A DNA stretch of 64,000 nt from Rhodanobacter sp. FW104-R8 (GTDB lineage: Bacteria; Pseudomonadota; Gammaproteobacteria; Xanthomonadales; Rhodanobacteraceae). The notes beneath the pieces were generated by a model, which saw only the letters and a program-made list of their open reading frames with translations, was not told where the DNA came from and ran no database searches. Shown in pieces: positions 1 to 64,000 of this stretch. The translations under genes and the position numbers were made by a program. Within the stretch, counting starts at the first letter, position 1. Each line of letters opens with the position of its first letter. The stretch spans positions 1-64,000 of the forward strand of contig NZ_LVJR01000011.1 in NCBI RefSeq assembly GCF_001617365.1, written 5' to 3'.

Positions 1-574
1 GTGGCGGCGCGGCCGAGGCGGTGCCTGCCGCCGTAGGCGCGGGCGTCGCCGCCACGGCCGAACCGGCACTTGCGGCCGGCATCACGGGCGCGGCGATCGG
101 CACTCCCGCCTGCACCTGGTTCAATTTCGCGGTGAGTACCGGCACCAGGGTCGCCTGCACCTGTGCCGAGGGCTTTTCACGCAGCACCGATTGCGCCAGC
201 CGGTACGCCTTGTCCACTTCGCCGATCGCGCGATAGCCGTCCGATACCTGCGCCTGCAGCTGCGGATTGCCGGTCGCGCGTCGCTCCAGGTCAGCCAGCA
301 CCCGCTGCGCCTGCTGCTTCTGCGCCGGGTCGGCAGGGGCCTGCGGCTGCGCGCGGATGCGGTCCAGCTCGACCGTGTCCTGGCTGAACTTCACCGCCTG
401 GATGCCGGGAAAACCCATCAGCACGATCGCGAACACGATCAGCCCCATCGCCATCTTGAAATCGCGCCGCTGCACGATCATCACCGTGATCGCCGCCAGC
501 GCGAACACGAACAGCACGAAGCCGCAGACCAGCATCAGCTTCTCGTAGCCGTAGAGGCCATCGAAGATGTTCAT
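1..574 (-). CDS. Partial two-helix membrane protein at the eCIS end
   Basis: This reading frame is open from an ATG at 574 to the left edge, so the C-terminus is missing; 191 residues are visible. The protein begins MNIFDGLYGYEK, followed by a hydrophobic helix at about residues 13-33, a short basic loop (QRRDFK) and a second helix at about 42-60. After that comes a Gln/Ala-rich, probably soluble region with a TPR-like look (residues 75-150) and an Ala/Pro linker running off the edge. It starts 13 bp after the stop of the DUF4157 gene on the same strand and is probably in the same transcript. I do not recognise the family. A membrane anchor used during eCIS assembly or release is possible but is only a guess from position. 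Confidence 0.7.
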   Translation of the reverse strand, partial: MNIFDGLYGYEKLMLVCGFVLFVFALAAITVMIVQRRDFKMAMGLIVFAIVLMGFPGIQAVKFSQDTVELDRIRAQPQAPADPAQKQQAQRVLADLERRATGNPQLQAQVSDGYRAIGEVDKAYRLAQSVLREKPSAQVQATLVPVLTAKLNQVQAGVPIAAPVMPAASAGSAVAATPAPTAAGTASAAPP

Positions 575-587
575 GGCAAGGTATCCA

Positions 588-2435
588 TCAATGCTTCCCC
601 GGAGTGTCGAAATTGAACGGCCCCGGGGTCTTTATGCCGAACGATTTCTGGGCCGCCTCCAGAACCTCCGTGCTGCATTCGACGGCGCCGGGTTCGTCGT
701 GCGCCGGAACACCGGGCTGGCGTTCGCGCACGACCCGCGTGCGCTCCAGCACGATGGCCGCACGGCGCATCAGCTCGTACGCCTGTTCGCGTTGCCTGCC
801 GAAAGACTGGCGTTCGAACTTCGTGCGCTCCGCCGGGTCGGCCGGCGCCAACGGGTCGGGCGTGCCGGTCTTGCCGAGGAACTCATCCACGGCCCCGTGC
901 TCCATGGCTGGCCCCTTCGGCTCGGGCTCCTGCTTGCCCTGTTCGGGCGGCAGTTCGCTTTCGCCGCTTTGCGCCGCGCCCGACAAGTCGCAGCCGGCGC
1001 ACACCTTCGGGTCCGCCAGCCAATCGTGTGCCGCCTGCGCCCGCTCGACGGCCAGCGCCACGTTGCCCTCGAACTGCGGCGCGTGTTCGGTGCCGCGCGG
1101 CCCCTCGGGCGAGGTATAGCCCTTGATGGAGGTGACCCGGTAACCCTGTTCGTTCAACGCCTGGATGTCGGTCGGCAGCCGGAAATCCTTGCGCACCTCG
1201 TGCCTGGCGTGCCGGAAGAACACGTAGCGGGTCTGGACATCCGTCTGTTTCTGCTCCGGCACTTCCGGTACCGCCGGCACGTGGTTGATCTTCTCGCAGT
1301 TGAAGGTCAGCTTCTGCTTGCCTTTCTTGTGGCAGTCGACGTCCTTGGATGCCGCACCGCCACCGATGTCGATGGTGAACATGCACGACCCCGCCCGCGG
1401 GTCGCAATTCACGCCGCTCTTCACAGTCACGTCCTTGGTCTGCACCTCCACCGACCCACCGGCGCCGGCAAGGCCCTTCTCGTCCAGCTTGACCGACGGT
1501 ACGAGCGACACCGTGAAGCTCGATCCCTGGATGAAGGTGATCTTCAGCTCGGGATTGATGGCAACGCCCTTCAGCGCATCGGAGCCCGCCACCATGTTGG
1601 CGACCACCGAGCCGAGCGCCTGCGGAAGGTCCACGCCCGGCTGCAGGTTCACCTGGATGTTGCCCTTGCACAGGGAGATGTCCAGCCAGATTTCCTTGAG
1701 ACTGGCGCCGGGCGTGACCGAGCCGTGGAAGCCAGGCACGTTCGGCCCGTCGGTGGCCGTCATCGTCACCCGGTAGTCGGAGCCGTCCGGGCAATGCACC
1801 TTGCGCACGTCCGGGCTCTCCCCTGCGCTGGCGGCGCAGCCGCGCATCTGTCGGCGCATCAAACCGCCACCGCCGGGCGAAACTGAGACCCGCTCGCCCC
1901 GCATCACCGCATCGGCGGCGCGGTCGGCGGCGATTTCAGAAGCGTCGTCAGGCCGGCCGATCGCCAGCGATGCATGCAGGCCGCCGGCGCCGGGATCCTG
2001 CAGCGTGTGCGCCAGTTCGTGGGCGAGCAGGCGGCGGCCCGCCGGCGTGCCTGGCGCGTACTGGTGGGCCTCGAACACGACATGGCTGCCGACGGCGTAG
2101 GCCAGCGCGCCCACCGCGCGCGCTGATTCGGCGGCGCGGCCATCGTCGTGCACGCGCACACGGCTGAAGTCGCTGCCGAAGCGCGATCCCATCCAGCCCT
2201 GGGTGGCGAGGTCGAGCGGCCGGCCGGGGGAGGCGATCACGTCGTGCACGAGCGGGGGAGCGAGCATGGACGGGCTTCCACCGGCTCCGCTGCGCTGCAG
2301 TCGCTTGCTCGCGCAATCCCGGCACTCGCCGCCGTTCGGCGTATGCGTGCCGCAGGCGCATTTGCGGCGCAGGCTCGTCGCCGAGAGGGTTGCATTCGGC
2401 GGCTGCATGCGGACGAGGGGGCTATTCGTGCTCAT
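588..2435 (-). CDS. DUF4157 (eCIS core) protein with HExxH and OmpA-like C-terminal part
   Basis: Probable eCIS-associated cargo or assembly factor of 615 aa. Near the N-terminus is a Cys cluster, KCACG-x7-GGEC-x2-C (residues 25-41), that typically precedes DUF4157. DUF4157 itself follows at about 80-165, with the signature GSRFGSDFSRVRVH and a zincin-type motif HELAH at 139-143. A Gly/Val-rich middle region follows. Around residue 430-500 there is a stretch resembling an OmpA-type peptidoglycan-binding domain (GYTSPEGP, then ALAVERAQAAHDWL). The ATG at 2435 overlaps the end of the upstream gene by 14 bp; the open frame extends further upstream but with non-coding character. DUF4157 is known to be enriched in eCIS loci; whether this HExxH is active or structural cannot be told from sequence. 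Confidence 0.85.
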   Translation of the reverse strand: MSTNSPLVRMQPPNATLSATSLRRKCACGTHTPNGGECRDCASKRLQRSGAGGSPSMLAPPLVHDVIASPGRPLDLATQGWMGSRFGSDFSRVRVHDDGRAAESARAVGALAYAVGSHVVFEAHQYAPGTPAGRRLLAHELAHTLQDPGAGGLHASLAIGRPDDASEIAADRAADAVMRGERVSVSPGGGGLMRRQMRGCAASAGESPDVRKVHCPDGSDYRVTMTATDGPNVPGFHGSVTPGASLKEIWLDISLCKGNIQVNLQPGVDLPQALGSVVANMVAGSDALKGVAINPELKITFIQGSSFTVSLVPSVKLDEKGLAGAGGSVEVQTKDVTVKSGVNCDPRAGSCMFTIDIGGGAASKDVDCHKKGKQKLTFNCEKINHVPAVPEVPEQKQTDVQTRYVFFRHARHEVRKDFRLPTDIQALNEQGYRVTSIKGYTSPEGPRGTEHAPQFEGNVALAVERAQAAHDWLADPKVCAGCDLSGAAQSGESELPPEQGKQEPEPKGPAMEHGAVDEFLGKTGTPDPLAPADPAERTKFERQSFGRQREQAYELMRRAAIVLERTRVVRERQPGVPAHDEPGAVECSTEVLEAAQKSFGIKTPGPFNFDTPGKH

Positions 2436-2982
2436 GGTGCCCTCTCCCCATATCCACCCGCTCGAAAAAAAGCACCCGCCGGTTGGCATCCTGACGCTCG
2501 ATGGCGAACACCATCGACGGATCAGGACCGAGCAAATCGACCAGTCCCTGCAGCGCGCTGCAGTTTGCACGTATCGACACCGTGGCCGTGTACAGCGCTG
2601 CGGCGGGATCGCCTTTCAACAGTGGCGGCACCAGATCGGCCATCTCCGGCGCATTGCCGCGCAGAAACTCGACATAAGCCTGCGCCGTCTGCAGGCGCGG
2701 CCCCCGAAACGCTTCGCCCGACAGCGGCGCGCGCCAGATGTCCTGACGCGGATGCAATACGCACCGGCCGTCTATCGCGGTCCACGCGTACTCGGGCACG
2801 ACCGCGACAAGGGAATCCAATAACGCTTCCGGCGTTGTGTACGACGACGCCTGCCAGTCATGGGGCGCGGCTCCGTTTTCGATGAGGCACAACGCCACGT
2901 GGTGTTGCCCGCGCAGATACGCGGCGGCCTGCCTTGGGGTGAAGGCGGACGGGCCATCGGATCGAGGTGGGGGCGTGTTCAT
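2422..2982 (-). CDS. eCIS-locus hypothetical protein (186 aa)
   Basis: I do not recognise this family. The protein is soluble, 186 aa, without a signal peptide or membrane segment. It lies between the two DUF4157-type genes, 9 bp after the first and overlapping the start of the second by 14 bp, so translation is probably coupled. Features are an acidic C-terminal half with several Trp/Tyr residues and a histidine-rich tail (RGHHEHE). Placement between two cargo-like genes suggests a chaperone or partner for one of them; this is inference from context only. Confidence 0.75.
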   Translation of the reverse strand: MNTPPPRSDGPSAFTPRQAAAYLRGQHHVALCLIENGAAPHDWQASSYTTPEALLDSLVAVVPEYAWTAIDGRCVLHPRQDIWRAPLSGEAFRGPRLQTAQAYVEFLRGNAPEMADLVPPLLKGDPAAALYTATVSIRANCSALQGLVDLLGPDPSMVFAIERQDANRRVLFFERVDMGRGHHEHE

Positions 2983-2991
2983 GGCGTTCCC

Positions 2992-3909
2992 TCAGGTACG
3001 CGTAACCGTGCCCGAGCAACTGCTGCCCGACCTGGTGATGACAAAGCGGATCGCCCGCGTCTCGGCCAGCGCGCCACCAACGAACAGCTTCTGCGTATAG
3101 GTTTCGGTGCACCCGGTCGCACCGAAGGCAGTGGCCGGCCCGCACAGCGCGTAAGTGTCGTGGCAGTTGCGGATGATGCCGTGGCCGGGCAGTAGCGGCG
3201 GATGCTCCTCGATCGGACAGCCCGCACCGGTGGTCACGCCACCGGGGCCGCAGCCGTTGTCGGTGGTTACCGATTCGGTGACACGCAAGCCGTTGAGCGT
3301 GGGCGGGCAACCGCTCCCGGTCGCGGTCACGCCGGTTACGTCGTACTCGATCTGCGCACCGCAGCTCGCGCCACAACCGGTGTTCCTGACGTTCTCGTAG
3401 TCGATCGCGAAGCTGCAGCCGCCCGAGCCGGAACCGGAGCGCACCGGACCCGTGACGCCAGGCGGTGGTGGAATGATCTGTGCCGTGCGCATGATGCCGC
3501 CTGCGCCTGCGCCTTCGTTCTCCTTCGTCCGCTCGCCTGCCTGCTGCAGCGCGCCCAGGCGGGCGGGCGCGTTATGGCGCACCGTGCGCACGTCGATATC
3601 CATCTCCCTGCCGCCGTCGTTTGCTCTCGCCATGGGCACGTTGGCGCCATTGACGCGGATGCGCGAGAAATCCTCGCCGAAGCGCGAGCGCATCAGTGAA
3701 GCGGTCAGTGGATCGGCAGTCCGCAGCGCGGCGGGTGGATTCGACGTTTGCGCCGAACGCCGCAGACCCGCGTGTTTCTTCTTGCAGGACTCGCATTCAC
3801 CACCGCCGGGCACATGCGCGCCACACGCGCACTTGCGGCGAAGCACGCCGGCTGGCGTCGCTTGACCAGCGGGTGACTTGCGTTCCGCAGTGGCGCTGCG
3901 CTCAGCCAT
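2992..3909 (-). CDS. Truncated DUF4157-type eCIS cargo candidate lacking HExxH
   Basis: A 305-aa protein that shares with its neighbour the N-terminal Cys cluster (RRKCACG, GGECESCKKK) and the start of DUF4157 (MRSRFGEDFSRIRVNGA at about residues 72-88). The rest of the DUF4157 helices, including the HExxH motif, is absent. After a short Glu/Lys linker and a Pro-rich segment comes an unrelated Cys-rich, Gly/Thr-rich C-terminal half of about 150 residues with ten or more cysteines, which looks like a disulfide-stabilised beta domain. The ATG at 3909 overlaps the upstream stop (ATGGCTGA). A plausible reading is a cargo protein in which the eCIS-targeting head is kept and the payload is new; the payload activity is unknown. 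Confidence 0.75.
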   Translation of the reverse strand: MAERSATAERKSPAGQATPAGVLRRKCACGAHVPGGGECESCKKKHAGLRRSAQTSNPPAALRTADPLTASLMRSRFGEDFSRIRVNGANVPMARANDGGREMDIDVRTVRHNAPARLGALQQAGERTKENEGAGAGGIMRTAQIIPPPPGVTGPVRSGSGSGGCSFAIDYENVRNTGCGASCGAQIEYDVTGVTATGSGCPPTLNGLRVTESVTTDNGCGPGGVTTGAGCPIEEHPPLLPGHGIIRNCHDTYALCGPATAFGATGCTETYTQKLFVGGALAETRAIRFVITRSGSSCSGTVTRT

Positions 3910-4195
3910 GCCGCAATGCTCCCCCGTGGTGCATGGTGGTGTTGAGGCCGAGGCTCTGCCGCACGGCCGAAGCGACGCGGGCGCCAAACGGCTCGTGCAG
4001 CCGCACGGCCGCTGGCAACGTCATCGGCGGCAGCGCGGCTACCGTGCCGAGGCTATGCAGCGTGTCGATGGCGCCGGCTTGTGCCAGCTGTTGCCCCAGT
4101 TCGCGCTCGAGCGTCGCGCGCACATCGGTGGCGCGTTCGCCACCGAGCAGCGCCGCGTCGATCACCAGCCGTTCGATGTGCAGCTCGATGCTCAC
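3902..4195 (-). CDS. Small eCIS-associated protein (97 aa)
   Basis: A 97-aa soluble protein starting MSIELHIERLVIDAALL. The start codon is GTG at 4195, overlapping the stop of the ATPase gene as GTGA; no better start is available, and the tight overlap supports it. It ends inside the start of the next gene. The alternating LHIERLVID opening is similar to small linker proteins seen next to the ATPase in other eCIS loci, as far as I recall, but I cannot assign a function. It has no Cys and no membrane segment. Confidence 0.7.
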   Translation of the reverse strand: MSIELHIERLVIDAALLGGERATDVRATLERELGQQLAQAGAIDTLHSLGTVAALPPMTLPAAVRLHEPFGARVASAVRQSLGLNTTMHHGGALRHG

Positions 4196-6366
4196 GAGTG
4201 GCCTCCGGCGCTTGCCAGCCAGCGGAAATCCGCTTCGTTGACCGGCTTGTCGAGCTTGCGGTACTCGCCGCGCACGGCATCGAGCAGTAACGGCATGCCG
4301 ATTTGCACGCCAGCCTGGGCGGCCATGAAGGCGGCGTTGAGCGCGATGCCCTGGATGCTGCCGCCGGTGAGCGCGAAGCGCGCCAGCCGCTCCAGGTCCA
4401 GCGCGCCTACCGCGGCCTGCGGGGGAAACACCGAGGCCCAGATCGCGCGGCGCTCGGCCACGCCGGGGAACGGGAAGTTGATGACGAAGCGCAGCCGGCG
4501 CAGGAAGGCGCCGTCCAGCGCGCCCTTCATGTTGGTGGCCAGGATCGCCACCCCGCGGAACGATTCCAGCCGCTGCAGCAGGTAGTTCACCTCGATATTG
4601 GCGTAGCGGTCGTGGCTGTCCTTCACTTCGCTGCGCTTGCCGAACAGCGCGTCGGCCTCGTCGAAGAACAGGATCGCGCCGCCGCCCTCGGCCGCGTCGA
4701 ACAGCTTGCGCAGGTTCTTTTCCGTCTCGCCGATGTACTTGCTGACCACCGCCGACAGGTCGATGCGGTACAGCGACAGGCCCAACTCGCGCGCCAGCAC
4801 TTCGGCCGCCATGGTCTTGCCGGTGCCGCTCTCGCCGGTGAACAGCGCGCTGATCGACAGGCCGCGGTTCATGCGCGCGCGGAAGCCCCAGTCGTCGTAG
4901 ACGGTGCTGCGCTGGGCGACCTGGTCGGCGATCTGGCGCAGCAGGGCCTTTTCGCTGTCGGGAAGCTTCAGGTCATCCCACCCCGCCTTCGGCTCGATGC
5001 GCTGGGCGAGCTGGTCCAGTGCCGGTCGCGTATGCGCCAGCGCACCCTGCCACAGCGTCTGCGCCAGCGCTTCGGGCTTGTCCGCGACCGCCGCCAGCGC
5101 GACATGCGCGATCTGCTCGATGCGGTTGAGGTTGAAATCGAAGTGGCCGGCCAGTTGCTGCGGCTGGGCGCCCGCGGCGGCGCCGAGCAGGCGCTGCCAC
5201 AGCGTGCGCTGCTCGACCGCGGTGGGCTTGGCCACATCGATGCTGAGCGCGCGCGTCGTGGCGCCTGCCCACGGCTCACGCGCGTCGACGAAGCTGAGCC
5301 CGCCGGCGCGTGCGAGGAAGCGCTTGACCAGCGCCGCGGCAGCGTCGCCGCGCTCGACCTCGGCCGCATCGAGGTACAGCGCCAGCGGCAGCAGCTGGCT
5401 TTCGCGCTGCCACAACCGCAGCAGGGTTTCCTGCTCGCCCACCGCGGCGGGCAGCAGCTCGGCCGACAGCCGGTACGCCTGCGCGCCGAATGCGGCGGCA
5501 ATCGTTTGCGCCACGGCCTGCTTGCTCACACCGTCGCTGCCGAGCAATTGCACCGCCGGCATCGGCTCGCCCGGCGGCACGTGGCGCAGGTTGTCCAGCA
5601 GCTGCTCGGCGAGTGCCTGCTGCGAGGGCGGCAGCGTCGCCGGCGGCAACGCGGTGAGCAGCGGCGTGAGGCGGTCGTCGAGGTAGTTCAGGCCCTTGAC
5701 GAAGTTGACCACGCGCTCGTCCGCGCCCAGTGCCGCGCCGATCAGCGGCTGCGCGCCGGGTTGGTGGATCTCCAGCAGGCGCCAGTAGCGCAGCGGGCGC
5801 TCGGGCGACAGCGCGTCCCAGCTCGGCGCATCCAGCACCGCGAACGCCAGCGCGTAGGTGGGATACGGCTTGCCCGGATCGTGCTGGGCCTGCGCGCAGA
5901 GCGCGGGGAAGCGGGTGTCCAGTTCCATGCCGATGCACAGCAGCAGCAGGTCGCGCTCGAACGCAGTGAGGCCGAGCCGGCTGGCGAGAATTGCCAGCGC
6001 GGGTGTGTTCCCGTGGCCGGCCGTGGGGTCGACCGGCGGGCCCGTGTCGGCCGCGGCGCTGCCTTCCGGCGCCACGGCGACGATCGGCCGCGGCGCGGGC
6101 GGCTCGATGGCGTCCAGTTCCGCCGCGCTCAGCGGTGCATGCCCGTGCGTGCCGCCGAACATCCGCGCGAGCCAGGAAGGTTTCGGCGCGGCCGGCGCGT
6201 TCACCGCCGGCGCCGCTTCCATCAGGGCGGTGGCCAGCGGTGCAGGCGACGGCGCGGCGGCTTCGTCGTGGCGCTGCGCCCCGCGCTGCAGGCGTGCGCG
6301 CAGCTCGGCCAGCGCCGCGGCGAGGTAACGATCGTTCGCTTCCAGCCATTGCGCGTAGTCGTTCAT
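4192..6366 (-). CDS. eCIS AAA+ ATPase
   Basis: A 724-aa ATPase of the type conserved in contractile injection system loci (Pvc15/Afp15-like role). The C-terminal third is a classic AAA+ module: Walker A GESGTGKT at residues 511-518, Walker B with FFDEADALFG at about 563-572, then an arginine-rich sensor region (FLRRLRFVINFPFPG). The N-terminal 450 residues are a family-specific Ala/Leu-rich extension with a degenerate second nucleotide-binding look. The true start is the ATG at 6366 (MNDYAQWLEAND), which overlaps the preceding stop by 4 bp (ATGA); the frame stays open for another 1.8 kb upstream only because of GC bias. In related systems this ATPase is needed for particle assembly or cargo loading, in the cytoplasm. 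Confidence 0.9.
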   Translation of the reverse strand: MNDYAQWLEANDRYLAAALAELRARLQRGAQRHDEAAAPSPAPLATALMEAAPAVNAPAAPKPSWLARMFGGTHGHAPLSAAELDAIEPPAPRPIVAVAPEGSAAADTGPPVDPTAGHGNTPALAILASRLGLTAFERDLLLLCIGMELDTRFPALCAQAQHDPGKPYPTYALAFAVLDAPSWDALSPERPLRYWRLLEIHQPGAQPLIGAALGADERVVNFVKGLNYLDDRLTPLLTALPPATLPPSQQALAEQLLDNLRHVPPGEPMPAVQLLGSDGVSKQAVAQTIAAAFGAQAYRLSAELLPAAVGEQETLLRLWQRESQLLPLALYLDAAEVERGDAAAALVKRFLARAGGLSFVDAREPWAGATTRALSIDVAKPTAVEQRTLWQRLLGAAAGAQPQQLAGHFDFNLNRIEQIAHVALAAVADKPEALAQTLWQGALAHTRPALDQLAQRIEPKAGWDDLKLPDSEKALLRQIADQVAQRSTVYDDWGFRARMNRGLSISALFTGESGTGKTMAAEVLARELGLSLYRIDLSAVVSKYIGETEKNLRKLFDAAEGGGAILFFDEADALFGKRSEVKDSHDRYANIEVNYLLQRLESFRGVAILATNMKGALDGAFLRRLRFVINFPFPGVAERRAIWASVFPPQAAVGALDLERLARFALTGGSIQGIALNAAFMAAQAGVQIGMPLLLDAVRGEYRKLDKPVNEADFRWLASAGGHS

Positions 6367-7604
6367 GTCACCGCGACCTGCTGGTTGGCGGCGAACGCGG
6401 GCACGCTGCCGCTGAAGTCGACCGGGATGCTGTCGGCGCCATCGACGCGCAGGCGCACCACATACGTACCCGCCGCCACGCCCGGCACGTGGAATACCAG
6501 TGCGCTCGGCTGATGCTGATCGGCCGGATTGCCGATGCTCTGCGGCACCAGCAGGCGATCGCCGAACAACAGGAACACCCGCTGCCCGTGGCGGATGCGC
6601 GGCATGCAGGTGAGGTTCAAGGTGAGGTCGCCGGCCGGCGCGGCGAGCGGACTCAGCGTGATGACCGGCGCCAGCGCCAGCGGCAGTTCGTTGCTGAGCA
6701 GCGGCGGCAGTCCCGGTGGCTGCACCTGCAGGGCCACGGTATAGATGCCCGGTGCCCAGCGCGACGCGGCATCGGCATCCTCGGCCGTGTTCGCCAGGTG
6801 CACGCGCAAGCTGGCGTCGTCGCCCGCCAGCGGTGCGATCTCGACCGGCGCGTCGAGGCGCAGGCTGCTGAAGCGGGCCAATGCGTGATTGGTGGTGAGC
6901 TGGCGCCCGCCCAGCACGAGATCCTCGCCCAGCCGCACGGCTGCCTGCGCGCGCGGATAGCTCAACGTGTCCAGTGCCGCCGCGGCAGACGCCGTGGCGA
7001 TCACGCCGCGATCCTGCGGGCCACGCCGCAGCACCGGCAACGGCGCGCGCACCGCGGCCTGGCTGTCGATCAGCACCACCGCCGCCTCGTAGACGGCCGA
7101 CGTGCGGTAGTTGGTCTGGAAGGCCGTCCACAATTTGGACAACTCGTCGACGCCCTGCGGCAGCGGCGTGATGCGCACGCGCTCGAACTGGCCGGCGAGG
7201 TCGTTGCCCGGCAGCGCGTTGCGGATGTCGTTGCCGTCGAGCACGCCGCGGTCGTGCAGCGTGCTCATCGCCGCGGCCAGCACGCGATGGCTGATGGCGT
7301 CGTTGTCGTTCTCGCCGCGGCCCCACGCGGTAATCACGTAGTGCAGGTTCAGCGCCAGCGACGGCGGCGCACTCTCGCCGGCATGCACCTGGCCGGGCAT
7401 GTCGAGGTTGCGCCAGGCGGCGTTCGCCACCACCTGGTACAGGAACAGGTTGAGCTGCGCCTTGCTGACGCCCTTGCGCGCCACGTCCGGCGGCTGCAGG
7501 GTCACCTCCAAGTCGCTCAGCTCGGCATCCAGCACGGGCATCTGCGCCAGCAGCAGGTTGCGCAGCGTGCGCGTGGTCGCGGCGATGGCCAGCACGTTGC
7601 TCAT
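6363..7604 (-). CDS. DUF4255 / Pvc16-type tail terminator protein
   Basis: A 413-aa protein with an N-terminal DUF4255 (Pvc16_N) domain, residues about 5-195: MSNVLAIAATTRTLRNLLL, LFLYQVVANAAWRN, and LALNLHYVITAWG are typical. The C-terminal part contains Ig-like beta segments (LVFHVPGVAAGTYVVRLRVDG). In PVC and Afp particles this protein caps the distal end of sheath and tube. The gene overlaps both neighbours by 4 bp (ATGA), placing it firmly in the structural operon between the proline-rich small protein and the ATPase. Confidence 0.88.
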   Translation of the reverse strand: MSNVLAIAATTRTLRNLLLAQMPVLDAELSDLEVTLQPPDVARKGVSKAQLNLFLYQVVANAAWRNLDMPGQVHAGESAPPSLALNLHYVITAWGRGENDNDAISHRVLAAAMSTLHDRGVLDGNDIRNALPGNDLAGQFERVRITPLPQGVDELSKLWTAFQTNYRTSAVYEAAVVLIDSQAAVRAPLPVLRRGPQDRGVIATASAAAALDTLSYPRAQAAVRLGEDLVLGGRQLTTNHALARFSSLRLDAPVEIAPLAGDDASLRVHLANTAEDADAASRWAPGIYTVALQVQPPGLPPLLSNELPLALAPVITLSPLAAPAGDLTLNLTCMPRIRHGQRVFLLFGDRLLVPQSIGNPADQHQPSALVFHVPGVAAGTYVVRLRVDGADSIPVDFSGSVPAFAANQQVAVT

Positions 7605-8365
7605 GGCGAGGCCTTGCCGCCGCGCTGGCGCAGGTAGTCGTCGAGGCTGCCTGGCTGCGGGCCGTCGCGGCGTCGCGGCGGCGCGCTGGCCGGCGGCGCA
7701 GCACGTACTTCGAGGCGGCCGATGCTGACGTGCACGGCCGGCTCGCTCGCCGCTGCGCCGCCATGGCCGGCTTGCGCCGCGCCGGCGCGCGGTGCGGCGG
7801 CGCCATCGCGCCGCGCGGATGCGGTCGCGGCACGCGGCGCGGCAAACACCGGCGCGTGCGGAGGCAGCAGGACGCCGCTTGGCGGCGACGGCGGCGCCGT
7901 CTCGAGCCGGGCCGGGGCGATGCGCGTCCGCCGCGGCGGCACCGGCGGCGGCGCGACTTCTGCCGGATGCGCCGAGACGGACCGCGGCGTCCCGACGCGT
8001 TCGGTGAGGGGCGACGAAGCCTGCGTCGCGGCGCCCGGCATCGGCGACGGCGGCGATATTGTGCTACGCGGTGCATCCGCGACGGCGGGTGCCGGCGCGG
8101 ATGCCGCGAGGCGCTCGTGCGGCGCGCTGCGCGAGGCATCCGGCTCGATCCGCGAAGCGGCATTCGGCAAGCGCGCCGGCGCTTCGGGCGGTGCCGCTTC
8201 GGTCGCAGGCGGCCCCTCGCGACGACGTGACGGCATCTCGCCAGCGTCGGTGGGCGGCATGAGCGGCGCGCGCCGCAGCGGCTCGAACAGCGACGGCAGC
8301 CGCGGCGCCAGCGCCGTCTCGCTGCCGATCGCCCTTGCCGCCAGCCGGTCGAGGAAGTCGCTCAT
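7601..8365 (-). CDS. Proline/alanine-rich eCIS linker protein
   Basis: A 254-aa low-complexity protein. A short conserved head (MSDFLDRLAARAIG, followed by a Pro-rich PSLFEPL segment) is joined by about 170 residues of Pro/Ala/Arg-rich disordered sequence to a conserved tail containing VHVSIGRLEVRA and a final SLDDYLRQRGG. Head and tail motifs of this kind recur in small proteins encoded between baseplate and Pvc16-type genes in eCIS and phage-tail-like clusters. It overlaps both neighbours by 4 bp. The function is unknown; a flexible assembly scaffold is plausible. Confidence 0.78.
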   Translation of the reverse strand: MSDFLDRLAARAIGSETALAPRLPSLFEPLRRAPLMPPTDAGEMPSRRREGPPATEAAPPEAPARLPNAASRIEPDASRSAPHERLAASAPAPAVADAPRSTISPPSPMPGAATQASSPLTERVGTPRSVSAHPAEVAPPPVPPRRTRIAPARLETAPPSPPSGVLLPPHAPVFAAPRAATASARRDGAAAPRAGAAQAGHGGAAASEPAVHVSIGRLEVRAAPPASAPPRRRDGPQPGSLDDYLRQRGGKASP

Positions 8366-9099
8366 GGCGCGCACAGCTCCAGGTAGGCCTGGCGGCGGCG
8401 CGGGCTCAGCGCGAGGATGTCGGCCTCGCGCCAGTGGTAGGCGTATGCCAGCGTGTCCACGTCGCGCAGCATGTGCAGCGCCCACGCGTGCAGTTCCTGC
8501 CACAGGAAGCGCGCGACATCGAACGCCGGCTGCCAGCCGTGACCGCAGTCCGGGCAGCGGAAGGCCAGTTGCAGGTCGGCCTGCGGATCGGCCCGGGCCA
8601 TCGCCTGCGCGATCTCCATCTGCACGTCGTACGGTAGCTCGCGCACATCGCGCGATCCGGTGCCTCCCTCCGTGGCCAGCACGCAGCGTTCGAGCAGCAG
8701 GCCGCGCGCCGCCTGGGCATCGCCGCACTGCTCCAGCGCCAGCAGGTCGCTGCTGTCGGGCAGGCGGAACCGCACGCGGATACCACCGTGCGAGGCATGT
8801 TCCAGCACGGGCGCTGCGGCATCCGGCTCCGCCAGCCGCAGGTCGTCGCAACGAAACGTCGCCTCGACTGCGGCCGCGCATGCCGGGCAGCTCGCCACCG
8901 CGGCGATCTCGGCGCCGAACAGGCGTTCGCGCAGCTCGAGCAGCAGCGCGTCGCGCCGGCCCAGCGGCAGCGCCGCCCGCGCTTCGGCGGAGTATTCGTC
9001 GCAGCTGCAGCCGAGCAGCAGCAGCCCGCGTGCCGCGGCGGACGGGTCGCCCCCGCGTTCCCAGACCTGCAGCAGCTGCGCGGGCGTGGGCGTGCGCAT
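8362..9099 (-). CDS. Zinc-ribbon, baseplate-associated eCIS protein
   Basis: A 245-aa soluble protein with two CxxC pairs (C71/C74 in CPACAAAV and C182/C185 in CPDCGHGW) that can form one zinc ribbon. This resembles the T4-type baseplate or tail-assembly proteins found beside tube genes in eCIS loci. The C-terminus ends with ADILALSPRRRQAYLEL, a pattern common in that family. The gene starts 5 bp after the tube stop and overlaps the next gene by 4 bp. An assembly role near the baseplate is likely from context; I cannot say whether it is part of the mature particle. Confidence 0.78.
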   Translation of the reverse strand: MRTPTPAQLLQVWERGGDPSAAARGLLLLGCSCDEYSAEARAALPLGRRDALLLELRERLFGAEIAAVASCPACAAAVEATFRCDDLRLAEPDAAAPVLEHASHGGIRVRFRLPDSSDLLALEQCGDAQAARGLLLERCVLATEGGTGSRDVRELPYDVQMEIAQAMARADPQADLQLAFRCPDCGHGWQPAFDVARFLWQELHAWALHMLRDVDTLAYAYHWREADILALSPRRRQAYLELCAP

Positions 9100-9104
9100 G
9101 GCGC

Positions 9105-9632
9105 TCAGACGGCGGGCACGGTGAAGCTCGGCTCGGCCGGCTCCGACACGCCGACGTCGCGCTCCCAGCCCTCGTTCTCGAGCTTCAGGTGCTGGATCGC
9201 CACCGCATTCGCGTTCGCGTCCAGGTCGGGCATCGCCTGGTACTCCGACACCCAGCAGCGGTACAGCTTGTAGGCGAGTGCGAGCTGGCCGGCCTCGTTG
9301 TAGACCTCCAGGATCAGATCCTTGCGGAAGTCCTTCAGCGAGACCTCCGCGCCGAGCCCGGCGCCGAAGTTCCACACCTTGTTCGCCCACTTCTCGAACT
9401 CGGTGTCGTGGGTGACGCCGCGCTCGATGGTGACCGCCTCGTACTCGGTGCGCCCGGGCGACTTGCGCGTGCTGCTCGGGTCGCCGCCCTCGCGGTGCTT
9501 GACCACCTCGGTGGTGCGCTTCAGCCCGGAGACCTTGCTGACGCCGGCCACGTAGCGGCCGTCCCACTTGACCCGGAACTTGAAGTTCTTGTACGGATCG
9601 AAACGCTGCGCATTGACGCTGAACTGAGCCAT
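9105..9632 (-). CDS. eCIS inner tube protein
   Basis: A 175-aa protein of the phage T4 gp19/Hcp-like tube family (Pvc1/Afp1 type). It has the expected length and the typical opening FDPYKNFKFRVKWDGRYVAGVSKVSGLKR, followed by REGGDPSSTRKSPGRTEYEAVTIERG and the C-terminal IQHLKLENEGWERD. It polymerises inside the sheath to form the channel that carries cargo. Only one tube paralogue is present here, whereas PVC/Afp loci have several, so others may lie left of the window. It is 10 bp downstream of the sheath gene. Confidence 0.93.
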   Translation of the reverse strand: MAQFSVNAQRFDPYKNFKFRVKWDGRYVAGVSKVSGLKRTTEVVKHREGGDPSSTRKSPGRTEYEAVTIERGVTHDTEFEKWANKVWNFGAGLGAEVSLKDFRKDLILEVYNEAGQLALAYKLYRCWVSEYQAMPDLDANANAVAIQHLKLENEGWERDVGVSEPAEPSFTVPAV

Positions 9633-9642
9633 GGCGTTTTCC

Positions 9643-11253
9643 TCAGGACTGGATCTGGCCGGCCATCTGCTGCAGCTGGATGACCACGAACTCGGCGGGC
9701 TTGAGCGGCGCGAAGCCGACCACGATGTTGACGATGCCGAGGTTGATGTCGTTCTGCGTGGTGGTTTCCTTGTCGCACTTCACGAAGTAGGCATCGTTCG
9801 GCGTCTTGCCCTGGAACGCGCCCTGGCGGAACAGGTTCTGCATGAAGGCGCCCACGTTGAGGCGGATCTGCGACCACAGCGGCTCGTCGTTCGGCTCGAA
9901 CACCACCCACTGGGTGCCGCGGAACAGGCTTTCCTCGATGTACAGCGCGAGCCGGCGCACCGGCACGTACTTGTATTCGTCGGCGAGCAGGTCGGCGCCG
10001 CGCAGCGTGCGCGAACCCCACAGCACCGGACCGACCAGCGGGAAGCTGCGCAGGCAGTTCACGCCGAGCGGATTGAGCATGCCGTTCTCGGCGTCGTTGA
10101 GCGTGGCGGCAAGCCCCTGCACGCCGTTCAGCGCCGCGTCGATGCCGGCCGGCGCCTTCCACACGCCGCGCTGCGTATCGGTGCGCGCCATCACGCCGGC
10201 GACGATGCCGCAGGGCACGAAGCTGTCGAGCTGGCCTTGCCGCACCGGGTCGGATTCGATCACCCGCGGGAAATACAGCGCGGCGTTGCGTGCGGCATCG
10301 CCGTTGAGCCCGAGCGCGGTCAGCGCCGCGTTGCTGGACTGGGTGATCGCGCCGGCACTGCTCCATTCGGCGGGCGCGTCGACGATCAGCAGCGCGCGGC
10401 GATCCACGCAGAACGCCAGTGCGGTCTGGTACACGGTGACCGCGGTGTTACCGCCGCGCAGGTCGGGCGGAATGCACAGCAGGTTGAACAGGTCGGCCTT
10501 CTTCAGCGCATAAAGGCCGGTCTTCGCGTCCGGGCTGCCCAGGTACGCCGCGTCGTCCAGTACCGCGCTATCGGCGGCCTGGTCGGCAGGTGCGACGCCG
10601 GTGGAGGATTTGTCCTGCTCCCACACGGTCTTGCCGGGATCGGGATCGAGATGCGCCGCGGGCACGGTCGTGGCCGGCAGCGTCAGCGACGCCGCCACGC
10701 GCGCCAGCGACGAACCCGCCTTCAGCACGCGGTCGGCGCGGCGCGGGCTTTCCTTGACGGTGAGGTTGAGGAAACTTTCCTGCGCGCCGCTGGCCACGTC
10801 GCGTACGGTCAGGTTGAACAGGTCGGTGGTCGCCAGCCCGAAACGCGCCGCGATGTCGGCGGATACGCCGTAGTCGACGCGCGCGCGCAGCTGGTTGCCC
10901 CAGCTGCCGGCCGACGCGGCCTCGAGCGGCAGGTTCGCGATCTTGATCGCCGCCTTGGCCGGCTTGCCGCCGTTGGCCTTGTACAGCCGCACGATCACGG
11001 CCTGGGCGCCGCCGTTGAGGTAGAAGTCGCGCACCGCGTAACCCATCGGGTAGGTCGGATCGAGCTTGCCGAAATTGCGCTCGAAGTCGCCGTAGCTGTT
11101 GATGGTCACCGGGCTTTCCGCATCGGCGTCGGTCGGTCCGCGCGCGGCGCGGCCGACAAAGGCGGCGATCGACGTGGCCACTCCGGTGATGGTGCGCACG
11201 CCGCTGGGAATTTCCTCGATGTAGACGCCCGGATAGGTGAGCGCAGATGGCAT
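9643..11253 (-). CDS. eCIS contractile sheath protein
   Basis: A 536-aa phage tail sheath family protein (Pvc2-4/Afp2-4 type). The N-terminus YPGVYIEEIPSGVRTITGVATSIAAFVG is diagnostic. The C-terminal domain has the typical NCLRSFPLVGPVLWGSRTL and YKYVPVRRLALYIEESLFRGTQWVVFEPNDEPLW blocks and ends with QLQQMAGQIQS. The length is normal for the long sheath type. It contracts around the inner tube. It is the second gene of the sigma-54-promoted operon that begins with the small protein at 11568. Confidence 0.95.
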   Translation of the reverse strand: MPSALTYPGVYIEEIPSGVRTITGVATSIAAFVGRAARGPTDADAESPVTINSYGDFERNFGKLDPTYPMGYAVRDFYLNGGAQAVIVRLYKANGGKPAKAAIKIANLPLEAASAGSWGNQLRARVDYGVSADIAARFGLATTDLFNLTVRDVASGAQESFLNLTVKESPRRADRVLKAGSSLARVAASLTLPATTVPAAHLDPDPGKTVWEQDKSSTGVAPADQAADSAVLDDAAYLGSPDAKTGLYALKKADLFNLLCIPPDLRGGNTAVTVYQTALAFCVDRRALLIVDAPAEWSSAGAITQSSNAALTALGLNGDAARNAALYFPRVIESDPVRQGQLDSFVPCGIVAGVMARTDTQRGVWKAPAGIDAALNGVQGLAATLNDAENGMLNPLGVNCLRSFPLVGPVLWGSRTLRGADLLADEYKYVPVRRLALYIEESLFRGTQWVVFEPNDEPLWSQIRLNVGAFMQNLFRQGAFQGKTPNDAYFVKCDKETTTQNDINLGIVNIVVGFAPLKPAEFVVIQLQQMAGQIQS

Positions 11254-11289
11254 GGGATCGGTCCTCCGTCGTGAAAATTCGTGTCGCAG

Positions 11290-11568
11290 TCAATGCGGCT
11301 GCGGCGGTTTCGTGTGCTTGTTCAGCGCATACAGCACTTCGCCATCGGGCAACTCGTCGCGATGCAGCAACCCCTCGGCCACCAGCCGGTCCAGCACGTG
11401 CTCGATGCGCCAACAGCCGCTTTCGTAACGCTGCCGCGGCAGCCACCAGTTGACGATGCCGCGGAGCGTGTCGGCCGCCTGCGGGTGGCGATGCAGATAT
11501 GCGAGCACCGAACGCTCGATCTCGCCTTCGTCTTCCACTGCCGCCCTGGTGCACGGTTGCTTGGTCAT
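11290..11568 (-). CDS. Small winged-helix-like protein heading the eCIS structural operon
   Basis: A 92-aa protein starting MTKQPCTRAAVEDEGEIERSVLAYLHRHPQAADTLRGIVNWWL. The helical pattern followed by GCWRIEHVLDRLVAEGLLHRDELPDGEVLYALN looks like a winged-helix fold (recognition helix about 55-67, wing about 72-82). The ATG at 11568 has a strong ribosome site (GAGAGG) seven bases upstream; longer starts cross the promoter. It lies 36 bp before the sheath gene and just 30 bp below the sigma-54 promoter. It could be an autoregulator or simply a conserved eCIS helper; the sequence does not decide. Confidence 0.75.
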   Translation of the reverse strand: MTKQPCTRAAVEDEGEIERSVLAYLHRHPQAADTLRGIVNWWLPRQRYESGCWRIEHVLDRLVAEGLLHRDELPDGEVLYALNKHTKPPQPH

Positions 11569-11598
11569 GACACCTCTCTTGCATACGTGAGGGTTCAG

Positions 11599-11613
11599 GC
11601 AACGAACATGCCA
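11599..11613 (-). promoter_or_regulatory. Sigma-54 promoter of the eCIS structural operon
   Basis: On the minus strand this reads TGGCATG-TTCG-TTGC, a full match to the -24/-12 pattern with GG and GC separated by the required 10 bases. It lies about 30 bp upstream of the ATG at 11568, so the leader is short. An 18-bp palindrome is located 61 bp further upstream, with the same geometry as the promoter at 14228. Confidence 0.8.
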
Positions 11614-11674
11614 GCCGCCGGAGACGATGGAATGAACAGCGGCCGCGGTTTGGCCCGGAACATGGCGGAATCTC

Positions 11675-11692
11675 CGGGTCAAAACCGACCCG
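11675..11692. promoter_or_regulatory. Palindromic activator site, copy 2
   Basis: CGGGTCA-AAAC-CGACCCG, an 18-bp imperfect palindrome (6 perfect base pairs per arm). It matches the site at 14304-14321 in length, half-site and distance to the sigma-54 promoter (61 bp gap). It is the probable upstream activating sequence for the enhancer-binding protein encoded at 14365-15354. Confidence 0.7.
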
Positions 11693-11820
11693 ATTTGCAG
11701 GCGCAGCGGGAGCAACTGCACCCGGCCCGGAAGGCACGCACGCCGGACGCCGCGGACCATGCCAGCCTCCTCCCGACGATTGCCTGCGACCTCGCTCCGC
11801 ACTGCCCACCCTTCCCGCTC

Positions 11821-11844
11821 CGGGGCCTGCCGGGGCAGGCCCCG
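11821..11844 (-). terminator. Strong hairpin after the 736-aa gene
   Basis: Perfect 11-bp GC arms (CGGGGCCTGCC and its complement) with a 2-base gap, starting 6 bp after the TAA of the upstream gene. There is no T-run on the minus strand, so it may stabilise the 3' end or act as a partial terminator rather than a full intrinsic terminator. Confidence 0.5.
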
Positions 11845-11850
11845 GTCCGT

Positions 11851-14061
11851 TTACGGGTGCGGGACGGCTCGCTGCTCGGCCAAGGCAAATGCAATCAGCC
11901 TCGAGGCATCGAGCCCCAGACGCTCGTACCCGTTGGTCGCCTTGCCGTACACGTACAGGCTGGCGGCGAAGGCGGCGTTGACGCAGCCGCCGACCAGTTC
12001 CGCGGGGATGAAATCGCGTTGGTAATACCCGGCGGCCTTGATGTACGGCGCGCTGGTCGTCGCCGCACTGGCCGCGGCCACTTCGACATAGGGAGCCAGC
12101 GTCGAAGCCGTGGGCATGCCGTTCGACCCGCGCGTGATGCCGAAGCCGAACACGGCACGCTGGTTGGGATGGGCCGCCAGGTACCGTACATGCACCAGGT
12201 CGCCCGCCTGATAACGCAGGAAGCCGCAATCGTCGCTCGCCGCCACGCCGCCGATGCTCGGTTGCGGCAGGTCGGCACTCACACCGTTGTTGTCCACGTG
12301 CACGCGCAGGACATAGGCGCCACCCGCTTCTTCGGCCGCCGTGGACAGGCGGGTGGTGGTGCCGTCGGCATTGCGCGCCAGGAAGCGGAAGCTGCCGGCA
12401 CCGGGCATGACCTGGTTGCCTGCAGGATCGAATACCTCGATCTTGATCTCGAAATCGCCGGCGTCGTCGGTGGCGTTGTCGGCCGACAGCGGCGGGGCCG
12501 CGAGCAGGGTGTTCCAGCTCGCCCCCACTTCGCTCAGGTTGCCGCTGGTCCATTCGCGCGCGACGACGGTGGCCGGGTCGGTGCCGCGCGCCGGCGGGGT
12601 TTGCGGCTTGAATTCGAACAGGCCGCTGTGCGCACCGAGCGTGGCCGGGCCCACCGGATAGCTTTCATAGGTAGGTAGCCGGTCGGAATACTCCATCCGG
12701 TAGCCACGCGCCAATGGCGTATTGATGGGCGTCCAGGTCGGGTCGTCCGCACCGGCGTTCGGCGTGACGTTCCAGCGACGGTAGGCATAGCGGTAGTACT
12801 TGATGCCGCTGGAGGGGATGAAATACGAGTCGTCGTGGATGAAGTTCAGCGTGCCGCCGAACGGTGCGTCGTGGAGCCAGCCCAGCGAGGTGCCGGTCTG
12901 GTAGTCGATCAGGCCGTCGGGCCGTACCCAGCCAGCGGGCGCGGGCGGCGCACCGGGCGGAATGCCCCAGATCGGCGCATTCGCAATGGCGTAGGGCAGC
13001 ACGAACAGCGTGACGCCCGGCGGAATGTCGTAAGGCGGCTCCTCGCAAGCCACGGCGCGCGGCAGGTTGAGCACGACTTCGGTGCCGCAGGCATAGCTCC
13101 AGTACGTGCCGCAGCCGATGCCGGGGCGGTACACGGTGGTCCATGCACCGCCCTGGAATTGCTCGACCCAGAAATACAGGTCGGGATGATCCGCGCAGTC
13201 GTGGAAGATGAGCGCACCGAACCGCCCATCGTCATCGGCGTCCACCGTGGTCAGGCAGTCCACCTGGAAGTAGGCCCAGAGATACACCAGGTCGCACAGA
13301 TGGACGGCGATGAAACTGGAAAGCCCGACGAGCTGGGCGCGGGCGTGGGCCACCGAATGGGAAGTGGCCAGCGCGGAGGCCATCATGGCCATCGGATCCA
13401 CGGCCGAATCCGCCTGCACACGATGCTGCACCACCGGCGCCGCGTTCAGCGCCGCGGCGGGCGCCACACGACTCGCGGCGCGTGCCTGCATCAGCCCGTC
13501 GAGCGGCCCGGGCCCCGGGCCGGGCGGAAACGGCCGGGGCACCACCCGCAGCCTGTCCAGCAAATCGCCGCGCAAGCGCAGGATGTCGTGATCGGGCAGT
13601 TTCCCGATCACCAGTGGTATGCGGTCGACCTCGCAGATATGCACACGGGCGTGGCAAACCGGCAGTTCCCTGGTGCTGCCGTCCGGCATGGTGAAACGCT
13701 TCACCAGCCGCCCCCGCACGAAACACAGGCACCATTTCGGGAAGATGACGCTGGGGATACTCACATCCAGCACGGGCTCTTTCACCAGCAGCCGCGTCGA
13801 CTTGGCATAGCCACCCATGCGCCTGAGGGAGGCCGCGGTGGGCATCGTCTGGCCTTCCCCCGGACGCGGCCCGAGTATCACCTCCAGCATGCGCCCATCG
13901 AGTTCGGCGGGCACTTCCACCGTGGCGGCGCCATTTTCCACGACCCCGCTGCCCAGCAGCCTGCCCTGTCCGGTGAAGGCGTAGGCCTGCAACGGCGAGG
14001 TCTTGCCCTGGTCGCTGAACTTGACCTTGATTTGCAGTCGAACGGATTGCTCGGAATTCAT
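11851..14061 (-). CDS. Large unknown eCIS-locus protein under its own sigma-54 promoter
   Basis: A 736-aa protein that I do not recognise. It starts MNSEQSVRLQIKVKF at an ATG preceded by a perfect AGGAGG. Residues 1-100 look like a beta-sandwich of the carboxypeptidase-regulatory type (LQAYAFTGQGRLLGSG, AATVEVPAELDGRMLEVILGP). A Pro-rich linker follows, then a Trp/Tyr-rich central region (YWSYACGTEVVLNLP, WVRPDGLIDYQ) and a C-terminal Ig-like part. There is no signal peptide and no membrane segment. The gene is the first product of the sigma-54 circuit and is transcribed separately from the sheath operon. Candidates are a cargo protein, a tail fibre or an accessory shell protein; the Cys residues and beta-rich character favour an exported or particle-bound protein. 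Confidence 0.8.
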   Translation of the reverse strand: MNSEQSVRLQIKVKFSDQGKTSPLQAYAFTGQGRLLGSGVVENGAATVEVPAELDGRMLEVILGPRPGEGQTMPTAASLRRMGGYAKSTRLLVKEPVLDVSIPSVIFPKWCLCFVRGRLVKRFTMPDGSTRELPVCHARVHICEVDRIPLVIGKLPDHDILRLRGDLLDRLRVVPRPFPPGPGPGPLDGLMQARAASRVAPAAALNAAPVVQHRVQADSAVDPMAMMASALATSHSVAHARAQLVGLSSFIAVHLCDLVYLWAYFQVDCLTTVDADDDGRFGALIFHDCADHPDLYFWVEQFQGGAWTTVYRPGIGCGTYWSYACGTEVVLNLPRAVACEEPPYDIPPGVTLFVLPYAIANAPIWGIPPGAPPAPAGWVRPDGLIDYQTGTSLGWLHDAPFGGTLNFIHDDSYFIPSSGIKYYRYAYRRWNVTPNAGADDPTWTPINTPLARGYRMEYSDRLPTYESYPVGPATLGAHSGLFEFKPQTPPARGTDPATVVAREWTSGNLSEVGASWNTLLAAPPLSADNATDDAGDFEIKIEVFDPAGNQVMPGAGSFRFLARNADGTTTRLSTAAEEAGGAYVLRVHVDNNGVSADLPQPSIGGVAASDDCGFLRYQAGDLVHVRYLAAHPNQRAVFGFGITRGSNGMPTASTLAPYVEVAAASAATTSAPYIKAAGYYQRDFIPAELVGGCVNAAFAASLYVYGKATNGYERLGLDASRLIAFALAEQRAVPHP

Positions 14062-14227
14062 GACGGGCCTCCTGGATGACTGGTTCGGGTGGCCTGGCGA
14101 TCGACGCACCGTCGATTTCCAGGACATCGGTACCGACTCTGGGGCAGCCGATCGACAAGGCGCTGGCAACCGGCCTTCCGAACCCCAGTGGCGGGACGCT
14201 GTTCCGCACACGTGCGGGGGGATCGAG

Positions 14228-14242
14228 GCAACATGCATGCCA
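14228..14242 (-). promoter_or_regulatory. Sigma-54 promoter of the 736-aa gene
   Basis: On the minus strand TGGCATG-CATG-TTGC, matching the -24/-12 consensus with correct 10-base spacing between GG and GC. The predicted start is near 14217, giving a leader of about 155 bases before the ATG at 14061. It lies between the activator gene and its presumed target. Confidence 0.8.
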
Positions 14243-14303
14243 TCGCGAAAAGGCGATCGAATGGGCCGCCACAAGGACCCTTGGCAGCCTGGCTCGAAAT
14301 CAC

Positions 14304-14321
14304 CGGGTCAGCGATGACCCG
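14304..14321. promoter_or_regulatory. Palindromic activator site, copy 1
   Basis: CGGGTCA-GCGA-TGACCCG, a perfect 7-bp inverted repeat with a 4-base spacer. It is 61 bp upstream of the -24 element, the same as in copy 2. It lies 43 bp past the stop of the activator gene and has no T-run, so a terminator is less likely than a binding site. Confidence 0.7.
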
Positions 14322-14364
14322 TTTCGTCGGCGCGGTGGGAGGGTTTGTACCCGGAGCCGTGGAA

Positions 14365-15354
14365 TCAGTGTGGCCGGAACTGCTTGGTCTCGATGCCGTG
14401 CTTCAGCAGCAGCTTGCCGAGCTGGCGGCGCTCGGTGCCGGACAGGCGGGCGGCGGCACTGATGTTGCCGCAGGCCTGCTGCATCAGCCGGGTGAGATAG
14501 TCGTGCTCGAACTTGCGGATGGCATGCAGCTTGGCCGCGCTGAAACCGAGATCCGGCTCGCTGGCGCGGCGCCGCGCCAGCGACTCGGTGCCGGCGAACG
14601 CCGGCTCCGCCGCCACCAGCTCGGCGAAGCCGATGATGCCGCCTTCGGTGCCCAGGTAGGCGCGCAGCGCGACATTCTCCAGCTCGCGCACGTTGCCAGG
14701 CCACGCATACGCCAGCAGCGCCTGCAAGGCGTCTTCGCCCCACCGCCTGGCCGGCCCCCGCAGCCGCGCGGCGATGGCATCGACGAAATGCCCGGCGAGC
14801 AGGGCCACGTCGTCATCGCGCTCACGCAACGGCGGCAGCCGCAGATACAAGGCATTGAGCCGGTAATGCAGGTCGCGGCGGAAGCGGCCGGCCGCCACCT
14901 GGCGCTCCAGGCTGGCGTTGGTGGCGGCGATGATGCGCGCGTCCGACACCCGCGCCGCGCCGCCGCCCACCGGGCGGTACTCGTTGTCCTGCAGGAAGCG
15001 CAGCAGGGTCACCTGGCCCTTGTCCGAGAGCGTGTCGACCTCGTCGAGGAACAGCGTGCCGCCGCGCGCATGGTCGACCAGCCCGGGCTGGGCGGCCTTG
15101 GCGTCGGTGAAGGCGCCGCGGCCGTGCCCGAACAGCTCGTTCTCGATCAGGCTGTCGGGAATCGCGCCGCAGTTGACCGGAACGAACGGGTGGTCGCGGC
15201 GCGCACTGGCGTAGTGGATCTCCCGTGCCGCCAGTTCCTTGCCGGTACCGGTCTCACCCTCGATAAGCACCTGCACGTCGCAGCCGGCGTAGCGCTGCAA
15301 TTGCACGCGCACCGCCTGGACCGCCTTGGATTGGCCGAGCATGACCGGCATCAT
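14365..15354 (-). CDS. Sigma-54-dependent activator without receiver domain (PspF-like layout)
   Basis: A 329-aa enhancer-binding protein. The AAA+ domain fills residues about 5-235: Walker A GETGTGKE (33-40), ENELFGHGRGAFTDA (71-85), Walker B GGTLFLDEV (98-106) and the arginine-finger region RRDLHYRLN. A Fis-type helix-turn-helix is at the C-terminus (NISAAARLSGTERRQLGKLLLKHGI). No N-terminal receiver, GAF or PAS domain is present, so control must come from a partner protein or from expression level. The sigma-54 contacting loop reads GAFTDA instead of the usual GAFTGA. Its position directly upstream of two sigma-54 promoters with matching palindromes indicates it is the local eCIS activator. 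Confidence 0.9.
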   Translation of the reverse strand: MMPVMLGQSKAVQAVRVQLQRYAGCDVQVLIEGETGTGKELAAREIHYASARRDHPFVPVNCGAIPDSLIENELFGHGRGAFTDAKAAQPGLVDHARGGTLFLDEVDTLSDKGQVTLLRFLQDNEYRPVGGGAARVSDARIIAATNASLERQVAAGRFRRDLHYRLNALYLRLPPLRERDDDVALLAGHFVDAIAARLRGPARRWGEDALQALLAYAWPGNVRELENVALRAYLGTEGGIIGFAELVAAEPAFAGTESLARRRASEPDLGFSAAKLHAIRKFEHDYLTRLMQQACGNISAAARLSGTERRQLGKLLLKHGIETKQFRPH

Positions 15355-15861
15355 CCGTCCCCGAAGCCACCAGCAAGAACCACCGCACGCCAGCCATCGG
15401 CGCGCTGCGAAATCCCCCTGGTGCCCATCGCGATCCGGCCCTCGCGCACTGGATCATCGGCGACGATGGAGTATGCGCAGTTTCAGCGCTGCAGTCCAAG
15501 TCTGTTCTTGCTGTCGTCCCCGGCCGCTGTCGATGTAGTACCAGAACGATCACCGGCGTAGTACAGCGCCTTGTTTGCCCCCAGGAACGGTTGCCGGTCA
15601 CAGAACCGGCACTTCGTCGCGCCGCCCCCACGATGGCTGATGGCGCGGCAAGATGGCACAGATCGCCTCGCGATCGCGCCTGGACACGGGCGCGTTCGCG
15701 GCCGCTCGCGTATCCTAGGCAACCGTCGCCGCGTTCCTCCCGGCGCTCGCAAGGCACCGCGGCATGGCCGCTCTCCCCGCGAGTCTCCATCTCCGGCCTG
15801 CCGGATGGCCCGGCGTGCGACTCCCCGGCACCGATACTGCAACAACGCGAGACGACCGACC
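15355..15861. other. Divergent intergenic region, no gene seen
   Basis: About 500 bp between the eCIS activator (minus) and the reductase gene (plus). The open frames here are short and lack coding character. I saw no sigma-54 element, terminator or RNA gene. Promoters for both flanking genes should be here but none stands out. Confidence 0.6.
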
Positions 15862-16638
15862 ATGGTGGCAATGGCAACCGAGCACGTGATCGACGTGCGG
15901 CATTGGAACGACAGCCTGTTCTCCTTCCGCACCACGCGCGACCCCGGCTTCCGCTTCGACAGCGGCCAGTTCGTGATGATTGGCCTGGAGCAGGAGGGCC
16001 GCCCGTTGATGCGTGCCTACTCCATCGCCAGCGCCAGCTGGGAGGAGCACCTGGAGTTCTTCTCGATCAAGGTGCCCAACGGCCCGCTGACCTCGCGCCT
16101 GCAGCACCTCAAGCCCGGCGACCCGCTGATCGTCACGCGCAAGCCCACCGGCACCCTGGTGCTGACCGACCTCAAGCCCGGCAGGCACCTGTACCTGCTC
16201 GGCACCGGCACCGGGCTGGCCCCGTTCATGAGCATCATCCGCGACCCGGACACCTACGAGCGCTTCGACCGGATCGTGCTGGCCCATGGCGTGCGCCGGG
16301 TCGACGACCTGGCTTACGCCGACTACCTGGAAAACCAGCTGCCGCAGCACGATTACCTGGGTGAGCTGGTACGCGAGAAGCTGATCTACTACCCCACCGT
16401 GACGCGCGAGCCGTTCAAGAACCACGGCCGCATCACCGACGCGATCGTCGACGGCGCGATGGGCAAGGTCACCGGCCTGCCGCCGCTGAACCCGGACACC
16501 GACCGCGTGATGCTGTGCGGCAGCCCGGCGATGCTGGACGACCTGTGCGCCCTGCTCGACGGCCGCGGCTTCCACGCTTCGCCGCGCACGCGCGAGCCGG
16601 GCGACTACGTGGTCGAGCGGGCGTTCGTGGAGCGATAG
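15862..16638 (+). CDS. fpr: Ferredoxin-NADP reductase
   Basis: A 258-aa flavoprotein of the bacterial Fpr family, which exchanges electrons between NADPH and ferredoxin or flavodoxin, often in oxidative-stress defence. The FAD-binding motif RAYSIAS is at 51-57, the pyrophosphate/NADP motif GTGTGLAPF at 114-122, and the C-terminus ends YVVERAFVER, as expected for the subclass in which the tail covers the flavin. Length is typical. The start MVAMATEHV at 15862 was chosen because the longer frame upstream is Arg/Pro-rich noise; the Met four codons later is an alternative. Confidence 0.92.
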   Translation: MVAMATEHVIDVRHWNDSLFSFRTTRDPGFRFDSGQFVMIGLEQEGRPLMRAYSIASASWEEHLEFFSIKVPNGPLTSRLQHLKPGDPLIVTRKPTGTLVLTDLKPGRHLYLLGTGTGLAPFMSIIRDPDTYERFDRIVLAHGVRRVDDLAYADYLENQLPQHDYLGELVREKLIYYPTVTREPFKNHGRITDAIVDGAMGKVTGLPPLNPDTDRVMLCGSPAMLDDLCALLDGRGFHASPRTREPGDYVVERAFVER

Positions 16639-16647
16639 GCGAGAGCG

Positions 16648-16720
16648 AGGAGTGAGAAGTAAGGAGTGAGAAGTGAGAGAAAAGCCGCGCGCTGTGCTTT
16701 CTCTCGCTTCTCACTCCTCT
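16648..16720. repeat. Short tandem and inverted repeat (REP-like hairpin)
   Basis: A 13-base unit (AGGAGTGAGAAGT) occurs twice (16648 and 16662). The second copy forms the left arm of a near-perfect hairpin, 16661-16684 against 16696-16720, around a GC loop. Similar GAGTGAGAAG repeats are common between genes in Xanthomonadales, from memory. It may act as a 3' stabiliser or terminator after the reductase gene. Confidence 0.7.
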
Positions 16721-16776
16721 CCACTCACTTCTGTTCCCATGCTCCAATGCCGTGACCCCGCCACGGAATCCGCCCG

Positions 16777-17259
16777 ATGGATATCGCGCTCTACATCCTC
16801 GCTGCGCTGCTGATCGTCGGCGGCCTGGCCGGCGCCGTGCTGCCGACCCTGCCCGGCATCCCGATGCTGTTCGGCGGCATCTGGCTGGCCGCGGCGGTGG
16901 ACGACTACCGGCACCTGGGCCTGTGGTGGCTGCTGGCCATCGGCGCGCTGGGCACGCTCGGGGTGATCGTCGACTTCGTCGCCAGTACGCTCGGCGCCAG
17001 GCGCGTCGGCGCCAGCAAGCGGGCCCTGTGGGGCGCCGGGATGGGCACCTTTGTAGGCATGTTCTTCGGCATCCCCGGCCTGCTGTTCGGGCCGTTCCTC
17101 GGTGCGCTGGCCGGCGAGCTGGCCTCCGGCACCAGCGTGCTGCGCTCGGCCCATGTCGGCATCGGCACCTGGCTCGGCCTGCTGTTCGGCACCCTGGTGA
17201 AACTGGTCCTTTCGTTCGTGATGGTCGGCCTGTTCGGGCTGGCGATGCTGTTCGGCTGA
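16777..17259 (+). CDS. DUF456 family membrane protein
   Basis: A 160-aa integral membrane protein with four to five hydrophobic helices. It has the glycine-rich repeated pattern of DUF456 (GLAGAVLPTLPGIPMLFGGIWLAA; GTFVGMFFGIPGLLFGPFLGALAGEL). It is inner-membrane and of unknown function. Gly-rich helices suggest tight packing or oligomerisation. It stands alone between the REP-like hairpin and the peptidase gene. Confidence 0.85.
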   Translation: MDIALYILAALLIVGGLAGAVLPTLPGIPMLFGGIWLAAAVDDYRHLGLWWLLAIGALGTLGVIVDFVASTLGARRVGASKRALWGAGMGTFVGMFFGIPGLLFGPFLGALAGELASGTSVLRSAHVGIGTWLGLLFGTLVKLVLSFVMVGLFGLAMLFG

Positions 17260-17323
17260 GCTTCCGGCACATGCCTCCGGGACGCGCCACGGCCTAGGCT
17301 TGGGCTTCCCCAGGGAGAACACC

Positions 17324-19096
17324 ATGTCCAGACGCCTCGCCCTCGCCTTCGCCGCCCTGCTGGCGGCGACCGGTTCGCTGCATGCCCAGGCCGCACCGCC
17401 GGCATGGATCGCGCGCAGCAATGCCGACTCGCAGATCCTGCTCGAGCAGATCGCCCGCTTCCGCCCGGAGTTCGCCTCGCAGGTGGGCGTGTCCGGCTAC
17501 GACGACAAGGTCGCCGACCTCCAGCCCGGCGTGGACGAGCGCTCGCGCGCCGCGCTGGTCGCGGCGAAAGCGAAACTCCAGGGCCTGCTGGCCAACGAAC
17601 GGGACGCCAACGTGCGGCAGGACCTGCAGATCCTGATCAAGGCCGCCGCCGAACAGATCGAGGGCATCGACCTCGACCGCAAGTACCTGTTGCCGTATAC
17701 CGACGTCGGCGCACTGGTGTTCGGCGGCGAATTCAGCCTGCTGAAGGACGGCGTGCCCGCCGCGCGCCACCCCTCGGCGCTGAAGCGGCTGCAGTGCTAC
17801 GTGGGCAAGGCGCCCGGCTGCACGCCGATCGCCGAGCTGGCGAAGGCGCAGACCATCGCCCGGCTCGGCGACAAGGCGCTGCTCGGCCCGTACCAGGGCG
17901 AAGTGGAGCAGAAGCTGTCCAACACCTCGCGCTACGTGGACGGCATCCGCCAGCTGTTCGCCAAGTACCGGCTGGACGACGCCGCGGGCAAGGCCGCGCT
18001 GGACGCGCTGGATGCGCAGCTGAAGGCGTACGACGGCTGGGTGCGCAGCACCGTGCTGCCGCGCGCCCGCAGCGACTTCCGCCTGCCCGAGCCGCTGTAC
18101 GCCTACAACCTGCGCCGGGTCGGCATCGACATCCCGCCGCAGCAACTGCTGGAGCAGGCGCAGCTGGAGTTCGTCGAGCTGCGCGGCATGATGCAGGTGC
18201 TGGCGCCGGTGGTGGCGAAGGCCGAAGGCATCGACGCCACCGACTACCGCGACGTGCTGAAGGCGCTGAAGCGGCAGCAGCTGGGCAAGGACCAGGTGAC
18301 GCCGTGGTACCACGATGTGCTCGGCCACATCGAGGACACCATCCGCCGCGAACGCATCGTCACCCTGCCGCAGCGCAAGATGCAGATGCGCCTTGCCTCG
18401 GAAGCCGAATCCGCGGCGCAGCCGGCGCCGCACATGGATCCGCCGCCGTTCATCAACAACCACGGCGAGCAGGGCACCTTCGTGCTGACCATGGGCAACC
18501 CGGCAGCGAACGGCGACAAGACCCAGGCCTACGACGACTTCACCTTCAAGGCGGCGGCGTGGACGCTCACCGCGCACGAGGGCCGGCCCGGCCATGAGCT
18601 GCAGTTCGCGGCGATGGTCGAGCGCGGCGTGTCGCTGGCGCGCAGCCTGTTTGCGTTCAACAGCGTCAACGTGGAAGGCTGGGCGCTGTACGCCGAGTCC
18701 GAGATGCTGCCCTACGAGCCGCCGGCCGGCCAGTTCGCCGCACTGCAGGCGCGCCTGCTGCGTGCCGCGCGCGCGTGGCTCGATCCCATGCTCAACCTGG
18801 GCCTGATCACGCCCGAGCGCGCGCACCAGGTGCTGGTCCACGACGTCGGCCTGTCCGAGGCGATGGCGCGGCAGGAGATCGGCCGCTACACGTTCCGCTC
18901 ACCCGGCCAGGCCACCGCGTATTTCTACGGCTACCTGCGCCTGCAGCAGCTGCGCCTGCAGACCGAGCTGGCGCTGGGCCCGAAGTTCGACCGCATGGCC
19001 TTCAACGATTTCGTGATCGGCCAGGGCCTGCTGCCGCCGGAACAACTGGCCGAGGCGGTGCGCACGCAGTTCGTGCCGGCCCGGCAGAAACCGTGA
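17324..19096 (+). CDS. DUF885 family secreted metallopeptidase-like protein
   Basis: A 590-aa protein with an N-terminal signal peptide (MSRRLALAFAALLAATGSLHAQA, cleaved after about residue 23) and a full DUF885 domain. The zinc-site-like motif HEGRPGHELQ is at about 417-426, with a downstream glutamate in NVEGWALYAESEM. The family is related to M32-type peptidases and is common as periplasmic proteins in Xanthomonadales; the substrate is not known. The ATG at 17324 follows a GGGAGA ribosome site and gives the signal peptide directly. Confidence 0.88.
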   Translation: MSRRLALAFAALLAATGSLHAQAAPPAWIARSNADSQILLEQIARFRPEFASQVGVSGYDDKVADLQPGVDERSRAALVAAKAKLQGLLANERDANVRQDLQILIKAAAEQIEGIDLDRKYLLPYTDVGALVFGGEFSLLKDGVPAARHPSALKRLQCYVGKAPGCTPIAELAKAQTIARLGDKALLGPYQGEVEQKLSNTSRYVDGIRQLFAKYRLDDAAGKAALDALDAQLKAYDGWVRSTVLPRARSDFRLPEPLYAYNLRRVGIDIPPQQLLEQAQLEFVELRGMMQVLAPVVAKAEGIDATDYRDVLKALKRQQLGKDQVTPWYHDVLGHIEDTIRRERIVTLPQRKMQMRLASEAESAAQPAPHMDPPPFINNHGEQGTFVLTMGNPAANGDKTQAYDDFTFKAAAWTLTAHEGRPGHELQFAAMVERGVSLARSLFAFNSVNVEGWALYAESEMLPYEPPAGQFAALQARLLRAARAWLDPMLNLGLITPERAHQVLVHDVGLSEAMARQEIGRYTFRSPGQATAYFYGYLRLQQLRLQTELALGPKFDRMAFNDFVIGQGLLPPEQLAEAVRTQFVPARQKP

Positions 19097-19099
19097 CCC

Positions 19100-19426
19100 T
19101 CAGCGCCGCGCGCTCTTCGCCAGCCAGCCGGCAAGCCGCGCGGTGTCGCGGCTGAGCGCGGCGGGCAGCACGATGTAGTGCCGGCTCGGCGCCGCACCGG
19201 GCTTGGCGACCAGTCGCGCGGTGCCTTCGATCCGCAACAGCGCCGGCTGATCGGCCGGCGCCAGTTTCAAGGCCAGCCCGCCGGGGGTCAGCCACGCGCA
19301 CGGCTTTTCATCGAGGTACGCCATCAGCCCGCCGAACATCGGCTGGAAGCGCAACTCGTGCGGCCGGCCCAGGTGGGTGGCCGCATCCTCCAGTTCGCGG
19401 CGCAGGGCGGCGAGGCTCGGCGGCAT
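19100..19426 (-). CDS. TfoX N-terminal-domain protein
   Basis: A 108-aa protein covering only the TfoX N-terminal domain: RFQPMFGGLMAYLDEKPCAWLTPGGLALKL is typical, followed by the LPAALSRDTARLAGWLAKSA helix. Full TfoX regulates competence, but stand-alone N-domain proteins are of unknown role. It starts 2 bp after the hemolysin-III-like gene on the same strand, so the two are probably co-transcribed, and it converges with the DUF885 gene. Confidence 0.8.
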   Translation of the reverse strand: MPPSLAALRRELEDAATHLGRPHELRFQPMFGGLMAYLDEKPCAWLTPGGLALKLAPADQPALLRIEGTARLVAKPGAAPSRHYIVLPAALSRDTARLAGWLAKSARR

Positions 19427-19428
19427 GC

Positions 19429-20094
19429 TCACGCCGGGTCGGGAATCACGTACAGCAGCACGGCGAGGAAGTGCAGCACGCTGCCGGCCAGCACGAACAC
19501 GTGCCACAGCGCGTGGTGGTACGGCAGCCGCCGCCACAGGTAGAACGGCACGCCCAGCGTATAGGCCAACCCGCCGGCGAGCAGCAGCACGGTGCCGCCG
19601 GTCTGCAGATGCTCGCTGAGCGGCTTGAACGCGACCATGCCGATCCAGCCCATGCCCACGTACAGCAGCACCGCCAGCTTGCGGTAGCGCCCGAGCAGGC
19701 CCAGCTCCAGCGCGCTGCCGGCCAGCGCCAGCGCCCACACCGCCACGAACAGGCTCCAGCCCCACGCGCCCGGCAAGGCCACCAGGGTGAACGGGGTGTA
19801 GGTGCCGGCGATCAGCACGTAGATCGCGATGTGGTCGAGCGCGCGCAGCGCCGGCTTGGCGGCCGCCACGGGAATCGAGTGGTACAGCGTGGAGGCGGTG
19901 TACAGCAGCACCAGCGAGGTGCCGAACACCGCGCAGGCCACCACGGTCAGCGCGCTGCCGTGCAGCGCGGCGAACGCCACCAGCGTCGCCAGCCCGGCGA
20001 TGCTGAGCGCGATGCCGAGGCCGTGCACGATGCTGCTGGCCAGCTCGTCGCCGAAGCTGTAGCGGGGAATCGCCGCAACGGATGGGGCGGGCAT
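19429..20094 (-). CDS. Hemolysin III / PAQR-like membrane protein
   Basis: A 221-aa protein with seven predicted membrane helices and the metal-site motifs of the family: SIVHGLG near the N-terminus, STLYHSIP in helix 2-3, and HHALWHVFVLAGSVLHF near the C-terminus. TrhA/HlyIII-type proteins are known in membrane homeostasis and are distant relatives of PAQR receptors; true haemolytic activity is doubtful. It is the upstream gene of a pair with the TfoX-like gene. Confidence 0.9.
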   Translation of the reverse strand: MPAPSVAAIPRYSFGDELASSIVHGLGIALSIAGLATLVAFAALHGSALTVVACAVFGTSLVLLYTASTLYHSIPVAAAKPALRALDHIAIYVLIAGTYTPFTLVALPGAWGWSLFVAVWALALAGSALELGLLGRYRKLAVLLYVGMGWIGMVAFKPLSEHLQTGGTVLLLAGGLAYTLGVPFYLWRRLPYHHALWHVFVLAGSVLHFLAVLLYVIPDPA

Positions 20095-20185
20095 GGCATG
20101 GCTCCCGGGCCTGGTTCCCGCCTACCTTAGCGGGCGCACCGGCGCTTGCATACACGACGCACGGCCGCGCCGGCACGCCGTCACG

Positions 20186-20620
20186 TCATTCGATGATGAA
20201 TGCGCCGAACGCCACGCCCAGGTTCCAGCCCTCGCCCTTGCCGCTGAGCGCCAGCGAGACGCTGCCCTTGGTCAGCACCTGCGCCGCGGCCGACTTCTCC
20301 GCACCGGCGTGCGCCTCGGCATTCGCGTAATGGCCCAGCACGTCGCGCACGTCGCTGACGCCGCTGAACTTGCCGACGCCATCGGTGATCCTGGTCTTGC
20401 CGAAGGTCAGCCCGCCGCCCTTGGCGCGCAGCTTCACGTTCAGGCTCTGGCCGTTGCTGCAATGGACCGTGCCGCTGCCGCTGGCGGTCTTGTAGAACAC
20501 CGACCAGCCGGAAAGCTGGAAATCCATCCTGCAGGAAATGTCGGCAGCCCGCGCCGGCGTGCCGGCCAGCCATGCCGCACACGCGAGCGTCGCCACGCCC
20601 GCCCCTCTGACCATGTTCAT
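20186..20620 (-). CDS. Exported protein of unknown function (144 aa)
   Basis: The start ATG at 20620 gives a signal peptide (MNMVRGAGVATLACAAWLAGTPARAA). The mature part has two cysteines (CRMDF and VHCSNG), probably a disulfide, and a Gly/Ser-rich beta pattern ending GWNLGVAFGAFIIE. The longer frame upstream is Arg/Pro-rich and not coding-like. I do not recognise the family with certainty. A periplasmic location is likely. Confidence 0.7.
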   Translation of the reverse strand: MNMVRGAGVATLACAAWLAGTPARAADISCRMDFQLSGWSVFYKTASGSGTVHCSNGQSLNVKLRAKGGGLTFGKTRITDGVGKFSGVSDVRDVLGHYANAEAHAGAEKSAAAQVLTKGSVSLALSGKGEGWNLGVAFGAFIIE

Positions 20621-20982
20621 CGCCGTTCCCCGCCTGCCGTCCCGGCCCGCCGCCGGGAGCCGATTGTTGCAGGGCCGATGCGCCGGCGGCGAGCGCAGCG
20701 CGTGAAAACGGCTTTCACGCTGCATCCACGTCGGACGGCCGGGTGCATGGCAATACTGAAAGTGCGTGGGTGCAACCATTCCCCCCTGCACCCGCATTCC
20801 ACCCCGCCCCGGCGGGGTTCTTTTTTGCCGGCCTCGCGGATGCGCCATCCGCAATATGGCCGTCCAGCCGTCTACTTGCGCCCCTGCTCTGGGCGGGCAT
20901 ACGCTGCAGTCGCGGCGACACGATCCCCCTGCCCGTGCAGCGTGAGCGCCGCGACAACCCCAACGATGTCAGGAGGTCGCCC
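20621..20982. other. Divergent intergenic region with orphan terminator
   Basis: About 360 bp between the exported protein (minus) and tonB-like gene (plus). The only clear element is the plus-strand terminator at 20802-20826, which has no plus-strand gene upstream for over 1.5 kb. The tonB ribosome site AGGAGG is at its right end. Confidence 0.6.
20802..20826 (+). terminator. Orphan intrinsic terminator (+), possible small RNA end
   Basis: CCCCGCC and GGCGGGG arms followed by TTCTTTTTT. All genes to the left (19.1-20.6 kb) are on the minus strand, so this hairpin must end something else on the plus strand, such as a short RNA beginning near 20.7 kb. Confidence 0.6.
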
Positions 20983-21651
20983 ATGTCGTCCGCCAGCCTG
21001 GCCGTATTCCGTCGCACCCACCCCGACCGTGCCCGCATCGCCGCCATCAGCGTCGCGGTCGCCCTCAATCTCGCTGTGATCCTGGTCGCCTCGCGACCCA
21101 CTGCGCCGACGCCGTTGCGGCTGCCGCAGTCGCTGGTTCCGGCGCAGCTGGTCCGTTTCATCGATCCGCCGCCGCCGATACCCCCGCCACCGATCGAAAT
21201 GCTGCCGCGTCCGCATCCGCCGGCGGCGCCGGTCGTCGTCCACCCACGGCCGCTGCCGGTCACCACGCCGGCCGTCGTGCCCAGTGACGAAGGCAGGCTC
21301 GCTGCGCCACCGGTCGGCACACCCACCCTGCAGCCCGCCGGCGACGCGGCCGGCAGCGCGACCGGAACAACGCCGGTCGAGGCTACCCTCGCCTACCGTT
21401 CGGCACCGCTGCACTTCCCCACCCGCGCCCTGCAGCAGCGCATGCAGGGCACCGTGATGCTGCGGGTGCTGGTGGACGAGAACGGCAAACCGGTGCAGGT
21501 GCTGGTGGAACATGGCAGCGGCTACCTCCTGCTCGATCGCAGCGCGGTCGAGCAGGTGCTGGCCGGCTGGCTGTTCCAGCCTGCGGTGGTGGACGGCCGG
21601 GCCGTGCGTGCCTGGGCGCGGGTGCCGGTGGCGTTCAGCCTGCGCGAATGA
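20983..21651 (+). CDS. TonB-type energy transducer
   Basis: A 222-aa protein with an N-terminal membrane anchor (IAAISVAVALNLAVILVA, residues about 20-37), a periplasmic Pro-rich spacer (PPPPIPPPPIEMLPRPHPP) and a C-terminal TonB domain (about 135-222; HFPTRALQQRMQGTVMLRVLVDENGKP, LAGWLFQPAVVDGRAV). It transmits proton-motive force to outer-membrane receptors such as the one at 47887. No exbB/exbD is adjacent. The start has a perfect AGGAGG ribosome site 7 bases upstream. Confidence 0.9.
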   Translation: MSSASLAVFRRTHPDRARIAAISVAVALNLAVILVASRPTAPTPLRLPQSLVPAQLVRFIDPPPPIPPPPIEMLPRPHPPAAPVVVHPRPLPVTTPAVVPSDEGRLAAPPVGTPTLQPAGDAAGSATGTTPVEATLAYRSAPLHFPTRALQQRMQGTVMLRVLVDENGKPVQVLVEHGSGYLLLDRSAVEQVLAGWLFQPAVVDGRAVRAWARVPVAFSLRE

Positions 21652-21820
21652 CGATCCAGGCGCAGGGACCCGGCCGGCGATACCAACCGGGCCTTTCCGC
21701 CATGGCGGAAACCACGCCTTCGCCGGCCTGTGCGGGGGCCTGCCCGGCAGCCCTCGGCTTACGTGTCTTTAACGATACGCATGCTCCACTGGCGCCCACT
21801 CACCCTGCCGGGTTTCAAGC

Positions 21821-22399
21821 ATGGGCAAGCACAAGAACATCCTGAATTCCCTGCGCACGATCGCGCTGGAGCACACCACCGCGCAGCCGGACCTCGCCTT
21901 GATGGCGCGCGAACTGGGACGCGTGGTGCATCAGGATGCGTTGGCGCTGGCCACCCGGCTGACCTCGTTGCGCACCCGCCAGCATGGCTTCGAACGCTGG
22001 CTGCTGGCCGAGCGCGGCAAGCCGCCGGTCAGCGTGCTGGTGCTGGCGTGGCCGCCGAACCACGTCACCCCGGTACACGACCATGCCGGGTTGTGGGGTC
22101 TGGAAATGACCCTGGTAGGTGCGCTGGAGGTGCATTCGTACCTCCGCGACGCCGCCACCGGCGACCTGCGCCTGCGTGGCCGCGACTGGCTCGGCCCCGG
22201 CGACGGCACCTGGTTCGAGGGCGACCGCCACCACGCGCACCGCTGCCGCAACCTGTCGCGGCACGAGACGGCGCTGTCGCTCCACGTCTACGGCGGCAAC
22301 CTGGCCGAGTACTTCGCCTACGAGCGGGCCGAGCCCACCGGGCAATGGAGCGCGCCGCAGCCACGACGCAGCGCCATTGCCGGCCGCCTGCACGGCTGA
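21821..22399 (+). CDS. Cysteine dioxygenase-like cupin
   Basis: A 192-aa cupin of the CDO type I family. The iron ligands are visible in VTPVHDHAGLWGLEMTLVGALEVHSY (two His of motif 1) and HAHRCRNLSRHETALSLHVYGGNL (His of motif 2). Members oxidise cysteine or other thiols with O2; the preferred thiol cannot be told from this sequence. It is 31 bp upstream of the FAD protein gene and is probably co-transcribed with it. Confidence 0.85.
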   Translation: MGKHKNILNSLRTIALEHTTAQPDLALMARELGRVVHQDALALATRLTSLRTRQHGFERWLLAERGKPPVSVLVLAWPPNHVTPVHDHAGLWGLEMTLVGALEVHSYLRDAATGDLRLRGRDWLGPGDGTWFEGDRHHAHRCRNLSRHETALSLHVYGGNLAEYFAYERAEPTGQWSAPQPRRSAIAGRLHG

Positions 22400-22430
22400 T
22401 CCGCACGACACCAGACGCACAGGGAATCCC

Positions 22431-23798
22431 ATGTATCGACGGGTCGCCATCATCGGCGGCGGTGCCGCCGCCGCCACCCTGCTCAGCGAATTGCTGGAGC
22501 GTGCATCGCCGCAGCCGCTGCACCTGGACTGGTTCACCGGCGGCGGCACCCCTGCGCGCGGGGTGGCCTACGGCACCGCTTCGGACCGCCATCTGCTGAA
22601 CGTGCGCGCGGCCTCGATGAGCATGTTCGCCGGCAGGCCGCGCGGCTTCCTGGACTTCGTGCAGCGCGACGACCCCGCCATCGCCGGCACCGACTTCCTG
22701 CCGCGCCGCCGCTACGGCGACTACCTGGAGGCCGAGGTGGCGCGCGCACTGCAACAGGGCAAGCTGCACGGGCACGACGTCAACATCGTCCCGTTCGCGG
22801 TCGATGCGCTGGTGCCCGAGCCGGGCGGCGTCACCGTGATCCATGGCGAGGAAAGCCACCGGGCGGATGCGGCCGTGCTGGCGCTGGGCGCGCTGCCGCC
22901 GCAGCCGCTGGCCGCGGTCGGCGCTGCCGCGCTGGCCAGCGGCCGCTACGAGGTCGATCCATGGCGCCTGCTGGCCCGGCTCGACGAGCGGCAACCGCCG
23001 CCGCGCCGGGTGGTGATCATCGGCCTGGGACTGACCGCGGTCGACGTGGTGCTGGAACTGTCCGCATGCTGGCCGCAGGCCGAATTCGTCGCGGTTTCGC
23101 GCCACGGCCTGCTGCCCGAGGCGCACCTGCACGCTGCCGGCACGCCTGCCGGCGACGGCGCCGAACTGGTCGAGGCGATGCGCGACGCGCCGGAGATCCG
23201 CCGCTGGATGCACCTGCTGCGCGAGACGATCGCGCAGGAAGGCACCGAATGGCGCCCCGTCATCGACAGCCTGCGGCCGCACCTGCCCGGCCTGTGGGCC
23301 GAGCTGGCGGCGGAGCAGCGCGCGCGCTTCATGCGCCACGCGCGCTGGGCATGGGAACGCGTGCGCCACCGCATGCCGCCGCAGGTGCGCGAAACCATCG
23401 CCGCGCTGGAGCAGGAGGGCCGGCTGCAACGCCGGCGCGGGCGCGTGCACGCGGTGGGCGTCGCCGGCGACGCGCTGCAACTGAGCGTGAGCCATGCCGG
23501 CGCGACCCGGCTGCTTGACGCCGACCTGGTGATCCAGACCGTGGGCCTGGATACCGACGTGCGCCGCAGCAACCACCGGCTGGTCAGCCAGCTGCTCACC
23601 AACGCGCACATCGTGCCCGATCCGCTCGGCCTCGGCGTGACGGCGAGCGCGGACGGTCGCCTGCAGCACGACGGCCAGCACTGGCCCCACCTGTTCGCCA
23701 TCGGCAGCCTGTTGCGCGGCACGCTGTGGGAATCCACCGCGATGCCGGAGATTTGCCAGCAGGCGCGCAACCTCGCCGACCGGCTGCTGGGCGACTGA
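22431..23798 (+). CDS. FAD/NAD(P)-binding protein (YdhS-like)
   Basis: A 455-aa protein starting MYRRVAIIGGGAAAATLLSELL, a Rossmann FAD motif, with an FAD-NAD(P)-binding domain of the type shared with YdhS/HydN-like proteins (GGGTPARGVAYGTASDRHLLNVRAASMSMFA). A second GxGxT-like motif is in VVIIGLGLTAVDVVLEL. The C-terminal part contains the typical LVIQTVGLDTDVRRS. The substrate is unknown. Its pairing with a thiol-dioxygenase-like gene suggests sulfur or thiol metabolism; that is inference. Confidence 0.85.
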   Translation: MYRRVAIIGGGAAAATLLSELLERASPQPLHLDWFTGGGTPARGVAYGTASDRHLLNVRAASMSMFAGRPRGFLDFVQRDDPAIAGTDFLPRRRYGDYLEAEVARALQQGKLHGHDVNIVPFAVDALVPEPGGVTVIHGEESHRADAAVLALGALPPQPLAAVGAAALASGRYEVDPWRLLARLDERQPPPRRVVIIGLGLTAVDVVLELSACWPQAEFVAVSRHGLLPEAHLHAAGTPAGDGAELVEAMRDAPEIRRWMHLLRETIAQEGTEWRPVIDSLRPHLPGLWAELAAEQRARFMRHARWAWERVRHRMPPQVRETIAALEQEGRLQRRRGRVHAVGVAGDALQLSVSHAGATRLLDADLVIQTVGLDTDVRRSNHRLVSQLLTNAHIVPDPLGLGVTASADGRLQHDGQHWPHLFAIGSLLRGTLWESTAMPEICQQARNLADRLLGD

Positions 23799-23828
23799 GC
23801 GCCCGGCCGTGATATCCGGTTACCCGCG

Positions 23829-25199
23829 ATGATCGCCGCCTGCATCGTCCTGCTGCACCTGCTGGGCATGCTCGCGGCGATGCATGCGGTGATGCACACG
23901 CGCACGCCGCAAGGCGCGATCGGCTGGACCCTGGGCCTGCTGCTGCTGCCGTACGTCACCCTGCTGCCGTACCTCTACCTCGGTTCCAGCCGCTTCCGCG
24001 GCTATCGGATCAGGCATCTGCAACCGCACCCCGCGGCCACGGGCGTCGCGCCGTCGGCCGACCCGGCCTGCGCCCGCTACGCGTCGATCAGCGCGCTGCA
24101 GGGCCGGCCGTTCCGCAGCGGCCACCGCTTGCGCCTGCTGATCGACGGCGCCGCGGCCTTCGACGCCATGCTGGCGGCGATGGCCGCGGCCGAACATTGC
24201 CTGCTGGTGCAGTTCTTCATCATCCACGACGACGCGCTGGGCCGGCGCCTGCAGCAGGTGCTGCTGGATCGCGCCGCGGCCGGCGTGCACGTATACGTGC
24301 TGTTCGACGGCATCGGCAGCCACGCCCTGCCGCAGCGCTACATCGATGAACTGCGCGGCGGCGGCGTGGCGATCCACCGTTTCGCCACCCATCGCTGGCG
24401 CAACCGCCTGCAGCTGAACTTCCGCAACCACCGCAAGATCGTGGTGGTGGACGGCGCGCGCGGCTTCGTCGGCGGGCTCAACGTGGGCGACGAATACCTG
24501 GGCCTGAAACCGCCGCTGGCGCCGTGGCGCGACACCCAGCTGGAACTGCGCGGGCCGGCGGTGGCCGACCTGCAGCAGTTGTTCGCCGAGGACTGGCGAT
24601 GGATCACCGGCGCATCGCCGCCGCTGCCGCCCGCGCCGCCCGCCGATGGCGACGCCAGTGCGCTGGTGGTGGCCAGCGGCCCGGCCGATCCGCAGGAAAC
24701 CGGCTCGCTGTTCTTCACCGCCGCGATCAACGCGGCGCGCCAGCGCGTGTGGCTGAGCACGCCGTACTTCGTGCCCGACCATGCGGTGCGCGCGGCGCTG
24801 CAGCTGGCGGTGCTGCGCGGGGTGGACGTGCGCATCCTGATCCCCTCGCGACCCGACCACCGCACCGTGTTCCTCGCCTCCACCCTGCACGCCTACACCG
24901 CCGTGCGCGCCGGCATCCGGGTGTTCCGCTACCAGCCCGGCTTCCTGCACCAGAAGGCGCTGCTGGTCGACCGCGACACCGCCGCGATCGGCAGCCTGAA
25001 CCTGGACAGCCGCTCGTTCCGGCTCAACTTCGAGGTCGCCGCCCTCGCCGTCGACCACGCCTTCGCCGCCGAAGTCGCAGCGATGCTCAGCGCGGACTTC
25101 GAGCGCGCGAAGGCCATCGACGAGCGCGAATACCGCGACACGCCCTACCTCGGCCGGGTGGCGATGCACGTGGCACGATTGTTCGACCCGCTGCTGTAA
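23829..25199 (+). CDS. Cardiolipin synthase-like phospholipase D protein
   Basis: A 456-aa protein with two N-terminal membrane helices (1-20 and about 36-56) and two HKD motifs: NHRKIVVVDGARGFVGG at about residue 201 and LHQKALLVDRDTAAIGSLNLD at about 373. This is the layout of bacterial ClsA-type enzymes, which join two phosphatidylglycerols to cardiolipin at the inner membrane. Length is slightly below E. coli ClsA. It is 30 bp downstream of the FAD gene; a functional link is not obvious. Confidence 0.9.
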   Translation: MIAACIVLLHLLGMLAAMHAVMHTRTPQGAIGWTLGLLLLPYVTLLPYLYLGSSRFRGYRIRHLQPHPAATGVAPSADPACARYASISALQGRPFRSGHRLRLLIDGAAAFDAMLAAMAAAEHCLLVQFFIIHDDALGRRLQQVLLDRAAAGVHVYVLFDGIGSHALPQRYIDELRGGGVAIHRFATHRWRNRLQLNFRNHRKIVVVDGARGFVGGLNVGDEYLGLKPPLAPWRDTQLELRGPAVADLQQLFAEDWRWITGASPPLPPAPPADGDASALVVASGPADPQETGSLFFTAAINAARQRVWLSTPYFVPDHAVRAALQLAVLRGVDVRILIPSRPDHRTVFLASTLHAYTAVRAGIRVFRYQPGFLHQKALLVDRDTAAIGSLNLDSRSFRLNFEVAALAVDHAFAAEVAAMLSADFERAKAIDEREYRDTPYLGRVAMHVARLFDPLL

Positions 25200-25301
25200 C
25201 CCGCCGGCCCGGAGTATCCGCCATGCGCCGGGTCGCCCGGCTGCCTAGCCTGATGGCCGCGAGCGTGACCGGGCACGCTGGCGAACCGGCGCGCTGGACG
25301 C

Positions 25302-25688
25302 CTACCCGCGTCCGCCGAAGCGCCGGCGCCAGTCGCCGCTGCACAGCGCCCAGCCCAGGTAGATGCCCAGCGCGGCGCCCAGCAGTTCGCACAGTGCGCG
25401 CAGGCCGATGTGGTCCGGGTCGTGCACCTCGGCCAGCTTCACCTTCAGCAGCTGCAGCGACTGCAGCTGCCCATAATTGAAATAGAACAGGTTCCACAGG
25501 TCGCCGCTGGCGGTCAGCGCGGTCGCCAGCAGGAACGACCAGCCGATCTGCGGCCCCCAGCCCCAGCCGTTGCGCCGGCCCAGCCAGTGGAAAACGAAAA
25601 ACAGCAGCAGTCCTGCCACCGCGGCGATCAGGCCGGCCTGAATCCCGCCGACGATCCCGTAACCCATCCATGACTGGTCGTACTGCAT
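25302..25688 (-). CDS. Small membrane protein (128 aa)
   Basis: A protein with three to four hydrophobic helices (YGIVGGIQAGLIAAVAGLLLFFVFHWLG; IGWSFLLATALTASGDLWNLFYFNYG; LCELLGAALGIYLGWALCSG) and an Arg/Gly tail. I do not recognise the family. The start ATG at 25688 gives MQYDQSWMGYG and avoids an Ala/Pro-rich upstream extension. It is divergent from the nicotinamidase gene. Confidence 0.7.
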   Translation of the reverse strand: MQYDQSWMGYGIVGGIQAGLIAAVAGLLLFFVFHWLGRRNGWGWGPQIGWSFLLATALTASGDLWNLFYFNYGQLQSLQLLKVKLAEVHDPDHIGLRALCELLGAALGIYLGWALCSGDWRRRFGGRG

Positions 25689-25794
25689 CGCGCACCCCTG
25701 GACCGTGTTGCCACTGCATCGCGCATTATGGAGCATCGCCGCGGAGGGCGCGCCGCGCGCTAGACTTCGCCGGAACATCCGCGCAAGCCAGCCC

Positions 25795-26448
25795 ATGAAC
25801 CAGCCACTCTCGCCGCGCAGCGCACTGATCCTGGTCGACGTGCAGCCGGATTTCATGCCCGGCGGCACGCTGGCCTGCCACCAGGGCGACGCGATCGTGC
25901 CGAGCATCGACGCACTGTTGCGCCAGCGCCGCTTCCGCCACGTGGTGGCCACCCAGGACTGGCACCCGCGCGGGCACGTCTCGTTCGCCGGCTCGCATCC
26001 CGGCCGCGCGCCGTTCGAACAGATCACCCTGTACGGCCAGCCGCAGACGCTGTGGCCGGAGCATTGCGTGCAGGGCACGCCCGGCGCCGCACTGCACCCG
26101 GGCATCGACTGGTCGCCACTCGACGCAGTGATCCGCAAGGGCAGCGACCCCGGTGTGGATTCCTACAGCGGCTTCCGCGAAAACCACGGCCCGCACGGCA
26201 GCCGCCCCAGCACCGGCCTGGCCGGCTGGCTGCGCGAGCGCGGCGTGGACGAGGTGTTCGTGTGCGGGCTGGCGCGCGACGTATGCGTGCTGTGGACCGC
26301 GCAGGACGCGCAAGACCTCGGCTTCCGCGCCAGCGTGTTGTGGGACTTGAGCCGCCCGGTGGCGCCGGCCGGCGACGAGGCCACGCGCGCCACGCTGCAG
26401 GCACAAGGCATCGGCATCGTCACGTCGGCGGAGCTGGCGGCCGCCTGA
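25795..26448 (+). CDS. pncA: Nicotinamidase
   Basis: A 217-aa isochorismatase-fold hydrolase that converts nicotinamide to nicotinate in NAD salvage. The catalytic triad is visible: Asp in LILVDVQPDF, Lys in VIRKGSDPGVDSYSGF, and Cys in GLARDVCVLWTAQDA. The metal-binding ATQDWHPRGHVSF segment is intact, which separates PncA from other isochorismatase-like enzymes. Length is normal. The ATG at 25795 was chosen because the upstream frame is not coding-like. Confidence 0.93.
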   Translation: MNQPLSPRSALILVDVQPDFMPGGTLACHQGDAIVPSIDALLRQRRFRHVVATQDWHPRGHVSFAGSHPGRAPFEQITLYGQPQTLWPEHCVQGTPGAALHPGIDWSPLDAVIRKGSDPGVDSYSGFRENHGPHGSRPSTGLAGWLRERGVDEVFVCGLARDVCVLWTAQDAQDLGFRASVLWDLSRPVAPAGDEATRATLQAQGIGIVTSAELAAA

Positions 26449-26451
26449 GCT

Positions 26452-26664
26452 TCAGGCGTCGTTCTCGCCGGATGCACGCACCTGCGGCTCGCCGTCCGCA
26501 TCGATCTCCACGCTGAGCGTGATCGGGCGGCAGCACACCTGGCAGTCCTCGATGTACTGCTGGCTGGGCACCGAGGCGTCGACCAGGATCTCGATCGGCT
26601 CGCCGCAATACGGGCAGTCGATGATGTGTGACGTGAGCACGGGTGCGTCTCGACAGGCGGGCAC
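26452..26664 (-). CDS. CPXCG-motif zinc-binding protein
   Basis: A 70-aa Cys-rich protein: CPYCGEP and CQVCCRPI provide a four-Cys zinc site, followed by an acidic tail (SVEIDADGEPQVRASGENDA). It belongs to the small CPXCG family, whose function is unknown. Family members usually begin just before xxIDCPYCG, so the GTG at 26640 is an alternative start that would remove the first eight residues. It converges with pncA with a 3-bp gap. Confidence 0.82.
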   Translation of the reverse strand: MPACRDAPVLTSHIIDCPYCGEPIEILVDASVPSQQYIEDCQVCCRPITLSVEIDADGEPQVRASGENDA

Positions 26665-26707
26665 CCAAGTACACCACGGCGGCGTACCGGCGGCGATGCG
26701 ACGCCGG

Positions 26708-26723
26708 GAGCCTGTTCAGGCTC
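26708..26723. repeat. Short palindrome related to the 168-bp foldback ends
   Basis: GAGCCTG-TT-CAGGCTC lies immediately after the stop of the PIN gene. The same heptamer pair forms the tips of the foldback element at 27499-27666. It may be a minimal or empty version of that repeat, or a small terminator hairpin. Confidence 0.5.
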
Positions 26724-27182
26724 TTACCCCTTGCGCAGCGACCACGCCTGCGGCAGGCCGATCCAGAACAGCGCATCGCGCGCGCAACGCGGGGCCAGCT
26801 TCAGCAGTTCGTTGTCCTTGCTGACCAGCCAGCGCGCGCCCGATGCCTGCGCCAGTTCCAGGAACTTCTGGTCGTCCGGGTCGGCGCAACGCGGCAACGG
26901 CGCATCGGCCGGTGCCGTGGCCAGTTCGTCCGGCAGGCAGCGCACCAGCGCATCGAACGCCGCCTCGATCGCCGGGCGGGCGGCGTCGGTAACCGGCAGC
27001 TGCGGATAGTGCAGCACGCGCAGCCATTCGGCGCGGCAATCGGCGCGCGTCACCGCCTCGATCGTGCCATCCTGCATCGCCACATGCAGCGCCGCGGACT
27101 GCGGCTCACGGAACACGAACAGGTCCAGGCACACATTGGTGTCCAGCACGATGCGCGGCGGCGGCAGGTGGTCGGCGGTCAT
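26724..27182 (-). CDS. PIN-domain ribonuclease-like protein
   Basis: A 152-aa PIN domain of the putative toxin family. The acidic residues for metal binding are D14 (VLDTNVCLD), E52 (AEWLRVLHY), D101/D104 (DPDDQKFLEL) and D123 (VSKDNELLK). PIN toxins cut RNA and normally have a small antitoxin gene upstream; none is visible on this strand before 27182, so it may be an orphan or a housekeeping PIN. The start ATG at 27182 avoids a 12-codon extension. The divergent 84-aa gene is 65 bp away. Confidence 0.8.
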   Translation of the reverse strand: MTADHLPPPRIVLDTNVCLDLFVFREPQSAALHVAMQDGTIEAVTRADCRAEWLRVLHYPQLPVTDAARPAIEAAFDALVRCLPDELATAPADAPLPRCADPDDQKFLELAQASGARWLVSKDNELLKLAPRCARDALFWIGLPQAWSLRKG

Positions 27183-27247
27183 CGCGCCATGATGAGGCAA
27201 GCGCGGCGCGCTATACACTGCACACTTTCCGACCGGAGCCGTCGCCC

Positions 27248-27502
27248 ATGGCCGAGCGCGAGTTCAACGACTACCTTGCCCGCTCCGGCGCCACGCTGGA
27301 AGGCTCGCGCTACGCGGCGTGGCTGGCGGTCACCCCGCGCCGCCACGGCTTCCCGGTGTACTACGCGATCTGCGAAAACCGCAGCTTCCGCGACAAGGGC
27401 ATCGCCGAGGCCGCCGCCGCCAAGGCGCTGGCCGACATGCTGGGCCTGGAAGCGGACGGCACGCCGATCTTCCCCGAGGGCTACACCGGCTTCGACGACT
27501 AG
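27248..27502 (+). CDS. Conserved-looking small protein (84 aa)
   Basis: A soluble 84-aa protein, MAEREFNDYLARSGATLEGSRYAAW onward, ending GTPIFPEGYTGFDD. The ribosome site is weak. I do not recognise the family. It has no Cys except one and no membrane segment. Its TAG stop is formed by the first bases of the foldback element that follows. It is divergent from the PIN gene, but its plus orientation makes a classical antitoxin role unlikely. Confidence 0.65.
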   Translation: MAEREFNDYLARSGATLEGSRYAAWLAVTPRRHGFPVYYAICENRSFRDKGIAEAAAAKALADMLGLEADGTPIFPEGYTGFDD

Positions 27503-27666
27503 GAGCCTGGGCGGTAGAAATTTCCGAGGCGAAAATTCGACTGCGCGAGGACAGCTTTTCGACGCTTCGCCGGCCCATAGCGGTTCTATGGGCCAAGAAG
27601 TGGCGGAAAGATGGACCGCGCAGTCGGATTTGCAGCCCGGAAGATTTCTACCGCTCAGGCTCCTAG
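27499..27666. repeat. 168-bp foldback (MITE-like) palindromic element
   Basis: The ends are inverted copies: CTAGGAGCCTGGGCGGTAGA at the left and, read on the other strand, CTAGGAGCCTGAGCGGTAGA at the right. Similarity continues inward (TTCGACTGCGCG against TCCGACTGCGCG) to a perfect central hairpin GGCCCATAG-CGGTT-CTATGGGCC at 27572-27594, exactly at the midpoint. The terminal CTAG at each end supplies the TAG stop of each convergent neighbour. No coding capacity is seen inside. It is either a non-autonomous foldback element or a large bidirectional terminator. Confidence 0.8.
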
Positions 27667-28379
27667 GCCGCGGCGAGTTCCCGCAAGCGTTCCACCGCCG
27701 CCGGGATCGCCGCCGGCGCATCCACCGTGAGCAGGCGCGGCTCGTCGGCATCCAGGCCGTTCTCCAGCTCGTGCGCCCAGGTCACGTGGTACGGCATGTG
27801 CACGCCCCAGCCGCCCAGCCGCAGCACCGGCTCGATGTCCGAGCGCAGCGAGTTGCCGACCATCGCGAACTGCGCCGGCTGCAGCGCGAACTCGCCCAGC
27901 ACGCGGCGGTAGGTGGCGGCGTTCTTCTCCGAGACGATCTCGATGCGGCGGAACAGATCGGCCAGCCCGGACTCGGCCACCTTCTTCTCCTGGTGGAACA
28001 GGTCGCCCTTGGTGATCAGCACCACCTCGTACTTCCCCGCCACCGCCTCGACCGCCTCGCGGATGCCCGGCAGCAGCTCCACCGGATGCTGCAGCACGGT
28101 CTTGCCCAGCTCGACCAGGCGATGGATGTCGGCGGCGCTGACGCGGCCTTCGCTGATCGCGATCGCGGTTTCCACCATCGACAGCGCCATGCCCTTGGCG
28201 CCGTAGCCGAACAGCTGGAGGTTGCGCTGCTCGGTGGCCAGCATGCTGTCGTGCACGTGCCGGTCGCCCAGGTCCACGTAGCGCCCCATGATCGCGGCGA
28301 ACGCCTCGCTGGCCTGGCGGTAGTAGCCCTCGCTGTGCCACAGCGTGTCGTCGCCGTCGAAGCCGATCAATTGCAGCAT
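27663..28379 (-). CDS. HAD-superfamily hydrolase
   Basis: A 238-aa haloacid-dehalogenase-like phosphatase. Motif I is FDGDDTLWHSE (nucleophile D8, general acid D10), motif II is VLITKG, and motif III/IV is in KNAATYRRVLGEFAL followed by AMVGNSLRSDIEPVLRLGGWGVHMPYH. A helical cap lies between motifs I and II, as in the subfamily with YjjG-like nucleotidases. The substrate is not predictable. The stop TAG is inside the foldback element. Confidence 0.88.
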   Translation of the reverse strand: MLQLIGFDGDDTLWHSEGYYRQASEAFAAIMGRYVDLGDRHVHDSMLATEQRNLQLFGYGAKGMALSMVETAIAISEGRVSAADIHRLVELGKTVLQHPVELLPGIREAVEAVAGKYEVVLITKGDLFHQEKKVAESGLADLFRRIEIVSEKNAATYRRVLGEFALQPAQFAMVGNSLRSDIEPVLRLGGWGVHMPYHVTWAHELENGLDADEPRLLTVDAPAAIPAAVERLRELAAA

Positions 28380-28407
28380 GGTTGTTCCGTTCCCGTGGGT
28401 TCCGCCG

Positions 28408-28929
28408 TCAGCCGGCGTCGCTGCCGAGGCGCAGGTTGATGTGCAGCGCCGTGGCCAGTTCGCGCATCGGCTCGCTGTCGCGGGCGAGCGTCATCCAGCC
28501 CGCCTGCCGGTCGCCGTCGGCTTCCCACAGCCACAGGGTGTAGCCGGATTCGGCCAGGCGGTCGTAGGCGATCGAGAGCAGCCCGGACGCGTCCATGTCG
28601 TCGAAGAAGTCGTCGTCGTCCGGATCGCCGCCCCAGTCGATCGACAGGTTCCAGCGCGCGACCAGTTCGTCCAGCGCCTGCACCAGCGTGCGCAGATCGC
28701 CCGCGTCGACCATGAAGCCGGAGCGCCAGTCGATCACCCGCCCGACCAGCTCGACCGGCTCGGCCTCGTCGCCGTCCGCCACCGCCTCGCGGTAGTCGGC
28801 GAACTGCTGCAGCGCGCCCTCCTCGTCGCCGGGGTTGATCAGCAGCAGCAACTGCCAGACCTTCGCCTCGACCGAGTCGTCCTCGTCGTCGAAGTCCTGG
28901 CCGGGCTCGAAATCGTCGTCGTCGCGCAT
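28408..28929 (-). CDS. DUF6630-like acidic protein
   Basis: A 173-aa acidic soluble protein. The N-terminus is an Asp/Glu run (MRDDDDFEPGQDFDDEDD), followed by VWQLLLLINPGDEEGALQQFADYREAV and GWMTLARDSEPMRELATALHINLRLG. It looks like the DUF6630 family, whose function is unknown; that assignment is from memory of the motif. It begins 2 bp after the YCII gene stop and is probably co-transcribed with it. Confidence 0.72.
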   Translation of the reverse strand: MRDDDDFEPGQDFDDEDDSVEAKVWQLLLLINPGDEEGALQQFADYREAVADGDEAEPVELVGRVIDWRSGFMVDAGDLRTLVQALDELVARWNLSIDWGGDPDDDDFFDDMDASGLLSIAYDRLAESGYTLWLWEADGDRQAGWMTLARDSEPMRELATALHINLRLGSDAG

Positions 28930-28931
28930 GC

Positions 28932-29306
28932 TCACGCGCCCACCCGCCGCCTGACGGCATCCATGTCGCGCACCGGGCGGACTTCGATCGCGCCGGTGCG
29001 CGCCCACGGGAATTCCGCGGCGATCCGCAGCGCCTCGTCCATGTCGGCGGCCTCGATCAGGTTGAACCCGCCCAGGTACTCCTTGGTTTCGGCGAACGGA
29101 CCGTCGACGACGCTGCTGCGCTGGCCGCGCACGCGCAGGGTGCGCGCCGTGGCCGGGTGTTCCAGCTGCTGCGAGCCGAGCAGGCAGCCGTCGGCCTGCA
29201 AGGCGTCGGCGTGGTGGAGGCAGCCGCGCATCATGCGGTCGAACTCGCCGTCCGGCAGCGCGTCCAGCAAGGCGTCGTCGCAGTAGATCATCACGAGAAA
29301 TTTCAT
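28932..29306 (-). CDS. YCII-related (DGPF) protein
   Basis: A 124-aa dimeric alpha-beta barrel protein: MKFLVMIYCDD, VVDGPFAETKEYLGGFNLIEAADMDEALRIA and IEVRPV are the hallmarks of the DGPF/YCII family often encoded beside ECF sigma factors. None is present here. The biochemical role of the family is poorly known. The start ATG at 29306 matches the family's usual MKF/MKY opening. It is divergent from trmO. Confidence 0.88.
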   Translation of the reverse strand: MKFLVMIYCDDALLDALPDGEFDRMMRGCLHHADALQADGCLLGSQQLEHPATARTLRVRGQRSSVVDGPFAETKEYLGGFNLIEAADMDEALRIAAEFPWARTGAIEVRPVRDMDAVRRRVGA

Positions 29307-29364
29307 GTCGTCCTCGGCGGGGAACGGTTCGCGGAACCGTGGAGAGGCGGTGCGAGGGTGGATA

Positions 29365-29940
29365 ATGCCGCACATGACCGCCATGCACGATACCTCCGGC
29401 ACCTTCTGCTGCCATCCGATCGCCTTCGTGCGCTCGCCGTATGCGGCGCGCATCGACGCGCCGCACCAGCCCACCGTGGTGGCCGGCACCGAGACCGGGG
29501 CGGCGGCCGAAGCGGTGGTCGAGTTCGTGGCGGGCTTCCCCGCGGCGGCGTTCCGCGACCTCGCCGGCTTCGAGCGGATCTGGCTGCTGTTCGCCTTCCA
29601 TCGCAGCGAGGGCTGGAAGGCCGAGGTGCGCCCGCCGCGCGGCGGCGGCAAGCGCAGCGTGCTGGCGACGCGCTCGCCGCACCGGCCGAACGCGCTCGGG
29701 CTGTCGGCGGTGGAACTGGTGGCGGTGGAGGAAGGCGCGCTGCGGGTGCGCGGGGTGGACCTGCTCGATGGCACGCCGATCCTCGACATCAAGCCGTACG
29801 TGCCCTACGCGGACGCGTTCCCGCAGGCGCGTGCGGGCTGGATCGACGCGATCGACGCGGCGCAGGGCCGCCGCTCCGCGCCGGGGCCGCGCAAGCCGCG
29901 TGCGCGGCCGCGCGGCGCGGGCGACGTCAGCGCGTCATGA
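29365..29940 (+). CDS. trmO: tRNA t6A37 N6-methyltransferase
   Basis: A protein of 191 aa from the ATG at 29365 (MPHMTAMHD); starts at 29374 and 29383 are also possible. It has the TrmO/YaeB (UPF0066) hallmarks: IAFVRSPY near the N-terminus, ATRSPHRPNALGLSAVELV in the SAM-binding region, and LLDGTPILDIKPYVPYAD near the C-terminus. It uses SAM to methylate threonylcarbamoyl-adenosine at position 37 of threonine tRNAs. The C-terminal tail (Arg/Pro-rich) is longer than needed and overlaps the end of the convergent HMA-like gene by 6 bp. Confidence 0.92.
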   Translation: MPHMTAMHDTSGTFCCHPIAFVRSPYAARIDAPHQPTVVAGTETGAAAEAVVEFVAGFPAAAFRDLAGFERIWLLFAFHRSEGWKAEVRPPRGGGKRSVLATRSPHRPNALGLSAVELVAVEEGALRVRGVDLLDGTPILDIKPYVPYADAFPQARAGWIDAIDAAQGRRSAPGPRKPRARPRGAGDVSAS

Positions 29941-30180
29941 GCAGCTGCCGCAGCACGTGCTGCCGCCGCTGACGTGGATCTGCCGCGGCTCGGACAGGCG
30001 CTCGGCCGCGTAGCCGGCGGCCTGCAGCGCGGCGATGATCTGGCCGGAAGTCAGCGGCGCGTCCACGTCGATCTGCCCGGCGGCGGGATCGCAGGCGACC
30101 TTCGCGTTGGGTTCGAGCGCGAGCACGGCGGCGACCACGGCGCCGGCGTGGCCGGCAAGCTCCTTCACCTGGAACAGCAT
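29935..30180 (-). CDS. HMA-like small protein with C-terminal CCGSC
   Basis: An 81-aa protein whose centre fits a heavy-metal-associated fold (MLFQVKELAGHAGAVVAAVLALEPNAKVACDPAAGQIDVDAPLTSGQIIAALQAAGY). The usual N-terminal metal motif MxCxxC is missing (the loop has GHAG). Instead there is a C-terminal cysteine cluster, STCCGSCS. This suggests metal binding by the tail or loss of the classical chaperone function. The ATG at 30180 is supported by the fold start. Two alternative perfect hairpins lie 86-122 bp upstream. Confidence 0.75.
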   Translation of the reverse strand: MLFQVKELAGHAGAVVAAVLALEPNAKVACDPAAGQIDVDAPLTSGQIIAALQAAGYAAERLSEPRQIHVSGGSTCCGSCS

Positions 30181-30265
30181 CGGGGTTTCTCCTCAAGCAG
30201 GGTTGCGGACGACGGGTCGGAACGGGCGCGGGCGCCCGCCGGCGGCGATGGTGACGGCCGCGCCG

Positions 30266-30302
30266 CCCGGTCGCCCTGATCCCGGTCAGGGCGACCGGGA
30301 TC
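30266..30302. promoter_or_regulatory. Overlapping alternative perfect hairpins upstream of HMA-like gene
   Basis: Two mutually exclusive inverted repeats overlap: CCCGGTCGCCCTGA pairs with 30286-30299 (14-bp arms, 6-base loop), while GATCCCGGTC (30278-30287) pairs with 30293-30302 (10-bp arms, 5-base loop). They share the GACCGGG half-site. This can be an operator with three half-sites or an attenuator-like switch in the minus-strand leader. Confidence 0.6.
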
Positions 30303-30409
30303 AAGCCCGTCCCGATCCGTGAGACGCGCCCCCGCCAGACTGCGCGGGCCGCTGCGGATCGCTCCGTCGCCGGCACCCGATGCATTGGCAGTGGATCGGT
30401 TCAAGCCTT

Positions 30410-30447
30410 GGCCGCGCCCGGCTCTTCCCGCCGGCGCGGCCTTTTTT
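30410..30447 (+). terminator. Orphan intrinsic terminator (+)
   Basis: GGCCGCGCC and GGCGCGGCC arms followed by six T. The plus-strand gene before it (trmO) ended 470 bp earlier, and the next plus gene starts at 32270. It may end a read-through transcript or a small RNA. It lies 4 bp past the L,D-transpeptidase stop but points the wrong way for it. Confidence 0.65.
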
Positions 30448-30450
30448 GCC

Positions 30451-32115
30451 TCAGGGCTGCGGCGCGGCCGCCGACTGCCACGGCGACACGCGCGGGCGTT
30501 GCAGTGCGGCGAGCAGCGGCGGATCGCGCTGGTACACGTCGGGGCGGAAGCCGACCCGGCCATCCTCGCGCAGGTCCACCGTCCAGTACGCCAGCAGCAG
30601 CGTCACCGGTTCGCGCAGCATCACGGTCTGCGTCTTCAGCGTGTCGATCGCGCGGTCGATCCCCGCGCGGTTCCAGCGCACCGGATCGTCCAGCAGCAGC
30701 TCGGCCAGTTCGCGCGGGCGCTCCACCCGGATGCAGCCGGAGCTGTTCGCGCGCTGCTCGTTGGCGAACAGCTCCTGGTGCGGGGTGTCGTGCAGGTAGA
30801 CCGCGTAGTCGTTCGGGAAGCGGATCACCAGCCGGCCCAGCGAATTGCCCGGGCCGGCATCCTGGCGGAGCACGATGCCGCGCGGGTTGGCCCAGTTCAC
30901 GCTGGCCGGCGACAGCTCGCGGCCCTGGCTGTCCAGCACGCGGATGCGGTTGGCGTCGAGGTAGCCGCGGTTCTTGCGCAGCTTCGGCAGGATGTCGTTC
31001 TTCAGGATGGTCGGCGGCACCGTCCAGGTCGGGTTGAGCGTGAGGTAGGTGATCTTCGACTTGAACACCGGCGTGCTGCGGTACGGCTTGCCCACCTGCA
31101 CGCGCGAACGCCACACCGGCTTGCCGTCCTTGTAGTAGGCGACCTGGTAGCCGGCGATGTCGACCACCACGAAATCGCCCTGCAGCTGGTACAGCAGCCA
31201 GCGCGCGCGCTCCAGGTTCACGCGCAGTTGGTCGATCCGCGCCGCGACCGGCACGTTCAGCGCGGCCAGGGTGGCCTTGCCCAGGTGGCCGTCCGCGGCC
31301 AGGTACTGTTCGCGCTGGAACTGCTTCAGCGCGGCCTCGAGCGCCGGGTCGTACAGGTCGTCCGCGCCCTCGCCCACCAGATAGCCGCCCCGCTGCAGCC
31401 GCTGGCGCAGCGCCGGCACGCGCGCATCGTGGCTGCCCGGCTTCAGCGTGGGGCCGTCCGCGATCGTGGGCCAGCCGCCCTGCGCCGCCACCTCGCGCAG
31501 CTTCGCCAGCGCCGTGCGCAGCTGGCCGTACAGCGGATGCTGCGGCCGCGCGCGCGCGAACAGGTCGCCGATCGTGCCCTGGGCCAGCGCATCGCGCACG
31601 GCCTTCAGGCCCTGCGCCTGGTCGAGCTGGCGCGGGTCGTAGTTCCAGTGCGTGTCGAGCGTGGCGGGGTCGACCTTGCCGCGATACAGGTGCAGCAGCG
31701 CGGCCAGGCATGCATCGGTGGCCAGCACGTCGAACTGCGCGCGCTGCGCCGGCGCGGCCTGCGGATCGGCCAGCACGGCGCGCCGGCGCTGCAGCTCGGT
31801 CAATCCGTAGTCTTCCGGATCGAGACCGTCGCCGGCCACGTCGCGCAGCGCGGAAAGCAGCTGGTCGAGGTCGCCCGGGCGCGTCCAGGCCGGCGCGAAC
31901 CGGTTCTGCTCGTAGAAAGCGGCCACCACGTTGCCGGGCGTCGTGGCGGCATCCCCGTCGGCATGCGCGACGCGCCACTGCTCGACCCGTTCGCGGATCT
32001 GCTCGGCCACCGGACTCAACGGCTGCTCGACCGCGGACTGCGCATGCAGCGCGCCCGCCAGCACCAGCATCAACAGGGCGAGGGCCTGCAGGAAACGGCA
32101 ACGGATGGGCGGCAC
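30451..32115 (-). CDS. L,D-transpeptidase (YcbB/LdtD type)
   Basis: A periplasmic enzyme that makes 3-3 cross-links in peptidoglycan. From the GTG at 32115 it is 554 aa with an immediate signal peptide (VPPIRCRFLQALALLMLVLAGALHAQS). A longer form would need a TTG at 32172 and would bury the signal. Domains in order are an N-terminal scaffold (about 30-200), a peptidoglycan-binding-like domain (LRQRLQRGGYL, LYDPALEAALKQFQREQYLAADGHLGKATLAALN, about 215-295) and a YkuD catalytic domain with the nucleophile Cys in NSSGCIRVERP. It is divergent from another L,D-transpeptidase-like gene at 32270. Confidence 0.9.
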   Translation of the reverse strand: MPPIRCRFLQALALLMLVLAGALHAQSAVEQPLSPVAEQIRERVEQWRVAHADGDAATTPGNVVAAFYEQNRFAPAWTRPGDLDQLLSALRDVAGDGLDPEDYGLTELQRRRAVLADPQAAPAQRAQFDVLATDACLAALLHLYRGKVDPATLDTHWNYDPRQLDQAQGLKAVRDALAQGTIGDLFARARPQHPLYGQLRTALAKLREVAAQGGWPTIADGPTLKPGSHDARVPALRQRLQRGGYLVGEGADDLYDPALEAALKQFQREQYLAADGHLGKATLAALNVPVAARIDQLRVNLERARWLLYQLQGDFVVVDIAGYQVAYYKDGKPVWRSRVQVGKPYRSTPVFKSKITYLTLNPTWTVPPTILKNDILPKLRKNRGYLDANRIRVLDSQGRELSPASVNWANPRGIVLRQDAGPGNSLGRLVIRFPNDYAVYLHDTPHQELFANEQRANSSGCIRVERPRELAELLLDDPVRWNRAGIDRAIDTLKTQTVMLREPVTLLLAYWTVDLREDGRVGFRPDVYQRDPPLLAALQRPRVSPWQSAAAPQP

Positions 32116-32269
32116 GACACGATCCTGTTCGAGTATGGCCTGCTGTGATAACACAGCATCCCGCCGGCGCAAACGACCGGCGCATGCGGCCGCGGCCGAC
32201 GGGTTCTTAACGAGGCGCTGCTAGCATGGACGGCATTGTGTCCGATGACGCCCACGCCCAGCCGTTCCG

Positions 32270-32971
32270 ATGAGCCGACTCCTGCGCCCCGTCGCCACCC
32301 TGACCCTGCTTCTCGCTGCCTGCTTCGCCGCGGCCCACGCCGCCACGCCGTCGCTGCAGGACGCACTCAGCAAGCTCGCCCCGAACGCAAACCCAAAGGT
32401 GATCGGCCTCGCGCTCGCCGCCACCGAGTGCGCCGCCGCACAAGGCCAGCCGCCGTCCGACCGGCTGGCGGTGATCGACTATTCGAAGCCCTCGACCGAA
32501 CCCCGGCTGTGGGTGTTCGACCTGGCCAAGCGCAAGCTGCTGTACCACGAGCTGGTGGCGCACGGCCGCAACACCGGCGAGAACCTGGCGACAAGGTTCT
32601 CGAACATGCCGGAAAGCCTGCAGTCCAGCCTGGGCCTGTTCCGCACGCTGGGCACCTACGCCGGGCACAACGGCTACTCGCTGCGGATGGAAGGGCTGGA
32701 GCCGGGCACCAACGACCATGCGCTGGAGCGCGCGCTGGTGATCCACGGCGCGTCCTACGTCAACCCCGCCCTTGCCCACCAACAGGGCCGCATCGGCCGC
32801 AGCTATGGCTGCCCGGCCGTGCGTACCGCGATCGCGCGGCCGCTGATCGACGCCCTCAAGGGCGGCCAGTACGTGTTCTCCTACTATCCCGATGCGCGCT
32901 GGCTGGGCGCTTCGCCGTACCTCAAGTGCAGCAGCGGACGCGCCATGACCGCGAGCCTCGCCGCACCCTGA
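32270..32971 (+). CDS. YkuD_2-type L,D-transpeptidase-like protein
   Basis: A 233-aa exported protein with a signal peptide (MSRLLRPVATLTLLLAACFAAAHAA). The catalytic-domain family is YkuD_2: LWVFDLAKRKLLYHELVAHGRNTGENLATRFSN, RALVIHGASYVNP and IGRSYGCPAV, with the Cys of GCPAV as presumed nucleophile. A Cys at residue 18 could make it a lipoprotein, but the following residues fit cleavage at AHA better. Pairing with the divergent YcbB-type gene suggests a shared role in cell-wall remodelling. Confidence 0.87.
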   Translation: MSRLLRPVATLTLLLAACFAAAHAATPSLQDALSKLAPNANPKVIGLALAATECAAAQGQPPSDRLAVIDYSKPSTEPRLWVFDLAKRKLLYHELVAHGRNTGENLATRFSNMPESLQSSLGLFRTLGTYAGHNGYSLRMEGLEPGTNDHALERALVIHGASYVNPALAHQQGRIGRSYGCPAVRTAIARPLIDALKGGQYVFSYYPDARWLGASPYLKCSSGRAMTASLAAP

Positions 32972-32978
32972 GTCCGCG

Positions 32979-34682
32979 TCAGGGGCGTGACCCGCCGGCG
33001 AGCGCGCTGTCGCTGCGCTCGCCGGCGCCCCTTACCGGCCCTCCGGTGCGCTCCTGCAACAGCGCCTGCATCTTCAGGTACACGCCGTTGCTCCAGCCGA
33101 AACCGATCACGTTGGCGGTGTAGCCGGCGCTGATCTTCACGTCGGCGTTGCCGCTGGCCATGTTGTATTTCTCGCGGATGGTGCCGTCGGCGGCGAGGCT
33201 GCGGTCGATGGTGGCGGTGAATTCGCGCGCGATGCGGCGGGCGTCGTCGTGGAAGCCGTAGGCGTCCAGCCCGGCCGCCGCCAGCCAGTTGGTCGGCGCC
33301 CAGCCGAACGGCGCATCCCACTGCGCGCCGCTGGCGTGCTCGCTCATCTGCAGGCCGCCCTTGCGCTCGAAAACACCGAGCCTGCCGCGCAGCGCCGCGG
33401 CCTGCTGCGGCGAGGCCGCGCCGGCCCACAGCGGGTAGTAGGTGGCGACGAAGCGATAGCCGGACGGCTTGCCGTGCACGAAGTCGTAGTCCATGTACAT
33501 GCCCTGGTCGGCGCGCCACAGGTACTTGTCGATCGCCGCGCGCCGCGCCGCGGCGACATCGGCCCAGTGCGCGGCATCCGCCGTGCGCCCCAGCTGCACG
33601 GCGAAGTCGTGCAGGTCGCGCTCGTAGCGGTACAGCAGGCTGTTCAGATCCACCGGCGCGTAGTGGTGGGTGGAGCCGCCGAACGGGCCCATGCGGAAGG
33701 TGGTGTCGAAACCGGACTCGCGCATCGCGCGGTCGCCCAGGTAGTAGTCGGCGCTCAGGCGAAAGCCTTTCGACCAGGCGCCGGCGCAGACTTTCGAGGC
33801 CTCGACGTCGCAGCTGGCGGCCTTGAGTCGCACGACTTCCGCCGCGTCGGGATGCTCGGAGGCCTTGACCAGGTAGCCGGGATCCTCCGACGGGTGCGCG
33901 ATCAGCCAGTCGATCACGCCGCGCAGGTAACTGCTGTCACGCATCTCCAGCACCGGCGCGGCGCCGCCGTAATCGTAGTAACGGGCCAGCCCGGTGTCGC
34001 CGGCCAGGTGTTCCCTGCGCGTCCACGTGGCGTGGTCGCGCACCGCCAGCGGGTACGCCTGCTGCAGCCACGCGCGCGCGGCAGCCTGGTCCTTGAAGCT
34101 GGCCGGGTCGTCCAGCAGCGCGCGCATCATCGCGCCGAGGAACGGCGGCTGCGCACGGGTGAGGTAGTAGCTGCGGTTCGCGTTGAGCACCGCGCCGTAG
34201 TACCGCACCTCGAACAGCGCGTTGTCGACCATGTCGCGCGCCAGCGCCGTGCGCTGGTCGGCCAGCAGGCCGAGCACGATGAAGTAGCTGTCCCAGCCGT
34301 ACATCTCGTTGAAGAAGCCGCCCGGCACCACGTACGGATGCGGCAGGTAGAGCAGGCCCTGCCGTGGCAGCGTGGCCGGGGCGATGTCGCCCAGCTCGCC
34401 GATCGCCCGCGGCAGCACCTGCACCTCGACGCGGCAATGCGCCTGCATCGCGGCCAGTGCCGGCGGCGCGGGCAGGTTTGCCGGCAGGTACAGCAGCGGC
34501 CGCGTGCCCACCTTGCTGTCGCCCAGCGCCGAGCAGTCGTCCATCGAGCGGGTCAGCGTGGTCCACGCGTGGTCGATGTAGGCGCGGGTCTTCTGCGCAT
34601 CGGGCCGGGCGGCCGCCTCCGTGGCGGCGAACAGGACCGACCATCCGCACAGGGCAAGGGGCAGCAGGGATTTCATCGTCAT
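32979..34682 (-). CDS. treA: Periplasmic trehalase, GH37
   Basis: A 567-aa enzyme that splits trehalose into two glucose units. It has a signal peptide (MTMKSLLPLALCGWSVLFAATEAAA) and both GH37 signatures: PGGFFNEMYGWDSYF at 120-134 and QWDAPFGWAPTNW at about 454. The general acid Asp is expected in the GSTHHYAPVDLNSLLYRYERDL region. Two in-frame ATGs (34682 and 34676) are possible starts. It converges with the YkuD_2 gene (7-bp gap). An orphan terminator lies in its upstream region. Confidence 0.92.
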   Translation of the reverse strand: MTMKSLLPLALCGWSVLFAATEAAARPDAQKTRAYIDHAWTTLTRSMDDCSALGDSKVGTRPLLYLPANLPAPPALAAMQAHCRVEVQVLPRAIGELGDIAPATLPRQGLLYLPHPYVVPGGFFNEMYGWDSYFIVLGLLADQRTALARDMVDNALFEVRYYGAVLNANRSYYLTRAQPPFLGAMMRALLDDPASFKDQAAARAWLQQAYPLAVRDHATWTRREHLAGDTGLARYYDYGGAAPVLEMRDSSYLRGVIDWLIAHPSEDPGYLVKASEHPDAAEVVRLKAASCDVEASKVCAGAWSKGFRLSADYYLGDRAMRESGFDTTFRMGPFGGSTHHYAPVDLNSLLYRYERDLHDFAVQLGRTADAAHWADVAAARRAAIDKYLWRADQGMYMDYDFVHGKPSGYRFVATYYPLWAGAASPQQAAALRGRLGVFERKGGLQMSEHASGAQWDAPFGWAPTNWLAAAGLDAYGFHDDARRIAREFTATIDRSLAADGTIREKYNMASGNADVKISAGYTANVIGFGWSNGVYLKMQALLQERTGGPVRGAGERSDSALAGGSRP

Positions 34683-34818
34683 GGACCGGTCCCGTGGGTG
34701 CATGCACCACAGCGTGTCGCCACGGCCCCGCCAATGCAACCGGCACGCCCCGGCGGCCGATGTATCCTGCGCCGTCGACCGCGCGCCGTCGCGGCCGGCC
34801 CGCTGCGCATGGCATGGC

Positions 34819-34842
34819 AAAAAACGGGGTGTCGCACCCCGT
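34819..34842 (-). terminator. Orphan intrinsic terminator (-)
   Basis: On the minus strand ACGGGGTG-CGA-CACCCCGT is followed by six T. It lies in the divergent region between treA and the outer-membrane gene, so no minus-strand gene ends here. A short transcript starting in about 34850-34950, or control of treA leader transcription by attenuation, would explain it. Confidence 0.65.
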
Positions 34843-34945
34843 TCATCGAAAGCATGCTGTGCGTCCTCCCGGCTGGGACGGCGGTGCACCGCATGCGGCG
34901 GCGACGGTCCGGGCAATCGAAGATCAGTGGCAGGGAGAACGACGC

Positions 34946-35953
34946 ATGCGTGCGGGGAAAGGCAGGGCGGGACCGATCATCAAGAACCGGCCCGGCGGCC
35001 GCCGGATCCTGCTGCTGTGCGGCGTGCTGGGCATCGCCTTGCCATTGCAGACGGCGTACCCGCAGAGCGCGCCGGCACCACGCCAGTCGCTGGACGATGC
35101 ATGGTGGACCGGGCCGATGCTGGCCAACTCGGCGGCGACGCTGCCGCGCGGCCACGTCCTGGTCGAGCCCTACCTGTACGACGTGCACTCGGCGCATGCG
35201 GACGGCTACGGCTCGCTCACCTACATGCTGTACGGACTCACCGACCGGCTCACCGTGGGGCTGGTGCCGGTGCTGGGCTACAACCGGGTGGATGGCGGCC
35301 CCGGCAGTTCCGGCGTGGGCTTCGGCGACGTCAGCGTGCAGGCGCAGTACCGGTTGACCCAGTTCCACGAGGGCAGCTGGCTTCCCGCGATCTCGCTGCA
35401 GCTGCAGGAAACGCTGCCCACCGGCAAGTACGACCGGCTGGGCAACCGCCCCGCCGACGGCCTCGGCGGCGGCGCCCGCACCACCACGCTGCAGCTCAAC
35501 ACGCAAACGTACTTCTGGCTGGGCAACGGCCGCATCCTGCGCATGCGCTTCAACGTGGCGCAGTCGTTTTCCGGCACGGCGGAGGTCGAGGACGTCAGCG
35601 TCTACGGCACGCCCGACGGCTTCCGCGGCAGCGCCCGACCCGGCCGTTCCTTCTTCGTCAACGCGGCGTGGGAATACAGCCTGAGCCAGCGCTGGGTGCT
35701 CGCGCTCGACCTCACCTACCGCCACGACAGCGCCACTCGCGTGCGCGGCGGCGTCGCGCTTCCCGGCAGCGCGCAGACAACCTCACCCCTGCGCAGCGAT
35801 TCCGGCACCAGCACGGCGTTCGGTTTCGCGCCGGCGATCGAGTACAACTGGAGCGCCCGCGTAGGCATGCTGGTGGGCGTGCGCGTGATCACCGGCGGCC
35901 ACGCCACCGCCACCACGGTCACCCCGGCGGTGGCGCTCAACTACGTGCACTGA
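34946..35953 (+). CDS. Outer-membrane beta-barrel (transporter-like) protein
   Basis: A 335-aa exported protein; a twin-Arg-like basic N-terminus (NRPGGRRILLLCGVLGIALPLQTAYPQSA) precedes the cleavage site. The mature part has alternating beta strands (LTVGLVPVLGYNRV, VSVQAQYRL, FGFAPAIEYNWSARVGMLVGVRVITGG) and ends TPAVALNYVH, close to the aromatic C-terminus of outer-membrane proteins. It resembles the phenol-degradation MetA-type barrel family. The start ATG at 34946 follows AGGGAGAAC. Substrate unknown. Confidence 0.8.
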   Translation: MRAGKGRAGPIIKNRPGGRRILLLCGVLGIALPLQTAYPQSAPAPRQSLDDAWWTGPMLANSAATLPRGHVLVEPYLYDVHSAHADGYGSLTYMLYGLTDRLTVGLVPVLGYNRVDGGPGSSGVGFGDVSVQAQYRLTQFHEGSWLPAISLQLQETLPTGKYDRLGNRPADGLGGGARTTTLQLNTQTYFWLGNGRILRMRFNVAQSFSGTAEVEDVSVYGTPDGFRGSARPGRSFFVNAAWEYSLSQRWVLALDLTYRHDSATRVRGGVALPGSAQTTSPLRSDSGTSTAFGFAPAIEYNWSARVGMLVGVRVITGGHATATTVTPAVALNYVH

Positions 35954-35971
35954 GGCCGCTGGCCTGTCGAG

Positions 35972-37102
35972 TCAGTAGCCGGCGCCGCAGGCCGGGCTGC
36001 GGTTCTCGGCGAGCGGATTCGCGCCGGCCTTGCCGCGTTCGCGCAGTCGCAGGAACGGGCGCTCGACCAGGTAATGCAGCGCCGCGCCCAGCAGCAGTAC
36101 GGCCAGCGCATAGGTGGCGAACGCGAGCGCGCGCTGTCCCTGCAACGTCGCGCCGAACGTCACCTGCACCAGATGGAAGGCGATCTTGTGGCTGAGGTAG
36201 AGGCTGTAGGAAACCGCGGCCAGCCAGCCCGCGCCCGGCACGCGCCAGCGGCCGATCAGGCTGTGCCGGTCTGCGCCGGCAAATACCAGCAGGCCGAAGC
36301 CGAACGACAGCAGCGGCCAGCCCAGCGCATTGGCGAGCAGGCCGGTGCGCTCGCGGAACAGCCAGAACGCGAGGCACGACATCGCCAGGCCGCCTAGCAG
36401 CACGGCGTTCGAACGCGCCTGCCACCGCGTCCAGGCCTGTGGCCGGAAGACCCGCAACGCCGCCAGCAGCACGCCCGCCAGCAAGCCGTCCAGGCGCATC
36501 CAGGTCGGGTAGTAGATGTCTTCGATGAACCAGTTGCGCGGCGGATCGATCGCCGCGTCGTGCAGCCATACCGCGCTGCGCAGGGCGATGCCGAGCACCA
36601 CCACACCCGCGCACACGCCCAGGCACTTCCACGTCGACGGCCGCCGCGTCAGCCACCACGCCAGCAGCGGAAAGACCAGGTAAAAGTGCTCCTCCACGCA
36701 CAGCGACCACGCGTGCGAGAACGCCTGGTTGTGCGTGTAGTCGATCAGCAGGTTCAGCGTGAACGTGGCGAACTGCCACCACGGCTGCAACCCCGGCACT
36801 TCACGCAGCGCGGGGAAAAACACGTACAGCGCCAGCACCACCGCAAACGTCGGCAGGATGCGCCAGGCCCGCCGCGCATAGAACCCGCGAAACGACAGCC
36901 GCTCGCCGCGCTGCAACGGCCGCAGCACCTGGCTGCCGATCAGCAAGCCGCTGAGCACGAAGAAGATGTCCACCCCGGCCCAGCCGTAGCGCGACAGCCA
37001 GGCGAAATCGGGGCCGAGCCCGCCGACGATGTACGAGTGGAACAACATCACCCAGACGATGGCGATGGCGCGCAGCAGGTCGAGGCCCGGGAGACGATGC
37101 AT
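35972..37102 (-). CDS. Acyltransferase-3 family membrane protein
   Basis: A 376-aa integral membrane protein with about ten helices. The family hallmarks are LPGLDLLRAIAIVWVMLFHSY (R and H of the active site), GVDIFFVLSGLLIG and SHAWSLCVEEHFYLVFPL. OafA/NodX-like members transfer acetyl or other acyl groups to sugars of LPS, exopolysaccharide or secondary metabolites. No glycan cluster is nearby, so the acceptor is unknown. Confidence 0.9.
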   Translation of the reverse strand: MHRLPGLDLLRAIAIVWVMLFHSYIVGGLGPDFAWLSRYGWAGVDIFFVLSGLLIGSQVLRPLQRGERLSFRGFYARRAWRILPTFAVVLALYVFFPALREVPGLQPWWQFATFTLNLLIDYTHNQAFSHAWSLCVEEHFYLVFPLLAWWLTRRPSTWKCLGVCAGVVVLGIALRSAVWLHDAAIDPPRNWFIEDIYYPTWMRLDGLLAGVLLAALRVFRPQAWTRWQARSNAVLLGGLAMSCLAFWLFRERTGLLANALGWPLLSFGFGLLVFAGADRHSLIGRWRVPGAGWLAAVSYSLYLSHKIAFHLVQVTFGATLQGQRALAFATYALAVLLLGAALHYLVERPFLRLRERGKAGANPLAENRSPACGAGY

Positions 37103-37274
37103 GGACGTCCTTGTCGCGGCAAATGTAGGTGATGGAGCGGGTTCCTGCGCCGGATTCTTCTTGAATGGCTGGGGCGGTTCAATGGATCACTTGGGGCAAT
37201 CCGATGGCAGCCACCTGCACCGCTCTTCGATCACCGGCGGATTCCCGGAAGGCGATCCTGGTGTGACCGGATGC

Positions 37275-37304
37275 AAAAAAAACCGCCCGGATCGCTCCGG
37301 GCGG
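37275..37304 (-). terminator. Intrinsic terminator of the M3 peptidase gene
   Basis: On the minus strand CCGCCCGGA-GCGA-TCCGGGCGG is followed by eight T. It lies 27 bp past the stop of the peptidase gene. Confidence 0.85.
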
Positions 37305-37330
37305 CTTCGTTTCCAACGGGCGGTTCCGGA

Positions 37331-39541
37331 TCAGTCGGCCGCGGCATCCAGCCCGCGACGCTTCAGCAGCGGCTCGATTTGCGGCTCGTGCCCGGCGAAA
37401 TCGCGGAACAGCTGCAGCGCGTCCTTGCTGCCGCCCTGCGAGAGCAGGGTGGCGCGGAAGCGGTCGCCGTTGGCGCGGGTGAGGCCACCGTTCGCCTTGA
37501 TCCACTCCACCGTGTTCGCGTCCAGCACTTCCGACCAGATGTAGGCGTAGTAGCCGGCCGCGTAGCCGCTCATGATGTGGCTGAAGTACGGCGTGCGGTA
37601 GCGCGGCGGCACCGGCGCGTAGTCGGTGCCGTTCGCCTTCAGCGCGGCGGCCTCGAACGCCACCACGCCGCCGGCCGCGGGGATCTTGTCGGCGCCGATC
37701 TGGTGCCAGCTCTGGTCGAGCATCGCCGAGCCGAGGTACTCGGTGGTGGTGAAGCCCTGGTTGAACTTCGAGGTGGCCAGCACCTTGTCCAGCAGGGCCT
37801 TCGGCATCGGCGCGCCGGTCTGGTAGTGCTTGGCGTAGTTCGCCAGCACGCTCGGCCAGTCGGACCACATCTCGTTGACCTGCGACGGGAACTCGACGAA
37901 GTCGCGCGGCACGCTGGTACCGCTGAAGTACGGGTACTTCACGTTCGAGAACATGCCGTGCAGCGCGTGGCCGAACTCGTGGAACATCGTGGTCACCTCG
38001 GTCCAGGTCAGCAGGGTCGGGCCGCTGGCCGGCTTGGTGATGTTGAGGTGGTTGGCCACGATCGGCAGGTTGCCGGTCAGCGCGGACTGCTCGACATAGG
38101 AGTTCATCCACGCGCCGCCGCGCTTGGACGGGCGCGCGTACATGTCGGCCAGGAAGATCGCCAGCTGGCTGCCGTCGGCGTTGTACACGTCGTACACCAG
38201 CACGTCGGGGTTGTAGACCGGCAGGTCGGTGCGCTGCTTGAAGCTGAGCCCGTAGAGCTGGCCGGCGGCGTAGAACACGCCGTTCTCCAGCACGTTCTTC
38301 ATCTCCAGGTAGGGCTTGAGCTGGCTCTCGTCGAAGTCGTACTTCTCTGCGCGCACCTTCTCGGTGTAGTACGCCCAGTCCCACGGCTGCAGCGCGAACG
38401 TGGGCTCGCCCTTCGCCTTCTGCTCCTTGTCGATCATCGCCTGGATCGCCGCGCCCTCGCGCTTCGCGTTCGCCACCGCCGGCGGCGCCAGCTTGGTCAG
38501 CATGGCGTTGACCGCTTCGGGCGTCTTCGCGGTCTCGTCGGCCAGCACATAGGCGGCGTAGGTGGGATAGCCGAGCATCTTCGCCTTCTCGGCGCGCAGC
38601 TTCAGCACCTGCGCGACGATCGCGGTGTTGTCGTAGGCGTTGCCGCGGCTGCCGCGGGCGATCGACGCCTCATGCAGGCGCTGGCGCAGCGCGCGGTTGT
38701 GCAACTGGGCTTCCGGCGGTTGCCCGGTGGTGTTGAGCAGGGCGATCACGTACTTGCCGTCCAGGCCCTTCGCCTTCGCGGCGGCGGCGGCGGCGCCGAT
38801 CTGCTCGTCGGTGAGGCCGGCGAGTTCTTCCTTCGTGTCGACCACCAGGGCGGAGTCGTTCACCTCGGCCAGCACGTTCTGGCTGAACCGGGTGCCCAGC
38901 TTCGCCAGCTCGCCGTTGATCTCCTTCAGGTGCGCCTTGTCGGCGTCGGACAACCTGGCGCCGGCGCGCACGAAGTCGGTGTGATAGCGCTCGACCAGGC
39001 GCACGCCCTCGGCGTCCAGGCCCAGGCTGTCGCGCGTGTCGTACAGCTGCTGGATGCGCGCGAACAGCTTCGGGTTCAACGAGATCGCGTCGCGGTGCGC
39101 CGCCAGCTTCGGCGCGTATTCGGCCTGGATCGCCTTGCGCGCGTCGTTGATGTCCACGCCGACCAGGCTGAAGAACGCGGTCGAGGTGCGGCTGAGGATC
39201 TGCCCGGATTTCTCCAGCGCCACGATGGTGTTGTCGAACGTGGGCGCCTCGGCAGCGTCGGCGACCGCCTGGACTTCCTTGAGGTGTTCGGCCATGCCGC
39301 GGTCGAAGCCGGGCGCGAAGTCGCTGTCCCTGATCTTGTCGAACTGCGGGTAGTGCAGCGGCAGCGGGCTTTCGCTGAAGAACGGATTGCCGGCGTCGGC
39401 CACCACCACGCTGGCTTGCGCCTGCGGCGCGGCGGCGTTCTTCTTGTCGGAGCCGGCGTCGGAGCAGGCGGCGAGGGAGCCGGACGACAGGGCGATGGCC
39501 AGGGCCAGCGCGACGGGATGCTTCATGGTCGGGTTTCTCAT
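37331..39541 (-). CDS. dcp: M3 family peptidyl-dipeptidase, lipoprotein
   Basis: A 736-aa zinc metallopeptidase of the M3 family; Dcp-type enzymes remove dipeptides from peptide C-termini. The zinc motif is in TTMFHEFGHALHGMFS at about residue 518-523. The N-terminus has a lipoprotein signal (ALAIALSSGSLAAC), so it is probably a periplasm-facing lipoprotein rather than cytoplasmic like E. coli Dcp. The start is ATG at 39541 (MRNPTMKHP); ATG at 39526 is also possible. Length and the C-terminal FRDFAGHEPQIEPLLKRRGL fit the family. Confidence 0.92.
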   Translation of the reverse strand: MRNPTMKHPVALALAIALSSGSLAACSDAGSDKKNAAAPQAQASVVVADAGNPFFSESPLPLHYPQFDKIRDSDFAPGFDRGMAEHLKEVQAVADAAEAPTFDNTIVALEKSGQILSRTSTAFFSLVGVDINDARKAIQAEYAPKLAAHRDAISLNPKLFARIQQLYDTRDSLGLDAEGVRLVERYHTDFVRAGARLSDADKAHLKEINGELAKLGTRFSQNVLAEVNDSALVVDTKEELAGLTDEQIGAAAAAAKAKGLDGKYVIALLNTTGQPPEAQLHNRALRQRLHEASIARGSRGNAYDNTAIVAQVLKLRAEKAKMLGYPTYAAYVLADETAKTPEAVNAMLTKLAPPAVANAKREGAAIQAMIDKEQKAKGEPTFALQPWDWAYYTEKVRAEKYDFDESQLKPYLEMKNVLENGVFYAAGQLYGLSFKQRTDLPVYNPDVLVYDVYNADGSQLAIFLADMYARPSKRGGAWMNSYVEQSALTGNLPIVANHLNITKPASGPTLLTWTEVTTMFHEFGHALHGMFSNVKYPYFSGTSVPRDFVEFPSQVNEMWSDWPSVLANYAKHYQTGAPMPKALLDKVLATSKFNQGFTTTEYLGSAMLDQSWHQIGADKIPAAGGVVAFEAAALKANGTDYAPVPPRYRTPYFSHIMSGYAAGYYAYIWSEVLDANTVEWIKANGGLTRANGDRFRATLLSQGGSKDALQLFRDFAGHEPQIEPLLKRRGLDAAAD

Positions 39542-39631
39542 CGTGGATCGAACTCCCGATGCTACCCAATCCATCCCGCGATCACCCATGACCAAAGCCA
39601 TGGGTCGGCGCCGGCCTCCGCGGCCGCGACC

Positions 39632-39790
39632 TCAGCCCGCCTGGGCGGCCGACGCAACCGTCGTCGCCGCGTGCGCGCCGGCGAGCTGTACCGGCGACGC
39701 GGTCATCGTCAGCATGGCGCCCAGCACCAGCACGCAGAGGGCAAAGCAGGCGCCGAACAGGCCGGCCAGGATCATCGATTCGTATTTCAT
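39632..39790 (-). CDS. Small single-helix membrane protein (52 aa)
   Basis: MKYESMILAGLFGACFALCVLVLGAML, then a short Ala/Thr-rich tail. One membrane helix with a Cys pair. The ATG at 39790 has a GGAGA ribosome site at the right distance; the 106-aa longer frame is Arg-rich. Function unknown; it stands alone between the peptidase and DUF2127 genes. Confidence 0.6.
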   Translation of the reverse strand: MKYESMILAGLFGACFALCVLVLGAMLTMTASPVQLAGAHAATTVASAAQAG

Positions 39791-39982
39791 GATGTGTCTC
39801 CGCATGGGTGGATTCCCTGTGCGGTATAGAAGTGCAATCGCCGTGCCAACCCGCTGGAGTGCCCGCGAAGCCTTGTCTCGCCTGCATCGGGCGGCTTCGC
39901 GCGCAAGCTCGGCGCGTTGTCCGCGGACAGCCGCCGCGCCGCGTCCGGACACGCGGACAGCCGCGTGCGCCGCGCCGCCAGC

Positions 39983-40477
39983 TCAGCCGCCGGCGTGATG
40001 CCGCAGCTTGCGGTACTCCACCACGGTGAGCGCGATGATCAGCAGGTCGAACAGAGTCAAGACCACGAACGCGAACGAGGGGCCGGCCACGGCCATGTGG
40101 TAGATCTGGTAGGCGGCAAACGCGGCGGTCAGCCAGATCAGGCCCGGGTAGGCCCACAGCCTGCCGCGCAGGATCTCCACGATCACCACCAGTTTCGCCA
40201 CGCCGTGGGACAGCAGGTAGATCGCCGCGAACAGCACCGAGCCCTGGTCGAACTGCGCGGCCCAATGCAGGATGTGCGTCGCGATGATGTCGTCGGGATC
40301 CTGGCGCAATTCCGGCGCAACCAGCGCGCCGATCCAGGCCTGCAACCGCAGCGGCCCGAGCAGCAGCAGCCAGAGCCCGCCGACGACCTCGCCGATGCCG
40401 TCGAGGCCCTTCAGCCCGAGCCCGACGGCGAAGGCCCTGTCGGATACCGTCCGAACGCGCAAACCGATCATCGACAT
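39983..40477 (-). CDS. DUF2127 family membrane protein
   Basis: A 164-aa protein with four helices and the DUF2127 patterns: AFAVGLGLKGLDGIGEVVGGLWLLLL, DPDDIIATHILHWAAQFDQGSVLFAAIYLLSHGVAKLVVIVEILRGRLWAYP and IYHMAV. The His residues in the first loop and helix 2 are conserved in the family. Inner membrane, function unknown. The start ATG at 40477 (MSMIGLRVRT) removes a non-coding-like extension. Confidence 0.85.
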   Translation of the reverse strand: MSMIGLRVRTVSDRAFAVGLGLKGLDGIGEVVGGLWLLLLGPLRLQAWIGALVAPELRQDPDDIIATHILHWAAQFDQGSVLFAAIYLLSHGVAKLVVIVEILRGRLWAYPGLIWLTAAFAAYQIYHMAVAGPSFAFVVLTLFDLLIIALTVVEYRKLRHHAGG

Positions 40478-40556
40478 GCCCTCCCGCGGTGGACCCGGAA
40501 ACCCGCGGCCCCTGGTCCGAAACACGCGCCGTGGTCCGGCGCCGGTAACAGCCGGC

Positions 40557-41264
40557 CTACGCCGACAACCATGTCCGCATCGCCCCGGTGACCGCCGCGG
40601 GCTGCTCCATCGGACTCATGTGGCCGCTGTCCTCGACCACCACCAACTTTGCCTGCGGCATCAGCGCCGCCATCGCCTCGTGCAGCGGCAGCGGCGTGAG
40701 CGCGTCCAGCCGGCCGCACAGCACCAGCACCGGGCAGGCCAGTCCGCGCAACACCGCGGCGCCATCCTCGCGCAGCATCGCGTTCTGCCGGATGAACACC
40801 TCGCGGCCCTGGCGCAAGGTCATCGCGTTGATCCGCTGCGCCAGCGCCGCATCGTGCAGCCGCGCCGGCGCCACGAAGCTCGGCAGCAGCTGCTCGGTCA
40901 TGCCGCGGAACTTCCCGGGCAGGCTGACCGTGCGGTTGGCCGCCCGGCGCTGCGCGATGCGCTCGGGCGTATCGGCGTGGAACGAGGTGTCGAGCAGCGC
41001 CAGCCGTTCGATGCGCGGCGACGCCTGCCGGGCGATTTCCTGGGCGACGTAGCCGCCGAACGAGAAGCCCGCCAGCGCAAAGCGCGGCGGCGCCGTCGCC
41101 AGCACCTGCTGCGCCAGCGCGGCGATGCTGTCGGCATGGCCCAGGTCGGCCACCCGGCAGTCGGCGACGTCGGCCAGGCCCGCCAGCTGGTCGCGCCACA
41201 GGTCTTCGTCGCACAGGAATCCGGGGAGCAGCAGCAACGGCTGCCGATGGTCAGTCACGGTCAT
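40557..41264 (-). CDS. Alpha/beta hydrolase
   Basis: A 235-aa hydrolase: PLLLLPGFLCDEDLWRDQL (oxyanion region), nucleophile elbow GFSFGG with the Ser, Asp in LVLCGRLDALTPL, and His in VVVEDSGHMSPMEQP. The fold and size fit the family of small esterases or thioesterase-like enzymes (MhpC/BioH-like). The substrate is not predictable. Confidence 0.87.
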   Translation of the reverse strand: MTVTDHRQPLLLLPGFLCDEDLWRDQLAGLADVADCRVADLGHADSIAALAQQVLATAPPRFALAGFSFGGYVAQEIARQASPRIERLALLDTSFHADTPERIAQRRAANRTVSLPGKFRGMTEQLLPSFVAPARLHDAALAQRINAMTLRQGREVFIRQNAMLREDGAAVLRGLACPVLVLCGRLDALTPLPLHEAMAALMPQAKLVVVEDSGHMSPMEQPAAVTGAMRTWLSA

Positions 41265-41359
41265 GCCCGGCAGTCGAAAGAGCGGACATTATCGACTACA
41301 GCACGTGCCGTTCGACACACCCGGCGCGGGAGACGCGGCGTGGCCGGGGCAAGCGCCGG

Positions 41360-41581
41360 TCAGGTCGCGTTGGTCCAGGTCGACTCGACATCGGCCTTCA
41401 CCAGGTCGTCGAGCGCCGCCGGCGCGACACCCTGCATGCCATAGAGGCAGCCATGCCGCATGCCGGCGTAATCGCCGTCGCGGCGGAACGTCGCCGTCCA
41501 GATGACGCGGCCGGCACTCGCCTGCTCGTAATCGCCTGCGTAGTCGAACCCGTTTTTCGTCTTGCCGGAGACCGTGGTCAT
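41360..41581 (-). CDS. Hypothetical small protein (73 aa)
   Basis: MTTVSGKTKNGFDYAGDYEQASAGRVIWTATFRRDG and a C-terminal helix. Soluble, one Cys. Not recognised. The ATG at 41581 has a GGGAGC-like ribosome site (complement of the gaagctcctgg stretch). Coding likelihood is supported by codon-position GC bias in this frame. Confidence 0.6.
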   Translation of the reverse strand: MTTVSGKTKNGFDYAGDYEQASAGRVIWTATFRRDGDYAGMRHGCLYGMQGVAPAALDDLVKADVESTWTNAT

Positions 41582-41674
41582 GGCGGGAAGCTCCTGGCGT
41601 GATCGCCCGGCCAGCATAGCTCCTTGCCGCCGCGGCAAGGTGGCGGATTTCCCGGCGGCGGTCGGGGACAGCCG

Positions 41675-42190
41675 TCAGCCGTGGCCGGCCAGCGGCGTGT
41701 CACCCGCGCCGACTTCGAGCGCCTGCAGCGAAACGGTCTTGCGGCCGCCATGCAGTTGCTGCCGGCCGACTTCGCGGAAACCCAGCCCGGCATGGAAGCG
41801 CTCGGACGCCGGGTTGGGCGGCTCGAGATCGAACTCGCAGGTGACCAGCGGTACCGCGTCGCGCACCGCCAGCGCGTAGAGCTCGCGGTACAGCCGGCGA
41901 CCGGCGCCGCGCGCCTGCGCGTCGCCGGCCACCACGATGCGGTCCACATACAGGAAATGCGGATAGCGCTGCGCGAACCAGCGGTAGTTGGGGCTGTCGT
42001 AGTCCGCCCCTTCGCGGAACGCGAGCAGGAACGCCTCGACCCGCCCCTCCCGCTCGATCACCCGATGCAGCGCCGCCTGCGCATGCAGCCGCGCCAGCCG
42101 CGCGCCGTCGAGCGGACTGAGCACGGCCACGAACGCCTCGTTGAGGGCGAGGATGGCGGGAAAATCGGCGGGGGTGGCGTCGCGGAGCAT
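41675..42190 (-). CDS. GNAT family N-acetyltransferase
   Basis: A 171-aa GCN5-type acetyltransferase: MLRDATPADFPAILALNEAFVAVLSPLD, the beta-4 strand FLYVDRIVVAGDAQARGAGRRLYRELYALA (acetyl-CoA pyrophosphate loop R-x-x-G-x-G/A) and RFHAGLGFREVGRQQL. Substrate unknown. The frame continues upstream but the ATG at 42190 matches the family's N-terminus. Confidence 0.88.
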   Translation of the reverse strand: MLRDATPADFPAILALNEAFVAVLSPLDGARLARLHAQAALHRVIEREGRVEAFLLAFREGADYDSPNYRWFAQRYPHFLYVDRIVVAGDAQARGAGRRLYRELYALAVRDAVPLVTCEFDLEPPNPASERFHAGLGFREVGRQQLHGGRKTVSLQALEVGAGDTPLAGHG

Positions 42191-42398
42191 CGGGCGGCCT
42201 TTGCGGAATCGGGCGAAAGCGAAGCATGTCGGGGGCCACAGAAAGTGCACCGGGACCCTTCGATTCATCGCCGGGACACACGGTGAGCCGACATGTCGCG
42301 CGCCACCTTCGCACTGGGGGCGATCCCGCGCAACGTTCGCGGAAGTCCGGCTGCGACCGGCAAAACTTCCCGCTGCACCGACACCGTCCCCGACGCAA

Positions 42399-43790
42399 TC
42401 AAAAGGCCGCGTGCACCTTGTCGACTGTGTCGTGGTGGATTGCAGGAATCTCGAATACCACCCGCAAACCGGCACCCCCGGTGCCGCATTCGGCGTGGAT
42501 GCGTCCGTTGTGAAGCTGGATGATGCTGCGGCAGATGGCGAGGCCCAGGCCACTGCCCTTGTCTTCGGTGTTCACCTGGTTGAAGCGGACGAAGCGCTCA
42601 AAAGCGCGTTCGTACTGGTCGTCCGTGAGTCCGGGGCCCTCGTCTTCGATGCTTACCCTCCAGATATGGCCTTCCAGCTCCGAGCGCAGCGTGATCAGGC
42701 CTCCGGGAGGCGACATCCTGAGCGCATTGGTGAGGATGTTCAGGACGACCTGGCGCAGCCAGCGCTCCTCGAAAGCAACCAGCCCCTCGCCGTAGTGGGT
42801 ACAGCTGAAACGGCAGCCCCGGTGCTCGGTGAGAGCCTGGACGTCCTGCTCGAAACTCCGCAGGAACCGGTGGGGATCCTGCACCACGAGATCCATGCGG
42901 ATTCCCTGCGCCTCGGCGCGGGAGAGGAACAGCAGCTCATCGACCATCTGGTTGACGCGGGCCAGTTCCTCCAGTTGGACGAGGACCGCTTCCTCGTGCG
43001 AATGGCCCAGATTGCCCTCGACCAGCAGCTTCTCGGCATGCAGCCTCACCAGGGAGAGCGGCGTCTTCAGCTCGTGCGATACCTCGGCCGCGAACTGGCG
43101 CACCTGGTTGAACGACGATTCCAGGCGGTCGAACATCTGGTTGAGCAGGGTGGCCAGGCCCGAGATCTCGTCCTCGACGCCGGTAACGGCAATCCGCTCG
43201 GTCAGGTTGTCCGAGCGGATGCGGTTTGCCGTTTCGCCGATCAGGCGAACCGGGCGCAGCATCACGCGGGAAAGCCCCAGCCCGATCGCGATGCTGGCCA
43301 GCAGCATGCCGATGAGCAGGGCGAGGCACACTTCGGTGTAGGCGACCATGGTCCTCCGGACCTGACCCATGGGCGTGCCGATACTGACGTCGAACGGCGG
43401 TAGCACGAACTCGGCTATCCGCAACTCGCCGACGCCCGGCATGACGCCCTCGAAGACATGTCTTTTAGGCACGTCGGGCAGCGGATTGCCGGCCAGGTTC
43501 TTCGAGCGGAACAGGTTCCCGCGACTGGGCGAATCGATGCTTATGTAGAACAATACCGACGCATATTCCGTGGTCTGGCGTATGCGTTCCTCGATGACTT
43601 CCCGGTTCAGCGACGGATAGTCCGAGCCGAGGCGCGCCTTGATCTGCTGGAACTCGGTGGCGTTCAGCAGATCCAGGTCGCGGATGACGTAGTTCTGCAG
43701 GAGCTGGTACCCGGCGATGAACAGGCTGGCGACAGTCAGCGTGGCGCTCAACGCATACCAGAACGTGATGCGCGCACCGATCGACTTCAT
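42399..43790 (-). CDS. Sensor histidine kinase of a two-component system
   Basis: A 463-aa membrane kinase. TM1 is at about 9-31, the periplasmic sensor at 32-148, TM2 at 149-171, HAMP at about 172-225 and HisKA at 229-290 with H239 in FAAEVSHELKTPLSLVRLH. The HATPase domain (about 335-450) has N, G1 and G2 boxes (NILTNALRMSPPGG, IEDEGPGLTDDQ, GSGLGLAICRSII). It resembles heavy-metal/CusS-type kinases in layout. Start ATG overlaps the response-regulator stop by 4 bp (ATGA). Confidence 0.92.
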   Translation of the reverse strand: MKSIGARITFWYALSATLTVASLFIAGYQLLQNYVIRDLDLLNATEFQQIKARLGSDYPSLNREVIEERIRQTTEYASVLFYISIDSPSRGNLFRSKNLAGNPLPDVPKRHVFEGVMPGVGELRIAEFVLPPFDVSIGTPMGQVRRTMVAYTEVCLALLIGMLLASIAIGLGLSRVMLRPVRLIGETANRIRSDNLTERIAVTGVEDEISGLATLLNQMFDRLESSFNQVRQFAAEVSHELKTPLSLVRLHAEKLLVEGNLGHSHEEAVLVQLEELARVNQMVDELLFLSRAEAQGIRMDLVVQDPHRFLRSFEQDVQALTEHRGCRFSCTHYGEGLVAFEERWLRQVVLNILTNALRMSPPGGLITLRSELEGHIWRVSIEDEGPGLTDDQYERAFERFVRFNQVNTEDKGSGLGLAICRSIIQLHNGRIHAECGTGGAGLRVVFEIPAIHHDTVDKVHAAF

Positions 43791-44446
43791 ACCAGCTGAT
43801 AGCCGATCCCGCGCAGGGTCTTGAACAGCGGTTCGGCCGGATTGGACTCCAGCTTCATGCGCAGCCGGCTCATGTAGACGTCCAGCAGGTTGTTGTCCGT
43901 CAGGCCGGGCCAGATCCTTTCGGAGATGTACGAGCGGGTAAGGGTGCGCCCCACGTTTTGCATGAAGATCTCGAGCAACGCGAATTCCCGGCTGGTGAGG
44001 TCGACGTTTTGCTCCTTCAGCTTGACCGTGTGGCCCAGCAGATCCATTCGCACGCAGCGGTGGGTGATCACCGTCTGCTTGACCGCCGACTGGCGGCGCA
44101 ACAGTGAGCGGACGTGGGCGCGCAGCTCCTCGAAGCTGAAGGGTTTCGGGAGATAATCATCGGCGCCGAGGTCGAGTCCCTTGATGCGGTCCTCCACGCT
44201 GTCGCGCGCACTGAGGATCAGCACCGGTTCGTTGAAACCCGCCCGGCGCCATTCGGAAAGCAGATGCAGTCCGTCACCGTCCGGCAGGCTCAGGTCGAGA
44301 ATGATGACGTCGTAGCTGGTTTCCGCGAGCGCGTCGCGCGCCTCCCGACACGTCACCACCCAGGTGACGGTGTAGGCACATTCGCTCAGCCCCTGCTTGA
44401 GAAACGTCCCCAGGCGTTGCTGGTCTTCGACGATGAGTATTTTCAT
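43787..44446 (-). CDS. OmpR/PhoB-family response regulator
   Basis: A 219-aa regulator: receiver domain at 1-118 with phospho-acceptor D51 (YDVIILDLSLPDGDG) and K102 (DDYLPKPFSFEEL); winged-helix DNA-binding domain at 125-219 (LTSREFALLEIFMQNVGRTLTRSYISERIW, LLDVYMSRLRMKLE, TLRGIGYQLV). It is the first gene of the pair with the kinase. It is divergent from the uptake locus beginning at 44845, which is a candidate target. Confidence 0.93.
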   Translation of the reverse strand: MKILIVEDQQRLGTFLKQGLSECAYTVTWVVTCREARDALAETSYDVIILDLSLPDGDGLHLLSEWRRAGFNEPVLILSARDSVEDRIKGLDLGADDYLPKPFSFEELRAHVRSLLRRQSAVKQTVITHRCVRMDLLGHTVKLKEQNVDLTSREFALLEIFMQNVGRTLTRSYISERIWPGLTDNNLLDVYMSRLRMKLESNPAEPLFKTLRGIGYQLV

Positions 44447-44844
44447 GCTGCCCCAGCCGATTGACACTGGTGCAGCGAGTCTAGGATAGCGGCGCGCGAA
44501 ACCGATGATGCGTCGCACAACCCTGTGCGCACCGAACCGCCGCACGCGAGGCGATGGCCCGGGCGGTGGAGCACCGTACCTGCGCAGCCATCGACCGGCG
44601 GCTTCGCAGACCCGCCACGGCATGGTGTTGCGCGGCTGCCCGCGGCGCACATCCGCCCCTGAATATCTTTTAAGAATGGCTACAGGTATCCGCAAGGTGA
44701 TGCATCTAGGGTGCAGCCGTGCCTTGGACCTTCGAGGCGCGTTTCAGGCAACAAGCCCGTCGTTTCAAGGACACCTGACGCCGTTCGCCAATCGCCAATC
44801 GCCGCTGCAATCATCCAGCCATCCAGCCGTCGAGGAAAGTTTCC
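44447..44844. other. Divergent control region between two-component and uptake loci
   Basis: About 400 bp. An AT-richer stretch (ATATCTTTTAAGAATGG, near 44662) stands out and may hold the plus-strand promoter. Short direct repeats occur at 44787 (GCCAATC twice) and 44813 (ATCCAGCC twice). The plus ribosome site GAGGAAAG precedes 44845. No gene is seen. Confidence 0.5.
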
Positions 44845-46677
44845 ATGGTTCGTTCCGCACTGTTTCTGGCTACTGCCCTGCTGGCCCCATCGCTGTTTGC
44901 CCAGGTTCCCTCAAAAATCTATGCCCAGGAGCTGGTGGACGGCACGCTAGAGGCGCACCCCGACATTGCCATCCTGGCGATGCACGTGACGCCGCCGAAG
45001 CAGCCGGACAACGTCATCATCGCCTCCAACATCGGCCGCATCGGCAAGAAGGCCGACGAGGACGACATGAATGTCGTCAACAACGGCAAGACGAACCTGG
45101 AGGTCAACAAGGCGGGCGACCACTTCGAGGTCGAGCTGCCGCTGCTGGACATCACCGGCGACCGCATCGGCGCGCTCAGCGTCGTGTATCCGTACAAGGC
45201 CGGCGACGACAAGGCGGCACTGGAGAAGCGGGCCGAGGCGGTGCGCGACCAGCTGAGCCGGAAAATTTCCAACGTCGGCAATCTGACCCAGCCCTACCAG
45301 TTCAATCCGGCCGTTCCCACCCATACCTATGCGCAGCAGCTGGTCGAGCAGACCATGGCCGCGCATCCCAGGCTGCTTATCCTGATGCTGCACGCCGTGC
45401 CGCCGGGCACGTCGACCAACGTGGTAGTGGGATCGAGCATCGGCCGTTTCGGCAAGGCGGCCGACGAAGACGACATGCGCGCGATCAACACCGGCATCCC
45501 CAACCTCGAGGTCAACGGCAACCGCTTCGAGGTGGAGACGCGCCTGCTCGACGCCAAGGGCCGGACGCTCGGCGCGGCGGGCATCGTGCTTCCGTACAAG
45601 CCGGGCGACGACAAGGCGGCGCTGCAGCGCGAAGGGTTTGCGATCCGCGACGAGCTGCGCGCGAAGATTCCCTCGCTGGCGAAGCTGATGGAACCCATGC
45701 CGGCAGCGGCGGCCGTGGCCGACCCGACGGCTACCCTGGCCGGGCGCAGCACCAGCTGGAAGCCCGGGTACGCCGGCGATTTCGATCACTTCGGTATTGA
45801 CGTCAAGGGCAATCGCCTGTTCCTGGCGGCCGAGGATCACGGCACGCTCGAGCTGTTCAACCTGAAGACCGGCCAGCATGAGCGCACCCTCACCGGTTTC
45901 GAGACGCCGCACGCGATCATCTACCTGCCCGAGCACAACCGCCTGATCGTCACCGACAGCGGCAAGGGCATGACCAAGGTACTCGATGCCACCACCTACA
46001 AGGTCGTGGGCCACCTCGCGCTGGAACCCGGCGCCGACTCGGCCGAATACGACACCTCGACCGGCCACCTGTACATCGTCACCGGCGGCAAGGACGTGGA
46101 CATGAAGGACTGCTTCCTCAACGAGGTGGATCCGCTCACCGGCCATGTGTACGCCAAGCTGCGGTTCGACTCGGACCACACCGAGGCGGTCAAGGACGAG
46201 CAGCACGGCAACCGGCTGTTCGTGAACGTGGCCGACCACAACGAAGTGGACGTCGTCGACAAGAAGACGTTCAAGGTGATCGCGCGCTGGCCGCTCAGCG
46301 GCGCCCAGACCAACCTGACCATGGCGCTGGACGAGGCCGGCCACCGCCTGTTCGTCGGCACCCGCAGCCCCAGCAAACTGCTCGTGCTCAACACCGATAC
46401 CGGTGCCACCGTGGCCAGCCTGGATGCGCCGGCGACTTCGGACGGGCTGTTCTACGACAGCGCCAGGAAGCGCGTGTATGTGCCCGGCGGCGACGGCTAT
46501 CTCGGCGTGTTCCAGCAGGTCACCCCCGACCTCTACGCCGCGCGGCCGCGCATCCCCAGCGCGACCGGCGCCAAGTCGGGCATCGTGGTGCCGCAGCTGG
46601 ACCGCCTCTACCTGGCCGCCTCGCCCGGCGAGCACGGCAAGGGCGGCGAAGTGCTGTGGTACTCGCTGGGCCGATAG
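44845..46677 (+). CDS. Duplicated-domain protein fused to a YncE-type beta-propeller
   Basis: A 610-aa exported protein with a signal peptide (MVRSALFLATALLAPSLFAQ). Residues 25-141 and 161-275 are two copies of one domain: YAQELV/YAQQLV, AHPxxxILxxHxxPP, SNIGRIGKKADEDDM/SSIGRFGKAADEDDM, NLEVN and YPYKAGDDKAAL/LPYKPGDDKAAL. The rest (about 315-610) is a YncE/SMP-30-like beta-propeller (VTDSGKGMTKVLDATTYKVVGHL). The duplicated domain resembles extracytoplasmic sensor folds, but I do not recognise it. It is probably periplasmic and binds a ligand handled by the downstream TonB receptor. It is 9 bp upstream of a second propeller gene. Confidence 0.85.
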   Translation: MVRSALFLATALLAPSLFAQVPSKIYAQELVDGTLEAHPDIAILAMHVTPPKQPDNVIIASNIGRIGKKADEDDMNVVNNGKTNLEVNKAGDHFEVELPLLDITGDRIGALSVVYPYKAGDDKAALEKRAEAVRDQLSRKISNVGNLTQPYQFNPAVPTHTYAQQLVEQTMAAHPRLLILMLHAVPPGTSTNVVVGSSIGRFGKAADEDDMRAINTGIPNLEVNGNRFEVETRLLDAKGRTLGAAGIVLPYKPGDDKAALQREGFAIRDELRAKIPSLAKLMEPMPAAAAVADPTATLAGRSTSWKPGYAGDFDHFGIDVKGNRLFLAAEDHGTLELFNLKTGQHERTLTGFETPHAIIYLPEHNRLIVTDSGKGMTKVLDATTYKVVGHLALEPGADSAEYDTSTGHLYIVTGGKDVDMKDCFLNEVDPLTGHVYAKLRFDSDHTEAVKDEQHGNRLFVNVADHNEVDVVDKKTFKVIARWPLSGAQTNLTMALDEAGHRLFVGTRSPSKLLVLNTDTGATVASLDAPATSDGLFYDSARKRVYVPGGDGYLGVFQQVTPDLYAARPRIPSATGAKSGIVVPQLDRLYLAASPGEHGKGGEVLWYSLGR

Positions 46678-46686
46678 GAGTCAGTG

Positions 46687-47790
46687 ATGCATCCGGACCA
46701 TCAACAGGAAAAGACGCGGCCACGCATCCCGTTGGCTGCCATCTCGATCGCACTGCTCGGCCTCGCCCTGCTGCCGTCGCCGGGTCATGCCGCGACGCGC
46801 TTCTACCGTCTCGGTTCGGCGGTGACCCTGCCGGGCAAGGCGCCGGGGTGGGATTACCTGACCTACGATGCCGCCCGCTCGCACCTGTTCATCGGCCGTC
46901 GGCATAGTGGCGCCACCGTGTTCGACGTGGCGGCACAAAAGGTCGTTGCGACGATCGCCGATTCCGAAGGTGCGAACAAGGCGATCCTCGTGCCCCAACT
47001 CGATCGCGGCTACACCGTCAACGGAGACGGCACCACCACCGAGTTCGAGCTGGCGTCGCTGAAGACGGTCCGACGCATCCGCTTCGGCGACGACGCCGAT
47101 GCGGGCAGCTACGAACCGGTGACCGGGCAGGTTCTCTTCACCATGGGCGACAGCGGGAAGGTCGCCTTCCTGGATGCCCGCAGCGGCCAGCCCGTCGCCA
47201 CGCTGCCGCTGCCCAGCCACAAGATCGAGGCGTCGGCCCCGGACGGCCAAGGCCACATCTTCGTGGCCGAGCGCGACCGCGATGCGGTGGTGCGCATCGA
47301 CGCCCGCACGCATGCGGTCACGGCAACCTGGTCGACCGCGCCCTGCAGCCAGCCCACCGGGCTGGACTACGACGCCAAGAGCCGGCGCGTCTTCGTCGGT
47401 TGCCGCAGCGAGCGGCCGCTGCTGGCCGTGCTCGACGCCGACACCGGCGCCGTGGTGGCGAGCCTGCCGATCGGCCGCGGCAACGATGGCGTGGCGTTCA
47501 ACCCCGCCACCGGCCGCATCTACGCGTCCAACGGCGTGGACGCCAACCTGCTGGTGATCGACCAGTTGGGCGCCGACAGCTACCGGCTCGAACAGGCCAT
47601 CACCACCCGGCCGACGGCGCGAACGCTGGCGCTCGACCCGCAGCGCGATCGCGTGTACCTGGTCGCCGCCGAAGGGGGCGTCGACCCGGCCATGAAAGTG
47701 GACACCGCGGTGGCGCCGTTTTACCCGAACTTCTATTTCGACCATAGCTTCACCGTACTGACCTACCAAAGAACTGAAACAACAAACTGA
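46687..47790 (+). CDS. YncE-family beta-propeller protein
   Basis: A 367-aa exported propeller. The ATG at 46687 follows AGGAG; an in-frame GTG at 46684 is also possible. The signal anchor is RIPLAAISIALLGLALLPSPGHAA. Repeats include YDAARSHLFIGRRHSGATVFDVAAQKVVATI, SGKVAFLDARSGQPVATLPL and VVASLPIGRGNDGVAFNPATGRIYASNG. Such proteins often accompany TonB receptors and bind unknown ligands in the periplasm. It is 97 bp before the receptor gene. Confidence 0.87.
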   Translation: MHPDHQQEKTRPRIPLAAISIALLGLALLPSPGHAATRFYRLGSAVTLPGKAPGWDYLTYDAARSHLFIGRRHSGATVFDVAAQKVVATIADSEGANKAILVPQLDRGYTVNGDGTTTEFELASLKTVRRIRFGDDADAGSYEPVTGQVLFTMGDSGKVAFLDARSGQPVATLPLPSHKIEASAPDGQGHIFVAERDRDAVVRIDARTHAVTATWSTAPCSQPTGLDYDAKSRRVFVGCRSERPLLAVLDADTGAVVASLPIGRGNDGVAFNPATGRIYASNGVDANLLVIDQLGADSYRLEQAITTRPTARTLALDPQRDRVYLVAAEGGVDPAMKVDTAVAPFYPNFYFDHSFTVLTYQRTETTN

Positions 47791-47886
47791 ATACAGTCGC
47801 TGCGCACCGCCCCGGGATGTCGATGCATGGGGAAGGGCCCGTCGCGCGGATTGCCCGGAACCTGACGTGATACCTGGGGAGATACC

Positions 47887-50808
47887 ATGCAGAACCATCC
47901 ACGCAATGCGCTGTTCGGCGCGCTGTTCCTGAGCGTCGGCCTGGCCGGCCACGCCACGGCGGCGGCCGCCACCGGCGCTGACACCGGCAATCCCGGCCAG
48001 GCCAAGAAAGTGACCACCCTGGATGTGGTTACGGTGACCGGGTCGAATATTCCCACCACACCGGATCAGGCGGTGGTGCCGGTAACGTCCATCGACAGCG
48101 ACGCGATCAAGGCCAGCGGCGTCAATACCAACGTGCTCGACCTGCTGCGCAAGGTGGTGCCGTCGTTCGCCGGCCGCGGCAATGCGGGCAACAGCAACGC
48201 CAACAACACCAACCAGAACACCGCCGGCGGCTCGCAGATCCAGCTGCGCAACCTGGACACGCTGGTGCTGGTCAACGGCCGCCGCGTGGCGACCAGCGGC
48301 ATCAACGGCATCGGCGGCAAGAGCTTCGTCGACGCCAACGAGATACCGGTGGCGGCGATCGACCACATCGAGGTGCTCACCGACGGCGCCTCGGCCATCT
48401 ACGGCTCGGACGCCATCGGTGGCGTCGTCAACATCATCCTGAAATCGGACTACCAGGGCGTGCAGGTGGGCGCGCGCTACGGCTCGGCCAAGGGACATTA
48501 CGGCGAGCGTTCCGCCTATGTGGTGGCCGGCACGTCCGGGCACGGCATCAGCGTCACGGCCACGGCGAGCACCTCGAAGAGCGATCCGCTGCGCCAGAAC
48601 GCGCGCAGTTTCAGCAGCCCGTTCACCGGGCACCTGTCCAACGTGCCCGGCGCGGTCGGCGCCAACGGCCTGTTCCCCGGCGCCCTCCTGGCACCAGGGG
48701 TGGATTCGCCCGGCATGCGCAATCCGACCGGCACGCAGGCAACGGCGACCGCGGTCAACGACCTCATCAACAACGGTACCTACGTGGCGACCACGCCGGC
48801 CGGGGTGGCGTCCGGCTACGACCTGTCGCGGTTCCAGACCCTGCTGCTGAGGCAGAAGCAGGATGCATTCACCGTCAACGCGACCGCCGACCTGATCGAC
48901 GACGATCGGCTCAGCGCGTTCGGCGACGCCATCTACTCGCATACCCGCAGCTTCACCCAGTTCCTGCCGATCTCCTCCACCGTGACGGTACCGGCGGGCG
49001 CGCCGCACAACCCGCTGGCCGGCCCGTTCAAGCAGGTCATCTTCGCCTATCAGCCGCGGCCCAAGCAGTACTTCAACGACTCCGTGGCCAAGCGCGTGAC
49101 CGGCGGACTGCGTGGCGACATCGGCGGCGGCTGGAGCTGGGAGGTATCGGGCGTGCACAGCGAGGACAAGCTCGAGCAGCAACAGCGCAACGTGATCTAT
49201 GCACCCAATCTTTCGCGCGCGATCGCCGGCGGCTACGACGCGCAGGGCAATCCCCTCGCCGGCGGCAGCTACAGCCGCGTGGCGACTGGGTTTTCCGGCG
49301 CCGGCCCGTTCGTGATCCAGCCGGCGCTGGATCCCTTCGCGCTGGCGGGCGGCATCACGCCGGCGATGCTCGGCAACCTCTACGGCACCGAGGTGATCGA
49401 CGCGAAGAGCACGCTGAACTCGGTCGACGCCAAACTGGTCGGCAAGCTGTTCGAGTTGCCCGCCGGCGCGATCGGATTTGCCGCAGGCGCGGGCACGCGC
49501 AGGGAAGCGCTCTCCGCGCACACCGATCCCAACGGCACCAATACCGGCCCGACCAACCACAACTGGATCGGCGGCATCGGCGCCGATCCGTTCTCGAAGA
49601 GCCGCACCATCGACAGTGCCTATGCCGAATTCCGCGTGCCGATCACCAGCGCGTCGTGGACCCTGCCGGGTGCGCATGCGTTCGATCTGGTGGGCGCGGT
49701 GCGCGCCGAGAGATACAGCGACGCCGGCCACTCGCTGGTGCCCAAGATCGGCTTCCGCTGGGAGCCGTTCGACTCCCAGTTCACCGTGCGCGGATCGTTT
49801 TCACGTTCGTTCACTGCACCGACGCTGTATGCGATGTTCGGCCCCACCGATACGCGGCAGATCGGCAGCGGCGTGATCCGGTCGGTGTTCGGCCTGCCGG
49901 GACTGCAATTCAACGGCGAGGACGGCAACAACCCCAACCTGAAGCCGAGCAAGGCGGTTACCCGCTCACTGGGCGTCACCTTCAACCCGGCCGCGCTCAA
50001 GGGCCTCACCGTCACGCTGGACTATTCGTCGGTGGACCAGCGCGGTTACCCCGGCGGCATCGGCTTCACCAATATCCTGCAGAGTGTGGACCAGCTCGGT
50101 GCGGCGTCGCCGTTCTCGGGCAACCTCGCGCTGGGCAATTTCCCCGGACTGCCCGGCGCCACCGCGTTCACTGCGCCGGGCCAGGTGGGCAACTACCTGC
50201 GCTCGGGCGGCGATCCGAACAACCTCTACGCGATCGACCGCTTCACCAACCTGGGCGGCCTGCACGTGCGCTCGGCCAACCTCACGGCGCAGTACTACTT
50301 CACCACCGCCAACCTGGGCACGTTCACGCTGGCCACCAACGGCGCAATGTTCTTCAAGTACCAGTTCCAGGCCCTGCCGGGGCAGGCGTTCTACAACTAC
50401 GCCGGCTTCGCCACCAACGGCGGCACCGGCGTGCAGGGAACGATCCCGAAGTACAGCTTCTACACCACCCTCGACTGGCAGTACGGCAACTGGGACGCGA
50501 ACCTCGGCAATACCTACATGTCCGCAGTCACCGATATCGGCCCGGGCGGGCTGGTCTATGCCACCAGCAAGACCTTGAAGCCGCTGGGCGTGAGCAGCTA
50601 CACCACGTGGGACCTCCGCGTGGGTTACGCCAGGGACCTGGAAGCATCCGGCCTGGTCAAGGGCTGGTCGGTCGGCGCGGGCATCAACAACCTGTTCGAC
50701 CGCATGCCGCCACGCGCGCCGCAGGCGTTCACCGACAACAACGCCGACGTGTCCACCTATTCGCCGATCGGGCGACTGGTCTATGCCATGGCGTCGATCA
50801 AGTTCTGA
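47887..50808 (+). CDS. TonB-dependent outer-membrane receptor
   Basis: A 973-aa receptor. It has a signal peptide (to about residue 27), a TonB box (LDVVTVTGSNI, about 46-56), a plug domain (VVPVTSIDSDAIKASGVNTNVLDLLRKVVPS to IDHIEVLTDGASAIYGSDAIGGVVNIILK) and a 22-strand barrel (FTVRGSFSRSFTAPTLYAMFG; ending IGRLVYAMASIKF with the aromatic C-terminus). The subclass is that of large Oar/carbohydrate-type receptors common in Xanthomonadales rather than classical siderophore receptors. Imports its ligand using TonB. Substrate unknown; the neighbouring MFS gene suggests a small organic compound. Confidence 0.93.
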   Translation: MQNHPRNALFGALFLSVGLAGHATAAAATGADTGNPGQAKKVTTLDVVTVTGSNIPTTPDQAVVPVTSIDSDAIKASGVNTNVLDLLRKVVPSFAGRGNAGNSNANNTNQNTAGGSQIQLRNLDTLVLVNGRRVATSGINGIGGKSFVDANEIPVAAIDHIEVLTDGASAIYGSDAIGGVVNIILKSDYQGVQVGARYGSAKGHYGERSAYVVAGTSGHGISVTATASTSKSDPLRQNARSFSSPFTGHLSNVPGAVGANGLFPGALLAPGVDSPGMRNPTGTQATATAVNDLINNGTYVATTPAGVASGYDLSRFQTLLLRQKQDAFTVNATADLIDDDRLSAFGDAIYSHTRSFTQFLPISSTVTVPAGAPHNPLAGPFKQVIFAYQPRPKQYFNDSVAKRVTGGLRGDIGGGWSWEVSGVHSEDKLEQQQRNVIYAPNLSRAIAGGYDAQGNPLAGGSYSRVATGFSGAGPFVIQPALDPFALAGGITPAMLGNLYGTEVIDAKSTLNSVDAKLVGKLFELPAGAIGFAAGAGTRREALSAHTDPNGTNTGPTNHNWIGGIGADPFSKSRTIDSAYAEFRVPITSASWTLPGAHAFDLVGAVRAERYSDAGHSLVPKIGFRWEPFDSQFTVRGSFSRSFTAPTLYAMFGPTDTRQIGSGVIRSVFGLPGLQFNGEDGNNPNLKPSKAVTRSLGVTFNPAALKGLTVTLDYSSVDQRGYPGGIGFTNILQSVDQLGAASPFSGNLALGNFPGLPGATAFTAPGQVGNYLRSGGDPNNLYAIDRFTNLGGLHVRSANLTAQYYFTTANLGTFTLATNGAMFFKYQFQALPGQAFYNYAGFATNGGTGVQGTIPKYSFYTTLDWQYGNWDANLGNTYMSAVTDIGPGGLVYATSKTLKPLGVSSYTTWDLRVGYARDLEASGLVKGWSVGAGINNLFDRMPPRAPQAFTDNNADVSTYSPIGRLVYAMASIKF

Positions 50809-50939
50809 TGCGATCCATCGCCCGCTCCGGTGATTCTCGCCATGGCCAGCCGGTCCTGCGCGATCCTCGCCGCTGCGGCACGTCCACAGCGTCGCCCGGC
50901 CCCGCCGGGGACGATCCACACTACCGACAGGCAACCCCC

Positions 50940-52340
50940 GTGTCCGAAATCGAATCAGCCAGAATCGCCGCCCGCCTCGACCGACTGCCACCGTCGCGTA
51001 CGGTCTGGACCATCGTCATACTGATTTCGCTGGGCGGCGTCTTCGAGTTCTACGACCTGTTTTTCACCGGCTACGTGGCGCCGGGAATGATCAAGTCGGG
51101 CCTGTTCACTCCGCAATCGCTGGGGTTCTTAGCCGCGCTCGACAGCATCAAGGTCGCGGGATTCGGCACGTTCGTCTTCAGCACGTTCGCCGGCCTGTGG
51201 TTCGGCGTGGTGCTGCTGGGCCACCTGCCGGACCGCTTCGGCCGGCGGCCGGTATTCACCTGGTCGCTGATCTGGTACGTCGCCTGCACCGCGATCATGG
51301 CGTTCCAGCAAACCGGGGAGATGCTGAACATCTGGCGCTTCATCGCCGGCATCGGCTTCGCCGTGCAGCTGATCACCATCGACACCTACATCTCCGAGCT
51401 GATTCCGGGCCCCGAGCGTGGCCGGGCTTTTTCCATCAACCAGTTCATCACCTTCTGCGTGGTTCCCATCGTCGCCCTGCTGGCGTGGCTGCTGGTGCCG
51501 CTCAGCCCGCTCGCTCTCGACGGCTGGCGCTGGGTCGTGCTGATCGGCTCGATCGGCGCCGGGGTCGTGTGGCTGCTTGTCCGAAAGATACCGGAGAGCC
51601 CGCGCTGGCTTGCCCTGAAAGGGCGTGTCGACGAAGCGGAAGCGGTAGTCGCGATGATCGAAAGGAAGGTCCGCGCGGAAACCGGCCAGGACCTGCCGGC
51701 GCCCCGGCAGGAGTCGACCGAAGAGAAAGGCCGCGGAAGATTCCTGGAGATATTCTCGGCGACCTATCGAAAGCGCACGCTGATGCTTTCGGTATTCAAC
51801 ATGGCACAGGTGGTCGGTTTCTACGGTTTCGCGGCATGGGTGCCGACCTTGCTGATCGCCCGCGGAATCACCCTGACGCACAGCCTCGAATACTCGTTCA
51901 TCATCGCGATCGCCAATCCCTTCGGGCCGCTGCTGGGCACGCTGTTCGCCGACCGCATCGAGCGCAAGCTGCAGATCATCCTCGGGCTGGTGGTCATGGG
52001 ACTGGCGATGCTGGCTTTCTCGCAGGTCAGCGATCCGCCCGCCCTGATCGCCCTCGGCGTACTGTTCACCCTTGCCGCCAACGTGATGTCGTACGCGTAC
52101 CACAGCTATCAGGCGGAGCTCTATCCCACCCGCATCCGGGCCCGCGCCATCGGCTTCGTGTACTCGTGGAGCCGGATCGCCGCCGCCTTTGCGGGCCTCG
52201 CCATCGGTTATTTCCTGAATGAGGGCGGCGTACTCGCGGTAGCCGTGTTCATTGCCATCGCCATGGTCACCGGCATCGCCGTCATCGGCCTGTTCGGGCC
52301 GACGACGAAGGGCATGGCCCTGGAAAGGATCAACCACTGA
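50940..52340 (+). CDS. MFS transporter (metabolite:H+ symporter type)
   Basis: A 466-aa permease with twelve predicted helices. The MFS motif is GHLPDRFGRRPVFTWSLIWY, and the sugar-transporter-like motifs are IPESPRWLALKGRVDEAEAVV and YQAELYPTRIRARAIGFVYSWSR. It fits the sugar or aromatic-acid symporter subfamily. The start is the GTG at 50940 (VSEIESARI). An ATG at 50808 overlapping the receptor stop is in frame, but the extra 44 residues look non-coding. It likely carries the receptor's ligand across the inner membrane. Confidence 0.88.
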   Translation: MSEIESARIAARLDRLPPSRTVWTIVILISLGGVFEFYDLFFTGYVAPGMIKSGLFTPQSLGFLAALDSIKVAGFGTFVFSTFAGLWFGVVLLGHLPDRFGRRPVFTWSLIWYVACTAIMAFQQTGEMLNIWRFIAGIGFAVQLITIDTYISELIPGPERGRAFSINQFITFCVVPIVALLAWLLVPLSPLALDGWRWVVLIGSIGAGVVWLLVRKIPESPRWLALKGRVDEAEAVVAMIERKVRAETGQDLPAPRQESTEEKGRGRFLEIFSATYRKRTLMLSVFNMAQVVGFYGFAAWVPTLLIARGITLTHSLEYSFIIAIANPFGPLLGTLFADRIERKLQIILGLVVMGLAMLAFSQVSDPPALIALGVLFTLAANVMSYAYHSYQAELYPTRIRARAIGFVYSWSRIAAAFAGLAIGYFLNEGGVLAVAVFIAIAMVTGIAVIGLFGPTTKGMALERINH

Positions 52341-52451
52341 TTCGATCAGGCATCGCCCGGCGGTCTTCGGCCATGCCGCCGCCGACTCCCGGCAAACCGG
52401 CGCTGCGCCAAGTCGAAAGCCGCCGGCACGGCAAAACGGCCGGCACGCCGG

Positions 52452-53378
52452 TCAATGGCCGCCGTGCGCCAGCGCGAAATCGATCGCCGCGCAGATCGCC
52501 GTCGCCTGCGCGGCGTTGCACTGTTCCGGCGTCGCCCGCGGGCTGTCGGGGTAGACCTCGGTGGTGGTGCGGTAGTGCGCGTCGGTGATGCCGGCGCACA
52601 GGCCCAGCTGGCGGCAGGCGTACTCGATCACGCCATGCGCCACCACCGGCGAGCCGATGATGGTGCCGTCGGGATCGGCCGGCGCGATGTGGGTGACCTT
52701 CGCCACCGCCGCGATCACCGCCTGCTGGAAGGCGGGCTCCGGCCGCGCGCTGTCCGCGCACAGGTAGAAGCCGTCCGGGACCGTGCCCGGCGCGTACGGC
52801 TTGCCGTCGCGCGCGGCCAGCGCCGGGCGGAACTCGCTCTCGTCGCTGTCGGTGGTCTCGTGCAGGTCGATGTGCACCAGCACGCGATCGCACAACGGCG
52901 CGACCAGCCGCATCAGCGCCGCCGATTCCTGCGCCGGGCTGTCGTCGCGGAACGAGCGGTTCGGGTCGATCGCGTCCGGGTTCCAGCGGTGGATGCGCTC
53001 GTAGCCCCACGGGCTGACGCAGGGCGCCACCAGCAGGTTGATCCGCCCCGCATAGTCCGCCGCATGCCGGTCGACGAATTGCAGCGCTCCGTGCACGCCG
53101 CTGGTTTCGTAGCCGTGCACGCCGCCGGTCACCAGCGCGATGGGGAGTTCGTCGCGCCAGCCGCGGCTCTCGATCGCGAACAGCGGATAGCTGCCGGAGG
53201 CATACTCCAGCCGGCCGTACTCCGACACGTCGAAGCGTGCGCGCAGCGTCTCGATCACACCCAGCACGTCCGCCGCGTAGCTGCGCTTGATGCTCTGCCG
53301 CGAGCGCCAGGCCGCCACCTCCGCTTCGCCCCAGGGACGTCCGGGTATGCCGATGGGGTAGAAGGCCTGGGTCGTCAT
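52452..53378 (-). CDS. M14-type zinc carboxypeptidase
   Basis: A 308-aa peptidase of the M14 / succinylglutamate-desuccinylase-like group. Zinc ligands are H88 and E91 (VTGGVHGYETSG) and H173 (VHIDLHETTDSDE); the catalytic Glu is probably in TTTEVYPDS near residue 273. No signal peptide, so it may act in the cytoplasm on a peptide or an amide. It converges with the MFS gene. It may process the compound imported by the 47-52 kb genes; this is inference. Confidence 0.87.
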   Translation of the reverse strand: MTTQAFYPIGIPGRPWGEAEVAAWRSRQSIKRSYAADVLGVIETLRARFDVSEYGRLEYASGSYPLFAIESRGWRDELPIALVTGGVHGYETSGVHGALQFVDRHAADYAGRINLLVAPCVSPWGYERIHRWNPDAIDPNRSFRDDSPAQESAALMRLVAPLCDRVLVHIDLHETTDSDESEFRPALAARDGKPYAPGTVPDGFYLCADSARPEPAFQQAVIAAVAKVTHIAPADPDGTIIGSPVVAHGVIEYACRQLGLCAGITDAHYRTTTEVYPDSPRATPEQCNAAQATAICAAIDFALAHGGH

Positions 53379-53522
53379 CGCGTGGCTCGCTTCGCTGTGG
53401 CGGGGAAGCGAAGCACTCTAGCACCGGACCGGAACGGCGACGGCCGCGGCGGCGACCCGATCGCGATGGTCCGCTCGCCATCTGCAGACGCCCCTTGCCG
53501 AGCGCGTGGCCCGGCCTTCGGC

Positions 53523-54929
53523 TCAGCGGCCCGCCGCGGACGCCGCCCGCGCCGGCGCCGAAGCCGCTGGCGGCGATTCCAGGATCTCCGCCAGCGGCTT
53601 GCCCTGGACCGTGCCGAGGGAAATGTGCAGGAGCTGCGCGATCGTCGGCGCAACGTCGAGGTTGGGAAAGGCCGGGATTTCGCCCCTGGCCCGAATGCCG
53701 GCGCCCGCGGCGATGAAGATGCCCTGCATGAGGGGGTTCGAGTTGGGGTAGCCGTGGGCGCCGATTTCCCGGGTCGGCGTCACGAAGTCTCCCGTGTCGC
53801 CCTCCTTGAAAGCGTAGCCGTCCGCCGCGTAGAGCAGCAGATCGGGCGCCTGGTCACTCTGCGCCGGCACCGGCCAGCCTTGCTGCGCCGCTTCGGCGGG
53901 AGTCAGCGCCGCGCGGATGCCGGGCTTGCCCGCGAACAGCGATTTCAGCTTTTCGGTCGAGGCTTCCGTGGCGCGCTGCTGGAAGACCAGGGCGAAACCG
54001 TCGTCCGGCAGGCAGAAGCTGGGCTGCGCCGCGGAGGCCGCCTGCAGGCCGGCCTCCCTGAGCAGGACGTTGGGGTGCACCAGCCGGCGGACGTTCTGCT
54101 GGCCGTGGTCGGAGACGATGATGAAGGCGGTGCGGTCGAGGTCGCCGGCGTCGCGCACCGCGTCGACGACCTCCTTCACGCGGTCATCGAGAAAGCCGAT
54201 GGTGTTGCGCCCCGAGTCGTTGCCGAAGCCCGTCTCGTGCTCGATGTTGTCCAGCGCTAGCAGGTGCAGCAACAGCAGGTCGGGGTGATGCCGCCGGATG
54301 ATGTCGACCGCCGCGCGGGTGTAGATGCGATCGCGCCACGCCTGGGACGGTTCGCCGAAATGCGCGAGCTGGCCGCGGGTGACGACGCCCTGCCGCACGA
54401 GGCTCTGCTCGATGGCGCCGTCGGGATCGGGGTGTTCGGCGAACTGCCAGTCGATGCTCGACGCGCCTTCGATGGCGACCCAGTCCACCTGCGCCGTGGT
54501 GAGGCCCGCCCGGTGCGCGGCGTCGTAGACGGTGGCGGCGGCGACCAGCCGGGACTTCGGCGCCCCCATGTCGATCCGGGGCGGCGTGGCGGTGCGCTGG
54601 TTGACGATGAGCCCGTTGACCAGCACGTGGTGGCGGCTCGCGTCGACGCCGGTGACCATGGCGGTGTGGTTCGGCCAGGTGACGGTGGGGTTGATCGGCC
54701 GCATGGAAACCGCATGGACGCCGCGCTGCATCAGCGCATGCAGCGTCGGCGCGGGCAGCTGCGGCTCGTGCAGGCTGGCCGCGGCGAAGGCGTCCAGGCT
54801 GATCACCACGACCTTCGGCCCCCGCGCGGCGGGCGCCGCCTGTGCGCAAAGCGGCAGCGGGACGATGCCCGCAAGCAGCATCGCCGCGGCGGCCACGCTT
54901 CGAAGCAAACCGGAAGCTGGGTACATCAT
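53523..54929 (-). CDS. NPP-type phosphodiesterase (alkaline phosphatase superfamily)
   Basis: A 468-aa exported enzyme with a signal peptide (to about residue 28, LPLCAQA). Metal and nucleophile motifs of nucleotide pyrophosphatase/phosphodiesterases are clear: VVVISLDAF, NPTVTWPNHTAMVTG (Thr nucleophile), LALDNIEHETG, FIIVSDHGQQ and REIGAHGYPN. It cleaves phosphodiester or phosphomonoester bonds outside the cytoplasm. The start ATG pair is at 54929/54926. It is 43 bp after the GH30 gene and is probably co-transcribed with it. Confidence 0.9.
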   Translation of the reverse strand: MMYPASGLLRSVAAAAMLLAGIVPLPLCAQAAPAARGPKVVVISLDAFAAASLHEPQLPAPTLHALMQRGVHAVSMRPINPTVTWPNHTAMVTGVDASRHHVLVNGLIVNQRTATPPRIDMGAPKSRLVAAATVYDAAHRAGLTTAQVDWVAIEGASSIDWQFAEHPDPDGAIEQSLVRQGVVTRGQLAHFGEPSQAWRDRIYTRAAVDIIRRHHPDLLLLHLLALDNIEHETGFGNDSGRNTIGFLDDRVKEVVDAVRDAGDLDRTAFIIVSDHGQQNVRRLVHPNVLLREAGLQAASAAQPSFCLPDDGFALVFQQRATEASTEKLKSLFAGKPGIRAALTPAEAAQQGWPVPAQSDQAPDLLLYAADGYAFKEGDTGDFVTPTREIGAHGYPNSNPLMQGIFIAAGAGIRARGEIPAFPNLDVAPTIAQLLHISLGTVQGKPLAEILESPPAASAPARAASAAGR

Positions 54930-54972
54930 GCGACTCCGTCGATGCAGAAAAGGCGCCTGTCGGAACACGGCA

Positions 54973-56583
54973 TCACTCGGCCACCTTGCGTTCGCCGCCG
55001 GTCCCGCCGGCGGCCGCGGTGCCGGGCGGCTTTCCGGCCGGCAGCGGATCGACCGGCGATGGGCCCGTCGCTTCCGCGGCGCCGCCTGCCCGGTCCGGGT
55101 TCCATTCGAAGGTCGCGACGCTCTGCGGCGGCAACGCGCAGTCGAAACGGGTCCGGCCCTGCTTCACGGAGACGCGGCGCGTCTCCGCATTGCTGTTGAC
55201 CACCACCAGGACCACCGATCCGCCCGCGGCGTTCTGGAACGCCACATTGTCGATGCCCTTGTCGGTGGCGTTGGAGCCCACGCGGACGGCGCCGGGCAGG
55301 ACGAACCGGCTGAAGTGCGCGAACGCGTAGTACTCGTCGTTGCGCTCCACCTCGCCCGTGCGCGAGTCGATCGTCACCACGCCCTTGCAGGCATCGCAGC
55401 CGCCGAAATGCGGCCCGTGCTGCTCGTCGAGCGCCAGGTTCCAGTACACGACGCCGCGCGCCCACTGCCTGAGCCCAACGAGCAGCAGGTCGCGGGTAAA
55501 CCACAGCAGCTCGCCGTTCTTGCTGGACTCCCAGTCGCCGCCGGAACACTCGGTGATGTAGGCATCCTTCTTCGGAAACGCACGATGCACCTGGCCCTGC
55601 GCATACGGGCTGCCGCTGTAGCAGTGCCAGGCAATGCCATCGACATAGCGCGCGACATCGGGGTCGGCCAGCACGCCCAGGGGTTGCTCCGGCTCGTCCC
55701 AGTTGTGGTCCCAGCCGAGGATGAGCGTTCTGGGCTTGCGCCCCGCCAGCGCCGGGCCGAGATACCGCGCGATGATGCGCGCCCGCGTGGCGGCCGGAAA
55801 ATCCATGCCCGGGTAGGTCTGCGGTATGAAGCCCGGTTCGTTTTGCACGGTCAGCGCGAAGATGGGGATACCGTAGCCGCGGTAGGTGTCGACGTACTTG
55901 GCGAGATAGTCCGCGTACGTGCTTTCGAACTGCGGCAGCAACGCCCCGCCGATCAGGTTTTCGCTGTCCTTCATCCACGCCGGCGCGCTCCACGGCGAGG
56001 CGATGATGCGCAGCTGGGGGTTGATGGACATCACCTCGCGCACGACCGGGATGACGTCGTGCAAATTGGAGGCGACGTTGAAATGCTGCAGCTCGGGATC
56101 GACCTGGCCGGCGGGCAGGTCGTCCATGGTGTACGGCTGCAGCGAGAAATCCGAGGCGCCGATGGTCAGGCGCAGCATGCCCAGGCCGAGGCCGGGCGGC
56201 GGGCCGAACAGCTCGCGCAGCAACGCACTGCGCTGCTGCTCGTTCAGCCGGTTCCGGATCAGCCACGCCGACGAGTCGGTCAGCGCCGCCCCGAAGCCGA
56301 CGATGGACTGGTATTTCCTGCCGATGTCGACGACCACGTCGGCGGGCGGCGACTCGCCGGCGGCCGCCTCGATGTCGGGCTGCCGCACCAGGCGCAGCCG
56401 GCGATCGGCCGTGCTCAACCACAGCTTGACCGCGGCGGTCGGCGAAAGCGGCGTCAGGGTGACTTCGGTCGCCACCGCGAAATGCGCGCGGCGCGGCGCA
56501 TGAAGGGCAGCCAGTGCGAGCAGGGTCATCAATGCGACGGATGCAACGGCCACCCAGCCGGGAACGCCCTTGCGCTCATCCAT
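54973..56583 (-). CDS. GH30 family glycosidase
   Basis: A 536-aa protein with an N-terminal membrane anchor or uncleaved signal (VAVASVALMTLLALAALHA). The GH30 TIM-barrel has acid/base Glu in ALTVQNEPGFIPQ and nucleophile Glu in DAYITECSGGDWESS, with IVGFGAALTDSSAWL at the start of the barrel and a C-terminal beta-sandwich. Family activities include glucosylceramidase and beta-1,6-glucanase; which applies here is not decidable. It acts outside the cytoplasm. A Pro/Ala-rich tail follows the catalytic part. Confidence 0.9.
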   Translation of the reverse strand: MDERKGVPGWVAVASVALMTLLALAALHAPRRAHFAVATEVTLTPLSPTAAVKLWLSTADRRLRLVRQPDIEAAAGESPPADVVVDIGRKYQSIVGFGAALTDSSAWLIRNRLNEQQRSALLRELFGPPPGLGLGMLRLTIGASDFSLQPYTMDDLPAGQVDPELQHFNVASNLHDVIPVVREVMSINPQLRIIASPWSAPAWMKDSENLIGGALLPQFESTYADYLAKYVDTYRGYGIPIFALTVQNEPGFIPQTYPGMDFPAATRARIIARYLGPALAGRKPRTLILGWDHNWDEPEQPLGVLADPDVARYVDGIAWHCYSGSPYAQGQVHRAFPKKDAYITECSGGDWESSKNGELLWFTRDLLLVGLRQWARGVVYWNLALDEQHGPHFGGCDACKGVVTIDSRTGEVERNDEYYAFAHFSRFVLPGAVRVGSNATDKGIDNVAFQNAAGGSVVLVVVNSNAETRRVSVKQGRTRFDCALPPQSVATFEWNPDRAGGAAEATGPSPVDPLPAGKPPGTAAAGGTGGERKVAE

Positions 56584-56685
56584 GATGCACGCAAACCCCG
56601 CCGGCCACGCTGCAGTGCACTTGCGACAACCTCGCGATCACGGAGCCCCCTGGCTTGCGCATGACAAGTCGGTGAAGAGTGCAGC

Positions 56686-56714
56686 AAAACGGGGGTCAGA
56701 GTCGACTTGCAGGC
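56686..56714. repeat. Remnant of a dispersed repeat
   Basis: AAAACGGGGGTCAGAGTCGA and the following bases resemble the conserved tips of REP sequences that accompany RAYT transposases in Xanthomonadales, from memory. A related tip (AAAACGGGGACGGGTTCGCT) occurs at 61102. No transposase gene is present. Confidence 0.4.
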
Positions 56715-56788
56715 CAAGGTTCGCTCGGACTTGTGATTCCGGTCTCCCTGGACGGGGCGATTCCCGGGAGGAGCGCGCCGGGCGGGCG

Positions 56789-57304
56789 TCAAAGATTCCC
56801 GGCGCCCCGGCGAAGCCAGAGGTCGATCAGGGACTTCTCGTAGCGCAACGAATCCTGGTCGACAGGAGAGCCGCTGCTGAGAAAGGCCGCGTTGCGCAGC
56901 TTGCGCTGGCCCTGGCGCAGCACCTTGCCGTCGGCGCCATGCAAGGTGAAGTTGAGGTCGATGCGCGGCGGATAAATGTCCTTGACGATGCGCACGTCGT
57001 TGAAGTTGGGGCCGCGCCAGGGCTCGTATGCGCCGGCACGGACCACGTCGGTCACCTCGATGTCCAGCCGCTGGCCCGGCGCCAGGATGCGCGAGGCGCG
57101 CTGGACGATATAGGCCTTGAGCGGTTCCAGGTAAGCGTCGGCGTCGACCAGGTGTACCCCGAGGCTGCGCTTCGCCTCGGTGAAGTGCTGCGGGTCCTTG
57201 TAGCGCACGCTCACGTTGTCCGGCGGCGTCGCGGCCCGCGCGATGACGGAAGCGAGGGCAAGGCAGGCAAGGCACAGCAGGCGCAGCAGCGAGGAAGATT
57301 TCAT
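56789..57304 (-). CDS. DUF3016 exported protein
   Basis: A 171-aa periplasmic protein with a signal peptide (MKSSSLLRLLCLACLALASVIARAA). The DUF3016 pattern is VSVRYKDPQHFTEAKRSLG, LAPGQRLDIEVTDVVRAGAYEPWRGPNFNDVRIVKDIYPPRIDLNFTLHGADGKV. Function unknown. The ATG at 57304 gives the signal directly; a longer frame upstream is Arg-rich. Confidence 0.88.
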   Translation of the reverse strand: MKSSSLLRLLCLACLALASVIARAATPPDNVSVRYKDPQHFTEAKRSLGVHLVDADAYLEPLKAYIVQRASRILAPGQRLDIEVTDVVRAGAYEPWRGPNFNDVRIVKDIYPPRIDLNFTLHGADGKVLRQGQRKLRNAAFLSSGSPVDQDSLRYEKSLIDLWLRRGAGNL

Positions 57305-57558
57305 GACGGCTCTCCCGGAGCAGGACAGGGCGGCCGGAACGGGCGCGTAGCGCGGCCGTGGAGCAGCGAAAACAGTATACGTCCGGGCCAAAGGCGGGGC
57401 GGAGAACGGGTCTCCAATCAACTCCCCCGACCCGTCGGCGGTTCCTCGTCGCCGGCGCCCGGCCGGGGCCTGACGCCCCGCCCTTTTCGCGGTGTGATGC
57501 CGGCGAAACCTATGGTGGCGTGCTCCTCGCAGAGGCACCTCGCTTTTCGATCGGCCAA

Positions 57559-57951
57559 TCACCCTTGAGCTGGCCCTGGTCGGCCCAGGCGCTCGAGCAA
57601 TGCATCACTGGCCCGCACCTCGTAAAGCTTGCGCCGGGCAGCGATGCGAAAGGCGCCGCCGATCGGCCGCACATGGGTGACATGCCAGGCCCACATGTCC
57701 GGAGTCCATCGGCTGGCACAAGCCGCCTGCAACTCCGATGGCTGCCAGGCATGCACTTCCTCGACATCCACCACGGCGACCGCGATGCCGTCGGGGTCCG
57801 TTTCATCCTCCCCGGTGAGGAAGATACGGTTCTCGACGATCAGCAGATCCCGCAACGGCAACCGCGGCGGGCGCCACGTACGGATTTCGAGGGTCTTGCG
57901 CCCCGCCGCGATGTTGGCGCCATTCGGAGCGACGATGGAGAGTGCGAGCAT
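57559..57951 (-). CDS. ASCH-domain protein
   Basis: A 130-aa protein: LALSIVAPNGANIAAGRKTLEIRTWRPPRLPLRDLLIVEN, with the GxKxxEIR motif typical of ASCH domains, which bind RNA or nucleosides. The remaining strands (IAVAVVDVEEVHAW, RPIGGAFRIAARRKLYEV) complete the small barrel. Length fits a single domain. Specific role unknown. Confidence 0.85.
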   Translation of the reverse strand: MLALSIVAPNGANIAAGRKTLEIRTWRPPRLPLRDLLIVENRIFLTGEDETDPDGIAVAVVDVEEVHAWQPSELQAACASRWTPDMWAWHVTHVRPIGGAFRIAARRKLYEVRASDALLERLGRPGPAQG

Positions 57952-58073
57952 CGGGGTTGGGCCTGTGGTCGTTCCGACATGAGCAAACCGGGGCAGCTTA
58001 TACGGCCAGGAAAAGGGGCTGCGACCCGCTTGGCCACGACCCGCCTGGCCCACCCGAAAACGCGCCCTGTGGC

Positions 58074-59189
58074 CTAGTTTCTGCCCCCGGCGCTGCTGCG
58101 GCCGAGCGCGGCGGCACGGTCCATGGCTCGCTGCGCGTGGCGCTCCTCGCCCAGCTGCTGATAAGCGTGGGCCAGTCCGACGTAGAAACGCGAGTCGCCG
58201 TCATAAAGGCGAATGGCCTGCCGGTAGTGCTGCACGGCACCCGCGTAATCGCCCCGCTTCTCATCGTCCTCGGCCTGCATGAACTGGAAGTAGGGGTCTT
58301 TCACCTGGGCTTTCTCGAGACGCCGCGCATAGATGGCGCGACGCGCCTCGTCGCCGTTGCTCCGGTACAGCACCACCAGGTTGACAAGCGCACCCGCGTT
58401 GACCGGGTCGAGCGCCAGCGCCTTCAGGTAATCGCGTTCGGCCGCTCGCGGGTCGCCCTGGCGCAGGTGCAGCACGCCGGCATTGGCCCAGGCGCTGGCA
58501 TAGCGCGGGGCCAGTTGCAACGCCATGGCCATGTACGGAGCGGCCGCCGCGGGCGAGACGCCGGCAAGCAGCTCGGCGGCGCGGTTGCTGTAGTAGAGCG
58601 CCAGCAGACGCTGGTCAGAAATCGGCTTGGGTGAGTCGCGCGCCATCACCAGATCCCGCGCCACATCCACCGTGAGGCGCGAGTGACCAATGGTGATTCC
58701 CGTGTTGACGTGGTTGAACCGGTAGATGACGTCGTCGCCCACGCGCCAGGCCACGATGTCGTCAAGCTCCTGCCCGTAGGCCTGCAAGCCGGACTCGCGT
58801 GCCAGCACCACGGTCAGCAGGGTGAAGGTCAGGCAGTTGGCTTTGCGCGTGCGGTAGGCCTGATCGATGGTCAAGGTGGCGCCGGCCGAATACTCCATGC
58901 CCAGGCCCGGCTTCTGGAACAGGAAACCCACCAGCCGCTCCAGTCGCGCCCTTCCAGAACCGCCGGCATCGATGACCTGTTGCTGCAGCTGCGCACGCAA
59001 CTCCGGCGGCACCGCCATGACCTGCTCCGGACGCGGCATCGGCGACACGGCCGGCGTCACTGGCGCGGCCGGCGTCACCGGCGTGACCGAGGGGACCGGC
59101 GCGATCGAGGGAACCGGCGCAACCGACGTGACCGGTGCAGGCATGGCAACAAGCCATGCCAGAAGTGCCGCGTACGCCCAGGTCACCAT
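58074..59189 (-). CDS. TPR protein with transglutaminase-like domain
   Basis: A 371-aa exported protein with a short signal (MVTWAYAALLAWLVAMPAPV). A low-complexity Val/Pro/Thr repeat follows (SVAPVPS-IAPVPS-VTPVTP). Residues about 65-185 look like a transglutaminase-like cysteine domain (TRKANCLTFTLLTVVLARESGLQAYGQ). TPR repeats fill the C-terminal half (SAWANAGVLHLRQGDPRAAERDYLKALALDP, YAGAVQHYRQAIRLYDG). Family members of this layout are found in Xanthomonadales; role unknown. Confidence 0.82.
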   Translation of the reverse strand: MVTWAYAALLAWLVAMPAPVTSVAPVPSIAPVPSVTPVTPAAPVTPAVSPMPRPEQVMAVPPELRAQLQQQVIDAGGSGRARLERLVGFLFQKPGLGMEYSAGATLTIDQAYRTRKANCLTFTLLTVVLARESGLQAYGQELDDIVAWRVGDDVIYRFNHVNTGITIGHSRLTVDVARDLVMARDSPKPISDQRLLALYYSNRAAELLAGVSPAAAAPYMAMALQLAPRYASAWANAGVLHLRQGDPRAAERDYLKALALDPVNAGALVNLVVLYRSNGDEARRAIYARRLEKAQVKDPYFQFMQAEDDEKRGDYAGAVQHYRQAIRLYDGDSRFYVGLAHAYQQLGEERHAQRAMDRAAALGRSSAGGRN

Positions 59190-59519
59190 GCCGAAACCCT
59201 CCACGCCCTGCGGGCGGGAACGTTTGCCGAGACCAGTCTAGTCCTTCCGCAGGCGCCGGATCAGCTCGGCCATGGGCAGCCGGCGCCAACCGCAATACCG
59301 CCCCCGCGCGCCAACATCCTCACCCCCGCGCCTGGACGAACGCAAAGGTGTGTACCTTGCGCCCGGGCCTGCGGCCCACGCGCCACCACGGCAGCCCTGT
59401 GCGCCGGCAAAGAACTCCGGAGCGCAAGGTTTGAAGCATCGGATCGCGAAGGTTGCCAGCGTCGGTGGCCAGAGGCATGGCTGGCACCTTTTCGTTCATG
59501 CGTCGTACGAACGGCTCGT
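59190..59519. other. Intergenic, nothing identified
   Basis: 330 bp between the TPR gene and the end of the zeta-type toxin gene, both on the minus strand. Open frames on both strands here are short or non-coding in composition. No hairpin with a T-run was seen. Confidence 0.5.
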
Positions 59520-60158
59520 CTACCCGCGTTCGCTCAAGGCTGCCTCGACCAGTGGCTTGGCCCAGTCGGGCGTCGCCTCGATGGCGGCGGCCGTGTCCGG
59601 GAAAAGGATCTTCCCTTCGTGCAGGGCCAGGACCGGTACCGGGTCCGCAATCGATTCCCCCGGCTCGGCTTCCGTGCTGTTGTCGTAGACCATCAGGGAC
59701 GACAGGCGGGGAAGCAACGCAATCAGGTTCACCAGGGACGATTCGTACCGTTCGCGGATCTTGCCCTCGGGAATGTCGTGGCCGCCCGAAGCGACGCGAG
59801 CCTTCACGCGCGCGATGTGCAGCTCCGGCGAAGCCAGGCCGCAGTACCAGATGACGACGTCGTGCGTGGCAGCCGCCGCCGCGATCTTCGCGGGAACGGT
59901 GCGGCCACCCAGGGTGGTCTCGAAGGCATGGCTCGTACCGTTCGCGATGGCCTCGTCGAGGTATCGCATGCCTTCGCTCCATGCAATGGCATTGGCCTCC
60001 TCCTGGCCGCACCCGACAGCTTCCCGGTACTCGCGCGCGAACGTGTCCGGGTTGAACCAGGGCATCCCGGACACGTCGAGCAGGTGCTGGCCGCCAATGG
60101 AACTCTTGCCGGCGCCGTTCACGCCGGCCAGCACATAAAGAACCGGGCGCTCGCTCAA
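59520..60158 (-). CDS. Zeta-type toxin
   Basis: A 212-aa P-loop protein: Walker A GVNGAGKS at 12-19, FNPDTFAREYREA, SHAFETTLGGRTVPAKIAAAA and YCGLASPELHIARVKARVASGGHDIPEGKIRERYESSLVNL, all typical of zeta toxin-like kinases that phosphorylate UDP-N-acetylglucosamine precursors. The C-terminal ALHEGKILFPDTAAAIEATPDWAKPL fits. It overlaps the upstream antitoxin stop by 4 bp. Unlike classical zeta, its partner is of the Phd/YefM type. Confidence 0.88.
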   Translation of the reverse strand: MSERPVLYVLAGVNGAGKSSIGGQHLLDVSGMPWFNPDTFAREYREAVGCGQEEANAIAWSEGMRYLDEAIANGTSHAFETTLGGRTVPAKIAAAAATHDVVIWYCGLASPELHIARVKARVASGGHDIPEGKIRERYESSLVNLIALLPRLSSLMVYDNSTEAEPGESIADPVPVLALHEGKILFPDTAAAIEATPDWAKPLVEAALSERG

Positions 60159-60511
60159 TACGAGCCCCCCGCCTTGACCTTGCCGCGGAGCTTCACGGGC
60201 TTCCTCGCAGCGGCCAGCAACTTGGCCGCCGCTCCCGGCGCCTTCAGCGCCTTCAGCCGTTCATCGAAGCGCTCACGCAGGGCCTCGAGCGTTGCCTGGT
60301 CCCTGCCCCTGGCCTTGTCCAGGGCCTGGATGATCGCCTCGTACTCGCGCGCCGACAGGATGACCGCCTCGGGCACATCGTGATTGGTCACCACGACACG
60401 TCCGCTCTTCTGGACATCGCGCATCACGCCGCGCCAGCCGAGCTTTTTCACATCGGACGCCGGGGTCTTCGGCAAGGCGCTGATGGCATCGCGTTTCGTG
60501 GCAAAGGACAT
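60155..60511 (-). CDS. Phd/YefM-type antitoxin
   Basis: A 118-aa protein: N-terminal Phd/YefM-like DNA-binding part (LGWRGVMRDVQKSGRVVVTNHDVPEAVILSAREYEAI, residues about 20-56) and a basic C-terminal tail (KLLAAARKPVKLRGKVKAGGSY) that likely wraps the toxin. The start ATG at 60511 has GGAGATCTCC upstream; ATG at 60526 is an alternative. It is the first gene of the TA operon. The AAAATAGG repeats at 60549-60564 are a likely autoregulatory site. Confidence 0.82.
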   Translation of the reverse strand: MSFATKRDAISALPKTPASDVKKLGWRGVMRDVQKSGRVVVTNHDVPEAVILSAREYEAIIQALDKARGRDQATLEALRERFDERLKALKAPGAAAKLLAAARKPVKLRGKVKAGGSY

Positions 60512-60548
60512 GGAGATCTCCTGCATCGTTCTTGGGGCCATAATACCC

Positions 60549-60564
60549 AAAATAGGAAAATAGG
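60549..60564. promoter_or_regulatory. Tandem operator-like repeat of the TA operon
   Basis: AAAATAGG-AAAATAGG, two directly adjacent 8-bp repeats in an AT-rich island 38 bp upstream of the antitoxin ATG. On the minus strand the region reads CCTATTTTCCTATTTTGGG then TATTAT, which can serve as -10. It fits repression by the antitoxin-toxin complex. Confidence 0.55.
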
Positions 60565-61167
60565 CCATATGCCCAGGAACCACGCTGCGGGGCGAGATTT
60601 CTTGGCCACCGGACGACTGCTGCGTGAACCGGCGCTCCTTCCGGTTGGACTCAAGCTCCCGCGCCCCGGTTTCGCCGGGGCCGACCTTTCGCCGGACCGC
60701 TTCGAAAGTGCGCTGCGCACCCCTGTTTGGGCGCACCGGGGGAAATCGCGCCCTTTTCCCGGCCGGTTGGACGTAAGATGTTGCGAGCCGTTATGGAGGG
60801 GGTTCATGAAGGCTTGGGTTGCAGCAGGGCCGATGCGGGTTCCGGGGACAGGCACGTTCGCGGCGAAAGACGCACCCCTCGTTCCTGGCATGCAGGGCGC
60901 GAACTTTGGCGCCCATTCCCGGCAAGCGGGTTTCGATCGACCACAAGGCGAACCGCGATGACGGCGGCCCGCAGCCTGCGTCCGTCCGGAAGGAACGGAG
61001 CACCCGACTCCACGATGACCCATGCCGTTCGTACCCATGTGCTCGCCATACCCGCCCGGGCGCTCGCCACTTCGGCGCGCGCCTCGGCCCTGCCGGCAAG
61101 TAAAACGGGGACGGGTTCGCTTCCTGGTGGCTGAAGAAGCGAACCCCGTTCCCGGCGGAGTCCAGCT
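60565..61167. other. Intergenic with repeat remnants before the lasso cluster
   Basis: About 600 bp without a convincing gene. Several short frames on both strands exist but none has ribosome site plus coding character. It contains the hairpin at 61102-61155. It may mark the junction of a mobile segment carrying the lasso cluster. Confidence 0.5.
61102..61155. repeat. Inverted repeat, REP-like remnant
   Basis: AAAACGGGGACGGGTTCGCT (61102) pairs with GAAGCGAACCCCGTTCCCG (61136), giving an imperfect hairpin of about 18 bp. The tip is shared with the remnant at 56686. It is directly upstream of the GntR-type gene (61168). Confidence 0.6.
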
Positions 61168-61797
61168 ATGGATTCGATCCACTCCAAGAGTGCATTCGCG
61201 TACGGACAGGTCAGGCGCGCCCTGCGGTCGGGGCGCTACGCACCCGGGCAGCGGATCGATCCGGTCAGGCTCGCCGCCGAGTTCAAGACCAGTCCTACGC
61301 CAGTCCGGTTCGCGCTGTATCGCCTGGTCGGCGAGGCCCTGGTCGTCGATCATGCCCGCGGCGGACTGCACATCCCGTTGCTCACCGAAGTCGCCATGCG
61401 CGACCTCTACGACTGGATGGAACGCCTGTTGCTGATGGCATGCGATATCGGCGCAGCACCGGCGGCGCGGAAGACAGAGCCGTTGGAGCTTGCGTCCGCT
61501 GACGACGATCTGGTCAAGCTGACGTGGCAACTGTTCGACGCGATCGCCCGCGCGACAGCCCACGGATCCTTGCACCATGCCGTGAAGCAGGCCAACGACC
61601 GGCTGGCGCCGATACGCCGTGCCAAGCAAGGATTGCTCGAGCACGGCTTCGAAGAGCTTTCGGAGCTGAACCGGCATTGGCAGGCACGCGACATTCCATC
61701 CCTCAAAACCGCACTGCGCGACTACCACGAGCGCCGCAAGCAACTCGTCCCGTGCATCGTGGCCTTGCTGAGCGACGGCAGCGACTACTTCCGCTAG
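61168..61797 (+). CDS. GntR-type regulator of the lasso cluster
   Basis: A 209-aa regulator. The winged helix is at about 8-70 (VRRALRSGRYAPGQRIDPVRLAAEFKTSPTPVRFALYRLVGEALVVDHARGGLHI), followed by a helical ligand domain (FadR/FCD-like, about 80-205). It is 223 bp upstream of the first precursor gene. An 8-bp inverted repeat lies just before that precursor and may be its operator. A GntR-like gene beside lasso clusters is known in some Proteobacteria, from memory. Confidence 0.82.
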   Translation: MDSIHSKSAFAYGQVRRALRSGRYAPGQRIDPVRLAAEFKTSPTPVRFALYRLVGEALVVDHARGGLHIPLLTEVAMRDLYDWMERLLLMACDIGAAPAARKTEPLELASADDDLVKLTWQLFDAIARATAHGSLHHAVKQANDRLAPIRRAKQGLLEHGFEELSELNRHWQARDIPSLKTALRDYHERRKQLVPCIVALLSDGSDYFR

Positions 61798-61981
61798 ATC
61801 TCGCCGGTATTCCACCTCGCTGGTCCGCTTTGCGCGACTACAACGGTTGCCCCGCGTCGGCCGAAGAGGCATCGAAGCAGAGCCCGGCATTACAGGACGG
61901 CGGTCACGCTTCCCGAATAATCACCGGATGACAGCGCAATAATCATTTGAAAATCAAAATTTCCGACTCTTACGCTGCGCG

Positions 61982-62002
61982 CGTCATGGGACTGCCATGA
62001 CG
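61982..62002. promoter_or_regulatory. Palindrome before the first lasso precursor
   Basis: CGTCATGG-GACTG-CCATGACG, perfect 8-bp arms, ending 18 bp before the ATG at 62021. An AT-rich promoter-like stretch with TTGAAA is 35 bp upstream. It is either the GntR operator or a leader hairpin; the GGAGACTGAG ribosome site follows directly. Confidence 0.6.
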
Positions 62003-62020
62003 TGACCGCAGGAGACTGAG

Positions 62021-62161
62021 ATGAACACGAACGAGAACATGCGCACCAACCCGCCGGAAGATGTCATTGTGCTCGGCGTCGCCAGCACGGAAACCAAGGG
62101 CGGACCGCTCGCAGGCGAGGAGATCGGCGGCACCCACGCCCTGGGTATTTCCGAAGAGTGA
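62021..62161 (+). CDS. Lasso peptide precursor A1 (xanthomonin-like)
   Basis: A 46-aa precursor. The leader (26 aa) is MNTNENMRTNPPEDVIVLGV then ASTETK, with the required Thr at position -2 and Lys at -1. The predicted core is GGPLAGEEIGGTHALGISEE (20 aa). Gly1 and Glu7 can form a 7-residue macrolactam ring, the small ring size known from xanthomonins. The leader LGVAST segment is shared with precursor A2. The ribosome site is GGAGACTGAG. The processed core may lose its C-terminal residues. Confidence 0.92.
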   Translation: MNTNENMRTNPPEDVIVLGVASTETKGGPLAGEEIGGTHALGISEE

Positions 62162-62166
62162 GCACA

Positions 62167-62190
62167 GGGCGCGCCTGAGGCGCGCCCTTT
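62167..62190 (+). terminator. Attenuating hairpin between precursors A1 and A2
   Basis: GGGCGCGCC-TGA-GGCGCGCCC followed by TTT. Perfect 9-bp GC arms with a very short T-run, 5 bp after the A1 stop. It probably reduces but does not end transcription into A2, or stabilises the short A1 message. Confidence 0.7.
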
Positions 62191-62207
62191 CACCCAGGAG
62201 ATCGAAC

Positions 62208-62357
62208 ATGAGCAGCAAGAGAGAAGACACCCTCCATAACGATGCATCGGACGAAGAGATCGTCATGCTCGGCGTTGCCAGCACCGACACCCAAGGGGGC
62301 CCACTGTCCGGCGAGGAAATGGGGGGCTTCACTGCCTTGGGCATCGCCCAGGACTAA
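62208..62357 (+). CDS. Lasso peptide precursor A2 (xanthomonin-like)
   Basis: A 49-aa precursor, MSSKREDTLHNDASDEEIVM then LGVASTDTQ as leader (29 aa), Thr at -2 and Gln at -1. The predicted core is GGPLSGEEMGGFTALGIAQD. Gly1-Glu7 ring as in A1. Compared with A1, the ring differs at one position (A5S), and the loop and tail differ more. The ribosome site AGGAG is 8 bases upstream. Xanthomonin precursors with cores of this type occur in pairs or triplets in Xanthomonas, from memory. Confidence 0.92.
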   Translation: MSSKREDTLHNDASDEEIVMLGVASTDTQGGPLSGEEMGGFTALGIAQD

Positions 62358-62363
62358 AGCGCA

Positions 62364-62396
62364 GGGGCGCACCTGACCGGTGCGCCCCTTCCTTTT
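62364..62396 (+). terminator. Hairpin between precursor A2 and the B gene
   Basis: GGGGCGCACC-TGACC-GGTGCGCCCC followed by TTCCTTTT. Perfect 10-bp arms. The T-run is interrupted, so partial read-through into the B and C genes is expected. Such a hairpin after the precursors raises precursor over enzyme levels. Confidence 0.78.
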
Positions 62397-62405
62397 CTGC
62401 AGGGC

Positions 62406-63089
62406 ATGGACATGACCCACTACGCCTTGCGTGACGACCTGTCGTTCTGCCGGATAGGCGAACACTTCGTCTTCCTCGATATCAACAACGACCGGTACTT
62501 CCGGCTGCCGAATTCGATGGAACGAGCCTTGGCCAGCTACCTGGAAGGAAGCGGAACTTCGGATCTGGACATAACCGGATTGATCGCACGAAACATACTG
62601 GTCGACGAGCCACACACGGCGATCGGCAGCCGAAGAAGCATCAAGCCTGCGATTCGCAGCGCCATGGAAGCTCCGCTTCCAACAAGGAGACCTTGTCTTT
62701 TTGAGCTACTGGAAGTCCTTGCCATTGTGCTGCGCACGCGAGTGGCGTTGAAGCTCTCAACCCTCAAGGCTGTCCTCGATGGCCTTGGCGCCGATCAGCA
62801 CACCCAACCGGCACAAGCCACGCCCTCTGCAGTACTGCTCGAGCACCGACTCTCCGATGCCGCCGCCGTATATCGACGTGCGCGTCTCTATGTGCCGGTC
62901 GATATGTGCTGCCTGCTGGATTCCGTCGCAATGGCGAAGTTTCTTCGCAAACGACAGCTCCACGCCCACGTCGTCTTCGGCGTCGCAATTGATCCCTTCT
63001 CTGCACATTGCTGGTTGCAGGCGGAAGACATTGTCTTGAACGACACCGTGGGAAACGTCAATTCCCATACGCCGATACGGGTCGTGTGA
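62406..63089 (+). CDS. Lasso peptide B protein, fused RRE and leader peptidase
   Basis: A 227-aa protein. The N-terminal part (about 1-85) is a RiPP recognition element (FVFLDINNDRYFRLPNSMERALASYL), which binds the leader. The C-terminal part (about 95-227) is a transglutaminase-like cysteine peptidase that removes the leader: Cys168/169 in VDMCCLLDS, His201 in FSAHCWLQ and Asp213 in VLNDTVG. The fused form is usual in Proteobacteria; split forms occur in Firmicutes and Actinobacteria. Its stop shares one base with the C gene start (TGATG). GC is visibly lower than in the rest of the window. Confidence 0.9.
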   Translation: MDMTHYALRDDLSFCRIGEHFVFLDINNDRYFRLPNSMERALASYLEGSGTSDLDITGLIARNILVDEPHTAIGSRRSIKPAIRSAMEAPLPTRRPCLFELLEVLAIVLRTRVALKLSTLKAVLDGLGADQHTQPAQATPSAVLLEHRLSDAAAVYRRARLYVPVDMCCLLDSVAMAKFLRKRQLHAHVVFGVAIDPFSAHCWLQAEDIVLNDTVGNVNSHTPIRVV

Positions 63090-64000
63090 TGTATCGCTAC
63101 ATCGCTTTGCTTCGGGGGCGTCACACACGCGCAACCGATGACGGTAGCGACATTGATCACGCACTCCGAGAGGTCGGGTTGCAACAAAAGGTGGCCTTGG
63201 GCCATATCGAGCTGTATGCCTCGGATGACACGCCCGTCCTGAGCCTGTCGCCCGGAAGCGCGCTCATCGGCCACGTCTTCTCACGCGATGGCCACTCGCC
63301 AATCGATAGTGCCAAGCTGGCCAGCGCGTCGTCACGAGGCGAATTGGCAAAGCATGTCATCGACGAGCTCTGGGGCGAGTACCTGCTTCTTCATGCGCCG
63401 AAAGACGACCCAGACGCGACGACGGTCATGCGCGATCCGTCCGGTGGCGTCGATTGCATTTACTCGTTACGTGGCGGCTTCATCGCCTCCGACATCTCGA
63501 TCGCAACGCATGCGCGCCTGCATACCAAGGAGATCGATTGGGATTTCATCCGCAGCAACCTGATCTATCCGTACCTAAAAACGGGTCGCACCGGGCTTAT
63601 CGGTTTACGCGAACTGTTGCCAGGTTACCAACTCAATATACGTGGAGACGGGGCGACCATCGACGAGATGTGGACCCCGTGGGACTTCGTCGCACCACAA
63701 CAACGGTATCGCGATCGGCGTGAGGCACAAGCTGACGTTCGACGCGCGGTGGCGTCTACGGTGAATCGCTGGGCCGAGACGGACAAATCCCTCCTGCTGG
63801 AACTATCGGGAGGGCTGGACTCATCCATCGTCGCTGCTTGCCTGCAGGACGCGCATGCGCGTGTGGCGTGCTGCAACCTGGTCACGCCTGTCCCCGGTGC
63901 GGACGAGCGGCGATATGCCATGTTGATGGCAGATGTACTTCGCGCCGAGCTTCATATCGAGACGCTTGGGTTCGAGAACGTGCATTTCAACTTCCCGCCG
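63089..64000 (+). CDS. Lasso cyclase C (asparagine-synthetase-like), partial
   Basis: 304 residues are visible and the gene continues beyond the right edge (family members have about 600). The N-terminal glutaminase-like domain (MYRYIALLRG, LWGEYLLLHAPKDD, VMRDPSGGVDCIYSL) lacks the Cys at position 2, as usual for lasso cyclases. The ATP-pyrophosphatase loop SGGLDSS is at 240-246. It activates the Glu7 side chain as an AMP ester so that the core N-terminus can form the macrolactam. Translation is coupled to B through TGATG. Confidence 0.9.
   Translation, partial: MYRYIALLRGRHTRATDDGSDIDHALREVGLQQKVALGHIELYASDDTPVLSLSPGSALIGHVFSRDGHSPIDSAKLASASSRGELAKHVIDELWGEYLLLHAPKDDPDATTVMRDPSGGVDCIYSLRGGFIASDISIATHARLHTKEIDWDFIRSNLIYPYLKTGRTGLIGLRELLPGYQLNIRGDGATIDEMWTPWDFVAPQQRYRDRREAQADVRRAVASTVNRWAETDKSLLLELSGGLDSSIVAACLQDAHARVACCNLVTPVPGADERRYAMLMADVLRAELHIETLGFENVHFNFPP

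Follow-up and report, generated by a model that had tools for sequence, protein, structure and literature searches.

A dedicated sigma-54 control circuit for an eCIS (extracellular contractile injection system, a phage-tail-like injection particle) is, in all likelihood, the best explanation for a group of promoters, palindromic operators and an activator gene identified in Rhodanobacter sp. FW104-R8 (Table 1). The window, i.e. the whole stretch of DNA analyzed, comprises 64,000 nt (GCF_001617365.1, NZ_LVJR01000011.1, positions 1 to 64,000, forward strand). A first-pass annotation had proposed such a circuit, and comparison of the sequences of related genomes lends support to this interpretation: the test set beforehand, that related eCIS loci should conserve both promoter and palindrome, was passed.

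Table 1 Features of the putative control circuit and the eCIS cluster.
Feature	Position	Strand	Sequence or basis
Candidate sigma-70-like promoter of activator	15470..15499	(-)	TTGGAC-N18-CATACT; conserved upstream
Activator, 329 aa	14365..15354	(-)	PF00158 4.8e-61; PF02954 1.6e-05
P1 distal operator	14336..14353	(-)	CGGGTACAAACCCTCCCA; 32 bp upstream of P1 proximal operator; module profile
P1 proximal operator	14304..14321	(-)	CGGGTCATCGCTGACCCG; perfect in both 7-base arms
P1, putative sigma-54 promoter	14228..14242	(-)	TGGCATGCATGTTGC; exact motif
Slot gene behind P1, 736-aa product	11851..14061	(-)	ORF
G+C-rich 11-bp hairpin directly after slot gene	11820..11845	(-)	fold 11785-11860
P2 distal operator	11707..11724	(-)	CGGGTGCAGTTGCTCCCG; module profile
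P2 proximal operator	11675..11692	(-)	CGGGTCGGTTTTGACCCG; one mismatched arm position
P2, putative sigma-54 promoter	11599..11613	(-)	TGGCATGTTCGTTGC; exact motif
Small conserved protein, 92 aa, first gene behind P2	11290..11568	(-)	alignment of 21
Sheath	9643..11253	(-)	PF17482, PF04984
Inner tube, gp19-type	9105..9632	(-)	PF06841 4.5e-46; TIGR02241
ORF with T4 baseplate domain	8362..9567	(-)	PF12322; true start probably further in
Pvc16_N tail terminator	6363..7604	(-)	PF14065 1.3e-45
ORF with winged-helix and AAA ATPase of eCIS	4192..8163	(-)	PF00004, PF22977
eCIS_core protein	588..2570	(-)	PF13699 2.1e-27

Promoters and operators

Two minus-strand promoters of the form TGGCATG-N4-TTGC had been proposed, and this motif occurs exactly twice in the 64 kb, at P1 and P2. 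The sigma-54 consensus has GG at −25/−24 and GC at −13/−12 in the context TGGCAYG-N4-TTGC, which is matched exactly at both promoters; the T of TGG, previously labeled −24, we take to be −26 by the usual numbering. When two mismatches were allowed, TGGCATG-N4-TTGC was found 25 times in the window against 24.7 expected, i.e. at the chance level, so weight was given only to exact matches. An rpoN-type gene is encoded in the same genome (PF04552, 2.2e-68), and a consensus scan detected no sigma-70 promoter in 11200-15700.

A single palindrome per promoter had been described. Both are present, as CGGGTC-N6-GACCCG, and their near edges lie 62 positions from the promoter T (61 bases between) at P1 and P2 alike, but at each promoter another operator, weaker and located 32 bp upstream of the first, had been overlooked; the single palindrome was replaced by two operators after a profile of 28 modules was compiled, in which G at −31 and C at −18 are each found in 28/28. 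TGGCA and TTGC are also kept in 28/28, partly owing to the selection of the modules. Outside this set are L054, which has no palindrome with up to two mismatches, and L065, which has a truncated activator and a sigma-54 motif without an operator.

The repeated geometry had been considered very unlikely by chance, which holds for the exact form: the strict pattern, CGGGTC-N6-GACCCG-N61-TGGCA[CT]G-N4-TTGC, occurs twice in the window and not once in 100 dinucleotide shuffles. In contrast, a loosely defined palindrome near a promoter is not rare, a 7-4-7 palindrome with one mismatch being found within 150 bp of 3/11 such promoters in the shuffles and also at the third such promoter of the window. 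On the basis of the shuffles, together with the relatives examined below, chance geometry was rejected. The near operator is present in 36/41 loci selected by the small protein (17/19 among loci not seen before), whereby the operator-promoter gap is 58-65 bp in 31 of the 36 loci, 51-53 bp in 3 and 39-40 bp in 2, with none between; from sequence, these classes appear to resemble helical-turn steps. Five distant loci have a second full site 81-94 bp from the first, compared to 32 bp here. Mean identities of control regions (0.651 for P1 vs. P2, 0.697 for P1 vs. single regions and 0.679 for P2 vs. single regions) do not discriminate for or against P2 being a copy of P1.

Genes behind P1 and P2

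Sheath, tube, Pvc16 terminator, AAA ATPase and eCIS_core are encoded together in one cluster, as in an eCIS, and no match to the TssJLM membrane complex of T6SS was obtained among the window proteins scanned; the true start of the AAA ATPase ORF is probably near 6360. Both promoters had been thought to serve eCIS operons. The particle genes indeed start behind P2, from which the small protein, the sheath and tube and other genes of the particle are probably expressed as a presumptive common transcript, whereas P1 precedes one 736-aa gene and probably drives this variable slot. The slot encodes a calpain-like protease in relatives as opposed to the 736-aa protein here, for which Pfam, NCBIfam and PDB contained no match; the plasmid collection searched yielded no match to the slot protein. 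The hairpin after the slot gene (−43.3 kcal/mol, z −2.25 for the folded region) possibly marks the end of the P1 unit. A classical terminator between the P1 and P2 units was rejected: the hairpin has no T run and is absent from the terminator listing. Only visual inspection and weak matches (best in PDB, a Fur-family chain, E 0.0038) point to a winged-helix-like character of the small protein, for which no Pfam family exceeded the cut-off.

The activator

The activator gene, previously placed immediately upstream, encodes a sigma-54 AAA+ domain plus a Fis-type HTH. The AAA+ domain begins at residue 6, too close to the start for an N-terminal regulatory domain to fit (the open frame is 362 aa from stop to stop), and the translated sigma-54 contact loop is GAFTDA, not GAFTGA. 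GA[FY]TDA is found in 27/27 aligned activator rows. GAFTDA is not exclusive, L034, L035 and L181 also carrying it. According to an excerpt of a study of NorR, the G266D variant, which has the same change, stays active and escapes N-terminal repression (PMC2941729). Given GAFTDA and the lack of an N-terminal domain, the activator is probably active whenever made, so that its synthesis or a separate partner would be the point of control. The sigma-70-like candidate upstream is kept in most of the 18 aligned upstream regions and is degenerate in L053/L054 and others; since the regional consensus scan listed none, it is a weak candidate. The activator scores far below the equivalog cut-offs for PspF (TIGR02974, 235.1 vs. 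443.55 bits) and NorR (NF003451, 286.6 vs. 476 bits). Six distant activators have approximately 130 extra residues ahead of the AAA+ domain; a receiver-type domain was rejected for these, the extra part giving no Pfam match at E up to 10 in the three scanned.

Conservation in related genomes

Among 45 genomes of the genus, 13 contain the strict pair (16 matches, compared to 0 for the reversed control pattern), and all 16/16 matches are located between an activator orthologue and the small first eCIS gene. Among 233 genomes of the family, the pair is present in 18 (21 matches; reversed control, 0), of which 18/18 encode the small protein and 17/18 Pvc16_N. In a genome_contigs scan with the palindrome and promoter pattern, one genome per species, 14 of the 15 stretches recovered are at such eCIS loci, with the sheath seen in 13; these 14 comprise 13 Rhodanobacteraceae-type records, among them the named R. 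glycinis, R. lindaniclasticus and R. thiooxydans, and one Variovorax. The 15th stretch, from Nitratireductor, was rejected as an eCIS locus: no window eCIS protein except the activator gave a match. Its ORFs read as an ABC-transporter neighborhood with a receiver-type activator.

In a class-wide sample of 369 genomes, a looser pattern was detected in 8/13 genomes with the small protein vs. 1/356 others (Fisher p = 1.4e-12; 7/12 vs. 1/356 without the own genome). Elsewhere, it is found in the own genome, ahead of a fimV-like gene, and once in G739; the reversed form of the pattern matched once, in G540. When loci were picked by the small protein, a sigma-54 motif with up to two mismatches was present upstream in 26/29 loci of the family (those returned among 59 small-protein genomes, own genome left out) and in 11/12 further loci, the twelfth having three mismatches. 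An activator-like gene was found in 16/16 distant or divergent genomes checked, possibly as a paralogue in G740 and G854.

The linkage has exceptions. In the family, Pvc16_N occurs without the small protein in 11/56 Pvc16_N genomes, and the small protein without Pvc16_N in 14/59 small-protein genomes; G403 and G409 have Pvc16_N and no close activator orthologue. The best activator match is on a different contig in G812, G740 and G012, ~5 kb off in G709 and ~31 kb off in G854, where the operator is absent and the loop is GAYTGA. G240 and G257 lack Pvc16_N, with no sheath or tube found near the locus, and keep the activator, a P1-type sigma-54 promoter, slot genes and the small gene, with a degraded operator.

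Proposed mechanism and alternatives

The activator, made from its own non-sigma-54 promoter, would bind as dimers to a strong and a weak GGGT-N8-ACCC operator, located near −96 and −128 with a spacing of 32 bp, and assemble there into a ring. Through DNA looping and ATP hydrolysis, the ring would then act on the promoter, 61 bp downstream, and open the complex of RNA polymerase with sigma-54. P1 would drive the slot gene and P2 the small protein and structural genes. With both promoters under one activator, particle and slot protein would be produced together, the control point being activator synthesis or a separate partner.

A repressor or co-activator might instead occupy the operators, be it the small winged-helix-like protein or some other factor, with a different enhancer-binding protein opening the promoters. 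The small-protein gene is linked to the sites as tightly as the activator gene, and the own genome has five further activator matches at E 1e-40 or better. However, tandem sites ~100 bp upstream are typical of enhancer-binding proteins, and such sites here, with helical-step gaps, suit one; furthermore, in G240 and G257 the activator, the P1-type promoter and the slot genes persist where particle genes are missing, although the operator is degraded there and the small gene is kept as well. In L118, L123, L124 and L180, whose loci lack GGGT-N8-ACCC, the activator has T, D, A or M at one HTH position at which the remaining orthologues carry G; GGG-N8-CCC sites take the place of the operator in three of the four loci. 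This is suggestive, though the cases are few and related. We consider this alternative unlikely.

A wider surface regulon, with the eCIS as one of several targets, is less probable still: the loose pattern before the fimV-like gene is compatible with it, whereas the strict pattern has no second place in any of the 45 genus genomes. The view that the sigma-54 motifs and palindromes arose by chance or are mere relics, the cluster being read from other promoters, draws on the chance-level frequency of the loose sigma-54 motif alone, but is hard to reconcile with conservation, exceeding the shuffle and reversed controls, throughout the family, in Variovorax and in other families of the class, or with the negative sigma-70 scan; we regard it as extremely improbable.

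A broader extension of this circuit, which we put forward tentatively and consider somewhat doubtful, is that of an old, self-contained eCIS ignition cassette with an unrestrained activator and helically phase-locked operators. The small DNA-binding-like protein would be a partner or brake of the activator, new cargo or surface genes would be recruited by insertion downstream of a duplicated enhancer-promoter module, and cassette parts would persist after loss of the structural genes of the particle.

Comparison with known systems

For eCIS clusters without known regulatory genes, regulation and inducers were described as unclear in part of a 2023 review (PMC10598620). Our literature search returned no report of sigma-54 control of an eCIS. 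The present locus offers a candidate activator, operators, two promoters and predicted transcript starts (~14217 and ~11588), and recurrence beside related clusters in other bacteria makes control of the particle directly testable; if the circuit is real, a single 329-aa protein may switch on the particle genes for study. The DNA signature picks out such loci with few false matches (14/15 stretches).

In the NtrC enhancer of glnA, two dimer sites lie about three helical turns apart, ~100-140 bp upstream. The eCIS circuit likewise has two putative dimer sites about three turns apart; the operator sequence differs from that of glnA, and the sites lie closer to the promoter by about one turn. GerE/LuxR-type regulators belong to a protein family other than that of sigma-54 activators. 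Their genes are similarly linked to eCIS, adjoining 25.8% of the loci in the portion of a survey consulted (PMC8213781). Like PspF, as outlined in an excerpt of PMC2941729, the eCIS activator consists of AAA+ and Fis-type HTH only; unlike PspF, it falls far short of the equivalog cut-off, and none of the window proteins scanned matched a psp family. Type VI secretion is already known to be under sigma-54 control, the operons requiring RpoN and the cluster-encoded VasH, which co-activates auxiliary clusters, according to part of the source (PMC10482370). Both cases thus combine a contractile injection apparatus with a cluster-encoded enhancer-binding protein; the system described here differs in that the apparatus is an eCIS, the activator lacks an N-terminal domain, carries GAFTDA and has its own putative operator, and the control region is duplicated around a slot gene in five eCIS loci.

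Two operator-promoter modules at the locus

In the 3.72-Mb genome, the minus-strand order from 15354 to 588 is activator, P1, a 736-aa gene, P2, a 92-aa gene, sheath, tube, baseplate, Pvc16_N, AAA ATPase and eCIS_core; judged by this gene content, the cluster is an extracellular contractile injection system (eCIS), as the first-pass annotation had held. Exact TGGCATG-N4-TTGC occurs twice in the window, with CGGGTC-N6-GACCCG at a 61-base spacing from each copy, so that the coordinates and identical spacing given by the first-pass annotation were correct. Its claim that such geometry hardly arises by chance holds for the exact combination (2 in the window, none in 100 dinucleotide shuffles) but not for a loose palindrome beside such a promoter, which is common by itself (3 of 11 shuffle promoters). 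The case for a module, i.e. operator(s) plus sigma-54-type promoter, rests on sequence and distance rather than on a palindrome near a promoter. A third TGGCAYG-N4-TTGC site, TGGCACGGCGATTGC, lies about 230 bp upstream of a 756-aa ORF and lacks the CGGGTC-N6-GACCCG operator.

Features of the locus and other sites mentioned in the text
Feature	Position	Strand	Remark
Sigma-70-like element	15470-15499		upstream of activator
Activator ORF	14365-15354	-	329 aa
Near operator of P1	14304-14321		
P1	14228-14242	-	sigma-54-type
Slot gene	11851-14061		behind P1
Near operator of P2	11675-11692		
P2	11599-11613	-	sigma-54-type
Small gene	11290-11568		92 aa
Third promoter site	39834-39848	-	
ORF behind third site	37331-39601		
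L136	G000:C3:51159-51250		own genome

Conservation of the pattern

The strict pattern (operator plus promoter) was found 16 times in 13 of the 45 genus genomes, with 0 matches for the reversed control. Each of the 16 matches has an activator orthologue on one side and the small gene on the other, which bears out the conservation of promoter and palindrome at related eCIS loci on which the proposal depended. Activator orthologues (at least 64% identity) are present in 18 genus genomes, a nineteenth (G406) being truncated; Pvc16_N occurs in 15 of these 18 genomes vs. 2 of the 27 others (Fisher p = 2.6 × 10−7, 45 genus genomes). Of 233 family genomes, 18 have the strict pattern; the small protein is encoded in 59, Pvc16_N in 56, and both of these proteins in 45. 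In a scan of named genomes, one per species, fifteen stretches carry the pattern (nine Rhodanobacter, two Dyella, one each of Luteibacter, Variovorax, Nitratireductor and an unclassified metagenome bin that matches congener G410); small protein and/or activator lie on all except that of Nitratireductor (14/15), and a sheath was seen in 12 and, with a longer fetch (L059), in a thirteenth. The bin's short contig carries activator and small protein only. Across 369 class genomes, 13 encode the small protein, and a looser operator-promoter pattern gave 11 matches in 9 genomes, nine of them at small-protein loci of 8 genomes and the remaining two in G739 and elsewhere in the own genome, compared with one match (G540) for its reversed control. 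All this evidence is sequence comparison, and related loci are not independent of one another. At L136, GGGT-N8-ACCC and a sigma-54-type promoter precede a gene whose N-terminus, judged by eye, is fimV-like; this may be a chance match or a further target.

A further set of loci was picked by the small protein without using DNA: 29 from the 59 family genomes that encode it and 12 from the class genomes (own genome excluded); 22 of the 29 family loci were already known via activator or pattern, and seven were new (G388, G293, G291, G244, G482, G214, G297). Within 330 bp upstream of the small gene, a sigma-54 motif with at most two mismatches is present in 26 of the 29 family loci, the others being G273 (promoter ahead of an inserted gene), G240 and G257; 11 of the 12 class loci have such a motif and the twelfth has three mismatches. 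A near operator was found in 36 of the 41 loci (17 of the 19 new ones), counting strict sites, one mismatch in L168 and L171, and GGG-N8-CCC in L106 and L111, with mismatched sites in the 29 family loci covered at gaps of 46-69 only. Counted from the inner ACCC edge, the gap falls at 58-65 in 31 loci, at 51-53 in three and at 39-40 in two, with none between. These classes suggest increments of roughly one helical turn, which is what an activator confined to a single DNA face would require; the grouping depends on five loci outside the main group, two of these in one genus. At L106, L111 and L112, Pvc16 directly follows the small gene, and GGG-N8-CCC sites replace GGG-N10-CCC alongside an altered HTH residue in the activators.

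A second operator

An alignment anchored on the palindrome comprised 28 modules: 22 from 17 genus loci including the window, five from other family members and one from Variovorax, the last six themselves picked by the strict pattern. It revealed a second conserved block, CGGGT-N8-(A/T)CCC, starting exactly 32 bp upstream of the palindrome (G at −31, 28/28; G at −30, 27/28; C at −18, 28/28), equal to the palindrome in length and ends and poorer in the centre. In 11 of the 29 family loci (L152, L154-L156, L158-L160, L162, L168, L170, L171), the distal site has the complete GGGT-N8-ACCC form and lies 32-34 bp away from the near site. This spacing is not universal: a second full site lies 81-94 bp off in distant L104, L105, L108, L110 and L113, and only L111 among distant loci has a 33-bp spacing.

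Slot genes

A gene is flanked by two modules in five loci (the window, G198, G301, G402, G400), and a single module stands directly ahead of the small gene in ten (G255, G374, G413, G386, G399, G407, G408, G140, G419, G410). In the window, the flanked gene encodes the 736-aa protein; in the other four loci (L047, L055, L058, L059), the gene between the two sigma-54 modules encodes a calpain-family protease-like protein (Peptidase_C2, 2.6 × 10−21 and 4.3 × 10−20 in the two scanned, the other two alike by eye). The G273 slot holds a different gene type (about 440 aa, no family assigned), with one promoter found. G240 and G257 carry all three slot types (judged by eye, save the 736-aa one) one after another downstream of a single P1-type promoter and ahead of the small gene; the operator is degraded, Pvc16_N is absent genome-wide, and the 20 kb searched showed neither sheath nor tube. 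These loci (L053, L054) also keep the activator, and thus resemble a circuit without a particle. In another genus, L013-L015 (G214, G234, G310) encode proteins related to the 736-aa one (about 30-36% identity), with no eCIS-gene match or operator in the fetched 19-20 kb; Pvc16_N and the small protein are elsewhere in these genomes.

The activator and proposed working

The activator has an AAA+ domain from residue 6, followed by a Fis-type HTH. In six distant relatives the N-terminus is longer by about 130 residues, and this part gave no family match in the three scanned. Seven of 12 distant loci contain an activator homologue within the fetched region; in the other five genomes it lies elsewhere, either at a distance (about 5 kb for G709, about 31 kb for G854) or on a separate contig (G812, G740 and G012).

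The sigma-54 contact loop is GAFTDA, and GA[FY]TDA is found in 27/27 aligned activator rows and in 8 of 9 best matches of a further set of genomes; the exception, G854 (GAYTGA), may be a paralogue. Nine paralogue loci among L034-L045 gave a motif, seven with GAFTGA and two (L034, L035) with GAFTDA, which is also found in L181, making GAFTDA a trait of a wider family.

The sigma-70-like element is kept in most genus upstream regions, and a consensus promoter scan lists no sigma-70 promoter there. No operator with up to two mismatches occurs in the region upstream of the activator, so that autoregulation through the GGGT-N8-ACCC sites appears unlikely. We regard it as highly probable that the activator is made from its own promoter, binds the tandem operators and loops to the sigma-54 holoenzyme, whereby slot gene and particle genes would be fired jointly. 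The small protein is, as we infer, a candidate partner of the activator.

Comparison with known systems

GerE regulators are reported to adjoin 25.8% of eCIS loci (PMC8213781, in whose main text the word 'sigma' does not appear), and PMC10598620 calls regulation unclear for eCIS clusters without known regulators. Among the papers listed in literature searches, no title or abstract opening linked eCIS or contractile injection to sigma-54, RpoN, an enhancer-binding protein or an activator of this kind, and two further papers mention such terms only in passing; priority for a sigma-54-controlled eCIS is not certain. RpoN, with VasH and similar proteins, is described as controlling T6SS (PMC10482370). 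According to PMC2941729, NorR G266D, the same change as GAFTDA, escapes repression by the N-terminal domain; NorR has this repressing domain, whereas the activator described here consists of the AAA+ and HTH parts without it.
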